A DNA stretch of 64,000 bases from Astropecten irregularis (taxonomy: Eukaryota; Echinodermata; Asteroidea; Paxillosida; Astropectinidae), in assembly GCA_963971285.1 (NCBI GenBank), contig OZ020259.1, positions 5,952,001 to 6,016,000 on the forward strand. The letters run 5' to 3'. Under the pieces are notes generated by a model. It was not told the DNA's origin. It worked only from the letters and a program-made list of their open reading frames with translations, and ran no database searches. Of the stretch, positions 1 through 64,000 are shown in pieces. Each line of letters begins with the position of its first letter. Within the stretch, counting starts at the first letter, position 1. Made by a program: the position numbers and the translations under genes.

Positions 1-202
1 TAGCACAAAAATGTCTCGCCCAATAAAAACAAACCACCATTGAAATTTCCATTTGATATTCATGGTCAGCGAACAACAGCCAAAGAACAATCACAAGTGA
101 TACACAACACATGGAAATTTGGTTGTTAACCCTGTTTTTATTAAGACAGAAATGTCATGCTTAGCAAATTTTTGTGCTTAACAGTTTTATGAAATTGGCC
201 CC
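1..202 (-). mobile_element. Family A foldback MITE, cut by window edge
   Basis: This copy is reverse to the one at 315-560 and ends in GAAATTGGCCCC followed by TG. It lacks its other terminus because the window begins inside it. Family A is about 245 bp with ~36-bp inverted ends and no coding capacity. Neighbouring copies are flanked by CWG triplets, which fits a PIF/Harbinger-type non-autonomous element (inference). Confidence 0.8.
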
Positions 203-758
203 TGTTGGTCATTGCCTTAGTGCTCTTGGCCATTGCCTATAATACATACATGTACTGTACACCTGTACATGTAGAGTATGTACCCCTGTTCATTGTCTTG
301 TGCCCCACTGCCCAGGGGTCAATTTCATAGAGCTGCTTAGCACAAAAATTCGCTAAGCATGACATTTCTGTCTTAATAATAAAAACAGGATTAAGAAACA
401 AATGTCTATATGTTGTGTATCACTTGCAATTGGTATTTGGCTGTTGTTCGCTGACCACGAATATCAAAATCAAATTTTCAATGGTGGTTTGTGTTATTGG
501 ACAAGCCATTTTTGTGCTAAGAATTTTTTTTGTGCTAAGCAGCTCTATGAAATTGGCCCCTGGCTATTGCCATGGTGCCCATTATCACTTACTATGTAGT
601 GTGCTTCTGTTGCTATCTTATCTTGGCGCACGTGGTTATTGCTCTTGTCATTGCCTGTTGCTCCAGGTCATTGACCCGGGTGTCCTTGGTCAGAGTCTTG
701 GCTGCTCTGACTGGTCAATTGCTTTGCTGTCCCAAGTCACTGCCTTGATGACCCCTAC
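203..758 (-). repeat. Decayed 21-bp minisatellite, split by a family A element
   Basis: Phrases such as GGTCATTGCCTTAGTG, GGCCATTGCC, TTCATTGTCTTGTGCCCC and CAGGTCATTGACCCGGGTGTC recur at 205-240, 288-310 and 565-755. They are the reverse complement of the 21-bp unit of the array at 22959-23706, but heavily mutated. The family A element at 315-560 interrupts the array. The two open frames here (402-599, 415-768) run across repeat DNA and are not genes. Confidence 0.6.
315..560 (+). mobile_element. Family A foldback MITE, full length
   Basis: The element starts GGGGTCAATTTCATAGAGCT and ends with the complement, AGCTCTATGAAATTGGCCCC. The inverted ends run about 36 bp, through GCTTAGCACAAAAATT. 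It is flanked by CAG on the left and CTG on the right. It lies inside a decayed minisatellite, so it arrived after that array existed. Confidence 0.85.
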
Positions 759-1152
759 TCATTCATAACCTTGATCCCCAGAGCTTGAAATTTAGGGGGA
801 CAAATAAAGCCAAATAGAGCCAAACAGAGTCAAACAGAGGGGCAATTCCACGGTTAGTTTCGTTACACTTTTAGCAGCTTAGCACAGTTCTGAGGGCTCT
901 AGTATGAAGATGAAAGCCTATCAAATCTCCATTTTTGTACCATTGATACATCTTGTCTGGACCTATTACAAAAAATATTAGCAAACATTTACACTCATTT
1001 TTTCACTTGTTAATCATTCATAACATGATGAAGTAACTTGTACTAGTATTAATGAAATGCTGCCTTGCCAATGTCAACCTTATAATAAAAACAGAGTTCA
1101 AGCCAATACACACAGTGTATTATCTATCTAAATTTACCTACAGTAAATTTAT
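759..1152. other. No gene seen; short CAAAYAGAG repeat
   Basis: Apart from a roughly 10-bp repeat of the form CAAAYAGAGC at about 800-843, I see no recognisable feature. Confidence 0.4.
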
Positions 1153-1412
1153 CTAAGGGAGACACTTAAGTGTCTAAAAGTGAAGAGACATCAAGTTGGG
1201 ACACACCTGCAAACTGTCTCCCTATTATACCAGCTACCTTTTAAAGACATATTTTTACTGTCCAGTATGTACATGTATTTTAATAGAAGACAGAGAATAT
1301 GTGCTTCATATGAACATAATTATGTCAATTTCAAGTTCATTGGTTTGGAGGATGTGTAGAAATAGGTACACAAGTAAAGTTTGTGTACAACCCTATGGGA
1401 AAGTCTCCCTAA
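1153..1412 (+). mobile_element. Family U foldback element
   Basis: The ends are inverted: CTAAGGGAGACACTT on the left and AAGTCTCCCTAA on the right. A second, reverse-oriented copy lies at 38094-38273 and shares interior phrases such as CATTGGTTTGGAGGATGT and GTACAACCCTATGGGAA. No coding capacity. Confidence 0.6.
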
Positions 1413-1429
1413 TTACCCATTCCTATTCT

Positions 1430-1700
1430 TATTATTTATTAGTTTTTATTATTTCTGGTAATAAAACCGAGGATTCCTCAAAAGCGCCTTAGGCATGATG
1501 AAACCTATTATGGAAAGATGATGAGAAGAAGATGTCAGTTTTAGAGGTGGGAGGAAAACCCCAGAGTAATATTCTGGATAAAACCCACAGAATCAGGTAG
1601 GGACTGAAAACCCAATCCACTTGTGGACCGAGACGGACTTGAACCCGGTCAGCCAGAGGTGAAAGGTGAGGAAAGAACCGCCACACCAACCTGACTCCCC
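1430..1700 (-). repeat. tRNA-related SINE-like repeat (GGAGGAAAACCC type)
   Basis: It contains GGGAGGAAAACCCC, ATAAAACCCACAGAATC and GGACTTGAACCCGGTC. The last is the reverse complement of a pol III B-box-like GGTTCAAGTCC sequence. The end CCAACCTGACTCCCC corresponds to the tRNA-like 5' end. A second copy is at 22180-22449. This resembles a SINE type common in marine invertebrates (inference). Confidence 0.6.
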
Positions 1701-2380
1701 AGTAGGCTATAGGCTACTGTATATCCAGTAAACATGCTCATATCCGGTGAAATGCAATATTTATAGCACTGTGAATTACCGTCATCCATATTTGATCAGG
1801 TCTATTGTGTTTTTTCCCACGGTGATGCACAGGAGCTTTACACTTTTGTCCGTGGGAGCGAAAGAAGGGCTGTCCCTTTGTTATTCAAATGAGGTTCAGT
1901 CAATATTTCTAACTGTCCGTCTAGTTGCATCAATTGTACATGTATATTTATGAATGAGTGGTGACGTACCTGTACCTGTACCTGTGTACATGTGTCATCG
2001 TATGTACAGTGATATGTATGTTGGTCTTTGTATAAAGTGTGAGATTTGCATTTACCGGTATGTAAAACACTCATAAATATACTGTACATTTGTACAACTG
2101 TACATTTGTACACATGAATTATGAACACGTGTACACCATAATGTTGATTCCTCATTGAAGTGTACAATACCTTGATGACCAATTTACAATAATGTGTGAG
2201 AAGACACATTATGCATAAACTGTAAATAATTACAAAATTTGTACTCATACTGTAAATGTACATTTTGTATAGGCCTATGTAACTACAAATACAATGTATT
2301 CCAATATAATGTGTATGTAATGGTGGGTAGCCGTGTCAATCAGATAAAAGTAGAAAAATCCAAGTAGCACTTTATTGACT
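1701..2380. other. No gene seen; GTACAT-rich
   Basis: AT-rich DNA dense in TGTACA and ACATGTA words (1930-2270). The open frame on the minus strand at 1838-2263 is Met/Tyr/Cys/His-rich from these words and carries no recognisable domain. Confidence 0.4.
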
Positions 2381-2460
2381 AACTGGAGTTTAAAATGTGC
2401 ATTGGAAGCTTTCGTAGCAACAATCATGTTCTTCATCAGATGCATGTACATGTATTTCAA
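2381..2460 (-). repeat. Retroelement-tail-like motif with hammerhead-like core
   Basis: On the minus strand CTGATGA (2433-2439) is followed by a stem-forming spacer (AACA...TGTT) and CGAAAGC (2408-2414). The CUGAUGA-stem-GAAA order is the hammerhead ribozyme core, which is known in Penelope-like retroelements. I cannot identify a proper cleavage site or stem III here, so this is a motif, not a called ribozyme. Confidence 0.35.
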
Positions 2461-2574
2461 GGGCCTGTTTGATTAATTAATGCAAAGGATCCCTGATTTT
2501 GGGATCCACGTCCTATGCAGGGTACGCTAAAACGGGATCCGGATCTGCAGGATTCGCCTTAAACAAACAGGCCC
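2461..2574. mobile_element. Short MITE, GGGCCTGTTTG ends
   Basis: About 114 bp with inverted ends GGGCCTGTTTGATTAA and TTAAACAAACAGGCCC. The interior has inverted GGATCC words. CAAG lies on both sides of the termini and may be a short target duplication, although the boundary is ambiguous. Confidence 0.6.
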
Positions 2575-2725
2575 CAAGAAAGATTTGAGGCTTTGCATGG
2601 TGACAATGTGCATGTGGATCAGTTTGCGGAAAGACCATGTTAGAATTGTTTGTACTTTCGCACAAGTTTCTTATTTTGTCACACTTCTCATAAGGTCTGA
2701 ATGTTTGGACTAGACTGCTGCAGCT
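2575..2725 (+). repeat. Family P fragment
   Basis: Starts AGAAAGATTTGAGGCTTTGC and continues TGTGGATCAGTTTGCGGAAA, matching the family P copies at 7867-7999 and 15914-16137. The end is degenerate near GGACTAGACTGCTGCAG. Confidence 0.55.
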
Positions 2726-3267
2726 GGCTAGTTATCATTGAGGATTTGCAGTACTTTACACAATACACATTTGATTTTCAATGAAAAAATTGCCACACTT
2801 AAGTGTACATGTACATGTATGTCAGTCTGATGTGTTGTACTTTTAAATGACTCATGTTGAAAATGTGTCTGCCACTCCCTTCTTTGTACATTCATATGGG
2901 TGTGTCATGGGCGTGACAAATAGTTGCTGGAATTGTTCAAATCCAGTATTACATTACACTGACGAAGCTTATCAAAGTTCTGTGGCCCAGAGCTTTGTGA
3001 ACACCTCAAGATTTTGCCGACCCGTTACAAACCTTGCGCTCAGTATTACACAGCCTGTCCTGGTGACTGTGCACAATAACCCTCCGCAGGAATCAATTTC
3101 CCAGTCGTCGTTTCAAGCTCACACCTAAAGCTTACAAAGTACCGTAATTACGCCCATCTTCGGCACAGGTGTCGTTCGATTGATACTAATAATGGTTCAC
3201 GAGATGTTATCTCAGCATTCAAATCCAGGGAGAGGGTTGGAAATGGCTCGAGTAGTTTACAGAACTC
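2726..3267. other. No gene seen
   Basis: Probably unique sequence. A 93-codon open frame at 2847-3128 has no recognisable domain and no visible splice or repeat context. I do not call it. Confidence 0.35.
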
Positions 3268-3986
3268 TTAAAGGCATAATACGGGATTGGTAAAGGTGAC
3301 AGAACAGCTGCAGACTGTTTATGATATGATTTGTCATGGAATAAAAACAAACCTGTGAAATTAATTTTCAGCTCATGTCATCATCAGAAACTGTTGAAAA
3401 CAGTAAAAAAAAAAATTATACCGCTCACTGTGGTATTTTCAAATCTATTCACAGGAGATCAAAAAGTTCTGTTTTGGGTTGTTATTTTTTTTTTCCGAAA
3501 CAAATTTCTGGATAAATACAGCATTTCAGCTGGAAATATTTTATATGGTACTGTATATACTAGCAAGACCAGTTACTCTCCTGAGGACGAACAGAGCACA
3601 CTGTTCGGAATGTCGAGATAATACGGTTCTTCTCAGAACCACACACTCTCACAGAAGAGATTACATGGTGTCACCGCCAACCTACCTTCCTTTTAGTACT
3701 TCCACCATGCATAGCTTCAAGTCTTACTTAATACTGGCACCATATCTTGAAAGTTATACGTAAATGTGAGGGATGTGAGACTTCAGAGTAAAATCTGAAT
3801 TCCGATTTTAACTCAGAATTTCAGCTTTTTTGTACACACCTGCTCTGTACAAAAGTATAGGAACCTTTAAATTTCAGCCTTTTCCATGGTGTTTTCAGAT
3901 TTTGTTTGTGTGGCCACTCACATTCCTGAAATATCTGTGAACTTTTCTGCTTAGGTATGTTACCAATCCTGTACTGTACCTTTAAA
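3268..3986 (-). mobile_element. Family F element, interrupted by family G
   Basis: Starts TTAAAGGCATAATACGG and continues through the F-specific phrase ACAGAACAGCTGCAGACTGT. The shared module follows (TTTCTGGATAAATACAGCAT, AAGTTATACGTAAAT) and the element ends CTGTACCTTTAAA. A family G element (3769-3927) splits the shared module. Removing it rejoins the expected GTTATACGTAAAT...CTGTGAAC order. Confidence 0.7.
3769..3927. mobile_element. Family G short element, nested in family F
   Basis: About 159 bp with inverted ends AGGGATGTGAG and CTCACATTCCT. The interior shares CTGTACAAAAGTATAGGA and TTTCAG-rich text with copies at 14014-14173 and 33318-33440. It interrupts the shared module of an F element, so it is younger than that F copy. 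Confidence 0.7.
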
Positions 3987-5160
3987 AATAAAAAAATAAA
4001 CCCCTGTCGGCAAGTACGTGTAACAAGTTTAAGGGAGACTCGTGTTTGAATGTGGAGAAAAGTTATTGAGTGAAATCCTACCGGTTGGTAATATTGGATG
4101 AAGAAGAAGAAAAAAGAAGAAGAAATCTTCGAGAAAAAAATAAATAAAGGAAAATGAGCAGACAGGTGAAATGTGGACTGCCCTCCAGCCGCGAAGCTTC
4201 GACGACGTCATTGCGATCCGAGACTTCAGACTGATGTAAGTTGTAATCAAGAGCCAGCGTGCTTGTGGTCGGGTTTCAAGCCGGATTCTGCTCTCCTGAA
4301 AAAAAAAAAAAAACGACGTTAGCCAACCCTAAAAAAAAATCCATCCCCTAGTTTTGCTAGAGGGCTTAGATTCCGAGTCACATGACACTTGTCCCTAAAC
4401 GCAGCGGAGCAACATTTGTTGAAGGGGGTAGGGGGGAGGCAGGAGTAGGGGGAGGGAGAGGTATACCTTGCAGGAGCTCGGAGACGGGGCTAAAGAGAAG
4501 GATGCCTTCTCCCTAGAATGAGATTGGGAATGAAATAAAAGCACCCACCAGCCAAGCCGCAATAATCTCTTTCTTTACTGCAAACAAATCTAGCCTTTAA
4601 TAAATTCCGAACCTTTAAATTCCTGTTAATCGGAGAGCAGCTGGATTCCCCCCGCCTTGTTTGTCCCACTTGGTTCTTCTTTCTTTTTAAAAAAAGCTGT
4701 TTACGGGCTTTTGTCGTTGGAAGCCAGGTGCTTAGGCTATTCTGGAGGAGAAGGGTAGTGCATTGGTTCGCCAGACTGCCTACAGTATTTCTTCCTCCAT
4801 CGGTGAAAAATTGAGCACCAGACCTCGTCATGATATGACGTGGGCTGCTGATATTGCCTGGGCACCTACACATATCTAGACGTTAAAGTCAGAGTACACG
4901 ACTACACGTTGAAAAGACCTGAAAATTTCAATGTACTTATTGGATGGCATTTGTTGCACCACGTACCGTCTTTGTGGTTTTCTGAAGAAATCTTCCAGAA
5001 TGCTGTCCAAATCCTTGACTGAAAAAGCGTCGAACTACGCTCCCGGGGCCATAGTTTTGCAGAATTCCCTTCAGTTTCCTTACTTGCACCGTAGTCATAG
5101 TTTCTTGAACCCACCTATAGATACATGTAAATGTACAAATTACAAGTCAAACAAATAACC
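3987..5160. other. Unique island, no gene called
   Basis: I find none of the repeat families here. Composition is mixed, with a GGGGGAGG-rich patch at 4420-4460. Several short open frames occur on both strands (for example 4490-4873 minus), but none has a domain I recognise. It is a candidate for conserved non-coding DNA, testable only by comparison with related genomes. Confidence 0.4.
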
Positions 5161-6072
5161 TTGATCGCTCCAAAAAATAAACAGTTTTGAACGCATCCCT
5201 GATGTGATTTTGAAGAAGGCCTTTGCTCACGACTCATTGCATCATGACGGACGTGCATCAGCATTTGGCAATAAATTTCTAGATCCGCTTTAATATTGAC
5301 GTCATCTGATTCATGACGAGTGAAAAAAAAAAACCTCTTTAATTTCTCAAACCCCCTTTGGCAAAGAAAAAAAGGAGAAAAAAAATAATCCTATTTTGGA
5401 AATGAAGCTTTAAACCGCCGGGCACGCAAACTTAACCTGATGGCAAGAGACGTTAATAATCGTCAAATTACCGAGTCTGTGAAAATGAGAAGTCCTGTTT
5501 AGGGGCAATTGCTCCTGTGGCAAGTGTAATTGAGTGAGGTGTAATTGTTGTGGTGCTGTTCAGGAGGGTTTATTATGATTATATTTTTTATTATTATTAT
5601 GCTTTTTTTTTCTCGTATTTGTCCCATAGCCTTGATCCAGGGCAATATCATATAATACAGGGTACGTGTACAATGTAGCTTGCACCCCTGGCAAGTTTTA
5701 GCGTGATTCGCTCGACTCGGAGCTAGTGAAGAAAAAAAAAATTCTTGTCTTCTTTTCGTCCACTCAATTGGCTTCCTGACCGCGAGGGATTTGGTTGGAG
5801 GCTGAGATGGTCTAGTCCGGCTCGCTGTGCCGGTAACCTGGTTTTTTTTATTGAATTAGCACATCCTTGTATGGGCGCTTGTCGCCGTCGCGTCAAGTCC
5901 TGCCTGAAATGTCACGGCCAGTAGAATGCTAAACACCTTGAGAAAGCCTGTAAAATTATTGAGACTTGAGCATGTACCTAGACCTGTACATGATTAGAAT
6001 AGATGTAGTGGAGGAGACTGGCAATTTGATTTGTAGCATTCTGTGCTGTTGTACATGTACATTATCTAGTGA
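5161..6072. other. Unique island with TAAT-rich stretch
   Basis: No gene seen. 5400-5600 carries several homeodomain-type TAAT/ATTA cores (GTTAATAATCG, GTGTAATTGAGTGAGGTG, GTGTAATTGTTG), and a TGACGTCA site lies at 5298-5305. These are consistent with a regulatory element but not evidence of one. Confidence 0.35.
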
Positions 6073-6450
6073 AAGAGGTGTGGTCTTTGGGGTGTGGTCT
6101 TTGGAGGTTTGGTCAGTGAGGATGTGTGGTCCTTAGGGGTGGTGTGGTCCATAAAGGTGTGTGTTCCTTGGAGTTGTGGTCAGTGAGGGTGTGGTCCTTG
6201 GGAGGTGTGGCCCTTGGAGGTGTGGCACTTGGAGGTGTGGTCAGTGAGGGTGTGGTCCTTGGAGGTTTGGGACTTGGAGGTGTGGTCAGTGACAGAGGTC
6301 CTTGGAGGGGTGACCCTTGGGGTGTGGTCCTCAGGGGTGTGGTCAGAGGGGATGTGGTTCTCTGGGTGTGGTCTTGGGACATAGTCATCAGCCAATTGTG
6401 TACTTCTATGGATGTGGCCCTGGGTGTGACCCCTGAGGTGTATGGTCCTT
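6073..6450 (+). repeat. GTGTGGTC minisatellite
   Basis: Irregular tandem repeats of GGTGTGGTCCTTGGA and GGTGTGGTCAGTGAG, with unit lengths about 15-18 bp. The repeat keeps long frames open on both strands (Val/Gly-rich plus, Thr/Pro/His-rich minus), which is a by-product of the repeat unit and not coding evidence. Confidence 0.8.
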
Positions 6451-7170
6451 AGATGTGGCCTTAAAATGCAGACTTTGTTTTTTTACTTGGGTCCATGGGT
6501 GTGGTTATCACCATGCTCTCTTCTGTGACCATCACTTTGTTTTAAATACTGTACTAAAAACAGTCCTGAAAAATGAAGTCCAAAGTCAAATTAGCACACC
6601 TGTCAAAGGAGTTTATGATGGGCCGAAGATGCATCTTAAGTTGACAACATTTCAGTGAAATTGACTGACTACCGGTATTTTCTTATAAATTTGGATTTGT
6701 AATGCAATTTGTGATGGAATATGGGCTGTCAAGCGATGGATTTGAAGCTTTCCTGACGAAGCCTCCTCCCTGATCCATCACACATGGGAGATTAGACGTT
6801 GCCGCACAGCCACCGAGTGGAGGGTACGTTTACCTGGAATACTGACATTCAATATACCCTCTCACACGTTCACAAGATCCTATGTGACGTAAATGCACCA
6901 ATATCGCTGCGGATATTGGCCGCATATTAGATTATGGATCGCATTATATGTCTCTATCAATCCAAGACTGATCAATGTTGTATTGTGTGTGTGTTAGTGG
7001 CCATGAGAAATCCTTGACAATAATGTAGTTGCGTGCATTCATGAGGTGACATGTGTAGCGCACTCGAAAGGTATGATATACAGTAATGAAGACACTGATT
7101 GGACTGAGTATCCGGGTAATGTGATATAGTATGCAGCAGGTAAACAGTCATAGCCACCATGATAAACCAG
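6451..7170. other. No gene seen
   Basis: Probably single-copy sequence; I recognise no repeat family, RNA or coding signal. Confidence 0.35.
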
Positions 7171-7416
7171 AGGCCAATTTCATAAAACTGTTAAGGACAA
7201 AAATTTGCTTAGCACAAAAAAGTCTTGCCCAATAAAACAAACCACCATTGAAAATTCCATTTGATATTCATGGTCAGCGAACAACAGCCAAAGAACAATA
7301 ACAAGTGATAGGCCTACACAACACGTGGGAATTTGGTTGTTAACCCTGTTTTTATTAAGACAGAAATGTCATGCTTAGCAAATTTTCGTGCTAAGCAGCT
7401 CTATGAAATTGGCCCC
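7171..7416 (-). mobile_element. Family A foldback MITE
   Basis: Starts AGGCCAATTTCATAAAACTG preceded by CC, and ends AGCTCTATGAAATTGGCCCC followed by TGG. Interior phrases (CCAATAAAACAAACCACCAT, GACAGAAATGTCATGCTTAG) match the copy at 1-202 in the same orientation. Confidence 0.85.
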
Positions 7417-7467
7417 TGGAGCTGTTTAAGCACAACATTTGCTTTATAAACATGAAAAGTCTTCGAT
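7417..7467. repeat. Family A-like end fragment
   Basis: GAGCTGTTTAAGCACAACAT and GCTTTATAAACATG resemble the terminal part of the A variant seen at 57159-57402. It abuts a full family A copy. Confidence 0.4.
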
Positions 7468-7738
7468 GGGCCCAATTTCATGCAATCTGTTATGACCTAA
7501 TCTTGTGCTTACAGGCACAGTCTGCTACGCTTGAAGTCACAGAATCCATAAGCAAGACTTTTGGCTTAGCGAAGAATTTTTAGAGTAACCATGATTATTG
7601 GGCCCAGGGAACACTGGAAAGAAAACTCTTATGTGAAATGCGCTAACCATAAGCAAAAAAGTCTGCTGCACATTACATGTATCGTACTATTAAAGCAAAG
7701 AATTTTTGCTTACAGTAACGGATTCCATGAAATTGGGT
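7468..7738 (+). mobile_element. Family B foldback element
   Basis: Starts GGGCCCAATTTCATGCAATC and ends GGATTCCATGAAATTGGGTC. The interior has the family phrases TTGTGCTTACAGGCAC, ATCCATAAGCAAGACTTT and CGCTAACCATAAGCAAAAAA. No coding capacity. Confidence 0.75.
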
Positions 7739-7866
7739 CTTGATCGAACCATAGAGCTAGGAAGAGATTGCCAACCATGTGATATTTACTGCTTTTGACT
7801 TGTATTCGGCCATTGTTTGCTGAGCGTAACATTCACAAGAAGTTTTGGCTGGCATACTGATTTTAT

Positions 7867-7999
7867 GTGGATCGGTTTGCGGAAACACCATGTAATAATC
7901 GTTCGTACTTTTGCGCTTCTATATCGTTCGCTCTTCTCGCAATTAGGTCTCAACGTTTCGACTAGTCTGCTCTAGTCCTCATCAGGAGACGATACTGAT
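7867..7999 (-). repeat. Family P fragment with hammerhead-like core
   Basis: Begins TATGTGGATCGGTTTGCGGA. On the minus strand CTGATGA (7979-7985) precedes a perfect ACTAG/CTAGT stem (7972-7976 with 7961-7965) and then GAAA (7956-7959). One extra base between CTGATGA and the stem departs from the canonical core. Confidence 0.5.
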
Positions 8000-8028
8000 T
8001 TTATTTATCAAGGTTTTTGCTGCTTAAG

Positions 8029-8068
8029 CAAAGTTTGGTGCTTAAGCAGCTCTATGAAATTAGCCCCT
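8029..8068. repeat. Family A end fragment
   Basis: GCTTAAGCAGCTCTATGAAA followed by TTAGCCCCTGG is the right terminus of the A variant, with no partner end nearby. Confidence 0.45.
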
Positions 8069-8253
8069 GGTTTGGATAACCTTGTGAGAATGTTATCTTC
8101 ACGAATGGTTAGACAGTCGTGCTGTGCATGTTTTAATGTGCACTTAGTATGCATGTGTATGCACAAGCAGGTACTAAATTGGGCTTGAAGAATAAGATAC
8201 AGCTTGTACAGGTGTACATGTGTAGGTGCACCAAGGCCATGGCCTAAGGACCT

Positions 8254-8560
8254 GGCCCAATGTCATGGAATCAGTTACAGCCTATTTTTTGTGTTTAGTA
8301 CGGCTACAAGTGAAATCTATTTCATGGAATCCGTAAGCAAGACTTTCGGTGCCTAATTGTTGGCTAACCTTGATTATTTTTTTCTTCTGCTAACACACCA
8401 GTTGTCATACATGTGCATTCTGCAGAAAGTTCCTGCTTAGTGTAGCAAGAAAGAAAACTCCCATGAAATACGCTAACCATAAGCAAAAAAATGTATTGCT
8501 AAATTGTAATAAGCAAAGAATTTTTGCTTAAATGGTAACGGATTCTATAAAATTGGGCCC
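8254..8560 (+). mobile_element. Family B foldback element
   Basis: Starts GGCCCAATGTCATGGAATCA and ends GATTCTATAAAATTGGGCCC. Interior phrases match the other B copies (CGTAAGCAAGACTTTCG, CATGTGCATTCTGCAGAAAG, CGCTAACCATAAGCAAAAAA). Confidence 0.75.
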
Positions 8561-8934
8561 TATTCTTTACCACTCTGATCACCTAAAAGACAACAGGAAA
8601 TGATTTATCGAAACGCTACCTGAAATGATGTACACATATCTACACTGTACATAATATCAGTGTACATACATATATATGCTGGTACATGTGTGTACACTGT
8701 ATACTACATGTATGCACAGTTTTTACTCACTATAGTAAGGTACAAACTATGTATAAACTTTGGAGTCCCGGACCCCATGCCGGAAGGGCATTACCGTACA
8801 TGTATGTTTCATCTACACAGGGTCCATTCTTAGGAAAATTTCATTTATCACCTCACACCTACCAGCAACCCAGCAACTATGACTCACCGTACATACAATG
8901 CATCTATACAACTTCCTCAAGTACTTGTAGTTCT
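8561..8934. other. No gene seen; GTACAT-rich
   Basis: Carries scattered ACATGTA/TGTACA words (8620-8810). The open frame at 8686-9009 runs into the next repeat and is not a gene. Confidence 0.4.
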
Positions 8935-9193
8935 GGGGGCTTTTCCAAACCTCGGCTCCGGATCCAGCCCTGGCTCCGGCTCCGGCACCATTTCTCGAAT
9001 CCAATCTAAAATAACCCGTATCAAAATACATAGAGGCTTTGGGCTGTGGTTCGGAAGTAGATTCTCTGGTTTGAAAAGGAAAAGATAGCTTCAGCTTGAA
9101 TGAAAAGCCACAACCTACATGTATATTTCCAGCTTATGGATGACAGAGACGAAGCCGGAGCCGGAGCCTTAGCCGAGCTTTGAGAAAGGCCCC
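8935..9193 (-). mobile_element. Family R foldback with GGCTCC-rich ends
   Basis: The left end GGGGGCTTTTCCAAACCTCG, then (GGCTCC)n, is mirrored by a right end of (GGAGCC)n and GAGCTTTGAGAAAGGCCCC. The interior (TCTGGTTTGAAAAGGAAAAG, TAGCTTCAGCTT) matches the copies at 17617-18200 and 45655-45912. The hexanucleotide tracts form part of the inverted ends. Confidence 0.7.
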
Positions 9194-9269
9194 TTGCCGT
9201 TCGCGTTGTAATGTACACTATATGAACATACACTGTACACAAATTGTACATGTACATGTACCTGTACAT

Positions 9270-9422
9270 GCACACAAAAGCTGCTAACTGTATCAAATTC
9301 AAAGTGAAGAGGTCTTTCAGCATTTTGTTTCTATCAATAGACTTCTCATACCTATTAATTACTGCCCTCAAGTCTAGCTCCAAGAGGTCTCTATTGGCTT
9401 TTTCCAAAAGAAGTATCCAATT
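9270..9422 (-). other. Coding-like stretch, unassigned
   Basis: The minus strand reads about 50 open codons rich in Leu, Glu, Asp, Arg and Lys (begins LEKANRDLLELDLRAVINRY), with helical, coiled-coil-like spacing. TAA and TGA stops lie directly upstream and the downstream part runs into GTACAT repeat. I see no convincing splice sites. It could be an exon remnant or chance, and I do not recognise a family. Confidence 0.2.
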
Positions 9423-10062
9423 TCATTAGGAACCAGCTTGTTTCCCATGGATGCCTTGGCATGTTAAGAGTTCAGCTATCGTGTGCTGTACATATGAAGG
9501 GCCACTGATTTTCCTTTTCAGAAAAGTGCAAATTCCATTTCCCAAATCCTTGGATTCCGTTTTAGGCTGAAAAAGTTTGGTTTCAGACTGAACAAATCTG
9601 TTCCGTGCAACAAAAAGTTGTTTAGTCCTAACAGTTTGTACAAAAAAATCATAAAATTTGTACATGTAAATCGCATACTGATTTATACTGACCCCTGTAC
9701 TGACTGTGTGGGCATGCACTGGAAAACAAGTGTCGTAACTTTTGTAAGGTGAAGACTAACTTGTCAGACTGTTTTGTCACAAATACAGTCACTTATTGCA
9801 AGACCAAACCATGATTCAGTTAGCCCAGGAAATGTATAGCAATCAGATCACATAATGATGTATTTTTTAGATTTAATTGGTGAATTTACTTATATTCTGT
9901 TACGAAAATGGAATTCCATTTCAAGAAGCAGATTCCGTGAATTCCGTCCGTTTTCCCTTTTTGCGGAAAAGGAAGAACTCAGTCCATTTCCTATCATTTT
10001 TGCTCGTTGCTAAGGTACATGTATATGTAGGGCGCCCCCGTGATACATGTGTACTTTATGGA
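9423..10062. other. No gene seen
   Basis: Contains related words AATTCCATTTC and GGATTCCG at about 9530-9565 and 9910-9950, perhaps remnants of a repeat I could not delimit. Confidence 0.35.
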
Positions 10063-10212
10063 AGTTTATGTAGAGCTGGACGCATGTTTAGAAGAATACC
10101 GTACCGGTGGTCGCTGGTTCAAATCCCGCTCCAGTCAATTTGTCTTGGTTCACTTTTCAATAGCTTAAAATCAATCAGTCAGTTTCCCTTGTGGTTATTC
10201 GATGTCTGATTT
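10063..10212 (+). repeat. Family S repeat with tRNA-like module
   Basis: A degenerate tRNA-like stretch ends in GGTCGCTGGTTCAAATCCCG, which is B-box-like. It is followed by CTCCAGTCAATTTGTCTTGG, TTCACTTTTCAATAGC and CAGTTTCCCTTGTGGTTATT. The same order is found in reverse at 12585-12741. Confidence 0.6.
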
Positions 10213-11077
10213 TTAAAGGTGGCTGCAATGATATTTAATAAAATCCACCGAAATAATTTAATTAACTTTTAAAAAATATATTAAATTTAATTAAAGTTTT
10301 GTTTTTGGTTTCCCCCACATCTGGTAGTTTTCTTTCTCGAAATAAACCGCACCTAATTAGCATTTTGTGTCCACACCCCCACCCCTTAGTACGGGATTTT
10401 GATTGCCGTCAGTGATGTGGGAACCGGCTTAGCATTACTCTATGGCTTGTGAACTAGCTACCAAGTTCCCGAGATGACCGTGACGGTCCCCCCTCCCAGT
10501 TAATAAAATAATTTTGACACCAACACAAGGGAGGCTGAAACTACGACAGCCACACAACTGCGTTTTAAGGACTTTATTCCATCAACATATATGCATAAAC
10601 ACCCATTGCGACCACCCTTTAAATGTAAGTTTTATCGGAAACTATTTTTTTTCAGATATTTTTGAAGATAGTTTTGCAGTTTGGCATGTACCACACATTG
10701 GACTAATGAAGACCATCTACCAACTCCTACCTTTAAAACAAAGAAGATGTAGACGGATCAAATTTTTTCGTTTGGTTTTTTTTTTTTTTTTCTCCGATAA
10801 CATTTCATTGTGGAGTAATTTAATTTATATTCAGCTGTTGCAGTATGTCTCCTGAGCCAACTATCTGAGTCAACATGCATGTTTGTAGAATGTCTCGCCG
10901 GTGTGGAAACATTTAATAAGAGAAAGAGAGGGAGAAAAAGAAAATGAAAACGAGGAAGAAGAAAAAAACTAGATATGCGCCGTAGCTTCTGGATGTCTGT
11001 ACATACAAATACGCATTCTTGAGGGTATCCACAAGTATGTATAGAATCTGGGATTGATGTCATACGGAAATTTTACC
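10213..11077. other. Unique island, no gene seen
   Basis: No repeat family recognised. Homopolymer runs of T (10778-10792) and A-rich text (10925-10970) explain the short open frames. Confidence 0.35.
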
Positions 11078-11438
11078 TTAATGGTAGTATCATACTTTGG
11101 TAAGACACAAAAACGGAAATGTTCACAGATTTACGTATAACTTTATACAGGGTATGAAGATGGTGGTGGTAGAAATATACCGTTAACATTTTTCGGCCTG
11201 AAATGGTGTATTTATCCAGAAATTAGTCAAACAACTCCCGAAAATCTTTTTGATCTTTTTCAAGATCAAAAATAAGAGAGAAAAGAAATAATGTAGCTGT
11301 TTTTCACTGTTTTCTCAAAAAGTGGGCACCGTATGGGACTGAAATTTTCACAGATGACTGTTACTGTATCTTCCTTGATATTTGTGCTCATGAATCTGTA
11401 TTTCTTTGATAAAAACCAAAGTATGATATTACCTTTAT
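11078..11438 (+). mobile_element. Family D element, full length
   Basis: The type copy for D. Left end TTAATGGTAGTATCATACTT, right end AAAGTATGATATTACCTTTA. The left module contains GAAATGGTGTATTTATCCAG. The centre is a GATC hairpin (TTTTTGATC...GATCAAAAA). The right module contains AAAGTGGGCACCGTATGGGA and CATGAATCTGTATTTCTTTG. Non-coding. Confidence 0.8.
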
Positions 11439-11440
11439 AA

Positions 11441-11799
11441 GTATAGTACATGATTGGTAGAAGTCACAGAGCAGCACTCACACTTAGTCTGATCCAACAT
11501 TTGCATGAAATAATAAACTTCCTAAAATTTGAGCTCAATCGGACATCGGAGTCACCAGAAAACAGCGAAAACACCAATTCAATTTTTCTTATGAAACATA
11601 AAGAATGGTTTCGATGTTACCCCGAGATCAAAATGTTTTCTGTCTTTGTTTTACAAATTTCTGGATAGATATACCATTTCAGGCAGAAATATTTTAACGG
11701 TGTGTTTCTACCAGCACCATCTTCATACCCTGAAAGATCTACGTAAATCTGTGAACATTTGTTGTTTGGGTATACCAATCCTGTATTGCACCTTTAAAA
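11441..11799 (-). mobile_element. Family E element, abutting a D element
   Basis: The E-specific module comes first (ATGATTGGTAGAAGTCACAG, GAGCTCAATCGGACATC), then a GATC hairpin, then the module shared with D in reverse (TTTCTGGATAGATATACCAT, ATCTTCATACCCTGAAAG). It ends CTGTATTGCACCTTTAAA. It directly follows the D copy ending at 11438. Confidence 0.75.
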
Positions 11800-12004
11800 A
11801 GTACAATGATGAGTTCGTTGAATGACCAAACAAATAGACCCTGAAGATAATAAAAGAATTGAATGACTACTAAATAAATAAATAACATTTTAGTTGATGA
11901 GAATTTTTACAGGAGTTTTTTACTGGTACTTACATAAAATAAATAACCAATTCAAGTACATGTACATTGTAATACAATGTAAACTGTTCAAGTAGTAAAA
12001 TGCT
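11800..12004. other. No feature seen
   Basis: AT-rich spacer with a short AAATAAATAAAT tract near 11870. Confidence 0.3.
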
Positions 12005-12480
12005 TCAAACTGCTCGTCAGCCAAAATAACAACCTGAAATGTTTACAATACTTGAAGTTAGGAGGGCCTATTTAGATAAATAACCATTAAAAACCATTTA
12101 TTTATTTAATTCAGCGATTAACTCAACGATTAACTCAACCAAAAGATTCATAATTGGTTTTCAAAACATATTTTATAATTTTTGAAGATGTTCTGACCAA
12201 GCAAACTTCATCATCAGATAAACTTTTAGATCAAATTATTAATTTAATTCATATTTTGCTGCAACTGTTGTCCAAATGACATTACTGGTTTTATATTTCA
12301 TTCTCATTTTAATACAAAGTAATTAACTGCTGGGACCTGCTATGACCTGAAATTTATAAAATGCTTGGAGTAAGGAGGGCCTGACGCATTTCGATCATCA
12401 ATAAAGATAAAGCCTTTGAGAATGATCCTGCTAGGATCAAAACGGGTCAGGCTCCAAGCATTTACATTTTGCTTGATTTT
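12005..12480 (+). repeat. Family Q, retroelement-tail-like, rearranged
   Basis: CTGCTCGTCAGCCAAAATAA, AACCTGAAATG, GGAGGGCCT and later GACCTGAAATTTATAAAATG with GGAGGGCCTGACGCATTTCG are shared with copies at 44765-44990 and 51120-51530. The word GATCCTGCTAGGATC is a perfect short hairpin. A middle section (12080-12330) looks unrelated, so this may be two partial copies. Confidence 0.5.
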
Positions 12481-12584
12481 AGTGTACTTTGACTTTGTAA
12501 GGTTCACTTGTGGAGTCTTTAGAATGTTTTCCAGTGATTTTTAAAATTTGTATAAAAAAGCAGACCAATCAAATTCATTTCAAT

Positions 12585-12741
12585 TCATCAAATAACCACA
12601 AGGGAAACTGACTGAATTTAAAGTCATTGAAAAGTGAACGAAGAAAAATTTACTGGAGCGGGATTAGAACCGTTGACCTCCTGAATACCCTACCGGCGCT
12701 CTACCAACTTGGCCATCTAGCCCTACGATGGTGGTGTTCCC
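12585..12741 (-). repeat. Family S repeat with tRNA-like module
   Basis: In minus orientation it reads GGGCTAGATGGCCAAGTTGG (A-box-like), then ACGGTTCTAATCCC (B-box-like), then CGCTCCAGTAAATTT and CAGTTTCCCTTGTGGTTATT. The B box is degraded, so it is not a functional tRNA. GGAACACCACCAT lies on the tRNA 5' side. Confidence 0.65.
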
Positions 12742-13122
12742 AATACATGATTGGTAAAGGTCACAGGACTGCACTCAATCCTCATACTTTGTCTGATCAG
12801 ACATGTACATGAAATAATAAACCTGTGAAAATTTGAGCTCAATCGGACATCTGAGTCACGAGAAAATAGCGAAAACCCGACTCGATTTTTCTTATAAAAC
12901 ATGAAGTATAGTTTACTTTATGTTTGTTCCAAAAATCGTTCGGACGAACGATCTTTGGAAAAGACACTAAATCTTGATTTTGCTTGAAAAACCCAGCATC
13001 TGATGAACCAAGATTTCCCATGGTGACTGTTTGCACTGTTTACGAACTGTTGAGTCCATTTTCTGTCTCAAACTCAATACATTTTTTTTGGAGGCCATGC
13101 AAATCATATATGCTCCCTTTAA
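12742..13122 (-). mobile_element. Family H element
   Basis: The E-type module (AATACATGATTGGTAAAGGT, GAGCTCAATCGGACATCTG) is joined through the palindrome ATCGTTCGGACGAACGAT to an H-specific module (GTCCATTTTCTGTCTCAAAC, GGAGGCCATGCAAATC). It ends GCTCCCTTTAA. Other copies are at 20085, 36730 and 52238. Confidence 0.75.
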
Positions 13123-13397
13123 TTGTCTTTGTTCGTTTGAATCATTCACTTCAATTCAATTCCGATCAAAATTATTCCTAATTGATATGCAAAACTTGGA
13201 ATCCATTGTTGATTGGTTTTGCAAAGTTCAGTGACTTTGGCTGAGACCCAGTTGTGGTGATGGTCGTGCAGACTGCAGATTGCAATTCAATATTGTCCTG
13301 TGTTGAACAACTCTAAAGCCTGCCTTAAGTACAACTTACCAGGGAAAGTTTAGAAAAAAATAGTACAGTGTATGTACTCTATTTTGTGTATACCTTA
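13123..13397. other. No feature seen
   Basis: Short apparently unique spacer. Confidence 0.3.
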
Positions 13398-13618
13398 CAC
13401 AACTAATTGCTTAAATGTTATCTTAGCTCTTTGAAATGCTTTGTACACAGAGAATTAAGTGGGTTTTTGTGGCCCAACTTTGTCTAACTCGCTGTTACTT
13501 TTCTAAAAAGTAGACTCTGTTTGGTTAACACTCCACAACTAATTGCCGATGTTATCTTAGGTCTTTGAAACGCTTTGTGCACAATAGAATTAGCGGGTTT
13601 TTGTGGACCAACATTGTA
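13398..13618 (+). repeat. Direct duplication, ~85 bp, two copies
   Basis: ACACAACTAATTGC...TTATCTTAGCTCTTTG at 13398-13484 is repeated at 13536-13618 (CCACAACTAATTGCC...TTATCTTAGGTCTTTG), each ending near GGGTTTTTGTGG. The offset is about 137 bp. Flanking DNA looks unique. Confidence 0.65.
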
Positions 13619-13937
13619 AGACCAGCCACTTCCTGGGGAATATCCGGTGTCCTCGGGCGGCCTTTAGGTTCAATGGGCCATTCAACCATTCAAGCACCAA
13701 CTTTTCACCCTCACAAAAGCAGGCTCCCGATTTGATCTCACGGGGGTCGTGTCCTCTTTAATACGACCGGGTTTCCAAGTTGCAGAGAGTGCTCCGCTGA
13801 GCGGGAGTGGTTGCTTTGTAAATTTTTATCGCTTGGAAACCAGCATCTGAGCTGGGAACCAGTCACAACCAGCAAAGCTTTGGGCAGATTCCTGACTGGT
13901 TACCAGAGATTGCTGAAACCATTTTTTATCTGAACTT
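13619..13937. other. No gene seen
   Basis: Moderately GC-rich unique sequence; nothing recognised. Confidence 0.3.
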
Positions 13938-14459
13938 TATAATCATACTTTGGTGCATGTAGCATACCGAAACAGAAATCTCCACAGATCTACCTAAAAC
14001 TTACAGGGTATAACGGGATGAGATTTCTCAGATTAAAATCTGATTTCAGACTTTTTGGTTTTGGATTTCCTCACAGGCCGTGTACAAAAGTATAGGAGAT
14101 TTTCAGATTCCAGACTTTTTATGCTCCCTGTCAGCTGTTTTCAGACATTTTTATCATTGGTCAATCTCATCCTGGTACGGTAGAAAGTTAGAAACGTACC
14201 GTTAACATTATTCTGCCTGAAATGCTGTATTTATCCAGAAAAGAGTATTTAAAACCAAGGACCAAAAAAAATGTTTTGATCAAAATGAACGGTGAAAAGA
14301 TTTTTTTAAATACCGTGGACGTTTTTCACTGTTTCCTCAAAAAGTGGGCACCGTATGGGACTGTTTATGTAGATGACTGTTCATGTATTATATTTTTGCC
14401 CATAAACATGATAAATCTGCATTTCGGTGACAAAAACCAAAGTATATATTACCTTTAAA
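13938..14459 (+). mobile_element. Family D element, interrupted by family G
   Basis: The D left module (CATACTTTGGTGCATGTAGC, ACTTACAGGGTATAA) stops at 14013 and resumes after 14173 with GAAACGTACCGTTAACATTA. The right module (AAAGTGGGCACCGTATGGGA) and the end ATTACCTTTAAA are intact. The open frame at 14222-14458 is just the D element read through. Confidence 0.75.
14014..14173. mobile_element. Family G short element, nested in family D
   Basis: About 160 bp with inverted ends CGGGATGAGATT and AATCTCATCCTG. It contains GTGTACAAAAGTATAGGAGA, like the other G copies. It splits a D element between GGGTATAA and GGTA...GAAA. Confidence 0.7.
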
Positions 14460-14560
14460 GTAGTTTGTGCAATGAGCGGCTCTGTAAGACTTTGAGCCCT
14501 TTGGTCTCCAGAGTTATCCAATCTTGGCTTGTGCAGGAAAACAGGGTCATCCAAATACTA

Positions 14561-15009
14561 TTAAAGGTTTACTGTAATCAAATGTACATGTAGTATATGG
14601 GTGAAAGTGCTTAAAAATTATTGCTTAATGCGTAATTAATGACTATATTAAATTAAATGTTTATGTAAATACTTAATTTTGACCCAAAAGTTACAAAATC
14701 AGTACATGTATGCCCCGCCCCCCAAAAAAGTCCTACTTGGAACCGATGCACACAACAATAGAGTGTGACGTCACTGTAGAACTAGTATAGGCTCGCACCA
14801 CAGTATACTGTGTGACATTCTGCATGTGACGTAAGGAGGGTTTTTCGTCGCGAAAAGTGGGGTGCTAATTTATGGATCTAAAATACCTTGTTTTTCTATA
14901 TATACAATATTTTTTAGCACAAACAATGCTAGACAGGTTGAGTTTTATTTAATTTAACAATACAGAAGTTTTTAACTTCATATGTGTTTTGATTACAGTA
15001 AACCTTTTA
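14561..15009 (+). mobile_element. Family K foldback element
   Basis: Inverted ends TTAAAGGTTTACTGTAATCA and TTGATTACAGTAAACCTTTTAA-like text. The interior has a palindromic TGACGTCA (14766-14773), ATGTGACGTAAG and CGCGAAAAGTGGGGTGCTAA. The second copy is at 25011-25479 in the same orientation. Confidence 0.8.
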
Positions 15010-15699
15010 ATAACTGTACTTCATTACCTATGGCTAGTTAATTACAAACTGAATAAAAAACCTGGACATGTACACATACAATTGCATCTTGTTTCTCATT
15101 AAAAAAGTGCACAAGTTGAATGTTGCATGCAACTAGAAACTTACCAGACACTTTTTTTTTGTGGGGGGGATTACTTTCATGAACAGTTCTTGTTGTTGCT
15201 GATGTTTTGTTCAGTGTATCTCTTGGGTATAAAGAATGAAAGCTTTGCATTCTTTTCTATTCAAAAGGGCAATCCTGATAGTTCTTGCCACTGGCTGTTT
15301 TTTTTTTTTTTTTGCCCTGCTTTTTTTTAAGCCGGAAAATCCCTTGCCTGGCCATTTTCGAGACTGGAGACAAACCGAATATGCTGTGTATGTGTACTAC
15401 TATGCAATGTATATTCTTGCCTAACATGCCTAAGGCAGAATCATATTAATGTCATACATGTACATGTAGATGCAGTATACCTACAGTATTGTACATCCAT
15501 GTACTGTACATGTAGGCCTACATGTAGATATTAAAATGTACATATTGTACATTGATGCAGATATTGTATGCTTTGAGCCTTGGGCTCCATTTTCCTCCCT
15601 TCAAAACAACACACAACCAGATTTACTACATGTTCCGGTATACAGTGCATTGCTGCCTCACAGCAACTGTTTTATCATATATGGAATGGAAAAGAAATA
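15010..15699. other. No gene seen
   Basis: Contains T runs (15300-15313) and GTACATG-rich text (15450-15560). The short open frames have no domain. Confidence 0.35.
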
Positions 15700-15869
15700 C
15701 AGTGGAATGACTATAACAAACACCGCTATACCGAACATTTGGCTATACCGAACATTTGGCTATACCGAACATCATCCTTGACTCCCAATTTAATTCACTT
15801 TAATGAACGGCCATTATAACGAACAATATCTGTGCATCCTGCCATGTTCATTGTAGCGACGTTCCACTT
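15700..15869. mobile_element. Tigger/pogo-type MITE
   Basis: Starts CAGTGGAATGACTATAACAA and ends TTCATTGTAGCGACGTTCCACTT-like, flanked by TA on both sides. ACACCGCTATACCGAACATT is typical of Tigger-like ends (CAGTGGAACC...TATAACGAACACC). A short internal triplication of GGCTATACCGAACATTT lies near the left end. A related copy is at 20567-20746. Confidence 0.7.
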
Positions 15870-15913
15870 TATATCAATTTTGGAAATTAAAGGCTCTAAA
15901 AGTCATTTATATG

Positions 15914-16137
15914 ATGAGAAAGATTTGAGGCTTTGCATGGTGACAATTGGTATGTGGATCGTTTTGCGTAAACACCATGTAATAATCGTTCGTACATTAA
16001 TCTCCTGATGATGACTAGAGCAGGCTAGTGGAAACTTTGAGACCTTACATGTATGAGATGTGCGACGACAAAGAAGTTCGAAAGTACAAACGATTCTTTA
16101 TACATCATGGTGTTTCCGCAAACCAATCCACATATCA
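15914..16137 (+). mobile_element. Family P, foldback copy
   Basis: Starts AGAAAGATTTGAGGCTTTGC, then TGTGGATCGTTTTGCGTAAA, and ends with the inverse, TTTCCGCAAACCAATCCACA. The plus strand carries CTGATGA (16005-16011), an ACTAG/CTAGT stem and GAAA (16031-16034), a hammerhead-like order. The inverted arrangement distinguishes it from the fragments at 2575 and 7867. Confidence 0.55.
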
Positions 16138-16420
16138 TTTATATTTATACAACAAAGAAGACAGACTGGAATGGGATTCGAACCTGTGACCTTTTGGAGT
16201 ACTGTACTGGCACTGTATCATCCGAGGTGTAATAGTGTCTGGTCCCTGTGATGGCATTGTCCCAAATTTTCGATTGTCCTCGCTCGATTGCTAGTCAGAA
16301 GCCATGAAACCACAAACATACCAAGGATCAATTGAAATACATGCAATATAAAGCTGGCAGTGCTGCAAACCTGAGAAGCAGCATATCGGGATCACTGAAA
16401 GAGAATAATGATTTGGATAA
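16138..16420 (-). repeat. Family S repeat with tRNA-like module
   Basis: GGGATTCGAACC at 16173-16184 is the reverse of a B box. The tRNA 5' side flank (GGCATTGTCCC, then AGTCAGAAGCCATGAAACCA, then CCAAGGATCAATT) matches the copy at 23707-23990 block for block. The A-box region is degraded. Confidence 0.65.
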
Positions 16421-16751
16421 AAAGACATAAATGATGGATAAGCACATTCCAGTGCAAATGAACTGGTAGGGCTCATACATGTTATTTTATACCCTGCAGG
16501 TACATGTGGTTGTGGAAACAAGTATTGCCATACCCGCTTTCATACACATGTAGGCTTGTATTGAAGGTATCATACATTCAGGGGTCGAAATATCCACTAG
16601 ACCATGGACCGAGTCTAGCGATTTCAGTGTCAGTCTAGTGCAGTATGGGACCGTACAGGCCCTGGCTGTCTAGTGTGTTTTTTCTTTCACAATACAAAAA
16701 ATGACACCCAAATATAACAGTTGATGTCTGATATAAAATTTCATGGCACAG
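16421..16751. other. No gene seen
   Basis: Nothing recognised in this spacer. Confidence 0.3.
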
Positions 16752-16904
16752 TGGTTGATTTCACAAAGATTTGCGATTCATCTTTTTGATGAGTTGTTCA
16801 TGTTTCCATAATAGCAGCTAGTATTGTGACATCACACTTTGCTTAGCAATTAAGATTGATATGCATGTTGCGATCTGTCTTAGCCTTTCGTGAAATCGAG
16901 CCCA
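16752..16904 (-). mobile_element. Family C' foldback element
   Basis: Ends are TGGTTGATTTCACAAAGATT and TTTCGTGAAATCGAGCCCA. The interior TTGTGACATCACACTTTGCT and TTGCTTAGCAATTAAGATTG matches 50034-50183 in reverse. Confidence 0.7.
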
Positions 16905-16977
16905 GGTCTTGTAAAAATATTTCAGGTTTAGAAAGGTTCTTCAGTGACTGGACCTGTTGTCCGGTACCATTTTTTCA

Positions 16978-17343
16978 TGACATTTGACATTGGTAGCATA
17001 CCAAACAGAAATCTTCACAGATTTACCTAAACTTACAGGGTATAAAGATGGTGATGGTAGAAACATACCGTTACAATTTTTCAGCCTGAAATGCTGTATT
17101 TTTCCAGAAAAGAGTACAACCAAAGACCCAGAACAGTTTTGATCTCAGGGTAAGATCAAAACTCCTTTGAATAGATTTGAAACTTGAAAAATACCGTGAG
17201 CGTTTTCCACTGTTTTCTCAAAAAGTGGGCACCTTATGGGACTGGGAATTTCACAGATGACACATCACTGTATCTTTCTTGATATTTTTGCCCATGAATC
17301 TGTATTTCTTTGTTAAAAACCAAAGTATGATACTACCTTTAAA
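16978..17343 (+). mobile_element. Family D element
   Basis: Left module with TTGGTAGCATACCAAACAGA, centre GTTTTGATCTCAGGGTAAGA (hairpin with ATCAAAAC), right module with AAAGTGGGCACCTTATGGGA, end ATGATACTACCTTTAAA. The left terminus lacks the TTAAAGGTA start. Confidence 0.75.
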
Positions 17344-17616
17344 TACAGAACACATTCCCTGTGGGCACAGGGAAAAGTCTCAAAAAACGCAATAGTAAAC
17401 TGTTCCCCGGGCATGATGTACAGCAATGCCTACAGGTCCAATTTCAAACTGCTACACACAGGCAATAGCTCAGAGCTAGCTGAGCTCACCAATTTATTTC
17501 TTTTATGTCCTTCACATTTTGATGTGACTTGGCATCGTAAATTGAGTGCAAATTGTTCCAGCGCCATTTCACCTTCGCCTGCATTTTTCCAAGGTAGCTT
17601 GATTTGTATTCGTCTC
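17344..17616. other. No feature seen
   Basis: Unique-looking spacer. Confidence 0.3.
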
Positions 17617-18200
17617 GGGCCTTTTCCTAACCCTTGGCGCCTGCTCAGGCTCTGGCTTCATCTCTGTCATGTTGACAATATAGTTGTGGTTTTTCATTGA
17701 AGCTGAAGCTCTGTTTCATTTTTCAAACCAGGGTATCTACTTCCGAACTGCTGCCAAAAGCATCTATTTTGATAAACTTGTTGTTTTAGAATGGATTAAC
17801 GAAATGGAGCCTAAACCTCAGCTCAGGCTTAGGCTCAGGCTTTGTCTCTGTCATCCATATGCTGAAAATATAAGTAGTGGTTTTCATTGAAGCTGAAGCT
17901 CTGTTTTCTTTTTCAAACCAGGGAATCTACTTCCGAACTGCAGCCAAAAGCATCTATTTTGATACACTCGTTATTTTATTTTAATGGATTCACAAAATGG
18001 AGCCCTAACCTCAGCTCAAGCTCAGGCTCAGGCTTTGTCTCTGTCATCCATGCTAAAAATATAGCTTGTGGATTTCATTGAAGCTGAAGCTCTGTTTTCA
18101 TTTTCAAACCAGGGAATCTACTTCCGAACTGCAGCCAAAAGCATTTTGATAAACTTGTTATTTTGTAATGGATTCATGAAATGGAGCCGGAGCCTGAAAA
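17617..18200 (+). mobile_element. Family R element with interior in three tandem copies
   Basis: The left end GGGCCTTTTCCTAACCCTTG matches the R terminus. A ~190-bp unit starting ATTGAAGCTGAAGCTCTG then occurs at 17696, 17886 and 18076, each with GAATCTACTTCCGAACTGC and a GGCTCAGGCT tract. The right side stops near GGAGCCGGAGCCTG. Single-unit copies are at 8935-9193 and 45655-45912. Confidence 0.75.
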
Positions 18201-18334
18201 GACTCACAGACTGTAATAATATCTCCCTCTTTTCATTTCCCAGATTTTTCTCTAAAAGGATAATTTACATTCAATATGACTTGAAAATGGAATTTTTCTT
18301 GGGGCAGAGGTGGGAATGGAACATGAACCCATCA

Positions 18335-18783
18335 GGGCTCATTTTCATGGAATCAGTTACGGCCTATTTTTGTGCTTACAGGCACTGCTACACGTACGTT
18401 TGAAATTTTTTCATGGAATCCGTTACGGCATTTTTTGGTGCTTACAGGCACTGCTACACGTACGTTTGAAATTTTTTCATGGAATCTGTTACGGCCTATT
18501 TTGGTGCTTACGAGCACTGCTACGCTTGAAATCTATTTCACGAAATCCGTAAGCAAGACTTTTGCCACTTAATCGGTTAACAAAGAATTTGTACATGGGT
18601 ACATTTTATTTTTTGCTAAACACGCTGCCATACACTGTATGCATTCTACAGAAAGTCCATACTTAGCATACATGAAGCTAGTAAGAAAGACAACTCTCCT
18701 GTGAAATAAGCAAAACTGTAAGCAAAAACAGTCCGCTAAGCGAAGAATGTTTGCTTGCGGTAACGTATTTCATGAAATTGGGC
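18335..18783 (+). mobile_element. Family B element with 66-bp internal tandem repeat
   Basis: Starts GGGCTCATTTTCATGGAATC and ends ATTTCATGAAATTGGGC. The segment TCATGGAATC...GGCACTGCTACACG repeats at 18345, 18411 and 18477, exactly 66 bp apart, with a fourth diverged start near 18535. Other B copies have one unit. Confidence 0.8.
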
Positions 18784-19682
18784 GAAGTTGAAGGTTTTTT
18801 TCATTCAAAGCAGTAAAAATGGCGAGTGATTTTTTTTTTCAAATATATGAGATTGTGCACATCAACTGGCATATAATGTCCTTTGCACTTTGCAGAACAA
18901 ATTCACCGGCGATCAATAATTTCACAAGGACAGATTAACTTAAACGATTTTACAATTTTTTTCTTTTGGTGTGTATGTGTGAAGGAAAAATAATCACAGC
19001 GACGGTGTTCCGCGCCCAAATTGCACTGAAGCTGTTCAAGAACACGCGCGCTGTTATTACCCCGGCCCTGGCCCGCGATATTTCTTTTCCATTATCGCCA
19101 ATTTGTGCCATCAACGTACTCCGGAGCGTATTGCTTTCCTTAATATCCCAGGCCCGGTGCCAAAGTGAAGTCGTCTCCTCAGACCGTTTTACCCGGCCGT
19201 GGCAAAAAAAAAAAAATTGAAATCAATATTCTGGCCATCGATCAGGCTGCTGCGTGTCTCTTGACTTGCCGACAAATGGGTCAAGTTGTTCGGCTCATGT
19301 TCTGGCCTGCAATTCAATTTGGGACTTGCTTTATATTTTCTTTCTTTAACACCTCTGTCTTCTTTTACGTGTGGTTTGTGTTAAGCTAAAGTTACTACAG
19401 GTTTTTTCCCGTATACATTTCCTTGCTTTTTAAAAAGTTTGGAGTCGGAAAATGTGCGTGTAGGATGTCTAGATTGTGTCTCGCATGGGAAAACTGGATG
19501 ACCAAACCTTCTGCAGTAATTTGGGATTTGATTAAGTATAAAACAGGCTAGGCGAAACAGCAAACAGACTGCCCAAAGTAGTATACTCTACATTTAGGTG
19601 TCCGAAACAGTACACTGGTGTTCAAGATGGTGGAGTGGACTGGCTGTTCATTGCAATCAAATTTGTATAAATTTACTTACCC
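18784..19682. other. Unique island, CpG-containing
   Basis: No repeat family found. 18985-19200 is richer in GC and CpG (CGCGCCCAAATTGC, CCCGGCCCTGGCCCGCGAT) with an AATTTGTGCCATCAACG stretch. It could be a conserved regulatory element. No open frame with a recognisable domain. Confidence 0.35.
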
Positions 19683-19683
19683 A

Positions 19684-20048
19684 TTAAAGGTAGTATCATA
19701 CTTTGGTAAGAAACAAAAACAGAGATGTTCACAGATTTATGTATAACTTACAGGATATGAAGATGGTGGTAGTAGAAACATGCCGTTAAAATCTGTCCGC
19801 CTGAAATGGTGTTTTTATCCAGAAATGAGTAAAACAACGTCCGAAAATCTTTTTAATCTTTTAAAAGATCAAAAATAAAAGAGAAAAGACTTAAGAAATA
19901 CTGTGGCTGTTTTTCACTGTTTTCTCAAAAAGTGGGCACCGTATGGGACTGGAATTTTTCACAGATGACTGTTACTGTATCTTACTTAATACTTTTGCCC
20001 ATGAATCTGTATTTCTTTGATAAAAACCAAAGTATGATACTACCTCTA
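19684..20048 (+). mobile_element. Family D element, full length
   Basis: Starts TTAAAGGTAGTATCATACTT and ends ACCAAAGTATGATACTACCT. Centre AATCTTTTAAAAGATCAAAA. This copy shows the near-perfect terminal inversion of the family best. Confidence 0.85.
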
Positions 20049-20084
20049 ATGTAAGAAAAATACATCAGTCAAGTTTCTTTCCTT

Positions 20085-20501
20085 TGCATTTAAAAATAGC
20101 GTACAGGATTTGCAAAACAATTTTTGAGTTTGAGACAGAAAATGGACTCAACAGTTCGTAAACAGTGCAAACAGTCACCATGGGAAATCTTGGTTCATCA
20201 GATGCTGGTTTTTTTCAGGGAAATCAAGATTTAGTGTCTTTTAAAAAGATCGTTCGTCCGAACGATTTAGTTGCATTTCGAAACCGTGGTGTAACCGTGA
20301 AGAAATTAAGAAAATTAACCGTGAAGGATTCGGAGGGGGGCAAGATTATTTCAGCCGTATTTCTGCTATCCAGATGAACAAAGCGTAAAATGGTACATGA
20401 AACATCTGTAAGGAAGTTGAAGACCTTCACTTCTGTTTAAGTACCAAATTCAGCCAAAACGCACATCTTTGCAAATCCTAATATGCTCCCTTTTAATAAC
20501 A
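20085..20501 (+). mobile_element. Family H element, rearranged
   Basis: The H-specific module (TACAGGATTTGCAAAACAAT, GACAGAAAATGGACTCAACA, GATCGTTCGTCCGAACGATT) is present. The usual E-type second module is replaced by unrelated sequence, and the element closes with GCAAATCCTAATATGCTCCC, the inverse of an H terminus. Confidence 0.6.
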
Positions 20502-20566
20502 GGCCTATTCCTTTTCTTAATTTCTTACAGTGTATTATGGAATTTATCAGCATGAAAGTTTTCATA

Positions 20567-20746
20567 CAGTGGATTGGAACGCCACTATAACAAACACCAC
20601 TACACCAAATATTTCACTGTACATGTATACCAAACATCATCTTTGGCTCCCAATTTTCATGTGCAATGATTAGGCCTGCTGAACATTGTTCACTATAACG
20701 AACGACCTGTGCATCCTGGCGTGTTCGTTATAGTGGCTTTTCACTG
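20567..20746. mobile_element. Tigger/pogo-type MITE
   Basis: Starts CAGTGGATTGGAACGCCACT and ends TTATAGTGGCTTTTCACTG, with TA on both sides (20565-20566, 20747-20748). GTTCACTATAACGAACGACC and GTGCATCCTGGCGTGTTC match 15700-15869. Confidence 0.75.
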
Positions 20747-20748
20747 TA

Positions 20749-21375
20749 CAGCGTACTGTGCGTACAAAGACTGCGAGTATTTGCATTTCAAGATCTTCTA
20801 TAAACAATCTAGGTCAATGTATTTTTGAAGTTCAGATTTTGGCTGCCGTACGTGCGCCATTTTATGGCCAAATTGTGGAACTTATTAAAAAAAGGCGATC
20901 CAATTGGCAGCCATCTCTACCCTCTTCTTCCCCCTCGATCAAGTCCCCAGCTTCCCTTGACTTCAGGAAACGAAGGCACACGTCGAGGCACACACACCGT
21001 GCCGCACACCCACATAATACCCCCAAGGAAAAAGCCCTATGGAGTGCCAATAAGGCAAAGCTAAACAGTCAACTCCTTCCTCTCGTATTCCCCACTGGCC
21101 GTATAGAGGAGTTAGGATGTACTACAGTATGCAGGTGATTCAATACTTCAATACTTTGCTGAGATGTTGTGTTTGGAAAGTGCATGTGGAAATATAAAAA
21201 AAGAAAAAGAAATATGATTTGAGATATGGTATTGCATTTTAATATGGTAGGGTCTCGCCCCGCTAGGGGTTGTGAAGTTATGACGTTTTCGGGGGAGGGG
21301 GTTAGGAGGAATCGTTTGGGCCGGAAATGAAGGTGGATTTTTTTTTTAGAGCATTCGGTCTTTCATTTTGTGGCC
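20749..21375. other. Unique island, no gene called
   Basis: A 126-codon open frame (20758-21138) is Ser/Arg/Pro-rich and has no recognisable domain or splice context. A CT-rich patch is at 20910-20960 and a poly-T tract at 21339. Confidence 0.35.
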
Positions 21376-21468
21376 TGGGGCCAATTTCATGGAGCTGTTG
21401 AGCACAAAAATTGCTTTATAGCACAAAATGCCTTGCTCAATAAAATGAACCACCATTTAAAATGTATT
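21376..21468 (-). mobile_element. Family A fragment
   Basis: Starts CTGGGGCCAATTTCATGGAG and continues CAATAAAATGAACCACCAT, then is cut off where the next element begins. Confidence 0.6.
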
Positions 21469-21469
21469 T

Positions 21470-21693
21470 TTAAAGTATGTCCGTCTGAAATGCTGCATTT
21501 ATCCAGAAATTAGTAAAACAAAAATATCGAAAACAGTTTTGATCTCGAGATCAAAACCTCACAATTACAAAATTTACCTTACAATTTTGCGTAACATTTG
21601 CAAACGGTTTTCCCTTCTTTTCCACTATGTCCAAATTATGAGCAGACTGCAGCTGTTCTATCAACTTTACCAAAGTATGATAAATACCTTTAA
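21470..21693 (+). mobile_element. Family F element, 5' truncated
   Basis: The shared module remnant (GAAATGCTGCATTTATCCAG) joins via the perfect hairpin TTTTGATCTCGAGATCAAAA to the F module (GAGCAGACTGCAGCTGTTCT). It ends ACCTTTAA, which is also the start of the next element. Confidence 0.7.
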
Positions 21694-22024
21694 AGGTAAA
21701 CTTGTACAGGATTGGTAGCATACCCAAACAGAAATGGAAACATACCGTTAAAATGTATTAACCTGAAAATCGTGTATTTATCCAGAAATTTGTAAAACAA
21801 AGACGGAAAACAGTTTTGATCTTGGCGTAAGATCAAAACTAGTCTTTATGATTTACATGTATAAGAAAAATTGAGTCAGGTTTTCGCTATTTTCTCGTGA
21901 CTCAGATATCCGATTGAGCTCAAATTTTCACAGGTTTATTATTTCATGTACATGCTGGATCGGACAAAGTGTGAGTGCTGTTCTGTCACCTTTACCAATC
22001 ATGTATTATACATGTACCTTTAAA
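21691..22024 (+). mobile_element. Family E element
   Basis: Starts TTTAAAGGTAAACTTGTACA with the shared module shortened. Centre GTTTTGATCTTGGCGTAAGA. The E module follows (CGATTGAGCTCAAATTTTCA, GTGAGTGCTGTTCTGTC) and the element ends GTACCTTTAAA. It shares one TTAA with the F element to its left. Confidence 0.75.
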
Positions 22025-22179
22025 CTTTTCTATCAAATCGGCCCAGCTCTGAACATGCCTGTTTATCTCTTCATTGGAGATGTCTTGCTCTAGCAGCTAC
22101 TTTTTATGTTTCTATGGACTCTAATAAACATTGTAAATAAGAAATTAATTGTGCTAATATCTATTATTATTATTATTAT

Positions 22180-22449
22180 CTATTCATTTCTGGTAATGAC
22201 ACCAAGGATTCCTCAAAAGCGCCCTAGGCACTGTAGCTCGAAAGCCTGATGAAACCTGTTATGGAAAGATGATGAGAAGAAGATACAGTTTTAGAGGTGG
22301 GAGGAAAACCCAAGAGTAATATTCTGGGTAAAACCCACAGAATCAGGCAGGGACTGAAAACCCAATCCACTTGTGAACCGAGCCGGACTTGAACCCGGTC
22401 CACAGAGGTGAAAGGCGAGGAAAGAACCGCTACGCCAACCTGACTCCCT
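22180..22449 (-). repeat. tRNA-related SINE-like repeat (GGAGGAAAACCC type)
   Basis: Same order as 1430-1700: CAAGGATTCCTCAAAAGCGC, GGTGGGAGGAAAACCC, AAAACCCACAGAATCAGG, GGACTTGAACCCGGTC, CCAACCTGACTCCC. Both copies share the internal ATGGAAAGATGATGAGAAGA. Confidence 0.65.
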
Positions 22450-22958
22450 ATTGTAAATTTTTGGCCCATTTTGTATGTAACACAAATGTTCCGTGTACAT
22501 CATATCCCTGCATACAGTATGTACAATTTGTACTTACATGTAGTATGTGGGATAGCCCCTACTGGGATAGCTCTATGCACACAATATTCAGAGACATTCC
22601 CTCCCATTCCAATTCATGCTAGGATTTCCTCATACATGTGTAGGTCTCATGAAATAGAAGAGTAAACACATTCTTTGCTTTGTGGCAGTAACTTAATATC
22701 GGTTGACCTGATTTGGCCCCAGCCATAGGCCGACAGTATCTAGAGTCAAAACCATGGTTATTTATCTTTTTCCATGTACTATGTGTTAGTGGGGGCGTGC
22801 ATTTACGTACATTGATTCGGTGAGTTTTAAAGAGGATTGTATACTGGATTTTTTCTTTGTTGTTGCCGCCTTCGATTTCCTTTTTCTGTGAAGTGCAGTA
22901 CACCTGTAGGCTGTTTGTGCCCAAGCACAGAGCAGTGTTTATGATTGGGGCATCAAAG
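22450..22958. other. No gene seen
   Basis: Unique-looking sequence; no open frame of note. Confidence 0.3.
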
Positions 22959-23706
22959 TAATGATCAGGTGCAGCAAGGCAATGACTAGGGGCACCAAGG
23001 CAATGACCAGGGACACCAAGGCAATGACTAGGGGCACCAAGGCAATGACCAGGGACACCAAGGCAATGACTAAGGGCACCAAGGCAATGACCAGGGGCAC
23101 GAAGGCAATGACCAGGGGCACCAAGACAATGACTAGGGGCACCAAGGCAATGACTAGGGGCACGAAGGCAATGACCAGGGACACCAAGGCAATGACCAGG
23201 GGCACCAAGGCAATGACCAGGGACATCAAGGCAATGACCAGGGACACCAAGGCAATGACCAGGAGCACCAAGGCAATGACCAGGGGCACCAAGGCAATGA
23301 CCAAGGACACCAAGGCAATGACCAGGGACACCAAGGCAATGACCAGGGACACCAAGGCAATGACCAGGAGAACCAAGGCAATGCCCAGAGGCACCAAGGT
23401 AATGACCAGGGGCACCAAGGCAATGACCAGGGACACCAAGGCAATGGCCAGGGACATCAAGGCAATGGCCAGGGGCACCAAGGCAATGATCAGGAGAACC
23501 AAGGCAATGACCAGGGGCACCAAGGCAATGACCAGGGGCACCAAGGCAATGACTAGGGTCCTTTTAAAGGGCACCAAGGCAATGGCCAGGGGCACCATGG
23601 CAATGACCAGGGGCACCAAGGCAATGACCAGGGGCACCAAGGCAATGACCAGGGGCACCAAGACAATGACCAGGGACACCAAGGCAATGACCAAAGGCAC
23701 CAAGGT
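22959..23706 (+). repeat. 21-bp minisatellite, ~35 units
   Basis: Unit GGCAATGACCAGGGGCACCA plus A, repeated about 35 times with point changes and one short insertion (GTCCTTTTAAAG near 23556). Because 21 is divisible by three, frames stay open on both strands (MTRGTKA units plus, VIALVPL units minus). There is no sign of splicing, of a start context or of a non-repeat coding flank. Confidence 0.9.
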
Positions 23707-23990
23707 ATTCATGGAAAGGGAATCGAACCAGCGACCTCCGGAATAGCTGCTCTAATACCAACTGAGTCATACAGCCCTATGTTGGTGGCTTGGTGGTGTC
23801 CCCAACTTTGTTCGTTTGGCAGTCAGAAGCCATGAAACCACGCACATACCCACTATATCCCAAGGATCATTTTATTGATACTCACAGCAATGATGCAACA
23901 TTAAAACAGTACATGGGAGATGATCACTCAAAGAGTCTGGAGCTTTAATGTAATCATCAAATAACCACAAGGAAAACTGAACTGAATTTG
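23707..23990 (-). repeat. Family S repeat with best-preserved tRNA-like module
   Basis: The minus strand reads GGGCTGTATGACTCAGTTGG (A box, 23758-23771 core) and GGTTCGATTCCC (B box, 23718-23729). On the tRNA 5' side lie ACCAAGTTTGTTC-type text, GTGGTTTCATGGCTTCTGAC, GATCCTTGGG and finally CAGTTTTCCTTGTGGTTATT. It begins directly at the edge of the minisatellite. Confidence 0.7.
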
Positions 23991-24840
23991 TGGTGCTCAA
24001 TACATTTTGTTATCTTTTTGGGTGAGCAGTTTTAATGATTTCCTGTACTTCTCAGTACTGTACAGTCATGTACCTGTACAAAGACAGGCTGTCGGATCCT
24101 ACATGTAAATCACATGGAGTATGTGCATGACTGCTTAGTACTGCATACTGCATACATGTTGCAGAAGCGTAGCGTAAGGTTACATCTACAGTGTAGGCTA
24201 CATGTATGCACCCTTGGACTCTAGCGTGTCCTGCAATTTGCAAGATATGCAGTCCTCTGGTCACGCGAGACCATATTTGTCAGGGATTAATCTTCCAAGA
24301 CGTAATGCTAGACGGTAAGAAAGTTACACACAGCTAGCCCCGACCATGGATTGTGTTGCATTTTAGGAACTGAGAGAGCTAGAGAGGTTTTGAAACCAAG
24401 CTGCCCAAGAATCTCTGGGCGCAAATAGATGGATGTGTCGTGTCAACCAGCACCTTTGCAAATGATTGGTTTTGAGGCTCAAATTCTGGCTAGAGTTACG
24501 GACGTCCTGGGAGTTGGGCCATCTCTTTGCAGCGCTTTTAGTTTTATACCTCTGGGCCTCATTCACCTAGCGAGTGATGGACTGTGACAAGTCTACCTCT
24601 CGGGCGGCGGGCGGGGTGTGTGTGTGTGTTGGCCGCAAGGAAGGCGTGCTTGGGATTCGACCCCTGGGTCGTTGAACTCGTTTGAACCCTTCACTTGAAA
24701 CAAAAGTTCTATTAAACAGATTTATGTTGACCGGGTACATGCATGCCCCATAGGCATTGAGCACATTCCGATGGAAAGGGAATCTGACTGCTTGCCCATC
24801 TGCCTTGGGGGCGGGGCTTGATTTACCAATGGGCGGGTGC
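23991..24840. other. No gene seen
   Basis: Unique-looking. It has a short GTGTGTGTGTG run and GGCGGGCGGGG at 24602-24630. Open frames are short and without domains. Confidence 0.35.
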
Positions 24841-25003
24841 TGACTGCACAGGACTTTCTGCAGAATGCATATGACATTGACAGCGCGTTAGCAGAAAGTA
24901 ATCACGGTTAGCCTAGAAATTCTTTGCTAACCGAATGGGCTTGCTTACGGATTCCATGAATGGATCGATTTCACGTGTAGCAGTACCCGTAAGCACAAAC
25001 TAG
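24841..25003 (-). mobile_element. Family B fragment
   Basis: CTTTCTGCAGAATGCATATG, GCGCGTTAGCAGAAAGTAAT, CACGGTTAGCC and GCTTACGGATTCCATGAA are the reverse of the B interior and left part. One terminus is missing. Confidence 0.65.
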
Positions 25004-25010
25004 TGAGACT

Positions 25011-25479
25011 TTAAAGGTTTACTGTAATAATCAAATTTGGGAAAGGGGTGAAAGTGTTCTAAAACTATTGCTTAATATATAATTCACGACCATATTTGTA
25101 TATTTCTATGTACCCGGTAAGTGCTTAATTTTGACCAAAAAGTTACAAATTCAGTACATGTACATGTAGAGTATGCCCCGCCCCCTAAAATAGTTTGGAA
25201 CCGATCCACGCAACAATAGCGTGTGACGTCACCTACAGAACTAGTATACATGTAGGCTTGCACCATGTACAGCATACTACGTGACGTTCTGCATGTGACG
25301 TAAGCAAGGTTTTTCATCGCGAAAAGTGGGGTGCTAAATTATGGGTTTAAAATACCTCCTTTTTGAATATACACTGTACAATATCTTTTAGCACAAACAA
25401 TGATAGACAGGTTGAGTTTTATAGCAATACAGACTAAGTTTTTAACTTTATATGAGTTTTGGTTACAGTAAACCTTTAA
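25011..25479 (+). mobile_element. Family K foldback element
   Basis: Starts TTAAAGGTTTACTGTAATAA and ends GGTTACAGTAAACCTTTAA. It shares ATGCCCCGCCCCCTAAAA, a TGACGTCA (25224-25231), GCATGTGACGTAAGC and CGCGAAAAGTGGGGTGCTAA with 14561-15009. Confidence 0.8.
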
Positions 25480-26050
25480 CGGATTCCTGTTGCATGCATG
25501 TACATGTACTTGTTGTATGTGGCTGGCTATCTTTATGTCACATGCGGTAGGCAAAATCTGTACCTTGGTTTGTGCACATGAATGCAGGTGAACATGTACA
25601 CTGTAGGCCTACATTGCATCAGGTTTGCTAGATCGGCTCCGTGATTGATCCAGCTGCTCGATTGATCCAGCTGACGAGGAAATGCATTGGACAAACAGAG
25701 GAAGATGAATTGGTCCCCGGAACGGAACAAACACGCCCTATCATAATCAACTGTAAGACATCCAGTGCACTGTCAGGGTGCACCCAAGTAAATAGTCCCA
25801 AAATCTGTCCGACGAGCTCATTAATAAAAGTTAAGTACTCAATATACTGTGTTAAAGTGAGAGAGTTCTGAGAGCCATGAAATTGAGGGATTGAAGAAAT
25901 ATGGCACTGGACCTCCTGCCTGGACTCTGGGCTTCCATTTGTGACCATTTGTGATGCAATTGGGTGAGAAAGTTTTTTTGTATTCCTTGTTTTAGGGGTG
26001 GTCGGCCGAGGATGAGTATACCTGTTTCTCAAAAATTCAATGGTCAACCC
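25480..26050. other. No gene called; long minus-strand frame
   Basis: A 139-codon minus-strand frame (25628-26047) and an overlapping plus-strand frame (25641-25871) have no recognisable domain. The sequence is not in any repeat family I found. I cannot separate chance from a degenerate exon. Confidence 0.25.
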
Positions 26051-26365
26051 ATCATAAAATTGGTGTGTTGTCCAAAATAATGTTGTTTTTATTGTAAATG
26101 AAAAATGTTGAAGTTTTTTCTATTGTTTCAAAATGTCAATTTTATTTGTTTGGATGGGTGTTTTGTCCAAAATAATGTTGTTATTATTGTAAATGAAAAT
26201 TTTTAAAGTTTTTTCTATTGTTTCAAAATGTTGAAGTTTTTTCTATTGTTTGAAAATTATGTTGATTTTTTAATTTTTGGGGGTTGGGTGTGTTGTCCAA
26301 AATAATGTTATAAATGAAAAATGTTGAAGTTTTTTCTATTGTTTCAAAATGTGAAATTGTTAATT
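26051..26365 (+). repeat. AT-rich ~100-130 bp tandem repeat
   Basis: TGTCCAAAATAATGTT followed by TAAATGAAAAATGTTGAAGT and TTTTTCTATTGTTTCAAAAT recurs from about 26068, 26166 and 26294, with an extra partial copy near 26210-26260. Confidence 0.75.
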
Positions 26366-26455
26366 TTTTTGATGGGTGCGTGTGTGTGTGATGGATGGGT
26401 GTTTGCTATCATGTTTGTAACTGCACGTAAGGCTGCAGCGAGCCATGACAGCTTC

Positions 26456-26655
26456 NNNNNNNNNNNNNNNNNNNNNNNNNNNNNNNNNNNNNNNNNNNNN
26501 NNNNNNNNNNNNNNNNNNNNNNNNNNNNNNNNNNNNNNNNNNNNNNNNNNNNNNNNNNNNNNNNNNNNNNNNNNNNNNNNNNNNNNNNNNNNNNNNNNNN
26601 NNNNNNNNNNNNNNNNNNNNNNNNNNNNNNNNNNNNNNNNNNNNNNNNNNNNNNN
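26456..26655. other. Assembly gap (200 N)
   Basis: Exactly 200 N bases, which may be a conventional gap size rather than a measured one. Open frames reported across it are meaningless. The gap follows a tandem repeat and a TG-rich patch, a common cause of assembly breaks. Confidence 0.99.
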
Positions 26656-27467
26656 ATCCCGGAGAGTTTTAAAGAGACCGGGTTGGTTCAACTGTCCATG
26701 TATGCACGTGCTTTCGTTTACAGTGCAATTTAAATGTTTGTTTAAATATAATTAGGATGGGTAGTCCTATTTGCTGCTATGGTCGTGACCAGCCTGCACT
26801 TTACATGTGTATGTGTGTACTATAGCTAAGTACCATATTGGACATCGTATGGATCTGCCATAAACATGTACATGTAGGCTAATACATGTAGATCATGTAT
26901 TTGAGCAACCTTACTTGAATTTGTACCCTTCTGGAGATGCAAATTGTTGTTGTTGTGTATTAATGAACACTCTCCGAAGAGCAGAATTGAAATCGCTCGC
27001 ATTTCAACCAGAATCACTTTCCTGGGTTGAAATTTCTAGCGAAGATCCCTTATAAATACTGTAGGCCTATAGAATACTTCTCTTTTCCGCGACAGTTAAG
27101 TTTTGGAAATTCCTTATTTTTTTCCAGTTAATTCCATATTCAGTGTCGTGAAAACCTTATATGGTAGAGATCTACAGTGTAGAATTTCCCTGTGGAGACA
27201 TATTCAACCTATTGTGCTCGGTCTCCACAAGACACCAGATATGCTTTCTGCATAGATGTATACATGTACATGTACATGTACATTTACAATATGCACATTT
27301 CATAAATTGAGACAACATTAAAAAGAAAACTAATTTTATAGTCAAGGTATATATGTTTTTGTAAAAGATTTTTAGGACAGCAAGTTGTAACGGCCAATTT
27401 CGGAATTGCCCGCCCCCTTTCTTTCAAATGCCATGTCAGAGTCCTTAATAAAACATGTGTCCTTCTT
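26656..27467. other. No gene seen; GTACAT-rich
   Basis: Contains (ACATGT)n-like words at 26860-26900 and 27262-27285. Nothing else recognised. Confidence 0.35.
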
Positions 27468-27845
27468 TAAAGGTACATGTACATACATATACTATCATAC
27501 TTTGGTAGCATACCAAAACAGAAATCTTAACAGATTTACCTGTAACTTACTGGGTATAAAGATGGTACTTAGAAACATACCGTTTAAATCTTTCTGCCTG
27601 AAATATATCCAGAAAAAAGTACAACCAAAGACCAAAAAAACCCCAGTTTTGATCTCGGGGTGAGATCAAAACTTCTGTGAACAGATTTGAAATTACCATG
27701 AACATTTTTCAAGAGTTTTCTCAATAAGTGTGCACCGTATGGGACTGGAAATTTCACAGATGACTGTTACTGTATCTCCCTTGAGATTTTTGCCCACGAC
27801 TCTGCAGTTCTCTGACAAAAACCAAAATATGAAGCCACCTTTAAA
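27468..27845 (+). mobile_element. Family D element
   Basis: Starts TTTAAAGGTACATGTACATA, with GTACAT words inserted before CTATCATACTTTGG. Centre GTTTTGATCTCGGGGTGAGA, right module with AAGTGTGCACCGTATGGGAC, end GCCACCTTTAAAA. Confidence 0.75.
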
Positions 27846-28335
27846 AGCGAGTACCAGCTGCACTTGTGTTGGTCACATTCATTACATACATAACTCACGA
27901 GTGTAGGGGGAAAAACAGAAATGTGTTGGCAGCAAAATGAACACATACTCCTGCAGACTCTGACGAAGAAAAAAAAACCTCGGAAAGTACGTCGCCTCCA
28001 GTTTGGGTGGCAGTGGACTGTGTTGGTGACAGATTCTTGTTTCCGTTATTATCAAATTAGAGTTTGGGGGTGTTGCAGACCTGTCCCAGTTAACAAAAAT
28101 GGTGTCGTGATGTTTTTTTTTCTCCCTCTTTTACTGGGCTAATGTTGTTGTGTCACGAAAAGTTCAAGGGAAATTTTTGTAATATTGGGGAAAAAAAATG
28201 AGTGTTACATACTTTTCGTAAACATTGTAGGCCTATTTGATTGAAAGCCGACTTCACCAGTTGTGCCAAGGCTAACTGGCATAAAAAGCTGGTAGTGTAC
28301 TGCACATGTTCATGTTCATGTGTGTGCATTTGCAC
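27846..28335. other. No gene seen
   Basis: Unique-looking, with short A and T runs (27969, 28108). Confidence 0.3.
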
Positions 28336-28527
28336 ACATGATTGTTTTTTTTGCTTACGGTTAGCGTATTTCACGGGAGAGTTTTCTTTTTGGTAACGGT
28401 AAGCAAGGAATTTCTGCAGAATGCATGTATATTTATGACAGCGCGTTAGCAGAAAATAATCACGGTTACCCTTGACATTCTTTGCTAGCTGAAAGGTCTT
28501 GCTTACGGATTCCATGAAATAGATTTT
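28336..28527 (-). mobile_element. Family B fragment
   Basis: TTGCTTACGGTTAGCGTATT, GGAATTTCTGCAGAATGCAT, CAGCGCGTTAGCAGAAAATA and GCTTACGGATTCCATGAAAT are the reverse of family B. The GGGCCC termini are absent. Confidence 0.65.
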
Positions 28528-29717
28528 ATGCATCTACCCAGTACATGTACTTGTGCCTAGCCTGTTGGATGTGTTCACTGTTCACTGAACTGATGGAAAT
28601 CAGGTTAAGAAAAATCTTTAGGGATCTGACGTACATGTAGGACTCTAATTTCACAATCGGGTCACGTTTTGATACATGAAGACGCTCTGAAGTTGGTTTA
28701 CACTTCTTCCAGAGCGAATGACAAATTGTTGTGTTTGGTTTCCGTGACTGCAATGGTTGATTTGTTAATGAAGTCTTTCCCCCGATGTCCGAGTAGCAGG
28801 ACTGCTGTCGCGGCGGATCGCGCTTCTCAAGTGCGGTCATTCAATTCCTCCGAAAAAGTGCATGGGCGTCGGCGTGCACCTTCTCTTCTTCCACGGCGCT
28901 GACGGATTCTTCCTCCTCCCTCCTGATCCCTCCCTTCACTTTGTCCCTAGCTACTAAGCTTCATTACACCGTGCCACAATTCATCCCCGACCGCGGACTG
29001 TGTGTGTACTTTGGATGTTGCTCGACAGGTTAAACAAATGAATTACAGGGCTCGGGCTGCCACTGCCAGGCCGCGCCGCTGTCAACGTCGCCCACGTCGC
29101 AGCACTTGCACTCGTGCTGCTCACCCTCCCTTCGGTCGGCATGCATGCTCAGTCGAGAGGGCACTAATGAGTTTGTTGGAATAATAATCCGCACTGCTTG
29201 CACTTATTTAAAAAAATAGAAAACTGTCATCTCCAGTGGGACGAGAAACGGAGACGACGGGGATTAATGTTGACGCGGAATTAGAAGGGCACCGAAGCGG
29301 AAATATTTTCACTCCCCTACCCACCAAAAAGACAAAAAAACAACTAACAAGCCTACAAATGACGCCGCAATGCTAATAAACTGAAATAATTGGATGTGCT
29401 CTTGCTTGAGAGCACAGATGGATACTGCGTAGAGGATGGATTTGTCAGTGAAGTCCGGGAACCAGACCACACACTAATCTAGGGTTCTACTAATTGTTTT
29501 GTTTTGGATACGGGAGGTATTTTGTTGTTTTTTGGGGGAGGTCGGAGAACTTTGTCAAATTGGCATGGGGATTGGTAGCTGAGATTGTTGAGTCTTGTCT
29601 GTTTGCTTGAATCTTTCCATGAAACTTTTATTGAGTGTCTGGTGTAATTTTGATGGTTTTGAGGCAGGAGGGGCATATACGTATACATGTACATGTATGT
29701 ATAGACAGCCCTACCTG
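28528..29717. other. Unique island with GC- and CpG-rich core
   Basis: 28781-29185 is notably GC- and CpG-rich (TGTCGCGGCGGATCGCGCTT, GGCCGCGCCGCTGTC, CGTCGCCCACGTCGCAGC) compared with its surroundings and free of the repeat families. It could be a CpG-rich regulatory region or a first exon and promoter, but I see no TATA box, initiator or splice donor I would defend. Open frames there are short and Arg-rich. Confidence 0.35.
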
Positions 29718-29932
29718 GGGCAAATTTTACAGAGTTGCCTAAGTACCAAAATTTGTTTAAGCACCAAAAACCATGGTCAATAAAATTAGTAGTAAGTTAG
29801 TCAAAACTCCTTGTAAATGTTACGCTCAGCAAACAATGGCCGAATGCAGTTCAAAAGCAGTAAACATCGCATGAACATTTGGTTGGTAATCCTATTTGAT
29901 CCAAATTTTTGCTTAAGCAGCTCTATGGCCCC
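29718..29932. mobile_element. Family A variant (AAGCACCAAAA type)
   Basis: Left end CTGGGGCAAATTTTACAGAG, right end GCTTAAGCAGCTCTATGGCC plus CCTG. CTG lies on both sides. The interior (AACTCCTTGTAAATGTTACG, CAAACAATGGCCGAA) matches 57159-57402 rather than the main A type. Confidence 0.7.
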
Positions 29933-29939
29933 TGGTCTT

Positions 29940-30060
29940 AATTTGGCGCTGCCATGGGGGCCATTGCACCTCAGGCCACCATATTTGGGGCATCCATATT
30001 GGGGCCACCATTATTGCGGCAACCATGTAGTTTGGTACCATTGCACAACCAGTTTTTGTC
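29940..30060 (+). repeat. Short GGGGCCACCAT minisatellite
   Basis: Decayed repeats of ~16-18 bp (GGGGGCCATTGCACC, AGGCCACCATATTTGGGGC, GGGGCCACCATTATTG, GGCAACCATG). Confidence 0.55.
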
Positions 30061-30118
30061 TTGTGATTCTAATATTCATTCTAGTGATAGTAAATTGTAT
30101 TTGGTGGCCCCACCTACA

Positions 30119-30363
30119 GGGGCCAATTTCATAGAGCTGCTGAGCACGAAAATTTGCTAAGCATGACATTTTTGTCTTTAGAAAAGCAGGGTTAACAACA
30201 AAATGTCCACGCACGTGGTGTGTATCACTTGTGATTGTTCTTTGGCTGTTGTTCGCTGACCATGAATATCAAATGGATTTTTCAATGGTGGTTTGTTTTA
30301 TTGGGCGAGACATTTTTGTGCTAAGCAAATTTTTGTGCTTAACAGTTTTATGAAATTGGCCCC
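30119..30363 (+). mobile_element. Family A foldback MITE
   Basis: Starts GGGGCCAATTTCATAGAGCT and ends TTTTATGAAATTGGCCCC, flanked by CAG on both sides. Interior in the same orientation as 315-560. Confidence 0.85.
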
Positions 30364-31357
30364 AGAACGTCTCTACCTCTAGAAGGCTTTTCAGAATTTG
30401 CCTTCAAGAAAAGCTCACTGCCAAGATGTTTGACAACAAGTAGTTCCCCTATCATCAAGCTGGATAGCTCAGTTGGTAGAACATTTGGTAAACTCATCTC
30501 AATTCCCCAGGCACATCACGTCCATGATGCATCAAGTTCCATCTCAGCTAAAAAAAAATACTTCTTCAATTACAAGTACAAGTATGATTGAAGAAAAAAA
30601 ACCGGAAAAGAAATGGTATTTAGAAGCCATTTAATCAATAGTGCCCATGATATTTTTTTCGACTCTTTAATTTTTGTACGTATGATTTCCTTGCGGTGTC
30701 AGAGCTTGCGTTCGTCTCTAACGTCCTTGGGAGCCAATCAACTTGAGATATATCCCCGGACATCCTCTCTCTACCGTCAGGAGTGCTTTCATTTCCTCGC
30801 TGCCTTCCCTCCCCTCCCCCTGTAAGACATCCCCAAGTTTCTCCTCGTCGTGATGATCCATCTTTCAGAATCTCGACGTCTTCCTCCCTCCCCTCAGGAA
30901 GGAACTTCTCACTACCAATTTTTTTTTCTTCTTTTCAGCCTTTGGATACCTAGATCATATCTATGTGCAAACACCGCCTAACATACATGTATGTATGTTT
31001 GATGTTTTTTCTTTTTTTGGTGCGGATTGTAGCCTCGGAATCAGTGTCTGGTTTCCACCACTTCAGAAACATTAAGTTGTTAATATGCTGCGAGGAGTCC
31101 GCTTCCAGAGCTGATACTACTTGAGAGTTGATTTCTGTTACCGTTCCGGTAACCGTAGATATGTTTGGTTATAGACGGGAAAAACAGATTTGCCCGTGGA
31201 GCCAGCTTTGCTAAGGGAAATTGTTTGTTATTCTCTTCTTTTCAAACCAAATTAGAAAACCCCTGCTGTGACAAGCCCTGTTTTCGTTCTCGGAGAATGT
31301 AGTGTGGTGGTTTGTGAAACAGTTTGGGCTCGGCCGGCTGCGGAAATGTATCGCTTG
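30364..31357. other. Unique island; one tRNA-like A-box word
   Basis: GGATAGCTCAGTTGGTAGAA (30462-30481) looks like a tRNA A-box region, but no B box follows, so this is at most a SINE fragment. The rest, with CT-rich patches (30790-30900), shows no gene. Confidence 0.4.
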
Positions 31358-32734
31358 CAGAAACATGTTTTTTAAAAATAGACAGAAACATATTTTTTAA
31401 AAATAGACAGAAACATTTTTTTTAAAATAGACAGAAACATGTGTTTAAAAATAGACAGAAACATATTTTTAAAAATAGACAGAAACATTTTTTTTTTTAA
31501 ATAAACGGAAACATATTTTTTAGAAATAGACAGAAACATTTTTTTTTAAAATAGACAGAAACATATTTTTAAAAAATAGACAAACATATTTTTAAGAAAT
31601 AGACAGAAACATATTTTTTTTAAATAGACAGAAACATATTTTTTAAGAAAAGACAGAAACATATTTTTAAAAAATAGACAGAAACATTTTTTAAAATAGA
31701 CAGAAACATGTGTTTAAAAATAGACAGAAACATATTTTTTAAAAAAGACAGAAACGTGTTTTTTAAAAATAGACAGAAACATATTTGTTAAAAATAGACA
31801 GAAACATATTTTTTAAAAATAGACAGAAACATATTTTTTTAAAATAGACAGAAACATGTTTTTAAAAATAGACAGAAACATATTTTTTAAAAAAGACAGA
31901 AACGTGTTTTTTAAAAATAGACAGAAACATATTTGTTAAAAATAGACAGAAACATATTTTTTTAAAATAGACACAAACATATTTTTAAAAATAGACAGAA
32001 ACATGTTTTTAGAAATAGACAGAAACATATTTTTAAAAATAGACAGAAACATATTTTTAAAAATAGACAGAAACATATTTTTAAAATAGACAGAAACATA
32101 TTTTAAAAATAGACAGAAACATATTTTAAAAATAGACAGAAACATATTTTTTTAAATAGACAGAAACATATTTTTTGAAAATAGACAGAAACATATTTTT
32201 TAAAAATAGACAGAAACATGTTTTTAAAAATAGACAGAAACATGTTTTTAAAAATAGACAGAAACACATTTTTAAAAATAGACAGAAACATATTTTTAAA
32301 AATAGACAGAAACATATTTTTAAAAATAGACAGAAACATGTTTTTAAAAATAGACAGAAACATATTTTAAAAAATAGACAGAAACATATTTTTTTAAAAT
32401 AGACTGAAACATATTTTTAAAAATAGACAGAAACATATTTTTAAAAATAGACAGAAACATGTTTTTAAAAATAGACAGAAACATATTTTTTTTAAATAGA
32501 CAGAAACATATTTTTTAAAAATAGACAGAGACATATTTTTTTTAAATAGACAGAAACATATTTTTTAAAAATCAACAGAAACATGTTTTTAAAATAGACA
32601 GAAACATGTTTTTAAAAATAGACAGAAACATATTTTTAAAAATAGACAGAAACATATTTTTTTTAAAATAGACAGAAACATAATTTTTAAAAATAGACAG
32701 AAACATATTTTTTAAAAATAGACAGAAACATGTT
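31358..32734 (+). repeat. AT-rich 24-26 bp tandem array
   Basis: Roughly 55 units of AGACAGAAACATATTTTTAA plus AAAT, 1.38 kb long. Units differ mainly in the lengths of the T and A runs. The array ends at GTTTGGCCCAGC. Lys/Arg/His and Phe/Ser/Ile frames through it are repeat artefacts. Confidence 0.95.
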
Positions 32735-33021
32735 TGGCCCAGCAGAATTTCTGTTTTTATTTCAGATGTTGTGAATGTGTATTTGTTTTCTTTCACTGGA
32801 ACGTGGCTCATGCTACTGTTTACATACATGTACATGTATAGCTGAAGTTTGTTCAGCCACGTTTTTCTCATGCATTAGGCATCTATGGGGAATCATGTAC
32901 TATACACACGTGTCATTTTATTTGATAACCAATTGTATCCTATGTAGGGCTGTACTGCATCATAAAACCCTAGTTAAAATGAGTGTTGTGAAATCGACCC
33001 TAGGCCTGGATACTGGATAGT
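32735..33021. other. No gene; family C fragment
   Basis: 32938-33006 (CCTATGTAGGGCTGTACTGC, GTTGTGAAATCGACCC) is a partial C-type repeat end. The rest is unremarkable. Confidence 0.4.
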
Positions 33022-33247
33022 ATAACAACGACCGAATATCTTTTTGATCTTTTAATTTAGATCAAAAATAAAAGAGAAAAACTTAAGAAACACTGTGGCT
33101 GTTTTTCACTGTTTTCTCAAAAAGTGGGCACCGTATGGGACTGAAATTTTCACAGATGACTGTTACATGACCTGTCTTGATATTTTTGCCCATGAACCTG
33201 TATTTCTTTGATAAAACCAAAGTATGATACAACATGTACCTTTAAAA
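33022..33247 (+). mobile_element. Family D right half only
   Basis: Begins inside the left module (ACAACGACCGAATATC), has the central TTTTTGATCTTTTAATTTAG hairpin and the whole right module (AAAGTGGGCACCGTATGGGA), and ends ACATGTACCTTTAAAA. Confidence 0.75.
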
Positions 33248-33317
33248 TGAGTGTTGTGAAATGGACCCTAGGGCTGGATTTCACAAAGCACTAAGATTGA
33301 TCTAATATACTGATTAT
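33248..33317. repeat. Family C/C' end fragment
   Basis: GGGCTGGATTTCACAAAGCA and CTAAGATTGATC are typical C/C' terminal text. TGTTGTGAAATGGACCCTAG just before it repeats 32983-33003. Confidence 0.45.
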
Positions 33318-33450
33318 GAGCTGTAGTAGGGATGAGATTTCAGATTTTTTGGTTTTGGATTTCAGATTTTTTTTTCCTCACAGGCTGTGTACAAAAGTAT
33401 AGGAGATTTTCAGATTTTAGACTTGTTATGCTCCCAGTCGGCAAGGAAGT
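33318..33450. mobile_element. Family G fragment
   Basis: Starts GGGATGAGATTTCAGATTTT and contains CTGTGTACAAAAGTATAGGA and TTATGCTCCCAGTCGGC. The right terminus is missing. Confidence 0.6.
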
Positions 33451-33515
33451 GCCCCTTGGAAAATTGGCTTTGCATGCTCTCACCAAACCTTATATCCAGC
33501 CCTGTTTTTGGTCAT

Positions 33516-33676
33516 TAGTGTTACTCTTTTCCTGGATAAATGCAGCATTTCAGGCAGAACATTATTAACGGTATGCTTCTACCATCACCATAGATCTTTA
33601 TACCCTGTAAGTTATACGTAAATCTGTGAAGATTTCTGTTTCGGTATGCTACCAAATTATGATATCTTTAATTTAA
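33516..33676 (-). mobile_element. Shared D/E/F module, solitary
   Basis: GGATAAATGCAGCATTTCAG, TTATACCCTGTAAGTTATAC and GTGAAGATTTCTGTTTCGGT are the shared module in reverse, with no partner module on the other side of where the hairpin would be. Confidence 0.65.
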
Positions 33677-34464
33677 GAGGGCATGCCTGCCCTGACGTTT
33701 GCAGCAGTTTACATTACGTGTACTTGTGTAGGTCGAAAGTCTGGAACATTTTAAATTGCCGCCTCCAACCTCAGCCAAGTGCAGGATGGATTCCACCCAG
33801 GCTGATCCCCTTACCCGAGGCCACATCACCTGTATCCCACATCCAGGCAGTAAAAGTACTCAGTGATTACTCAGGAGGCGTTGAAATCCGAGTATCTTAA
33901 ATTCGGAGCAGAGCATCAGCTCAGCTCTGCAAAGTCCAACATTTTTAAAAGCATTCTCCTGAAGGCGGCAGGGCATACTCGCCAGAACGTCGAGTTAACC
34001 AGCTCTTTTTCAGAGCCAACCTAAACTCAAAAAAGAGATATTGGGCTGATTTCACAAAGCACTAATACTAGATCTTAAATACAAGATCAATCCCAATTGC
34101 TAAGCAAAGTGTGATGTCACAATACAAATCGTCATGGTGTGATACTGACAAGTGACAACTATGCCTCTTGAAGTTTTTCTGAGCCCGATTACACTAATAT
34201 AATAATAAGCTTTTAAAAACTTTCTAAGAGAGCAGTCCGCTTTTTCTATTTTTCTGAGCTATCATGGAGGTAGAAATAGAAATTCAAAATGACTCCTTCA
34301 CGTGTCCGTCAATTTGTTGGCATTTTGGCTATACCATTCTGGGTCCGCTCTCTTGATTTGTGTAACACGGCTACATGTATGATTTGCTTTTCCAGGGCTC
34401 CACAATTGAAGTTAAACTTACTGATCATGTGATAGTAATGTGGAGTGATGACGCCAAAATGAAA
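33677..34464. other. No gene; C' fragment inside
   Basis: 34047-34130 (GGGCTGATTTCACAAAGCAC, TTGCTAAGCAAAGTGTGATG) is a partial C' element. The remainder looks unique. Confidence 0.4.
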
Positions 34465-34565
34465 ACAAATGCGATGGCAAAAAAAAAATGCGATGCCCAA
34501 AAAAATGTAACGGCCAAAAAAAATGCGACGACAAAAAAAATTCGACGGCAAAACAAAAATAACAA
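34465..34565 (+). repeat. A-rich 17-19 bp minisatellite
   Basis: Five units of the form GCGAYGNCAAAAAAAAT. Confidence 0.7.
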
Positions 34566-35087
34566 TCTTAGTGTTTGGTGAAATTACATGGTGTTACCGC
34601 ATACCTTACAAGTAATTTATGTACTTCTACCCTGCATAACCTCAAATATTTTATAAGATATCCAGCATTTTTTCATGAGTGAATCGTGACTTGTTTCTCC
34701 CTCTCGCTCTCTCTCTCCAAATTTTGATGCGACGTGACAGCTTTGATTTGTTATCAGAGTCGGTTTCGTCTGACATGCTCCGATCAGTCTGACATGTTCC
34801 GTGCCACGCTTGCATTCCTGTCTTTGTTTTTGTTTTGCATTTTTGGGTATCGCATGGCTGTAATTATAAAGCCCCGTGGAGGAAATATTCACCACCGGTA
34901 ACCCAGTTCTTGGATACCGGTGTCTATACATGTCATCGGATGACAGACGTTTAGGTTTTTGGAACTTGAGCTTCTGTGGAATAAACTGCACTAGTATTTG
35001 ATGGATGATTCTGCTGTAATCCACAAAAAATGTAGTGAAATAATCTGAGTTTTTACCTCCAAGCATTTCAGAAATTGTGCTTTTGTG
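34566..35087. other. No gene seen
   Basis: A 149-codon minus-strand frame (34617-35066) has no domain I recognise. A CTCTCTCTC run is near 34700. Confidence 0.3.
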
Positions 35088-35095
35088 CTTAGAGG

Positions 35096-35458
35096 TAGGG
35101 CTGTAAGTTTACAAATAATTTTGTTACCGGTTACCCGTCTGTTTGTCGGTTACGGTTACGATTACCCGTATAACAAAGAAAACAAAGAAAAACAAAGAAA
35201 TAGTAAGTTTTGTCACAACATTTGGCAGTGGGAGACATAGCCAAATGTTTGGCCTTTGCTTTGCATTTATAAGCATGCTGGTCCAATTTTCAAAAGATCA
35301 TTGACATTTTTTTCTTTGTGAACTCTAGATGTGTCTATGTTTCAAAAAGAAGAGGTCATTTAAAAGATACTTTTCGATTAACCTAACTGGGAAAATGTAC
35401 CTGGGTACCCTTTTGAACGGTCGGTTAACCGGTTAACCGGATACAAACTGCAGCCTTA
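35096..35458. mobile_element. hAT-type non-autonomous element with 8-bp TSD
   Basis: Inverted ends TAGGGCTGTAAGTTTACAA and GATACAAACTGCAGCCTTA, flanked by CTTAGAGG on both sides (35088-35095 and 35459-35466). An 8-bp duplication and TAGGG...TG ends are hallmarks of hAT elements. The interior has GTTACCGGTTACCCG and GGTTAACCGGTTAACCGG. No transposase frame. Confidence 0.85.
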
Positions 35459-35465
35459 CTTAGAG

Positions 35466-35831
35466 GTGTAATTAATACATGATTGGTAAAGGTCACAGAA
35501 CAGCACTCACACTTTGTGTAATCAAACATGTACATGAAATAATAAACCTGTGAACATTTGAGCTCAATCTGAGTCATGAGAAAAAATGCGAAAACCTGAC
35601 TCAATTTTTCTTATAATACTAAAAGAATGGTTTTGATCTTAATACGCCGAGCTCAAAACAGTTTTCTGTCTTTGTTTGACTACCCGGTACTTTCTGGATA
35701 AATACACCATTTCAGGCGGAAATATTTTAATGGTATGTTTCTGCCAGCATCATCTTCATATCTTTAACGTTATACGTAAATCTGTGAATGTGTCTGTTTG
35801 GGTATGTTACTAATCCTGTACTGTACCTTAG
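35466..35831 (-). mobile_element. Family E element
   Basis: Starts GTAATTAATACATGATTGGT and has GAGCTCAATCTGAGTCATGA, central GATCTTAATACGCCGAGCTC, and the shared module in reverse. It ends CCTGTACTGTACCTTAG. The central hairpin is partly lost. Confidence 0.75.
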
Positions 35832-36108
35832 GGTAGGACTTTAGTACTTAACATCTTCGCAACATCGATGCAAATCCTGTGAAAATCAAAACCGATGAGT
35901 AGGCGTGAACTCTCTCCAGTAAGAGACTCGACGAAACGTAAGAATTGAAGAAAAACAAAAATAGCTGGAAAAGTCTGACGCATGTAACCATGGCAATCGT
36001 CTACTTGCGCTACTGCTTCTTTTATTTCTGGTTGGTGCGTACATTCGAACTGTCTGCAAAAGTGGCACTTAAAGCAACTTCTGAGCGTACTGTGAAGGTC
36101 GTTTGTTC
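35832..36108. other. No feature seen
   Basis: Unique-looking; no domain in the overlapping minus-strand frames. Confidence 0.3.
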
Positions 36109-36425
36109 TTAAAGGTACTATCATACTTTGTAAACAGAAATCTGAAATCTTCACAGATTTACCCATAACTGACAGGGTATAAAGATGGTGATAATCGAAA
36201 CATACAGTTAAAATAGTTCTGCCTGAAATGCTGTATTTATGATCACAAAAACAATTTGGATCTTTTGATGATAAAAAATAACATTGAAAAGATTTGGAAA
36301 ATACTGTGGGCGTTTTTCACCGTTTTCTCAAAAAGTGGGCACCGTATGGGACTGGAAATTTTAAAGATGACTTTCTTGATATTTTTGCCCATGAATCTGC
36401 ATTTCTTTGACAAAAATCATGAATA
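36109..36425 (+). mobile_element. Family D element, eroded
   Basis: Starts TTAAAGGTACTATCATACTT and keeps AAAGTGGGCACCGTATGGGA and CATGAATCTGCATTTCTTTG, but lost part of the left module, one arm of the hairpin and the right terminus. Confidence 0.7.
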
Positions 36426-36729
36426 TTTGAGTAAAGTGAAACCTTGTTGGAGAGAAAACAAATATGCAAAGAAAATTACCTTTATGCAAATTTGTCTTTC
36501 TTTTGTCGTGATCTTGACTATACTTTTCAACACCTATATTTGACCCTCTATCAACGTAACACGAACGTATACATATTCATGTACGTACACGTGCATGTAG
36601 GTGCGAGTCTTCGCCAATGGCTAAATACCAACTATTATTGTCTTTCACACAATGCACTGATGTTAAGTGCTGGTATGATTGGCCGTCCTGTCAACACTGC
36701 AAGTTGATGGGGGTTGTGAAAAGTGCCTT
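36426..36729. other. No feature seen
   Basis: Unique-looking spacer with GTACGTACACG near 36580. Confidence 0.3.
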
Positions 36730-37112
36730 TTAAAGGGAGCATATGGGATTTGCAAGGCCTCCAAAATAAAATAATTGAGTTTGAGACTGAAAATGGACTC
36801 AACAGTTTGTAAACAGTTCAAACAGTCACCATGGGAAATCTTGGTTCATCAGATGCTGGGTTTTTCAAGGAAATCAAGATTTAGTGTCTTTTCCGAAGGT
36901 CGTTCGTCCAAACGATTTGTGGAACAAACATAAAGTAAACTATTCTTCATGTTTTATAAGAAAAATCGAGTCGGGTTTTTGCTATTTTCTCGTGACTCAG
37001 AATGTCCGATTGAGCTCAATGTTTACAGGTTTATTATTTCATGTACATGTTTGATCAGACAAAGTATGAGTGCTGTCCTGTGACCTTTACCAATCATGTA
37101 TTGTACCTTTAA
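36730..37112 (+). mobile_element. Family H element
   Basis: Starts TTAAAGGGAGCATATGGGAT. Then come the H module (GAGACTGAAAATGGACTCAA, GGTTCATCAGATGCTGGG), the GTTCGTCCAAACGAT centre (one mismatch from the palindrome), and the E-type module to ATGTATTGTACCTTTAA. Confidence 0.8.
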
Positions 37113-37230
37113 CCAGATCCCCTGGGAACATGTAGGCCCTACAGCCCTATTAATACTGCACCTAATGTTGTGTGGTTTGGAAGATGCATACATAAAATGT
37201 ATACATATTCTTTTACCTTCGGTGGGGACA

Positions 37231-37612
37231 GTTTCCCCAAAGGGCAAATATACAACATTGGCAATAAACCGAAACAGAAATGTCCACAAATGTATGTAAG
37301 GGGGTATAAAGACAGTAATGGTAGAAACATACTGTAAAAATGTTTTTGCCTGAACTGCTGTATTAATCAAGAATAGAGTACAAAACCAAACACCAAAACA
37401 ATTTTGATCTTCTGAAGATGAGACAGCTTTTCCCTAAAAACTTGGCATTTATTACAGTTGCAATGTTTTTGGGTTGTTTTCTACTGTTTCCAATGATGAC
37501 ATGAGCTGGAAATTTCACAGGTTTGTTTTTATTCCATGACAAATCAAATTATGAACAGTCTGCAGCTGTTCAGTCACCTTTACCAATGTTGTACACATGT
37601 ACATGCCCTTAA
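37231..37612 (+). mobile_element. Family F element
   Basis: Shared module (AACCGAAACAGAAATGTCC, GAACTGCTGTATTAATCAAG), centre ATTTTGATCTTCTGAAGATG, and the F module (TGAGCTGGAAATTTCACAGG, ATGAACAGTCTGCAGCTGTT) ending near CATGCCCTTAAA. Confidence 0.75.
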
Positions 37613-37644
37613 ATAACCTCCGTCAAACATCATGATTGTGAGGG

Positions 37645-37763
37645 CAGAATAGCACTGCGCACTTGCGCTAAAAATAGCACCAAACCTGTGGTGAGTGGGG
37701 GTATGTGTGCGCGTGCATGCATGGTGTGACGTCATTAGTGTGGAACGCTATTGCCATAGGATG
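37645..37763 (+). mobile_element. Family I element, shortened
   Basis: Ends AATAGCACTGCGCACTTGCG and TGACGTCATTAGTGTGGAACGCTATTG-like text. The middle of the family, including ATCTCAGACAAAC, is deleted. TGACGTCA lies at 37727-37734. Confidence 0.7.
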
Positions 37764-37857
37764 GCATGGTTGAATTAATACACAAATATCTTTAAAAGCA
37801 TGAGCAAAATTGAAAATTGGCAAAATTCTTAACCCTTACCCTCTGCACTTACAGACA

Positions 37858-38026
37858 AGAGCTGTTTACCATAAGTTACCACAGTCTCCACAGGGGGACT
37901 GGATCATAAACCATGCATACATACCACACAAACCACACTGTGGTGTATTGTGGTATTCAGGATACCACACTAACCACAGAAAAAACATACATGTGTGGTA
38001 AACTGTGGTGTAGGTTAGGGTTCTAG
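37858..38026 (+). repeat. Family T repeat (ACCACA-rich) ending in GGTTAGGGTT
   Basis: GGATACCACACTAACCACAG and TGTGGTAAACTGTGGTGTAG lead into GGTTAGGGTT. The copy at 45555-45630 has the same order and the same TTAGGG-like end. Confidence 0.6.
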
Positions 38027-38093
38027 TCAAATATTACAGAAATGCATAATACTGTAAACAACATCAATAATTTGAACTTATTGCGTTAAAGGG

Positions 38094-38273
38094 TGACATT
38101 CCCATAGGGTTGTGCACAAACTTTACTTACCTAAACATATGTATTTTCTTAACATCCTCCAAACCAATGAACTTGAAATTGACATGTTCAAATTGAGAGC
38201 ATTCTCTGTCTTCTATACAGGTGTCTTTAAAAGGTAGCTAGGACGTTAAGGCGACCTCCAAATGTCTCCCTAA
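38094..38273 (-). mobile_element. Family U foldback element
   Basis: AAAGGGTGACATTCCCATAG to AATGTCTCCCTAA is the reverse of 1153-1412. Shared interior: AACATCCTCCAAACCAATGA and TTTAAAAGGTAGCT. Confidence 0.6.
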
Positions 38274-38487
38274 GTACCATGGTCGCCCTAACCTTCGCTG
38301 ACATACGAAATCCGGTCTCCGTATGTGTTAATAAGCCTGGAATTTAATGGAGGCCACGGAGGCCATGGCCTTCGTTGCCCTGGTTCTTGGCCTTCGTGCC
38401 CCCTTCAAATGTTTCCATAGACATTATGACTTTCCAATGGAAGTGCCCCCTTGCAATGGAAAAGTGGCCTTGCCCCTTTCAGAACAA
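38274..38487. other. No gene seen
   Basis: Short GGAGGCCACGGAGGCCATGG repeat at 38349-38368; nothing else. Confidence 0.3.
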
Positions 38488-38872
38488 AATTGCGCTCCGC
38501 GCATTAATGACGTCACAAAATTCCCGGATGTCAGACAAACATTGTCTCACACACGTAGGGCCTTTTCGAAACTAGGCTTGATGCTAGGCTTTGGACTAAG
38601 TTCACTTCTGCTATTTGAAGCCCATGAAATGAAACAAATGGATTGTGTCACATGATGAAGCTGGGGAAAGCCTCCAGCTTCGCCATGTATCTCAAGCCCT
38701 TCATTTCATTTAGGACACAAAATGGCAGTAGAAAAACAAATGCCAAGCCTAGCCTCAAGCCCCATTTTGTAAGGGCCGTAGTGTACATGGACGCGCACAC
38801 CCACCACTCGTTTGTATGGTTGCAATGTTTGTCTGAGATCCGGTGCTATTTATAGCGCAAGTGCTATGCAAT
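38488..38872 (-). mobile_element. Family I element, split by family J
   Basis: The left part (TTGCGCTCCGCGCATTAATG, TGACGTCA at 38508-38515, CCCGGATGTCAGACAAACAT) and the right part (GTGTACATGGACGCGCACAC, GTCTGAGATCCGGTGCTATT) flank a J insertion. The joined order equals the uninterrupted copy at 54340-54514 in reverse. Confidence 0.85.
38558..38777. mobile_element. Family J foldback element, nested in family I
   Basis: Inverted ends GGGCCTTTTCGAAACTAGGC and AAGCCCCATTTTGTAAGGGCC-like text. GTAG appears on both sides of the insertion, giving a 3-4 bp duplication. A second copy lies at 39378-39552. Confidence 0.85.
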
Positions 38873-39377
38873 GCCGTGATGTATATTGATCAACATACAT
38901 GTATTACATATGCATGTACCAAATGTAGAATGTATACAATTTGTGTGTGGGATTAGTAGAAGAAACTTTAATAAGAGAATACATATGTACATGCATCATG
39001 TACATTTAGACCATGGTACATTTTTAAAAACAAGGGCAATTTCCGTCAATTCTTTTGCCATTCCGGGAAAATTACTCATTTTGTGTCAATACTTGTTGAC
39101 GGTGCAAAGCTTAATTATGAAACGATCAGTATTTAATGACATTGGTATTGTTATTGTTGTTGTACATGTACTATTGCTGACCTTGCCAACTGCACGTACT
39201 CATCTAGACTGTCTGTGCCTTAATTAATCCATTAATTGATTACGTTTAATTGCTGACTGGCATTGTTCATCAGCTGGAAATGAACATGTGTAGCTTTTTA
39301 ATAGCTGGAGAAAATAGCTTTTAAAGCATAGTGCAGCACATGTAACTATTGTAACTAGTGTACAGTGCTGAATCTAT
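38873..39377. other. No gene seen
   Basis: Unique-looking, AT-rich, with many ATTAAT words around 39225-39250. Confidence 0.3.
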
Positions 39378-39552
39378 GGGCCTTTACGAAATAAGGCTTG
39401 AGGCTAGGCTTTGGATTTATTTTGCTACTGCCATTTTGTGTCCAAAATGAAATGAAGGGCTTGAGATATACGGCGAAGCTGGAGCCTTTCCCAGCTTCAT
39501 AATGTGGCCCAATCCCTTTGTTTCATTTTAATGGGCTTCAAAAGCACATATT
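39378..39552. mobile_element. Family J element, right end lost
   Basis: GGGCCTTTACGAAATAAGGC, GCTACTGCCATTTTGTGTCC, GAAGGGCTTGAGATATACGG and AATGGGCTTCAAAAGCAC match 38558-38777 in reverse or complement order. The closing terminus is not found. Confidence 0.65.
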
Positions 39553-40016
39553 GAAAAGCTACAGTATTTGTTTTTTTCTACACACATAATGTATGGCTGC
39601 AAAGTGCTTTTTGGGAAATGACGGTTATTAAACTGGCACAGAACATTAACAGTTTTTGGCTGGTACTCTTCAAGCAGAATTACATTACATTTGTCGATAC
39701 TACTGTGATCTTAGGGCATGTGTTACCAGGGCAACCAGATTTCATGTATGTGGTCCATGCAGTTTGTTGTTTGCTGTGCGTAATTGCAGTATTATGACGT
39801 TTGCAGAGCCGTGAAATTGCATCGAGCTCAAAAACTGAAATACTGCCGTATAAAACGGCGACTGTTCCAAGTACAGTATATGTTTAGTATTGTACTGTAT
39901 GGTTTTATTGCGTGGTATTTATAAGAGCGCAAGTGAAGCCAGTTATTGAGTATGAAATGGAGAAGTTTGTTTGCAACTTGAGCTCATTCTCAGGGTTGAG
40001 CGTATTTGGGTCCATT
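39553..40016. other. No gene seen
   Basis: Unique-looking spacer. Confidence 0.3.
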
Positions 40017-40348
40017 GACATACAGATTCATGGGCAAAAATACCACGACAAATACAGTAACAGTCATCTGTGAAAATTTCAGTCCCATACGGTGCCCACT
40101 TTTTGAGAAAACAGTGAAAAGCAGCCACAGTATTTCTTAAGTATTTTCTCTTTTATTTTTGATCTTTTAAAAGATCAAAAAGATTTTCGGTCGTTGTTTA
40201 ACTAATTTCTGGATGAATACACCATTTCAGGCGGAAACATTTTAACGGTATGTTTCTACCACCACCATCTTCATACCCTGTAAGTTATACGTAAATCTGT
40301 GAAGATTTCTGTTTTGGTATGTTACCAAAGTATGATACAACCTTTAAG
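40017..40348 (-). mobile_element. Family D element
   Basis: Reverse orientation: ACATACAGATTCATGGGCAA, TCCCATACGGTGCCCACTTT, the central hairpin TTGATCTTTTAAAAGATCAA, then CACCATTTCAGGCGGAAACA, ending ACCAAAGTATGATACAACCT. Confidence 0.8.
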
Positions 40349-40930
40349 ACATCCAGGCCGGATGTCTATTTTAGACACAAGGCCCTCTGCAGGCCTGATC
40401 GTGAATAATGAACGCCCCGTCCCAGCTCGACTTCCCCCTCCCCTCACCCCTTTTCTCCCCAAACCCCCTTTGCCCCAAAGTTGTCCCATGTTTGTACAAA
40501 CGGCAGCTTGATATTTGCGAAAATTTGTCTCGCCTCCAGGTTATGTTTTTCCTGCCTTCTGGCTTTTCTTAACCCACATTTTCTGTTTTTTTTTATCGCC
40601 GGGTGAAGAATGTTATCGCTGAAGATCAGAACCGGGGCATTTTTTTTTGTTGGAGCTAGTTCCAGTCCCATTAAGAAGACGGGTGTGTTCAGTGTTGCCT
40701 GGTACCATCTCGCTGCCTTTTTCCTTTCCTCCCCCTTTCCTATTTTATTTTTTTTTCTATTTTATCTGGGTTTCTGGAATGAATGCCTGGTTGGGCCTGA
40801 CGCCGGCAAGAGATATTGACTTTGACGGGCAAGTCGTAATTGGATGTAACCGATCGTTGTCGTAACGGGGCAGCATTTAAGATACCCGCTCCAACGCACA
40901 CTCTCACACGCAAAGAAACAAGGCAGAAAT
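40349..40930. other. Unique island, CT-rich
   Basis: No gene called. C/T tracts at 40430-40480 and 40720-40770. GTAATTGGATGTAACCG and CGTTGTCGTAACGGGG near 40835-40870 lie outside any repeat. Confidence 0.35.
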
Positions 40931-41717
40931 AGCAAAGAAATTCCGGGGTGCCTCGTACGACGGATATGAGCCACCTCGAGACAAAAACCAGCCGTTAGTC
41001 TTTATACCCTTGGTATTTATCTTTCCCTCGCTAAAGCCTCAAATTTGTCAAAACGTCCAAGAAATGACTTCACGGCATCCTCAAATCCTAATAAGTTGTA
41101 AATATCTTGAAAAGAAATAGCAACCACACAGAAAAAAAGCAAAGAAATTCCAGGGTGCCTCGTACGACGGATATGAGCCACCTCGAGACAAATACCAGCC
41201 GTTAGTCTCTTTATACCCTCGGTATTTTGTCTTTCCCTTGCTATAGCCTCAAATTTGTCAAAACGTCCAAGAAATGACTTCACGGCATCCTCAAATCCTA
41301 ATCAGTTGTAAATATCTTGAAAAGAAATAGCAACCACACAGAAAAACGAAGAAATTCCGGGGTGCCCGTACGACGGATATGAGCCACCTCGAGACAAATA
41401 CCAGCCGTTAGTCTTGATACCCTCAGTATTTATCTTTCCCTTGCTAGAGCCTCAAATTTGTCCAAACGTCCAAGAAACGACTTCACGGCATCCTCAAATC
41501 CTAATTTATCTTGAAAAGAAATAGCAACCACACAGAAAAAAGAAGAAATTCCGGGGTGCCCGTACGACGGATATGAGCCACCTCGAGACAAATACCAGCC
41601 GTTAGTCTTGATACCCTCGGTATTTATCTTTCCCTTGCTATAGCCTCAAATTTGTCAAAACGTCAAAGAAATGACTTCACGGCTTCCTCAAATCCTAATC
41701 AGTTGTAAATATCTTGA
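40931..41717. repeat. ~205-bp tandem repeat, four units
   Basis: Units begin near 40931, 41138, 41348 and 41541 with GAAATTCCGGGGTGCC and CGACGGATATGAGCCACCTC. On the minus strand each unit has a T-rich tract ending in AG before ATATTTACAAC, then an open stretch (LLGFEDAVKSFLGRFDKFEA in the first two). The fourth unit has a stop there (TTG to TTT shift giving TGA), so coding is not maintained. Confidence 0.9.
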
Positions 41718-42248
41718 ACAGCAAATTCTTATCTTTTGTGGCACTGATGCTATCATGAAAATTTGTTTGGTTTCGCCCTGGAGTGTTGTTGTGTTTTGTT
41801 GTTGTGGTTTTGTTTTTCTACTTTCTCTCTCAAAGGTACTGTAAAAATGTACCATCGTGTGCTGGTGTACATGTATGTACATGTGTAACATCAAAGGTGC
41901 CGACGTAGCGTCGGGGCGACTCGGTTACGATTGAGTTTGTTAATGTGATTTGAAGCGGTGGGGATGTGGTTGAAGACGGCATCTGATGAGATCGGCCGAG
42001 GGGAAAGGTTGGATTTGATTGTCCGCCAGGTGGACTCTTTGTGCTCGCCGGACCGTTTGGGCATTAAAGAGCCCCTGCGTCAACAAACGGAACGGTCGGG
42101 ATTTTGTCCGTGTTGACAAGGGGAGGATTTGCTTGTTCAGCCCCGGTGTTGCGGTCTCAGCTGTCTCCCAGTCTCAGGGGTCTCCCTTTACCAAATATGG
42201 TCTAATACATGAACAGTGTACGTCATGCCATCTCTACGAGTCCAATCT
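41718..42248. other. Unique island, no gene called
   Basis: 41900-42180 is fairly GC-rich (CGTAGCGTCGGGGCGACTCG, GATCGGCCGAGGGG, GCTCGCCGGACCGTTTGG) and free of known repeats. The frame at 42019-42372 runs into the next D element and has no domain. Confidence 0.3.
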
Positions 42249-42591
42249 TAAAGGTAGTATCATACTTTGGTTTTTATCAAAGAAATACAGATTCATGGGC
42301 AAAAAATATCAAGACAGATACAGTAACAGTCATCTGTGTAAATTTCAGTCCCATATGGTGCCCACTTTTTGAGAAAACGGTGAAAAACAGCCACAGTATT
42401 TCTTAAGTCTTTTCTCTTTTATTTTTGGTTGTTGTTTGACTAATTTCTGGATAAATTCTGTACACCATTTCGTGCGGAAAACTTTTAACGGTATGTTTCT
42501 ATCACCACCATCTTCATACCCTGTAAGTTAGACGTAAATCTGTGAACATTTCTGTTTTGGTTTCTTACCAAAGTATGATAGTACCTTTAAT
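42249..42591 (-). mobile_element. Family D element
   Basis: Starts TTAAAGGTAGTATCATACTT and reads the right module first (CAGATTCATGGGCAAAAAAT, GGTGCCCACTTTTTGAG). The central hairpin is deleted (TTTTATTTTTGGTTGTTG). Ends AGTATGATAGTACCTTTAA. Confidence 0.75.
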
Positions 42592-42689
42592 CTCTGGGAC
42601 ACAGTGCACTGGTGCTTTACCTGGCTGAACAACTCAACCCTTTGTCGGCACGGCACGGCGCGGCACGTCCGTGTCTCAAATTGTCAATT

Positions 42690-42884
42690 ATCCCCCTTTT
42701 TTAGTTGCCCGTGAGTCTGAAGCCTTGAAACCATACTAATGCCGCTGTCTACCCTAAGGATCAATTAAGGTATTATTAACGTAGTAAACCTAAGCTGTAA
42801 TGTATTGGCAATCACTCAGAGATATATACATGTAGCTTTTTTTGTGGTAATTTTCATCACCAAACCACCAGGGAAATTGCCTAA
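42690..42884 (-). repeat. Family S body without tRNA module
   Basis: GAGTCTGAAGCCTTGAAACC, CCTAAGGATCAATTAAGG, CAATCACTCAGAGA and CCACCAGGGAAATTGCCT follow the block order of 23790-23985. The tRNA-like part is absent. Confidence 0.5.
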
Positions 42885-43014
42885 ATTAGTAATTCTATCA
42901 ATTTTAAGCCATGTCAAGGTTTTGTTTTTCAATTGGAAAAGCCTCCTCCGAGAAAGACTTTCCAAAAAGTCGAAAACTAATATTCTGTGGAATTATCATG
43001 ATTACAGAATAAGA

Positions 43015-43412
43015 TTTAAAGGTACAGTACAGGATTGGTAACATGTATAATCAAACAGAAATGTTCACATATTTTAAATACCTATTTTAAATACTTCTAA
43101 CTTTCAGGGTATGAAGATGGTGCTGGTAGAAGCATACCGTTAAAATGTTTCCGCCTGCAATGGTGTATTTATCCAGAAATTAGTACCGGTAAAACAAAGA
43201 CCGAAACAGTTTTGATCTCAGGGTTAGATCAAAACCATTCTTTATATTTGTATTTAAAGAAAAATCAGTCGGGTTTTCGCTATTTTCTTGTGACACAGAT
43301 GTCCAATTGTGCTTAAATACATTTTCACAGGTTCATCATTTCACGTACATGCTGGATCAGACAAAGTATCAGTTCTGTAAAACCTCTACCAATCATGTAT
43401 TATATCTTTAAA
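43015..43412 (+). mobile_element. Family E element
   Basis: Starts TTTAAAGGTACAGTACAGGA. Shared module (GGGTATGAAGATGGTGCTGG), centre GTTTTGATCTCAGGGTTAGA, E module, end ATGTATTATATCTTTAAA. A small duplication of TTTTAAATAC lies at 43073-43095. Confidence 0.8.
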
Positions 43413-43778
43413 GGGCATGTACAACATTTGTTAAAGGTGACAGAGCAGCTGCAGTCTGTCCATAATTTGATTTGTCATGAAATAAAAACAAACCTGTGAA
43501 ATTTCCAGCTCAATTGATGATTGGAATCAGTAGAAAACAACGAAAAACCGTTGCAATTGGTACACCAAATTGTGTGAGAAAACCTGTCTCATTTTTTATC
43601 TTGCCAAGATCAAAAAAATGTTTCAGTGTTTGGTTTTACCCTTTTGTGGATAAATACAGCATTTCAGGCAAAAAATGTTTCACAGTATGTTTCTACCATT
43701 ACTGTCTTTATACACTGAAAGTTAAACACGTAAACCTGTGAACATTTCTGTTTTGGTTGGTTACCAATATCCGAGGTA
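43411..43778 (-). mobile_element. Family F element, abutting E
   Basis: Starts AAAGGGCATGTACAACATTT, F module (GAGCAGCTGCAGTCTGTCCA), central ATCTTGCCAAGATCAAAA, shared module in reverse. It shares TTTAAA with the E element ending at 43412. Confidence 0.75.
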
Positions 43779-43800
43779 CCAAGAAGATATGGGTTATTAT

Positions 43801-44312
43801 CACAGACATAAATAACCCATAGACCGACAGCGCCCTATTCAAATACATGGCGGGGTACCGTAATTGTGACGGCACCCGACTATTGCCAAACTATGGGCAA
43901 AAATAGTTACTTTTACGCACGATTGAATAAGAAGGATTGATTCAAACGGGAAATTCTAGATGAAAACGAATTGGTATCCACTTTAAACCCATTGGAGCAT
44001 TAGGTTTACCTCACGTACCATTGCACAGTAATATATTTTTCTCAAATAATGGAAAGATTGAATGAAAACTTTTGTGTTCGAAATTTCATCTTGCTTTTAA
44101 GAGAGGGAACTAGCGCGAGATTACGTGCGCAACTGGCCTCTTTTAAAATCTTTGCGAGATTTTGAAATAAAAATCCATTGTTTACGTGCGGCGCGCGCTC
44201 CTCGCGCACTGAGTGACGTGCACTTTGCCCATAGTTTTTTGAGATGGCGTCCGTTTCCAAAATTACGCGCTCGCGCCCTCTGCTGTCGGTCTATAGGTTA
44301 TTTATGTCTATG
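43801..44312. mobile_element. hAT-type non-autonomous element with 8-bp TSD
   Basis: Inverted ends CACAGACATAAATAACCCAT and, at the other side, ATAGGTTATTTATGTCTATG. The 30-bp termini differ at only about two positions. GTTATTAT flanks both sides (43793-43800 and 44313-44320). The interior is GC-rich near the right end (GCGGCGCGCGCTCCTCGCGC). No transposase. Confidence 0.85.
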
Positions 44313-44764
44313 GTTATTATACAGTACATGTAATCGCTGATGCAAACTATAATACCTTGCAACATTCATAATTGATTTTGTCCCCAAAATGCAGCCGTAA
44401 AACGTAGAATTACATGCCGTTGCCAAATTAGCGTCTGAATCGCAACCAATTTCTTCTCGTAACACTGCCTCTTTGTAAGAAAGAGACTGCAGTTTCCATG
44501 GCAACCATTGTAAAAGCGGAAGGCCTCGATCGCTCAGAAAATTTGATTAGGGCGGGTTTTTTCTTCGTCTTTTTAAATCGGACCCTGATCTACCATGTAT
44601 TGTATCCAGTTTGTAAGTTGTATAGCTTGTAAAGGTTAGATTTTATAAATAATATTTCATCTTGGATACTGTACATGTGCACGTAGACATATTTTCCTGT
44701 GCTTGGAAAATTAAATAAAACGCAACTTCAATCCACCCATAACGTTTTGCAGCAATTTTTTGTA
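44313..44764. other. No gene seen
   Basis: Unique-looking spacer after the hAT duplication. Confidence 0.3.
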
Positions 44765-44990
44765 TAGCATGCTAAAAATGCAATATTTGGGCTTTGATAT
44801 TGCTTAGAGTTGGGAGGGCCTGACACATTTCGATCCTAGCAGGATCTTTATCGAAGACTAATGCATCAGGCCCTCCCAAGTCTAAGCATTTTATAAATTT
44901 CAGGTCTTTATTTTGGCTGATGAGCAGTTTGCAGCAGTTTATTACTTGTATTGCCTTTTATATTGGGTTGTGAACATGTAGACTGTTAGG
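44765..44990 (-). repeat. Family Q, retroelement-tail-like, with foldback
   Basis: Inverted TTGGGAGGGCCTGACACATT and TGCATCAGGCCCTCCCAA enclose TCGATCCTAGCAGGATCTTT. GCATTTTATAAATTTCAGGT, TTTGGCTGATGAGCAGTTTG and GCAGCAGTTTATTACTTG follow. Shares blocks with 12005-12480 and 51120-51530. Confidence 0.55.
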
Positions 44991-45554
44991 AAAAACTTAG
45001 CCATTATTGAAAAACATCTTATTTCTTTATGCTTTGTTTTTGTACAAGATTTTATGTTAATATTTTGATTGCAATTAATGAAAATTGCAGTAGGCTTTCC
45101 TTTTTTAAAGTCGCAGCCCGAGTTTTTGGCCAGCTACAGTAAGATGGAAAAATCAACTGTGCAATGTACATATGTAGGGTTGCCAAAACATGAACCAAAA
45201 TGTATTAAAATTTGATTAAACTGTACTGTTTCACGAACCCCTACGATTAATTGTAACTTTTGTTAATATCCCATCGATAACCCTCTTTAACAACATTAAC
45301 AAGGGATACTTTCCCAAACTTTGTCGAAACATGTTGAAATTCAATTTAAAGCATCAGAATTACATCTGAATTATTTACTCTTGACATACAGTGAACATGT
45401 GCATAAACATACAACCACTTAATACATGCAGCTAAGCTCATTCTGTATTACAGGATTGTACAACCACAGGAACTAATAATTGCATTAACATTTAACAACC
45501 GAAGGTTCATTCATCTTTACAACAGCTCTACAAAAAAAAGATTTGAAAAGTTTG
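44991..45554. other. No gene seen
   Basis: AT-rich unique-looking sequence. Confidence 0.3.
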
Positions 45555-45630
45555 GGATACCACACTTACATTACCACAGGAAAAACCTTGTGTGGTAAAC
45601 TGTGGTATGCATGAGGGTTAGGGTTAAAAG
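45555..45630 (+). repeat. Family T repeat ending in GGGTTAGGGTT
   Basis: GGGATACCACACTTACATTA, GTGTGGTAAACTGTGGTATG, then GGGTTAGGGTT at 45615-45625. Same order as 37858-38026. Confidence 0.6.
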
Positions 45631-45654
45631 CCAGTCAAAAGGGTTACACACATT

Positions 45655-45912
45655 AAGGGGGTTTACAAAATGGAGGCTTAATGGCTCAGGCTCAGGCTCA
45701 CGTTCATGCTCAGGCTCACGCTCTGTCATCCATATGCTGAAAATATGTGGTTTTACATTGAAGCTGAAGCTCTGTTTTTCTTTTTAAACTAGACAATCTA
45801 CAGTACTTCTGAACTGCTGCCAAAAGCCTCTATTTTGATACCCGTTATTTAAGAATGGATTAATGAGAATGGTGTCAAAGCCTGAGCCTGAGACAGAGCC
45901 TGAGCCTCCCTT
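45655..45912 (+). mobile_element. Family R foldback, single unit
   Basis: GGCTCAGGCTCAGGCTCACG on the left is mirrored by GAGCCTGAGACAGAGCCTGA on the right. The interior ATTGAAGCTGAAGCTCTGTT and CTGAACTGCTGCCAAAAGCC is one copy of the unit tripled at 17617-18200. Confidence 0.7.
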
Positions 45913-45924
45913 AGTATCTCTAAG

Positions 45925-46070
45925 AGTTACATAACCTCACGAAGCCTTACAACCGATCGTAACTCAAGTTGAGAAGGATAACCCATCGTATCCTACATGT
46001 AGAGCTGTAATGCATCAAGTCTTACGATTGATAGAAAGTTACGATGAATTTTGTGAAAGCAATCCCTGAG
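45925..46070. mobile_element. Family C foldback element
   Basis: AAGCCTTACAACCGATCGTA, CCCATCGTATCCTACATGTA, CTTACGATTGATAGAAAGTT and ATTTTGTGAAAGC follow the order of 60650-60792. The first terminus is degenerate. Confidence 0.55.
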
Positions 46071-46420
46071 TCGAGATTTGCTTTAGCATGAATTATTTGA
46101 TATGAAGCGGGGCTTTCCTTTGCATTTGAGCATCTGTGAGGGTGAGCCAAAAAAAAAGGGGACGAAAATGGATCCAGCTTGTGTGATCAAATGTGCTATC
46201 TGGCCATCCATCCATCCCAGACCACAATGTATGCACAGGCACTGTCATGTGTAATTGATACCCCCAGGCCCTTACACATTAGCTGTCACACTCCCGTAAA
46301 TCTGGACGCAGAAAAGGTTTTGCTCTAGGAAAAATCAAGCAGGCCTCCGATTTTTTAATGAGAAAATCTCTGTACCATTTGTAGTTTCCCCCTTCTTCAG
46401 ATCATTGCCCCCCCTTTTTT
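46071..46420. other. Unique island, candidate conserved non-coding DNA
   Basis: 46230-46400 carries GTGTAATTGATACCCCCAGG, TTAGCTGTCACACTCC and TTTTTTAATGAGAAAATC with no repeat relationship. TGTCA and TAAT words cluster. Judged only by appearance. Confidence 0.3.
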
Positions 46421-46781
46421 TAAAGGTAATATCATACTTTGGCTTTTATCGAAGAAATACATGGGCAAAAATATCAAGGAAGATACAGTAACAGTCATCT
46501 GTGAAAATTTCAGTCCCATGTGGTGCCCACTTTTTGAGGAAACAGTGAAAAACAGCTACAGTATTTTTAGTCTTTTTCTCTTTTATTTTTGATCTTTTGA
46601 AAGATCAAAAAGATTTTCAGTCGTTGTTTTACTAATTTCTGGATAAATACACCATTTCAGGCGGACAGATTTTAACGGTATGTTTCTACCACCACCATCT
46701 TCATACCCTGTAAGTTATACGTAAATCTGTGAATATTTCTGTTTTGGTTTCTTAGTATCAAAGTATGATACTACCTTTAAC
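46421..46781 (-). mobile_element. Family D element, full length
   Basis: Starts TTTAAAGGTAATATCATACT and ends GTATGATACTACCTTTAA. Centre GATCTTTTGAAAGATCAAAA. Reverse orientation. Confidence 0.85.
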
Positions 46782-47733
46782 TAAAGCGATTCGTTGAGAA
46801 TCGCCACACAAAAAACAGGGAAAAAACCTTGAGGTATTTGCATACCAAATCTGCTTTTTTGTTGTCAAAAAGTTTCTTGAGGGGCGCTTTGTTATCTAAC
46901 CACGGGGGTTGTGTGCGCGCGTGGCCATCTGTGCGTGTGAACGAGGAGATTGAAACAGTTTTTTCGGCGAGCGAGGATGAAAGAAGAGACCTTGCGGTGA
47001 TTTTATGCATCAGAAAAAGCTGCAATTTCACATCACCATGGTCACGAACACAATGCTGTCCCCCCGTCGTCGTTGTGACGGTACGTGCAAGCCCGGCTCT
47101 ATCTCTCCCCCTCTCCCCTCACGCTCTCTCCTCCGCTCTCAATTTTGTCTCTCTCTCTCTCCAAAGTCAACAGGCCCAGAGGATCTTTCTGTCTAGGTTT
47201 TTGCGGGATCGGATTGATTTCCCAAGATGCAAGCTGGAGATATAATAAAAGTCCTCTGCTTTTTACAGCTCCGGCATGGCATGGCAGGGACAGAAGGGGC
47301 CCCTATTGTTATAAAATATCATAGAAGCTGTTAGGACCGACGTCACTAGTCCAAGCTTGCAACCTCCTTGCAGCAATAAATGAAAAAAGGAAAAAAAACG
47401 GCTCTGAAGTATTATCCTGTTTCATGTCCATTGAATTCAAACCGATACTGAAATTCAAGATATTGAGTGGACAGGTTTTTCCCCGGCCCCAGACCTTCTA
47501 TTTGAGCATTTGTGTGGTCGAGCTCTTCTTTTTTTCCCTGGCCTGACATCCTCCTAGGAGGAGTAATTGGAGGAGGACTGTCCCGTGACCTTCTGGTGTC
47601 TCACGTTTTCTGGAAATGAAATCTTCGATCCACGTCTTTAATCCCCCGCTTGACTCCTTGCCCGGGAATTGATGGCAAGGCTCATGTTATCTTCGGTTGG
47701 TTAGACGTTTGACCCCCTGAGTCCTTGGGATGA
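46782..47733. other. Unique island, no gene called
   Basis: The frame at 46829-47245 (138 codons) crosses a CTCTCTCC-rich patch (47098-47165) and has no domain. 47550-47700 (CCTAGGAGGAGTAATTGGAG, CCACGTCTTTAATCCCCCGC) is repeat-free and a candidate conserved element. Confidence 0.35.
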
Positions 47734-47880
47734 CCTGCAGCCGATTTCACGAAACTTTACGCCATGGCGTAAGTCCACTTACGCCACAAATGTTGCGTAA
47801 GTTGCGCCACTTACGCAACATTTGTGGCGTAAGTTGGACTTACGCCATGGCGTAAAGTTTTGTGAAATCGGCTGCAGGCC
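47734..47880. mobile_element. Near-perfect 147-bp palindrome (foldback)
   Basis: CCTGCAGCCGATTTCACGAA reads inward and is mirrored by TTTTGTGAAATCGGCTGCAG at the right. The arms are ~68 bp, centred near TGCGCC at 47803-47808, with roughly one substitution and one 1-nt indel between them. GATTTCAC ends link it to family C. CTGCAG flanks both sides. Confidence 0.85.
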
Positions 47881-48330
47881 AGAGGTCATATCACCAGGTC
47901 AGAGGTCATTCCCATGGTCACTAACTGACCTTTGTGTGTCACAATGATGGCCTCGTTTACTAATTTCTCTTGTTGAGGTCATATCATTGAAATCAGCCAT
48001 TGACATTTAGGCTCCAGTCGATGACATTGACCTTTGACATTGGCATATGACAATGACCCATGACATTGACCTATGACATTGACCTCAGTTGCTGACCTTG
48101 ATATTGACTATGAGTCACCAGACGTGAGTCACATTCACACTATTGTTATTGAGCAGTAATTGATCTCAGTATTAACTCAGAGTTGACATCAGTTGGTGAC
48201 CCAGTATTGACCTCGGTGACCCAGGATTGACCTCGGTGACCCAAGATTGACCTTTGGGACCCAAGATTGATCCCAGTGAACCAGTATTGACCTAAGTGAC
48301 CCAGCACTGACACAATTGGTGTCCCAGTAT
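47881..48330 (+). repeat. TGACC-type minisatellites
   Basis: Two related sections: TGACATTGACCTATGACATT (about 17-bp units, 47990-48100) and GTGACCCAGGATTGACCTCG (about 19-21 bp units, 48190-48310). Confidence 0.7.
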
Positions 48331-48365
48331 TCAGAACTTAGTAGATCCTCAATTTCTTGTACATG

Positions 48366-48810
48366 TACAGGGAGTCCCCAAAAAACCCGCAACACTTGTG
48401 TCGAGAACTATTATTTGAAAATTAAACTGTTTATCACTTCAAGATTCAGATATGTGATACAACCATGTCTTGGCTATCATCATGTAGAATTTGAACACAT
48501 TTGGACTAAAATTGAGTGAAAAAATTAAGACTGAATTACCCAACCTCTAAACCCCATTTACACCTTTCTTTCATACACATTATGTGTATATTGACCACTA
48601 TGCGTGTTATCCTTGCAAATTTGTTTTTTAGGAAGCACTCTTTCAATTGGTCATATTTTTGCCAATTTAAGTCCCAATATGCTTAAATTCTACATGGTGA
48701 TAGCCAAGACATGGTTGTATCACATATCTGAATCCTGAAGTGATAAACAGTTTAATTTCAACAAAATGGGTCCCGACACAGTGTTGCATTTTTGTTGGGA
48801 CACCCTGTAC
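48366..48810. mobile_element. Mariner-type foldback element
   Basis: TA-CAGGGAGTCCCCAAAAA at the left and TTGTTGGGACACCCTG-TA at the right. Inverted arms extend well over 100 bp (CAGATATGTGATACAACCAT mirrored by ATGGTTGTATCACATATCTG). TA target sites and CAGGGTGTCCC-type ends fit Tc1/mariner. No transposase. Confidence 0.8.
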
Positions 48811-49109
48811 ACATTTATATGTATGTACATGTACCTGTGCTGTTGCCCTTTAAAAGCTACCTTCACATACTCTCAATGTACAGTAATTGGTAACTGAAGA
48901 CCTGTACAAATCATTCTTACATTATTGGAGATACTTTATTACATGTACCTACATGTAAGTAATTTGATTTATTGACCCTTACACGATGTGATTTCAGTGC
49001 ATACAATGTAACGTCATCAGCATTAAGTGACAGGACTTGTAAAATAAACAGTGTGTAAGTTCCAGCTGTCAAAATTTGATTCATTTACAATTTCAATACA
49101 TGCACGGTA
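48811..49109. other. No feature seen
   Basis: GTACATG-rich spacer. Confidence 0.3.
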
Positions 49110-49212
49110 AATGTTGAAGTGTACATGTCCGTATGTTGAAGTGTACATGTACATGTCCATATGTTGAAGTGTACATGTACAATGAACATGTCCGTATGTT
49201 GGGGTGTACATC
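49110..49212 (+). repeat. GTTGAAGTGTACATGTCC tandem repeat
   Basis: About 3.5 units of TATGTTGAAGTGTACATGT with extra ACATGT words, 26-33 bp apart. Confidence 0.75.
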
Positions 49213-49339
49213 TGTTCGTTATTTTTTATTGATTTGGCATTTGGATTCTGGCAAGTAGTGGGTTTTCTGTATGTTTTTTTTTTCAGTCAAATTACTTTTG
49301 ATGAAATCATTGTGAATGTATTGAACATTGGGCTGACAA

Positions 49340-49531
49340 TAGCGCTCCGCATTAATGACGTCAAACACGTGATTAACATGTAGCCACTGCGCGCATGTAC
49401 AAAATTCCCGGATGTCAGACAAACTTCATGCATGCACACGCATGCACACAAGCACACCCACGCACGTTTGCAATGTTTGTCTGAGATCCAGTGTGCTATT
49501 TTTAGCGCAAATCCGGAGCGCTATTGCATAA
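49340..49531 (-). mobile_element. Family I element
   Basis: Starts AATAGCGCTCCGCATTAATG and ends GCGCAAATCCGGAGCGCTAT. Interior CCCGGATGTCAGACAAACTT and GTCTGAGATCCAGTG. TGACGTCA at 49356-49363. Confidence 0.8.
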
Positions 49532-49912
49532 ATGTATGTGCAACATTGGTAACAAACCAAAACAGAAATCTTCACAGATATATACGTACATCTTGCAGGG
49601 TATGAAGATGGTGCTGGCAGAAACATACCGGTACGTCCGCCTGGAATGGTGTATTTATCCAGAAAGAGTACAGAAAGAGTAAAACCAATTCACCAAAAAC
49701 ATTTTTTATCTTGGCAAGGTCAAAAATCTTTCTTTGTGTTTTATAAGAAAAATTAAGTCGAATTTTCGCTATTTTCTCGGGACTCAGGTGTCCAATTGAG
49801 TTCAAATTTTCACAGAATTATCATTTCATGTATATGCTGGATTAGACAAAGTGTGAGTGCTGTTCTGTGACCTTTACTGACGTTGTACATGTACATGTAC
49901 ACACCCTTTTAA
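49532..49912 (+). mobile_element. Family E element, abutting family I
   Basis: ATGTATGTGCAACATTGGTA, GGGTATGAAGATGGTGCTGG, centre TTATCTTGGCAAGGTCAAAA, E module (TCCAATTGAGTTCAAATTTT), end ACACACCCTTTTAA. Confidence 0.7.
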
Positions 49913-50033
49913 TGCAGAACTACATTTTTTAGTATCTTAAGCCTTTTATATGTACATGTATAGCCTACACTTACTTGTAAGGTGTACAGTATCAATGGCT
50001 TTTACATTGGGACCGATATTTTTTAAATATCTG

Positions 50034-50183
50034 AGCTTGATTTCGCGAAAGGCTAAGACAGATCATAACATGCGTATCAATCTTAATTGCTAAGCAAAGT
50101 GTGATGTCACAATACTAGTAACTATAGAAACATGAACCACTCATCAAAAAGATGAATCGCAAATAATTTGTGAAATCGACCAC
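50034..50183 (+). mobile_element. Family C' foldback element
   Basis: GAGCTTGATTTCGCGAAAGG to AATTTGTGAAATCGACCACT. Interior TTGCTAAGCAAAGTGTGATG and CATCAAAAAGATGAATCGCA match 16752-16904. Confidence 0.75.
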
Positions 50184-50514
50184 TGAGCATTAGAGCACAC
50201 ACACACTAGTGCACTTTTATACTTGTACATGTACATACGTGTATGTACAGACGTGTATACATCTATATGAACATGTATACAGGTACATGGACACAGAATT
50301 TGTGCAAATTAATCACCGTTCGATCACAAACCACCTTGAAAAAGACAATAAATGAAAAAAGGACAAGGATTGTTTTGAAGGGATGTCCGCTGTCCGCCAT
50401 AAAGCAGCCATTGTTGTATCGAACGTTCGCCAAAACCGAAACATCTGCTGCCGACACTGACATTAACTTAACCTTTTGCAGCTGCTATACGATATTGAAC
50501 AAAAAATGATATCA
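50184..50514. other. No gene seen; GTACAT-rich
   Basis: An 88-codon plus-strand frame (50243-50509) shows no domain. Confidence 0.3.
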
Positions 50515-50861
50515 TTAAAGGTAGCACACCGAAACAGAAATGTTCACAGATTTACCTATAACTACAGGGTATGAAGATGGTGCTGGTAGAAACATAGTGG
50601 TAAAATTGTTCCGTTTGAAATAGTGTATTTATCCAGAAATTAGTAAAACAACGACCGAAAATCTCTTTGATCTTTTAAAAGATCAAAAATAAAAGAGAAA
50701 AGACTTAAGAAATACTGTGACCGTTTTTCACGATTTTCTCAAAAAGTTGGCACCGTATGGGACAGAAATTTTCACAGATTACTTTTACTGTTTCTTCCTT
50801 GATATTTGTGCCCATGAATCTGTAAATTTGTAACAAAAACCAAAGTATGATATTACCTTTA
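50515..50861 (+). mobile_element. Family D element
   Basis: Starts TTAAAGGTAGCACACCGAAA, skipping the ATCATACTTTGG part. Centre TTGATCTTTTAAAAGATCAA, end AAAGTATGATATTACCTTTA. Confidence 0.8.
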
Positions 50862-50907
50862 CCGATCAAAACACTCACACAGGCAAACCTGACGTGAAAT
50901 CCATGTA

Positions 50908-51117
50908 TTTTAAAGGTAATATCATACTTTGGTTTTTGTCAAAGAAATAGAGATTCATTGACAAAAAAATCAAGACAGATACAGCAACAATCATCTGTGA
51001 AAATTTCAGTCCCATACGCTGCCCATTGTTTTTAAAAGAAAATAGTGAAAACGGTTACAGTATTTCTGAAGTCTTTTCTCTTTTATTTTTGATCTTTAAA
51101 AGATAAAAAATAATTTT
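50908..51117 (-). mobile_element. Family D right module only
   Basis: TTTAAAGGTAATATCATACT through CAGTCCCATACGCTGCCCAT to the hairpin TTGATCTTTAAAAGAT, where it stops. The shared module is missing. Confidence 0.75.
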
Positions 51118-51119
51118 TC

Positions 51120-51530
51120 AATACAGTATTTTCAATACAGAAGTAATGAATTGCTGCAAACTACTCATTAGCCAAAATAATGACCTGAAATATACATGTA
51201 TGTATAATGAAATGCTTGGAGTTAGGAGGGCCTGGGGCCAATTTCATAGAGATGCTTAGCACAAAAAAAATTGCTTAGCACAAAAATGGCTCGCCCAATA
51301 AAACAAACCACCATTGAAAATTCAATAATTTGATATTCGTGGTCAGCAAACAACAGCCTAAGAACAATTGCAAGTGATACACCACACATGGAAACTTGGT
51401 TGTTAAACCTGTTTTTATTATTAAAGGCAGAAATGTCATGCTTAGTGATTTTTTGGTGCCAAGCAGCTCTATGAAATTGGCCCCTGATGTTTCAGTCATA
51501 GCAGGATCTTTCTCAAAGGCTAAATGACAA
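51120..51530 (+). repeat. Family Q, split by a family A element
   Basis: CTGCAAACTACTCATTAGCC, AATGACCTGAAATATAC and TGGAGTTAGGAGGGCCTG precede the family A copy. CTGATGTTTCAGTCATAGCA and GGATCTTTCTCAAAGGC continue after it. Confidence 0.6.
51234..51484 (-). mobile_element. Family A MITE, nested in family Q
   Basis: GGGGCCAATTTCATAGAGAT to AGCTCTATGAAATTGGCCCC. Removing it with one CTG restores GGGCCTGATG, the continuous text of family Q. This is the cleanest evidence for a CTG (CWG) 3-bp duplication. Confidence 0.85.
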
Positions 51531-51599
51531 GAGGACAAGAACATGCAAGTAAAGAAACACATAAATGGATGACAGGATCAGAACAAAAAGGGGGAATAG

Positions 51600-52031
51600 A
51601 AGGCACGTTCACACACACCAAAAAAGCGCGACTATTTGGGTAGCGATTTGCAGCGCGACCAAAATAGTTGCGCTTATTTGTATGGGGACACAAATAATCG
51701 CGATTTGGAGCGCGATTTGGAACGCTCTCCCAATCGCACTAGTAGTGTGTCTTTTTGCAAATAGTCGCGATTATTTGCTGTGTGAATGGTGAACCAAAAA
51801 ATACCGGTTTTTTTATATCCCATCATGCAAGGCGGGCCCGCGAGTTTAGCACAGGATGCATGCCAACTTCAGGCAGCACTGCGCACGGGCAGTTTGATAG
51901 AAATCGTACCGGTATGATTTGGGTCGCGCTTTTTTGGCTGTGGGGACACAACAAAAAGCGCGACTATTTGGGTCGCGATTGGGAGCGCGACCCAAATAGT
52001 CACGCTTTTTGGTGTGTGAGAACGTGCCTTA
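51600..52031. mobile_element. Family N foldback, GCGCGACTATTTGGG-rich
   Basis: AAGGCACGTTCACACACACC at the left and TGGTGTGTGAGAACGTGCCTT-like text at the right, with arms continuing through AAAGCGCGACTATTTGGGT. The interior repeats GGAGCGCGATTTGG and TAGTCGCGATTATTTG, so sub-hairpins exist too. No coding frame of note. Confidence 0.8.
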
Positions 52032-52083
52032 TGTGACCAGGGCCAGGTGGATAGGGATATCCCTAACAGCCACCAAAACCCAC

Positions 52084-52212
52084 AAACTCCCAAATGTAGT
52101 TCCAATGATAATATGAGCTGAAAATTTCACAGGTTTGTTTTTATATATTCCTGTGACAAATAAAATTGTGAGCAGCCTGCAGCTGTTCTGTCACTTTTAC
52201 CAATGTTGTACA
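52084..52212 (+). mobile_element. Family F specific module only
   Basis: ATAATATGAGCTGAAAATTT, TTGTGAGCAGCCTGCAGCTG and ACCAATGTTGTAC. No hairpin or shared module to the left. Confidence 0.65.
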
Positions 52213-52237
52213 AAGAAAGATTTGTAGTAAACCCAGC

Positions 52238-52609
52238 TAAAGTATTAGGATTTGCAAGGCCTCCAAAAAAATGATTGAGTTTGAGACAGAAAATGGACTC
52301 AACAGTGCGTAAACAGTGCAAACAGTCACCATGGGAAATCTTGGTTCATCAGATGCTGGGTTTTTCAAGCAAATCAAGATTTAGTGTCTTTTCCAAAGAT
52401 CGTTCATCCGAACGATTTTTGGAATAAACATGAAGTAAACTATTCTTCATATTTTTATAAGAAAAATCGAGTCGGGTTTTTGCTAGTTTCTCGTGACTCA
52501 GATGTCCGATTGAGCTCAAATTTTCACAGGTTTATTATTTCATGTACATGTTTGATCAGACAAAGTATGAGTGCAGTCCTGTGACCTTTACCAATCATGT
52601 ATTATACCT
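52238..52609 (+). mobile_element. Family H element
   Basis: H module (GGATTTGCAAGGCCTCCAAA, GACAGAAAATGGACTCAACA), centre GATCGTTCATCCGAACGATT, E-type module, end ATGTATTATACC. Confidence 0.8.
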
Positions 52610-53069
52610 AGGCACAAGCGATTTTCACGATTCATGACTTAAGATTTGAACCTAACCTTTGTCTGTGTATTTGAAGCGCCCAGTTTGTTTGAAATTATGA
52701 AAGTTGTTCAACAATGAGTTACTGTAGGAACAAATGGAAGATGAAGACGCAGAAAGAAACCCATGACATTGACTTGGAAAAAAAAATCTAGGAGACAAGC
52801 CAAAAGCAGATCAATGATTGCAAACACATGCACTTACTCTTCTTTTTTTTTCTCTGTGTGTGTGAGAGAGAAAAAAGGGGGGAAAAGCATGATATAGAAA
52901 TGTCTTGAAACCCGGAGGACAAGTTAGCGAGCTTCTCCTGTTACATGGCTGGGTCTTATTGATTTTAAAGGGATACTTCGGTCGGGTAAATAGCGGTGGG
53001 GGTTGGTTTGCGTCAGCTTTAATCTAGTCAGTGGTGTACTACTGTACCTGGGGCTAACTTTTTTTTGGT
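52610..53069. other. Unique island, no gene seen
   Basis: GTGTGTGTGAGAGAG run near 52855; otherwise unremarkable. Confidence 0.3.
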
Positions 53070-53800
53070 AGAAGGGGAGGTAAGGGTTTGTTAGTGTGGT
53101 TGTTGAGCGGCCGATTGACCGATTGAAGGGTTGGGGTTTAGGACGCCGGTCAGTGAATGTCCAGTGGGGAAGGGTTTGTTTATGTGGCCGTTGTGCGGCC
53201 GATTGACCGATTCAGGAGTGAATGTCCAGTGGGGGAAGGGTTTGTTAGTGCGGCCGATTGACCGATTGAAGGGTTGGGATTCAGGACACTGGTCAGTGAA
53301 TGTCCAGTGAGGGAAGGGTTTGTTAGTGTGGCTTTAGTGCGGCCGATTGTCCGATTGAAGGGTTGGGATTCAGGACGCTGGTCTGTGAATGGCCAGTGGG
53401 GAAGGGTTTGTTATTGTGGCCGATGTGGGGCCGATTGACCGATTCAGGAGTGAATGTCCAGCTGGGGAAGGGTTTGTTAGTGCGGCCGATTGACCGATTC
53501 AAGGGGTTGGGATTCAGGACGCTGGTCAGTGAATGTCCAGTGGGGAAGGATTTGTTAGTGTGGCGGTTATTTGGCCGACTGATCAATCCATGTCTGGGGG
53601 GAGGACGCTGGTCAGTCAATGGAGCTCCAGCTGGGAAGGGTTTGCTAGTGTGGCCGATGTGCGGCCGATTGACCGATCCGTGGTGTCTGGACGATGGTCA
53701 GTCAATAGAGCTACAGCAGGGAAGGGTTTGCTAGTGTGGCCGAAGTGTGGCCGATTGACCAATCCTGAGGGGTTGAAAACCAGGACTCTGGTCAGTGAAT
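53070..53800 (+). repeat. ~90-120 bp GC-rich tandem repeat
   Basis: GGGAAGGGTTTGTTAGTGTG, GCGGCCGATTGACCGATT and GACGCTGGTCAGTGAATG recur about eight times from 53075 to 53795, with units of unequal length. Frames through it are repeat artefacts. Confidence 0.9.
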
Positions 53801-54339
53801 GGTCTTCAGAGAGTAGAACCGGCTTTGTGGCCTTAAAAATAAATGAATGAAAAATTCTTGATCGGTTTCTTGAAATTGCATCATGTACATGTATGTGTGG
53901 GGGTGGATTTACGCAGCTTGTTGGCGGATGGGGACTTGCCCCAAGTTATGTGTGTCCTCATCAACCCTGCACTTAACTATCAAACCAATTTCTTCTTACC
54001 TACTTCCAACCTACATTAGACCTACGCCCACCCATTGGGAAAATCAATCTTTAAGCCCTGTATAATAATTGAGCACTTTGTACAAAATGAATTTCAAAGA
54101 CAACTACATGTAGGTTTTCTTTTTGTCGGGGAGAGGGGTTTCAATTTCAGGCTTGCATGTTTTCCTCGGATCAGCTGATTTCCTCTTCTTTTTTTTCACT
54201 TCACTCTTATGCCATTGAAAAGTGAAAAACACTGTACAAAGTATGGTAAAGATTGGAATTTACTCATTTTTTGTTACCGGTAAGTCCAAGTTGCATGCCC
54301 GCAATTTTGTATTCTTTAATTTTAAGTTACACATGTACA
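53801..54339. other. No gene seen
   Basis: Unique-looking. Confidence 0.3.
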
Positions 54340-54514
54340 ATAGCACTCCGCACTTGCGCAAAAATAGCAACACCGGATCTCAGACAAATTACATTGCAAC
54401 CATGCAAACGTGTGGTATGTGCGCGTCCATGTATGGTGTACACTACGTGTGTGAGTCAATGTTTGTCCGACATCCGGGTCTCGTGTGACGTCATTAGTGC
54501 GGAGCGCTATTGTA
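54340..54514 (+). mobile_element. Family I element, intact
   Basis: AATAGCACTCCGCACTTGCG to ATTAGTGCGGAGCGCTATTG. Contains the uninterrupted GTACACTACGTGTGTGAG, the paralogous empty site of the J insertion at 38558. TGACGTCA at 54486-54493. Confidence 0.85.
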
Positions 54515-54862
54515 CAGTAAGAACATATTGAGTACCGGTAATTTGTTTTTGATGATACAATACTTTGGAATAAAATAAATGTACTTTTCTGTTGTCACAT
54601 GATGTGGTCAACGGTAGAGATCGCGACGTTTTGCACGAAAACTGCAATACTTCATCAGGCGATGGCAGAAGACACGTTTGTGCTCCTTATATTCGGCTCC
54701 AGTGGAAACAAGGCGCTGTACTGTGATTGGGCATTGCGGCGGTGCGTGATGTAGGATGATTGGCCCCTGCCGCTGCAAAAACTCCTCCTTGTTTTAAACG
54801 TTCTGAAAAATTCTGTCTTGTACTTTGTTTGGCCAACCAACCATCCAACCAGCCATCCAACC
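54515..54862. repeat. CTTCATCAGG-type retroelement-tail-like text
   Basis: 54604-54665 (GAGATCGCGACGTTTTGCAC, AATACTTCATCAGGCGATGG) resembles the ends of families P and Q: CTGATGAAG on the minus strand, but with CAAAA in place of GAAA. Flanking sequence is unassigned. CCAACCAACCATCCAACC is a short repeat at 54831-54860. Confidence 0.35.
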
Positions 54863-55094
54863 CTGCTTAGCACAAAAAACTTGCTAACCATGAAATTTAG
54901 ACAGTCTTAACAAAATCAGGATTAACGACCAAATTTCCATGTGTTGTGTATTGCTTACAATTGTTCTTCAAATGGCTGTTGTTTGCTGACCATGAATATC
55001 AAATGGGATTTTTTCAATGGTGGTTTGTTTTATTGAGCTAGACATTTTGTGCTAAGCAGTTGTTTTGTGCTGAATAGCTCCATGAAATTGGCCA
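54863..55094 (+). mobile_element. Family A MITE, left end trimmed
   Basis: Begins CTTAGCACAAAAAACTTGCT and ends GCTCCATGAAATTGGCCACAG. The GGGGCCAATTTC start is missing. Confidence 0.75.
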
Positions 55095-56020
55095 CAGTAT
55101 CCTTGATTTCATCCCAAACTGGGACGACATTGGACTAGCTCAGACTGAGGCTGTGTCCGAAACAGGCTTCCAGAGCTACATGTACGTCTAGGTCTATTGT
55201 CTTGGTGTCTCCACGTATTTCCAATGGAGCGAAGACCTAGACCTAGCACTTGACAACAGATTCAGATGCAGCCTTAGTAATCATCAAACTACATCTCCCA
55301 GAATCCCCCTTTAATGACGATTGCCTCCTAACCAAACTTCGCAGATCCGTGGCGACAAAACCGCGATGGACGTCAGTGCCGGCGTTAATTTATCAGCCCG
55401 CTTGGCGGACATTGACGAGGCGATCGTGTGAAGTTTTTCATCATTAGGGAGAACAAGCAGTCATGTCCCAAGGCTCTGAAAATATTGATAAAATGGATGC
55501 CCTCGCTCATGAGGCATTCTTCTTTTAATGAATACCTTCCTCTTCTTCTTCTTCTTCTTCTTCTGGGTCTTTTTCTTCGTTCTGGTTTTTTTTTCGTTTC
55601 ACTGCAATTATGTCCACACTAAACAAAAACCAGGTAGAGACATGTTATTGACGTTTTTGGAATCATTTCTCTTCATTTTTATCGATTTGTTTTTCTCGTT
55701 GAATTCATTGATTAAATTTCATTATTAATTTTTCTTTTGTGTTTTACAGGTGTAGTTCTGTCTTGAAATAAAAATTTAAGCAAGTTGGGAAAACTGAGTT
55801 GATTTGAATCGAATGCATATGTGCAGCTTTGGGCAAAACTCAAATTGAACTTTGTTTTTTTTGTCACTTTATACCCCAAATTTGACCAACCATTTTTTAT
55901 TCCACTTCCAAAACGTGCTTCCCACCTTGTTTTCATTTATACTTGAGTCAGTAGAATTTACGTTTTTTGGCCCAGTTGGTGAAATTTAGACAGTTGTACA
56001 AATTTTGCTCAAAAATTGAT
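55095..56020. other. Unique island, no gene called
   Basis: TTCTTCTTC run at 55537-55563. 55170-55250 has an inverted CTAGGTCT...AGACCTAG pair. 55250-55440 is slightly GC-richer but lacks a recognisable exon. Confidence 0.35.
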
Positions 56021-56024
56021 TGCC

Positions 56025-56407
56025 TTTTTAAAAGGTATGATTGGTTTAAGGTCACAGAACAGCACTCACACTTTGTCTGATCCAACATACACTGTACACA
56101 TGCATATATGAAATGATAAACCTCTGAAAATTTGAGCTCAATTGGACATGTATCTGAGTCAGGAGAAAATAGCAAAACCCCAGCTCAATTTTACCTGTAT
56201 AACATAAAGAATTGTGTAGATCTTACCGCGAGATCAAAACTGTTTTCAGTCTTTCTTTGACTAATTTCTGGATAAATACACCATTTCAAGCAAAAAAATT
56301 TTAACGGTATGTTTCTACCAGCACCATCTTCACACCCCAAAATTTATGTAAATTTGTGATCATTTCTGTTTGGGTATGTAACCAATCATGTACTGTACCA
56401 ATAAAAG
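56025..56407 (-). mobile_element. Family E element
   Basis: AAAAGGTATGATTGGTTTAA, GAGCTCAATTGGACATGTAT, centre GATCTTACCGCGAGATC, shared module in reverse, end ATGTACTGTACCAATAAAAG. Confidence 0.75.
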
Positions 56408-56415
56408 GTTGGACA

Positions 56416-56685
56416 AATAGAGGGTGTGCAGTCACGTGATCAGGACGCCATTTTGGACGGCAACGCTGTACACATGTATAATGCACATACGTACAGTGTA
56501 TGTAACCCACATGTGTTCGCCTAGATTGCAAATCAACCGGACGCGTACGCAGACGCAGAAGTGCGTGCATATAATGATGCTGTCTGGTACGTACGCGTGC
56601 GCGCATACGCGACGTGCGTGCGTACGTGTGCCGTCCAAAATGGCCGATAAGCTGTCAAGTGCAGTCACGTGCACGCTCTCTATAG
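56416..56685. mobile_element. TIR element with alternating purine-pyrimidine core
   Basis: AGAGGGTGTGCAGTCACGTG at the left and TGCAGTCACGTGCACGCTCT at the right. CGCCATTTTGGACGGC is mirrored by GCCGTCCAAAATGGCCG. TA lies at both edges. The middle (56540-56630) is a run of ACGCGTACGCAGACGC and GTACGCGTGCGCGCATACGC text. No coding evidence. Confidence 0.7.
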
Positions 56686-57158
56686 GAACCAAATTTTCTG
56701 TAAATGATGTAATCTGGAACAGAAATGAAAGACAGTCTGACAGCTTGAAAGACGAATCCAATCATTGGTTCATTGCTCAGTTGGCGAAGCATAAATGATA
56801 CGAGCTTTGGCACTGTAATTTGAATGTACACTGACATACAGTACAGTCTGAATAATTTGTTTTCATTGGGCTAGCCGGCCGTAGCGAAGATTTACATTTG
56901 AATGAGATCATCGGAGTGTGATAGGTGTAGACGAATGCTCAAGCCACTGACCGATTTCGCTGCAAGCGGCTCAGGCGCTAAAAATATTGCCTGCTCGTTC
57001 GTTGGCCTTATCATCCTAGAAAAATGTGTCCAGAAGGACAGTCTTCCTTGTCTCAAGACAATCTTGTCCCTGAAATTGGCAGGAGACACCATTAAAGCAG
57101 CCCTAGGAGATTTCAAGAGATATCTAGACATGTCCTTGGACACATTCAGGATTCAACA
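56686..57158. other. Possible exon remnant, unassigned
   Basis: 56902-57158 is open on the plus strand (begins MRSSECDRCRRMLKPLTDFA) and open over nearly the same span on the minus strand. The plus frame has a CxxC start and an amphipathic Leu/Lys-rich second half, but I recognise no family. It stops where a family A element begins at 57159. Confidence 0.2.
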
Positions 57159-57402
57159 GGGGCCAATTTCATAGAGCTGCTTAAGCACCAACATTTGCTT
57201 AGGTACCAAAAACCTTGCTAATGGTAAATAAAAACAGTATGCCAGCTAAAACTCCTTGTGAATGTTATGGTCTGCAAACAATGGCCGAAAACAAGTCAAA
57301 AAGCAGTTATCATCGCATGAAAATTTGGTTGGTAATCCTGTTTGATCAAGGAAGACTTTTCAAGCGAATTTCGTGCTTAAGCAGCTCTATGAAATTGGCC
57401 TT
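57159..57402. mobile_element. Family A variant (AAGCACCAAAA type)
   Basis: GGGGCCAATTTCATAGAGCT to AGCAGCTCTATGAAATTGGCC. Interior AACTCCTTGTGAATGTTATG and CAAACAATGGCCGAAAACAA match 29718-29932. Confidence 0.8.
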
Positions 57403-57580
57403 AGATACATACATGTACATGTAGCTACAGAGGCAGTGCAACAACAATTAAACCTGGCATCAGAGCTCACTTTCCCATTCAGCATACATGTACATGTTTA
57501 TGAAGGGAGGTGGCAATGAAAATGATTTATTCGCATTTGAAGGCCGAATTTTAGAATAATTTCTATGCTACTGTACATGT
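57403..57580. other. No feature seen
   Basis: GTACATG-rich spacer. Confidence 0.3.
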
Positions 57581-57776
57581 AACGATACCATGACAATAAT
57601 AAATTACACACGTTATAAAGCGCTTAATGCTGGGTGAAGAGGAGTAATATATAACAAAGCATCTTGCCCAAGGATGCAAGCAGCACTAGCCCATGGCTGG
57701 ATTCGAACCCACAATCTGTAAATTGACCATGAGACATTTAGTACGACACGCCAGACCACTAGGCCACATCACCCTA
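57581..57776 (-). repeat. tRNA-derived SINE
   Basis: The minus strand reads GATGTGGCCTAGTGGTCTGG (A box), a long variable region, and GGGTTCGAATCCA (B box, 57698-57709). The tail has GCATCCTTGGGCAAGATGC and AAGCGCTTTATAACG, followed by TTATTATTG. Box spacing suggests a class II (Leu/Ser-like) tRNA ancestor. This is the clearest SINE here. Confidence 0.75.
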
Positions 57777-58475
57777 TTAATTGCATTCAATGAGCATGTG
57801 CTTTACATTGTGCATACACATTGTGCATGAAAATACATAAATGCACACATTATTTTTTAGGCGTAAAACTAAATAGCGATACATAATACAATGTATTTCT
57901 ATTGAGGTTTGCATAGTAACAGTGTAAAAGATGTATCAATCTCTCTTTAAAGAAGCTTTTTAAAAAAATGTGGCTTAGCCCACGGCAGTTTCTTTCCATC
58001 CCAACTATACCCCGAGGATCTCTCAGTTCGAATCCCACCGCGGGTGCGATTTGTAATTGGGTTGTCAGTCAACGACCGGATTCCGTGAGTTTTTCTCCGA
58101 TTAATTCTCCATGGTCTTTTTTTTCCCTTTTCCGCATCGCATCGGCAAAATTGACAATTTCCTTCCCTTGACTTGTCTCCAAGGGGCTTCTGTACGTAGG
58201 GTGATCGAGTTTGCTTTTTTTTTTCTAAAGATTCGTTTGCAGAATAATAAAATGAAGGGAGGAAAATTGCTCTTTTCAACTTCAAGCTCTTGCTGTCGTA
58301 CTCAGCGCTTGAACATTTAAGCCTACATATGTACATTTGCAGTACAAGTACTGCGTACAATTTTACTATTTATGGTTTATGTTTTTGCATTATATAAATG
58401 TATGCATTGTGCATTTCATTTTTTTTATCGCTGTGTGAGGATTTTTCTTTTGCTAGCGTGCAATTACAATCTCTT
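57777..58475. other. No gene called
   Basis: 58000-58330 is unique-looking, with overlapping short frames on both strands and no domain. Confidence 0.3.
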
Positions 58476-58995
58476 CAAAATCAGCTAAAAATTAACAAAA
58501 AATAACTCCAAAAGAACCAAAGAATTACAAAGAATCAATCAAAAATCAACCCAAAATCAACTGAAAATTGCCCATTAATCAACCAAAATCATTCAAAATC
58601 AACCAATGACCAACCAAATATCATTCAATGATCAACCAAAATTAAAAAATCAACTAAAATTGAAAAGCCAACCAATTATCAACGAAATATCATCCAGAAG
58701 ATCATCCAATGATCAACCACAATTGCAAAATCAACCAAAAGTGAAGAAATCAACTAAAATTGAAAAATCAACCAAAATTGAAAAAGCAACTGAAATTGAA
58801 AAAATCAACCAAAATTGAAAAATTTGAAAAATCAACCAAGATTGAAAAGTCAACCAATGATCAACCAAACATCATCCAAAAAATCATCCAATGATCAACC
58901 AAAATTGAAAAATCAACCAAAAGAGGAAAAATCAACCAAAATTGAAAAAAATCAACCAAAAATGAAAAATCACCCATTAATCAATCAATAACATA
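58476..58995 (+). repeat. ATCAACCAAAATTGAAAA low-complexity tandem region
   Basis: Irregular units of AAAATCAACCAAAATTG and CAATGATCAACCAAA, 12-30 bp, over about 500 bp. The Asn/Gln/Lys/Ser frame is a repeat artefact. Confidence 0.85.
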
Positions 58996-59318
58996 ATTAA
59001 GCAATAATCATTCAGGAAAGGCACGCAACACTCTTGATGACTTTAATACCACACAGAGGGTACACCGGTCAGGGATGACTCAGTTTCAGACGATATTAAC
59101 TTGGCTCATCTTCAGGAGCAGCCGACAAAGAAAATTGAGGTCAAATTGAGGACAAGCTGTCACGGAGTGCTGAAGCGCGTCAGGAAATTTGTTCTAGGTT
59201 TTAAAGATGCAATCTTATTATGAGAAACAAGATATATGGAAATGAATAAGAAGGAAGGCATATGCTTTGTTTAGGAGACGGTGTAACCATGTAGGAAGTT
59301 CTGTTGAGGATTCTGACA
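58996..59318. other. No gene; tail-like motif
   Basis: 59040-59110 (GGCTCATCTTCAGGAGC) resembles the CTTCATCAGG-type motif. Nothing else recognised. Confidence 0.3.
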
Positions 59319-59857
59319 ATGGGAATGTTCAGACAGCGTGTTAAATTCGCTAAAACAACTGTTTTAACCCGATAGGTTTTTAATAGCAATATGTGTCTGG
59401 ACGCTCTATTAAAAACAGTTTTATATCTAAAACAGATCGGTTTTATCCGTCGCTAAAACACCAAAGTTAAAACTGCTCGGGAGGAGGGTGTAGCGCTTAA
59501 AACCGATCGAGTTTACTGCTAAAACGCTGTCGGGACAGAATAACTTTCCGACATCCTGTTTCAGTGCAGAGAAGCCTGGCAGCTGGTTACGTAACCCATG
59601 TTGTTATGCACTTGTTTATATTCAACACACAGATAAATCCGCTTGCTTTATTTTATAACTGGAAGCCCGTACGGGGTCAAGGCACAGTGCATGACCTCTT
59701 AAAACCAAAAATAAAACCGATCTGTTTTAACTGCAAACAGTAAAACGCTGTATGGACACAACTTAATTTTAACTTATGACTTACCACCCGCGGTTGCCGA
59801 GCGGTTTAACTCAATTGGTTTTAAATAAAAGGTTGTGTGAATGTACCCTGAGATGGT
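59319..59857. mobile_element. Family M foldback, AAAACCGAT-rich
   Basis: ATGGGAATGTTCAGACAGCG at the left and TGTGTGAATGTACCCTGAG at the right. The interior is full of inverted TAAAACCGATC and GATCGGTTTTA words. The 16-bp GTTGAGGATTYTGACA flanks both sides (59303-59318, 59858-59873; one mismatch). Confidence 0.65.
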
Positions 59858-60152
59858 GTTGAGGATTTTGACAGATTGGTCATGACCTTCCACAGACCTT
59901 CCCTGTCAAGCATCCAGCTCTCATCATCCTTGAAAAGAATTTCTAGACGGTGCGAAAGAGGATGCCTTCTCTGGAATGTCGGCTTTGCAATGAGGCGTGA
60001 CAACATCGTCTTCCCGAGAACAGTCGGTCTGAGTGTACTGACCCGAACCTGTGATGAAAAACATCTGCTGCGTTTGCGGAACCACTTGCTTCGTAGCTGA
60101 CACTAGTTTTGTCTGTCGCCAATTTGGCTTACTCGTCAATGATCCATTACTA
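59858..60152. other. No gene called
   Basis: Both strands are open over much of 59876-60169 but show no recognisable domain. Confidence 0.25.
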
Positions 60153-60631
60153 TGGCTATGTTCAGACACTGTACTCGGGAGAAAGGTCTACCCTTTGCGG
60201 TACGTCACAGCGGGAGGAAAACATTTTGTCTCAAACCCCTTGTGTTCATGCTATGCAGGGTTATTAAAACTGAAAACGGTCTATCTCTGGTGTTTAGAGG
60301 TCTCTCGTGTCGCATAACTCGGTATAACTCCGAAACCGAACTTCCCTAATAATTCACAAGTAGTGACATAAATCACCATTGAGGTATGCAGTTCTGCTCA
60401 CGGGCAAGCTAAACTGGATGTGGTTGAGATAGACCGTTCAGATGTCTTAAGGCACATTTGTAGACCAGTCTATGTAGTCTAGACCATCCCTCCTCGGCGG
60501 TCTAAGTTTTCGAAGACCAATTTTCGCACCCAAAACAGTCTATCATAGACCGTTCAGACACAAGTAGGTAGACCCTTTTCGGTTTAAACCGAAGATAGAC
60601 CACTTTTAGTACTGCGTCTGAATGCCCCCCT
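60153..60631. mobile_element. Family M2 foldback, TAGACCGTTCAGA-rich
   Basis: TGGCTATGTTCAGACACTGT at the left and AGTACTGCGTCTGAATGCCC at the right. TAGACCGTTCAGA occurs twice inside (near 60430 and 60549). Subterminal TGTTCAGACA is shared with family M. Confidence 0.65.
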
Positions 60632-60649
60632 TGTACCTGTACTGGGGTC

Positions 60650-60792
60650 GATTTCACAAAGCCCTACGATCGATCGTAACTCCAGTTACGAAGTATAATC
60701 CATCATATCCTACGTAGGGCTGCAATACATCATACTGTACAAGTCCTAAGATTGATAGTAAGTTACGATGAGTTTGGTGAAATTCACTCTAA
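60650..60792. mobile_element. Family C foldback element
   Basis: GGGGTCGATTTCACAAAGCC to GTTTGGTGAAATTCACTC. Interior CTACGATCGATCGTAACTCC and CCATCATATCCTACGTAGGG. Related to 45925-46070. Confidence 0.7.
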
Positions 60793-61344
60793 CTGTGTCA
60801 TTTGGAAAAATCTTTTACTATAAATACTGATGCTTGCATTGCATTGCATTATACAATGCTAATTACTATTGACCTTCCTAGCGTTATATACATTACATGT
60901 ACTCTTGCTTGTTCGGCGCAGCCCTTGACGATCTCATTACCATTAAGCGAGTTTTAGTCAACAGAACACTTACGGCCCATTCTTAAGGACAGCGATCGCG
61001 CACGCAGAACACTTGACCCGTCGTTAGTGCACTTGCAGTGGGTATTGCTGTACATGCTCGCCATCCGTACTGTACACTGTACATGCATGCAGAGAGAGAT
61101 TTCACGTCTTTTTAATGGAGGTGTATAAAGTACATATTCTTGAACTTCTAGTATGCGTCTAAATATTGAAGGCTTCTGAAGTACTTCTCTCAGAACTTCA
61201 AAGATTGATATTACCTATGGAGCTCCATATGGTCGTGTATAATTTTTTCATGATTTTTGAGATGATAGTTATAAATGGAAATAGTGGTATGTATAAATCT
61301 GCATCATTTTAAAACCTTCTTGATTGATTTTCTATCAGTTTTGA
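60793..61344. other. No gene seen
   Basis: Unique-looking spacer. Confidence 0.3.
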
Positions 61345-61440
61345 AGAAAAATCATCAAATAACCACAAGGGAAACTGACAGGCCGTATTCAGCTCTTTGA
61401 GTGATCCCCTCATGTACTGTTTCTCAGGTTGCAGCATTGC
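61345..61440. repeat. Family S fragments joined in opposite orientations
   Basis: CATCAAATAACCACAAGGGA reads in one direction, while CTCTTTGAGTGATCCCCTCA and GCAGCATTGCTAATGC read in the other relative to 23707-23990. This marks a rearranged junction. Confidence 0.5.
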
Positions 61441-61457
61441 TAATGCTGAGCGTATCT

Positions 61458-61833
61458 TAAAAGTATAATACATTATTGGTAAAGGTCTCAGAACAGCAAT
61501 CACACTTTTATTTGTCTTATCCAGCATGTACATGAAATGATAAACCCGTGAACATTTGACCTCAATCAGACATCTGAGTCACGAGAAAACTGCGAAAACC
61601 TGACTCAATTTTTCTTATAAAATATAAAGAATGGTTTTGATCTTACTCCAAGATCAAAACTGTTTCCGGTCTTTGTTTGACTCATTTCTAGATAAATTAA
61701 TACACCATTTCAGGCAGAGACATTATAACTGTATGTTTCTACCATCACCATCTTCATACCCTGTAAGTTATAGCTAAATTCTGTGAAGATTTCTGTTTTG
61801 GTCTGCCACCAAAAGTATGATTGTATCTTTAAA
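61458..61833 (-). mobile_element. Family E element
   Basis: TTAAAAGTATAATACATTAT, centre GATCTTACTCCAAGATCAAA, shared module (TCTTCATACCCTGTAAGTTA), end AGTATGATTGTATCTTTAAA. The shared-module end resembles the D terminus. Confidence 0.75.
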
Positions 61834-62029
61834 ACGAAGAAAGACGAAAGAAAACACCACCTACTGTACATGTGGACACATGAAAAGGTCTAGGATGAGC
61901 TTGGATAGTGCTTGCAAGGTTGTAACAACTCAGGAAAAACAAATGCCCAGGGATAACATTTGATCCTGTAGAATGTTTTCATTGGTTGCCTCATTGATTT
62001 CTCAGAGTAGAGAGAGAGAGAGGGAGACG
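61834..62029. other. No feature seen
   Basis: GAGAGAGAG run at 62009-62020. Confidence 0.3.
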
Positions 62030-62157
62030 GAGTGAAGTGTCTCGAAGATGGTTGGATTGAGACTTGCAAGGTTGATGGAGTTTAAAGAGGAGGTAGTAGC
62101 TTCAAATCACTGTCCCTCATATCTGTGTGGTGTTTGTCTCTTTGTGAGAGAGTAAAG

Positions 62158-62290
62158 CAATGGAAGACTTTGGAGAACCGGTCTTCAAGTCAACAGCGCA
62201 CGCGCAAACCATATGTGCGCAATTGTGAGCATGCGCACATTGTTTTGCGCGTGCATGCGCTGTTGACCGGTTCTCCAAAGTCTCCCATTG
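62158..62290. mobile_element. Foldback insertion in the satellite
   Basis: CTTTGGAGAACCGGTC...CAACAGCGCACGCGCAAA is mirrored by TTTTGCGCGTGCATGCGCTG...GACCGGTTCTCCAAAG. It sits between AGTAAAGCAATGG and the ACTTCGTACATG... part of a unit. Confidence 0.7.
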
Positions 62291-63159
62291 AAAACTTCGT
62301 ACATGCAAAATGGCTTTCTCAGACAGAAGTGTCTGGAAAAAGGTTGGATTGGGACTTGCAAGGTCCACGGATGAAGTTATGGTTTAAAGTGAAGATGGTA
62401 GTTTCAAACCACTGTATCCAAGATCTGTGTTGTGCTTACAATCTAGAGTCTCTTCGTGAGAGAATAAAGCAGTTGAAAACTTTTTAGAAACAAAATGGCT
62501 TTCTCAGAGAGAGTTAAGTGTCTACAATGGTCTAGTAAATGGTTGGAGTGAGACCAGGAAGGCCGATGAAGTTAGGGTTTAAAGAGGAGTTGGTAGTTTC
62601 CGGCAAACAACTCACTGTATCTCATATTTGTGTCGTGCTTACTGGAGTCTCTTTGTGAGAAAGAAAGTAAAGCAATTTCCAATTTCTTATTACAAAATGG
62701 CTTTCTCAGATAGAAGTGTCTGGGAAAAAGTTGGATTGGGACCTCGAAGGTTGATGAAGTTAGGGTTTGAAGAGGAGGTGGTATTTTCAAACCACTTTAT
62801 CTGTGTACTGCTTACTAACAGAATCTTTTTGTGAGAGAGTTGAGCAATTTGTAGCGCTTACTGGAGTCTCTTTGTGAGATAGTAAAACAAGTGATAACTT
62901 CTTTCGTACAAAATGACTTTCTCAGAGAGAAGTGTCTTGGAATAGGTTGGATTGAGACTTGCAAGGTTGATGGAGTTAGAGTTTAAAGAGGAGTTGGTAG
63001 TTTCAAACCACTCAATCTTATATCTGTTTACTGCTTACTAGCAGAGTTTCTTCGTGAGAGAGTAAAAAGGATTTAAAGAGAAGGTGGTAGTTTCAAACCA
63101 CTGTATCTCATTTCTCTCTGGTGCTTACATATAGAGTCCGTTTGTGAGCGAGTAAAGCA

Positions 63160-63352
63160 ATAGCAATCCGCACTTGCGCTAAAAATAGCACTGGATCTCA
63201 GACAAACATTGCAACCATGCAAACGTGTGGTGGGTGTGCTTGTGTGCATGCATACGTGTGCATGCATGAAAAGTTTGTCTGACATCCGGAGATTTTGTAC
63301 AGGCGCGCGCTGGCCAAATCACTCGTGGGACGTCATTAGTGCAGAGCGCTAT
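63160..63352 (+). mobile_element. Family I element inserted in the satellite
   Basis: AGCAATCCGCACTTGCGCTA to GACGTCATTAGTGCAGAGCG interrupts the unit text AAAGCAAT|TGACAACTTC. Its TGACGTCA is mutated to GGACGTCA. Confidence 0.8.
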
Positions 63353-63754
63353 ATTGACAACTTCTTACACACAAAATGGCTTTCTTAATAGAGAGAAGTG
63401 TCTGGGAAAAGGTTGTTTTGAGACTTGCAAGGCCAATGAAGTTAGGGTTTAAAGAGGAGTTGGTTCAAACCACTGTACCTGTATCTGAGTCTCTTTGTAA
63501 GATAGTAAAGCAATTGGCAACTTCTTACATACCAAATGGCTTTCTCAGAGAGAAGTGTCTGGGAAAATGTTGGATTTAGACCGGGAAGGCCGATGAAGTA
63601 AGGGTTTAAAAGGAGTTGGTTCAAACCACTTTTCATGTATCTGATGTTTTTGTTGTGCTTACTGGAGTCTCTTTGTGAGAGAGTAAAGCAATTGACAACT
63701 TCGTGGACATGTTCGCGACTTCACGTATGTTTGCGCAAGTGGAACACACCCCTG

Positions 63755-63921
63755 TGGCCAATTTCACGAACACTTTACGATCATCACTAAAGCCAAAATC
63801 CATCGCTAACTGGAAAATTGTTACGCAAAGTTGCGATCGATTTTCCATTTTAATAGCGATGAATTTGGGCTTAAGCGATGATCGCAAAGCGTTATTGCAA
63901 AGTGTTAGTGAAATTGGCCCC
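63755..63921. mobile_element. 167-bp hairpin (foldback) element
   Basis: TGGCCAATTTCACGAACACT reads inward and is mirrored by AGTGTTAGTGAAATTGGCC. Arms continue through TTACGATCATC and GATGATCGCAA to a centre near TTGCGATCGA. Ends resemble families A and C (CCAATTTCA). The open frames at 63633-63939 cross it. Confidence 0.75.
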
Positions 63922-64000
63922 ATGTGCAGTTACCAGTAGAATATCTTGCTTCATGCACATGTACATTTACATTCATTCATGTACCCCCATGCACATTGTA
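63922..64000. other. Window end, GTACAT-rich
   Basis: Nothing recognised except ACATGTACAT words. Confidence 0.3.

Follow-up and report, generated by a model that had tools for sequence, protein, structure and literature searches.

In the window, by which we mean the whole 64,000-nucleotide stretch of DNA that was analysed, 24 two-half elements were counted with one HMM per half, comprising 10 L+D, 7 L+E, 3 L+F, 3 E+H and 1 G+H elements, and a further eight halves were found alone (Table 1). These numbers are close to the 29 whole or partial copies that had been proposed in a sequence-only reading of this DNA, and the half-elements, junctions and palindromes described there are real. All 12 of its named examples are present with the composition given: L+D at 11078, 19684 and 46421, L+E at 11441, 35466 and 61458, L+F at 3268, 37231 and 43411, and E+H at 12742, 36730 and 52238. 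The five half-modules that it distinguished all exist, and are joined by a sixth that had been missed, G, which pairs with H at ~20081-20500. Likewise, the half that it called shared (L) is indeed common to D, E and F elements except that its outer ~20 bp vary by type, and the F module is real but comprises at least three sub-types rather than one. The TTAAAGG-like outer ends were also borne out, in that TTAAAGG occurs 42 times in the window against a shuffle mean of 14.5 (0/100 shuffles as high).

Table 1. Two-half elements of the window, in order of position.
Coordinates	Strand	Element	Remarks
3268..3564	-	L+F	L incomplete; outer end F2-like by eye
11078..11440	+	L+D (young D)	hairpin TTTTTGATC...GATCAAAAA
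11441..11797	-	L+E	directly adjoins D element at TTAA-like junction
12742..13122	+	E+H	corresponds to E-L-H element without its middle; hairpin ATCGTTCGGACGAACGAT
14189..14457	+	L+D	incomplete at 5'
16985..17342	+	L+D, type Db	old D with E-type hairpin
19684..20048	+	L+D (young D)	
20081..20500	-	G+H	native family of H
21737..22011	+	L+E	incomplete at 5'
27490..27846	+	L+D, type Db	
35466..35829	-	L+E	
36109..36419	+	L+D	decayed
36730..37112	-	E+H	E to H on minus strand
37250..37609	+	L+F, type F1	
40013..40347	-	L+D	
42248..42590	-	L+D	both ends TTAAAGG
43016..43408	+	L+E	adjoins F element
43408..43774	-	L+F, type F1	
46420..46780	-	L+D	both ends TTAAAGG
49538..49886	+	L+E	
50520..50861	+	L+D	
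52239..52610	-	E+H	E to H on minus strand
56037..56403	-	L+E	
61458..61834	-	L+E	old-D-like stretch within L half

Several other features were noted in the surroundings of the elements. There is another TTAAAGG-ended family of ~470 bp, whose copies (window 25011-25479 and 14561-15007, and L018:7407-7846) are 76-78% identical and in which no tie to L, D, E, F, G or H was noticed. Window positions 22947-23705, 31358-32735, 40927-41726 and 53077-53765 are taken up by long tandem arrays (periods 21, 24, 194 and 232 bp), and a run of N lies at ~26455-26655 (seen as X in two reading frames). By eye, tRNA-like sequence, perhaps from SINEs, stands beside some elements (window 12660-12730, the start of locus L049 and the end of locus L099). 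The window contained no Rfam families and, with ARAGORN under the bacterial code, no tRNA genes.

The assembly comprises 475.7 Mb in 168 contigs, and 22 of the contigs touched by our searches are each 12-39 Mb in length. Combinations of halves were tabulated in a 264-kb sample made up of the window and 20 stretches of 10 kb each, taken at even intervals along contigs C1 and C8. Additional copies were fetched from 20 of 39 scored places each for H, E, F, G and the three-part E-L-H element described below (ELH), and for D from 7 of 39 places besides the window's own, the places fetched being those named first or of special shape. Because fetched copies are biased toward query-like ones, only the counts from the 264-kb sample are free of this choice, and even these were drawn from a window that had itself been picked, plus two contigs. 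The copy alignment contained 81 sequences, of which 74 were used for trees; five D copies with other L clusters, one ELH copy (L006) and one odd F were left out.

Pairs in the 264-kb sample numbered 32 L+D, 16 L+E, 4 L+F, 3 E+H, 1 G+H, 1 D+D (D facing D) and 1 H-L, the last of which belongs to an E-L-H element at locus L014, and the lone halves were 4 D, 2 E, 1 F and 3 L. All paired L halves but one faced D, E or F, always in the same orientation, and no L+G, L+L or D+E pairs occurred in the sample. Among the fetched copies the partner was L in 20/20 for E and in 18/20 for F, the other two F copies being without a recognisable L. L with D, E and F is thus one MITE family of fixed polarity and not a set of independent modules. 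When the right-half consensus sequences were aligned globally, the E-F score was reached by none of 1000 shuffles, and the weaker E-D and D-F scores by 11 and 32 of 1000, respectively. In the 81-copy alignment TTTTC-CT-TTTTCT and AAATTTTCACAG stay in register across the right halves, and therefore the earlier remark that D, E and F share AAATTTTCACAG at a similar place fits homology of the right halves. Judged by these alignments, the E and F right halves can be regarded with firm confidence as old diverged versions of one right half, and the D right half is likely to be another, its homology being drawn from the weak scores above and the two in-register islands. The suggestion that the three modules are old duplicates accordingly stands for E and F and is likely for D, and the opposite possibility, that they are unrelated modules, was rejected for E-F and is unlikely for D.

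The outer ends follow the partner rather than the half to which they are attached. The outer ~20 bp of L fell into a D-type cluster in 30/35 D elements and into an E-type cluster in 20/26 E elements, and for 20 F elements these ends were of F1 type in 12, D type in three, E type in three and decayed in two; in the consensus sequences, too, the outer end of L resembles by eye the end of its partner. The outer L end of one D element (L014:8530-8870) has been replaced, at ~8554-8850, by 41 bp of D end in inverted orientation (88%), suggesting that one end of an element can be copied onto the other, extending its terminal repeat. TTAA flanks both consensus ends. In single copies exact TTAAAG was present at the L end in 42/81 and YTTTAA at the R end in 51/81, with both in 27/81, and the G end carried TTAAAGG in 18 of 20 copies.

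In consensus, E, young D, old D, F1, F2 and GH all begin with AGG and end with CCT inside TTAA, and so have 5'-RR (AG) termini; Db, in which the left end is too decayed, and F3, with a single copy, give no call. Based on TTAA and the AGG...CCT ends, the elements are likely to be of the Kolobok/T2-MITE type. The AGGRR terminal motif of T2-MITEs was found only in GH (AGGGA), the corresponding letters being AGGTA in E and D and AGGGC in F1. The AGG...CCT termini do not fit a piggyBac MITE. It is TTAA with termini other than 5'-RR that distinguishes piggyBac, according to the part of PMC9587614 drawn on here. Matches to PF20700 were identified at 23 places in the genome, and at L129:1561-3663 there is a 701-codon open frame matching this (Mutator-like) transposase. 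We take PF20700 to cover Kolobok. No matching TTAA-flanked TIR pair was found at two PF20700 loci read over 5.4-5.5 kb: TTAA-flanked terminal repeats were not found within 5.4 kb at L129, and the second locus (L130) has one matching end, of D type, that looks like a nearby MITE. Stretches of this length may be too short, since full Xenopus Kolobok copies are 9-12 kb according to the part of PMC6004289 consulted.

The subfamilies differ in how their segments are related. Between types, left-half segments are 77-97% alike, and when D, E and F types are compared the right half gives 22-71% for its inner, middle and outer parts, with the drop in identity placed at the hairpin; E and young D, for example, are 91-97% identical in L and 38-55% in R outside the core. 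Young and old D are 98-100% identical in the middle and outer R and also have their ends in common, versus 87-93% in L. The inner part of the young D left half is 97% identical to E and 88% to old D, and its outer part is 97% identical to F1 and 87% to old D; young D is an F1- and E-like L interior flanked by D-type ends. F2 (three copies) has the end, L and hairpin of E, continues with a D-like inner R and then the outer R of F, and closes with an E-like end. Db (three copies, also counted within old D) is a D element with the hairpin of E, bounded at columns 167-174 and 200/201, and F3 (one copy) combines D ends, the L of old D, an E-like hairpin stretch and the right half of F. Segments of one copy thus belong to different subfamilies, as in the chimeras of the Galileo transposon, and by this segment comparison young D, Db, F2 and F3 are demonstrably mosaics of other subfamilies.

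The trees agree with this picture, bearing in mind that they rest on 132 and 94 columns and that their bootstraps had not settled. The tree of L splits {old D, F1, F3} from {young D, E, F2} with support of 97/93, and the right types require five changes on it (minimum two) versus two on the tree of R. F as a single L clade was rejected (AU p 0.004); D as a single L clade was not (AU p 0.14), its likelihood being 26.5 lower and 0/200 bootstrap trees containing it. The conflict between the two trees supports the earlier proposal insofar as it held that segments have been exchanged. A difference in mutation rate between the halves was rejected as an explanation, because the median divergences of L and R within subfamilies (0.096/0.086 for young D, 0.148/0.116 for E, 0.147/0.105 for F1, 0.138/0.203 for old D, where R is the higher, and 0.150/0.058 for F2, where the opposite holds) are far closer than the step between types. 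The lower R divergence in the E and F sets arises because most of these copies were fetched by their right half.

To locate the exchanges, parents were assigned along a path over the four mosaic types under three penalties, which gave 13, 11 or 10 switches. At every penalty five of these fell in columns 165-208, that is, the hairpin and its margins (12% of columns), for a binomial P of 0.013 (5/13), 0.006 (5/11) or 0.003 (5/10), values that are post hoc for switches that are not independent, the hairpin zone and the mosaic types having been chosen after a first two-parent run showed switches. Terminal-repeat edges held 3, 3 or 2 of the remaining switches, and 5, 3 or 3 lay elsewhere, including the right half and L. 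The two-parent run also placed switches in the single E copies at 61463 and 49538, in L as well as at the hairpin and terminal repeats, and detected none in a third (L018:1588). When folded as a single DNA strand, an L+D copy was more stable than shuffles (z -3.4, 0/100 as good) and an E+H copy slightly so (z -2.0, 2/100 as good), with the central stem predicted in both. The hairpin is a favoured breakpoint and not the sole one.

The history of the E+H elements is a separate matter, since H belongs to a different family, GH. Nineteen of 20 fetched G copies, including a partial one (L099), continue into H; in L106 (1-509) G ends at the left arm of the hairpin and is followed by other sequence. 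GH shows no relation to L or R outside the terminal ~20 bp. An older kinship of G and H with L and R was considered and rejected, 11 of 12 comparisons made without the ends having given at least 79/300 shuffles as high, and the 10/300 for the R of old D against H being unimpressive given 12 tests. The 20 fetched H copies, all from places besides the window's own, comprised 18 that face E, one with a reduced left half (L048) and one longer element (L045) of about 520-560 bp, in which E and hairpin 1 are followed by L (from ~position 66), a ~60-bp linker, hairpin 2 and H. Further copies of this ELH element are present at L006 and L014, and a query spanning its inner junction was matched at full length (1-106 or 1-107 of 107) in 40/40 of the places scored, which include its own and come from 1673 candidates. 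All 20 fetched ELH copies have L and H and 18/20 have a strong E, the exceptions being L116 (a scrap of E) and L117 (no E); L113 holds an internal D fragment.

Alignment of the consensus sequences establishes that E+H elements equal the fused ELH element minus its middle: an internal 161 columns (about 160 bp) are missing, starting at the left arm of hairpin 1 and stopping ~20 bp short of hairpin 2, and few sites differ elsewhere. E+H, which had been taken as one of the swaps at the hairpin, is therefore not a swap of that kind; loss of the interior of a three-part element accounts for it. In the 329 kb searched, only ELH and EH copies matched the linker, and no intact E-L adjoining G-H was found in the sequence examined. 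The 264 kb contains five pairs of element ends no more than 14 bp apart, versus 0.51 expected; the highest value in 2000 random placements was also five. The E+H chimera is best read as the outcome of a fusion followed by a deletion. The reverse order, in which E+H was the first chimera and ELH formed later as EH recombined with an L+E element, would agree with the presence of both in many places and with their few differences outside the missing middle, but we regard it as improbable because EH retains ~15-20 bp of the ELH linker beside hairpin 2. The lower median divergence of EH (0.048 in 13 copies versus 0.088 in 20 ELH copies) points the same way, albeit from sets that selection by similarity has skewed toward young copies, those of EH having been hand-picked as complete.

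Two other accounts of the L-D/E/F elements need to be weighed. Had there been no exchange at all, D, E and F would be lineages that merely diverged, with L conserved as it is needed for transposition. The in-register alignment of the right halves and the general likeness of L among all types would follow from this, yet young D matches old D almost exactly in the ends and throughout the middle and outer R while the inner part of its L is closest to E and the outer part to F1. In addition, F2 and F3 combine segments of different types, and the L and R trees conflict; we consider this account very unlikely. The idea of the sequence-only reading, that halves are exchanged as units through the hairpin with a cruciform or hairpin as the reactive site, captures more of the evidence: exchange is real, the hairpin zone is over-represented among the switches, Db took precisely its hairpin from E, one of 20 G copies stops at the left arm, and the central stem is predicted in both folds. 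Whole halves are not the rule, however: L, the right half and the terminal-repeat edges all hold further switches, outer ends do not move along with the half, and EH is a deletion product. Moreover, the 264-kb sample contained few fixed combinations and no reciprocal product, nor was one present in the 20 G copies, and part of what that reading had named in advance as contradicting shuffling is therefore what was found. The hairpin also need not be an active agent, since its arms are an identity island, where homologous exchange alone predicts switches. On balance, exchange of halves as units seems unlikely to us.

We consider it probable instead that this is a Kolobok/T2-like MITE family that has diversified by ectopic exchange or template switching at identity islands, together with fusion of neighbours and internal deletion. 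The elements are non-autonomous DNA transposons of 340-400 bp that lie at TTAA, start with AGG and end with CCT. Mosaics would arise when one copy is repaired or replicated on another, by ectopic gene conversion or template switching, and the switches would fall in short stretches common to the subfamilies, with the hairpin favoured and the inner edge of the terminal repeat next. A transposase would demand matched ends, and therefore the outer ~20 bp would fit the partner. For ELH, two elements probably landed side by side at a common TTAA and lost their facing inner ends, leaving a unit bounded by an E end and an H end, from which E+H could then have been derived by loss of the middle.

MITE families usually arise without a visible origin; here many copies of the probable direct precursor of a chimera persist, and several subfamilies resolve into parent segments whose switch points have been mapped, so that the birth of MITE families becomes testable in one genome. 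It is also a case in which a central palindrome may serve as a breakpoint. More tentatively, and with considerable doubt on our part, the central palindrome might be a recombination hot spot during transposition or gap repair, such that TTAA MITEs would continually be put together anew from existing left halves, right halves and ends, with this process and the fusion of abutting elements giving rise to new active families.

No literature on mosaic Kolobok elements or T2-MITEs was apparent by title among the matches listed. From bacteria, Tn3-derived miniature elements (TIMEs) reportedly take part in building mosaic transposons (PMC4133298), a likeness that we draw by description only. The T2-MITEs of Xenopus (Kolobok superfamily), as described in the part of PMC6004289 consulted, resemble the elements studied here in their TTAA target, AGG termini, short length and many subfamilies, and differ in having AGGRR where D and E elements have AGGTA; no account of mosaic subfamilies was seen in that part of the source. 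KolobokP, a Kolobok lineage of seven animal phyla, also has a composite architecture, but in the portion of PMC9587614 drawn on its coding DNA is enclosed by long direct repeats (~450 or 660 bp) at the termini, versus 340-560 bp overall for the elements here. The nearest precedent is provided by the chimeras of Galileo (Drosophila, P superfamily), for which the sections of PMC3573991 consulted describe copies whose two ends belong to different subfamilies, or whose interior belongs to another subfamily than the ends, including 12 two-end chimeras without matching TSDs among 170 copies, and propose ectopic recombination and conversion as the source of new subfamilies. Chimeras, and the birth of subfamilies by exchange, are thus already known. 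Galileo is, however, a long-TIR element with 7-bp TSDs (PMC3573991, same sections), and what sets the present family apart from those parts of the Galileo account is that each of its mosaics apart from F3 is represented by several copies, that breaks often fall at the central palindrome, and that one chimera still has its probable precursor in the genome.
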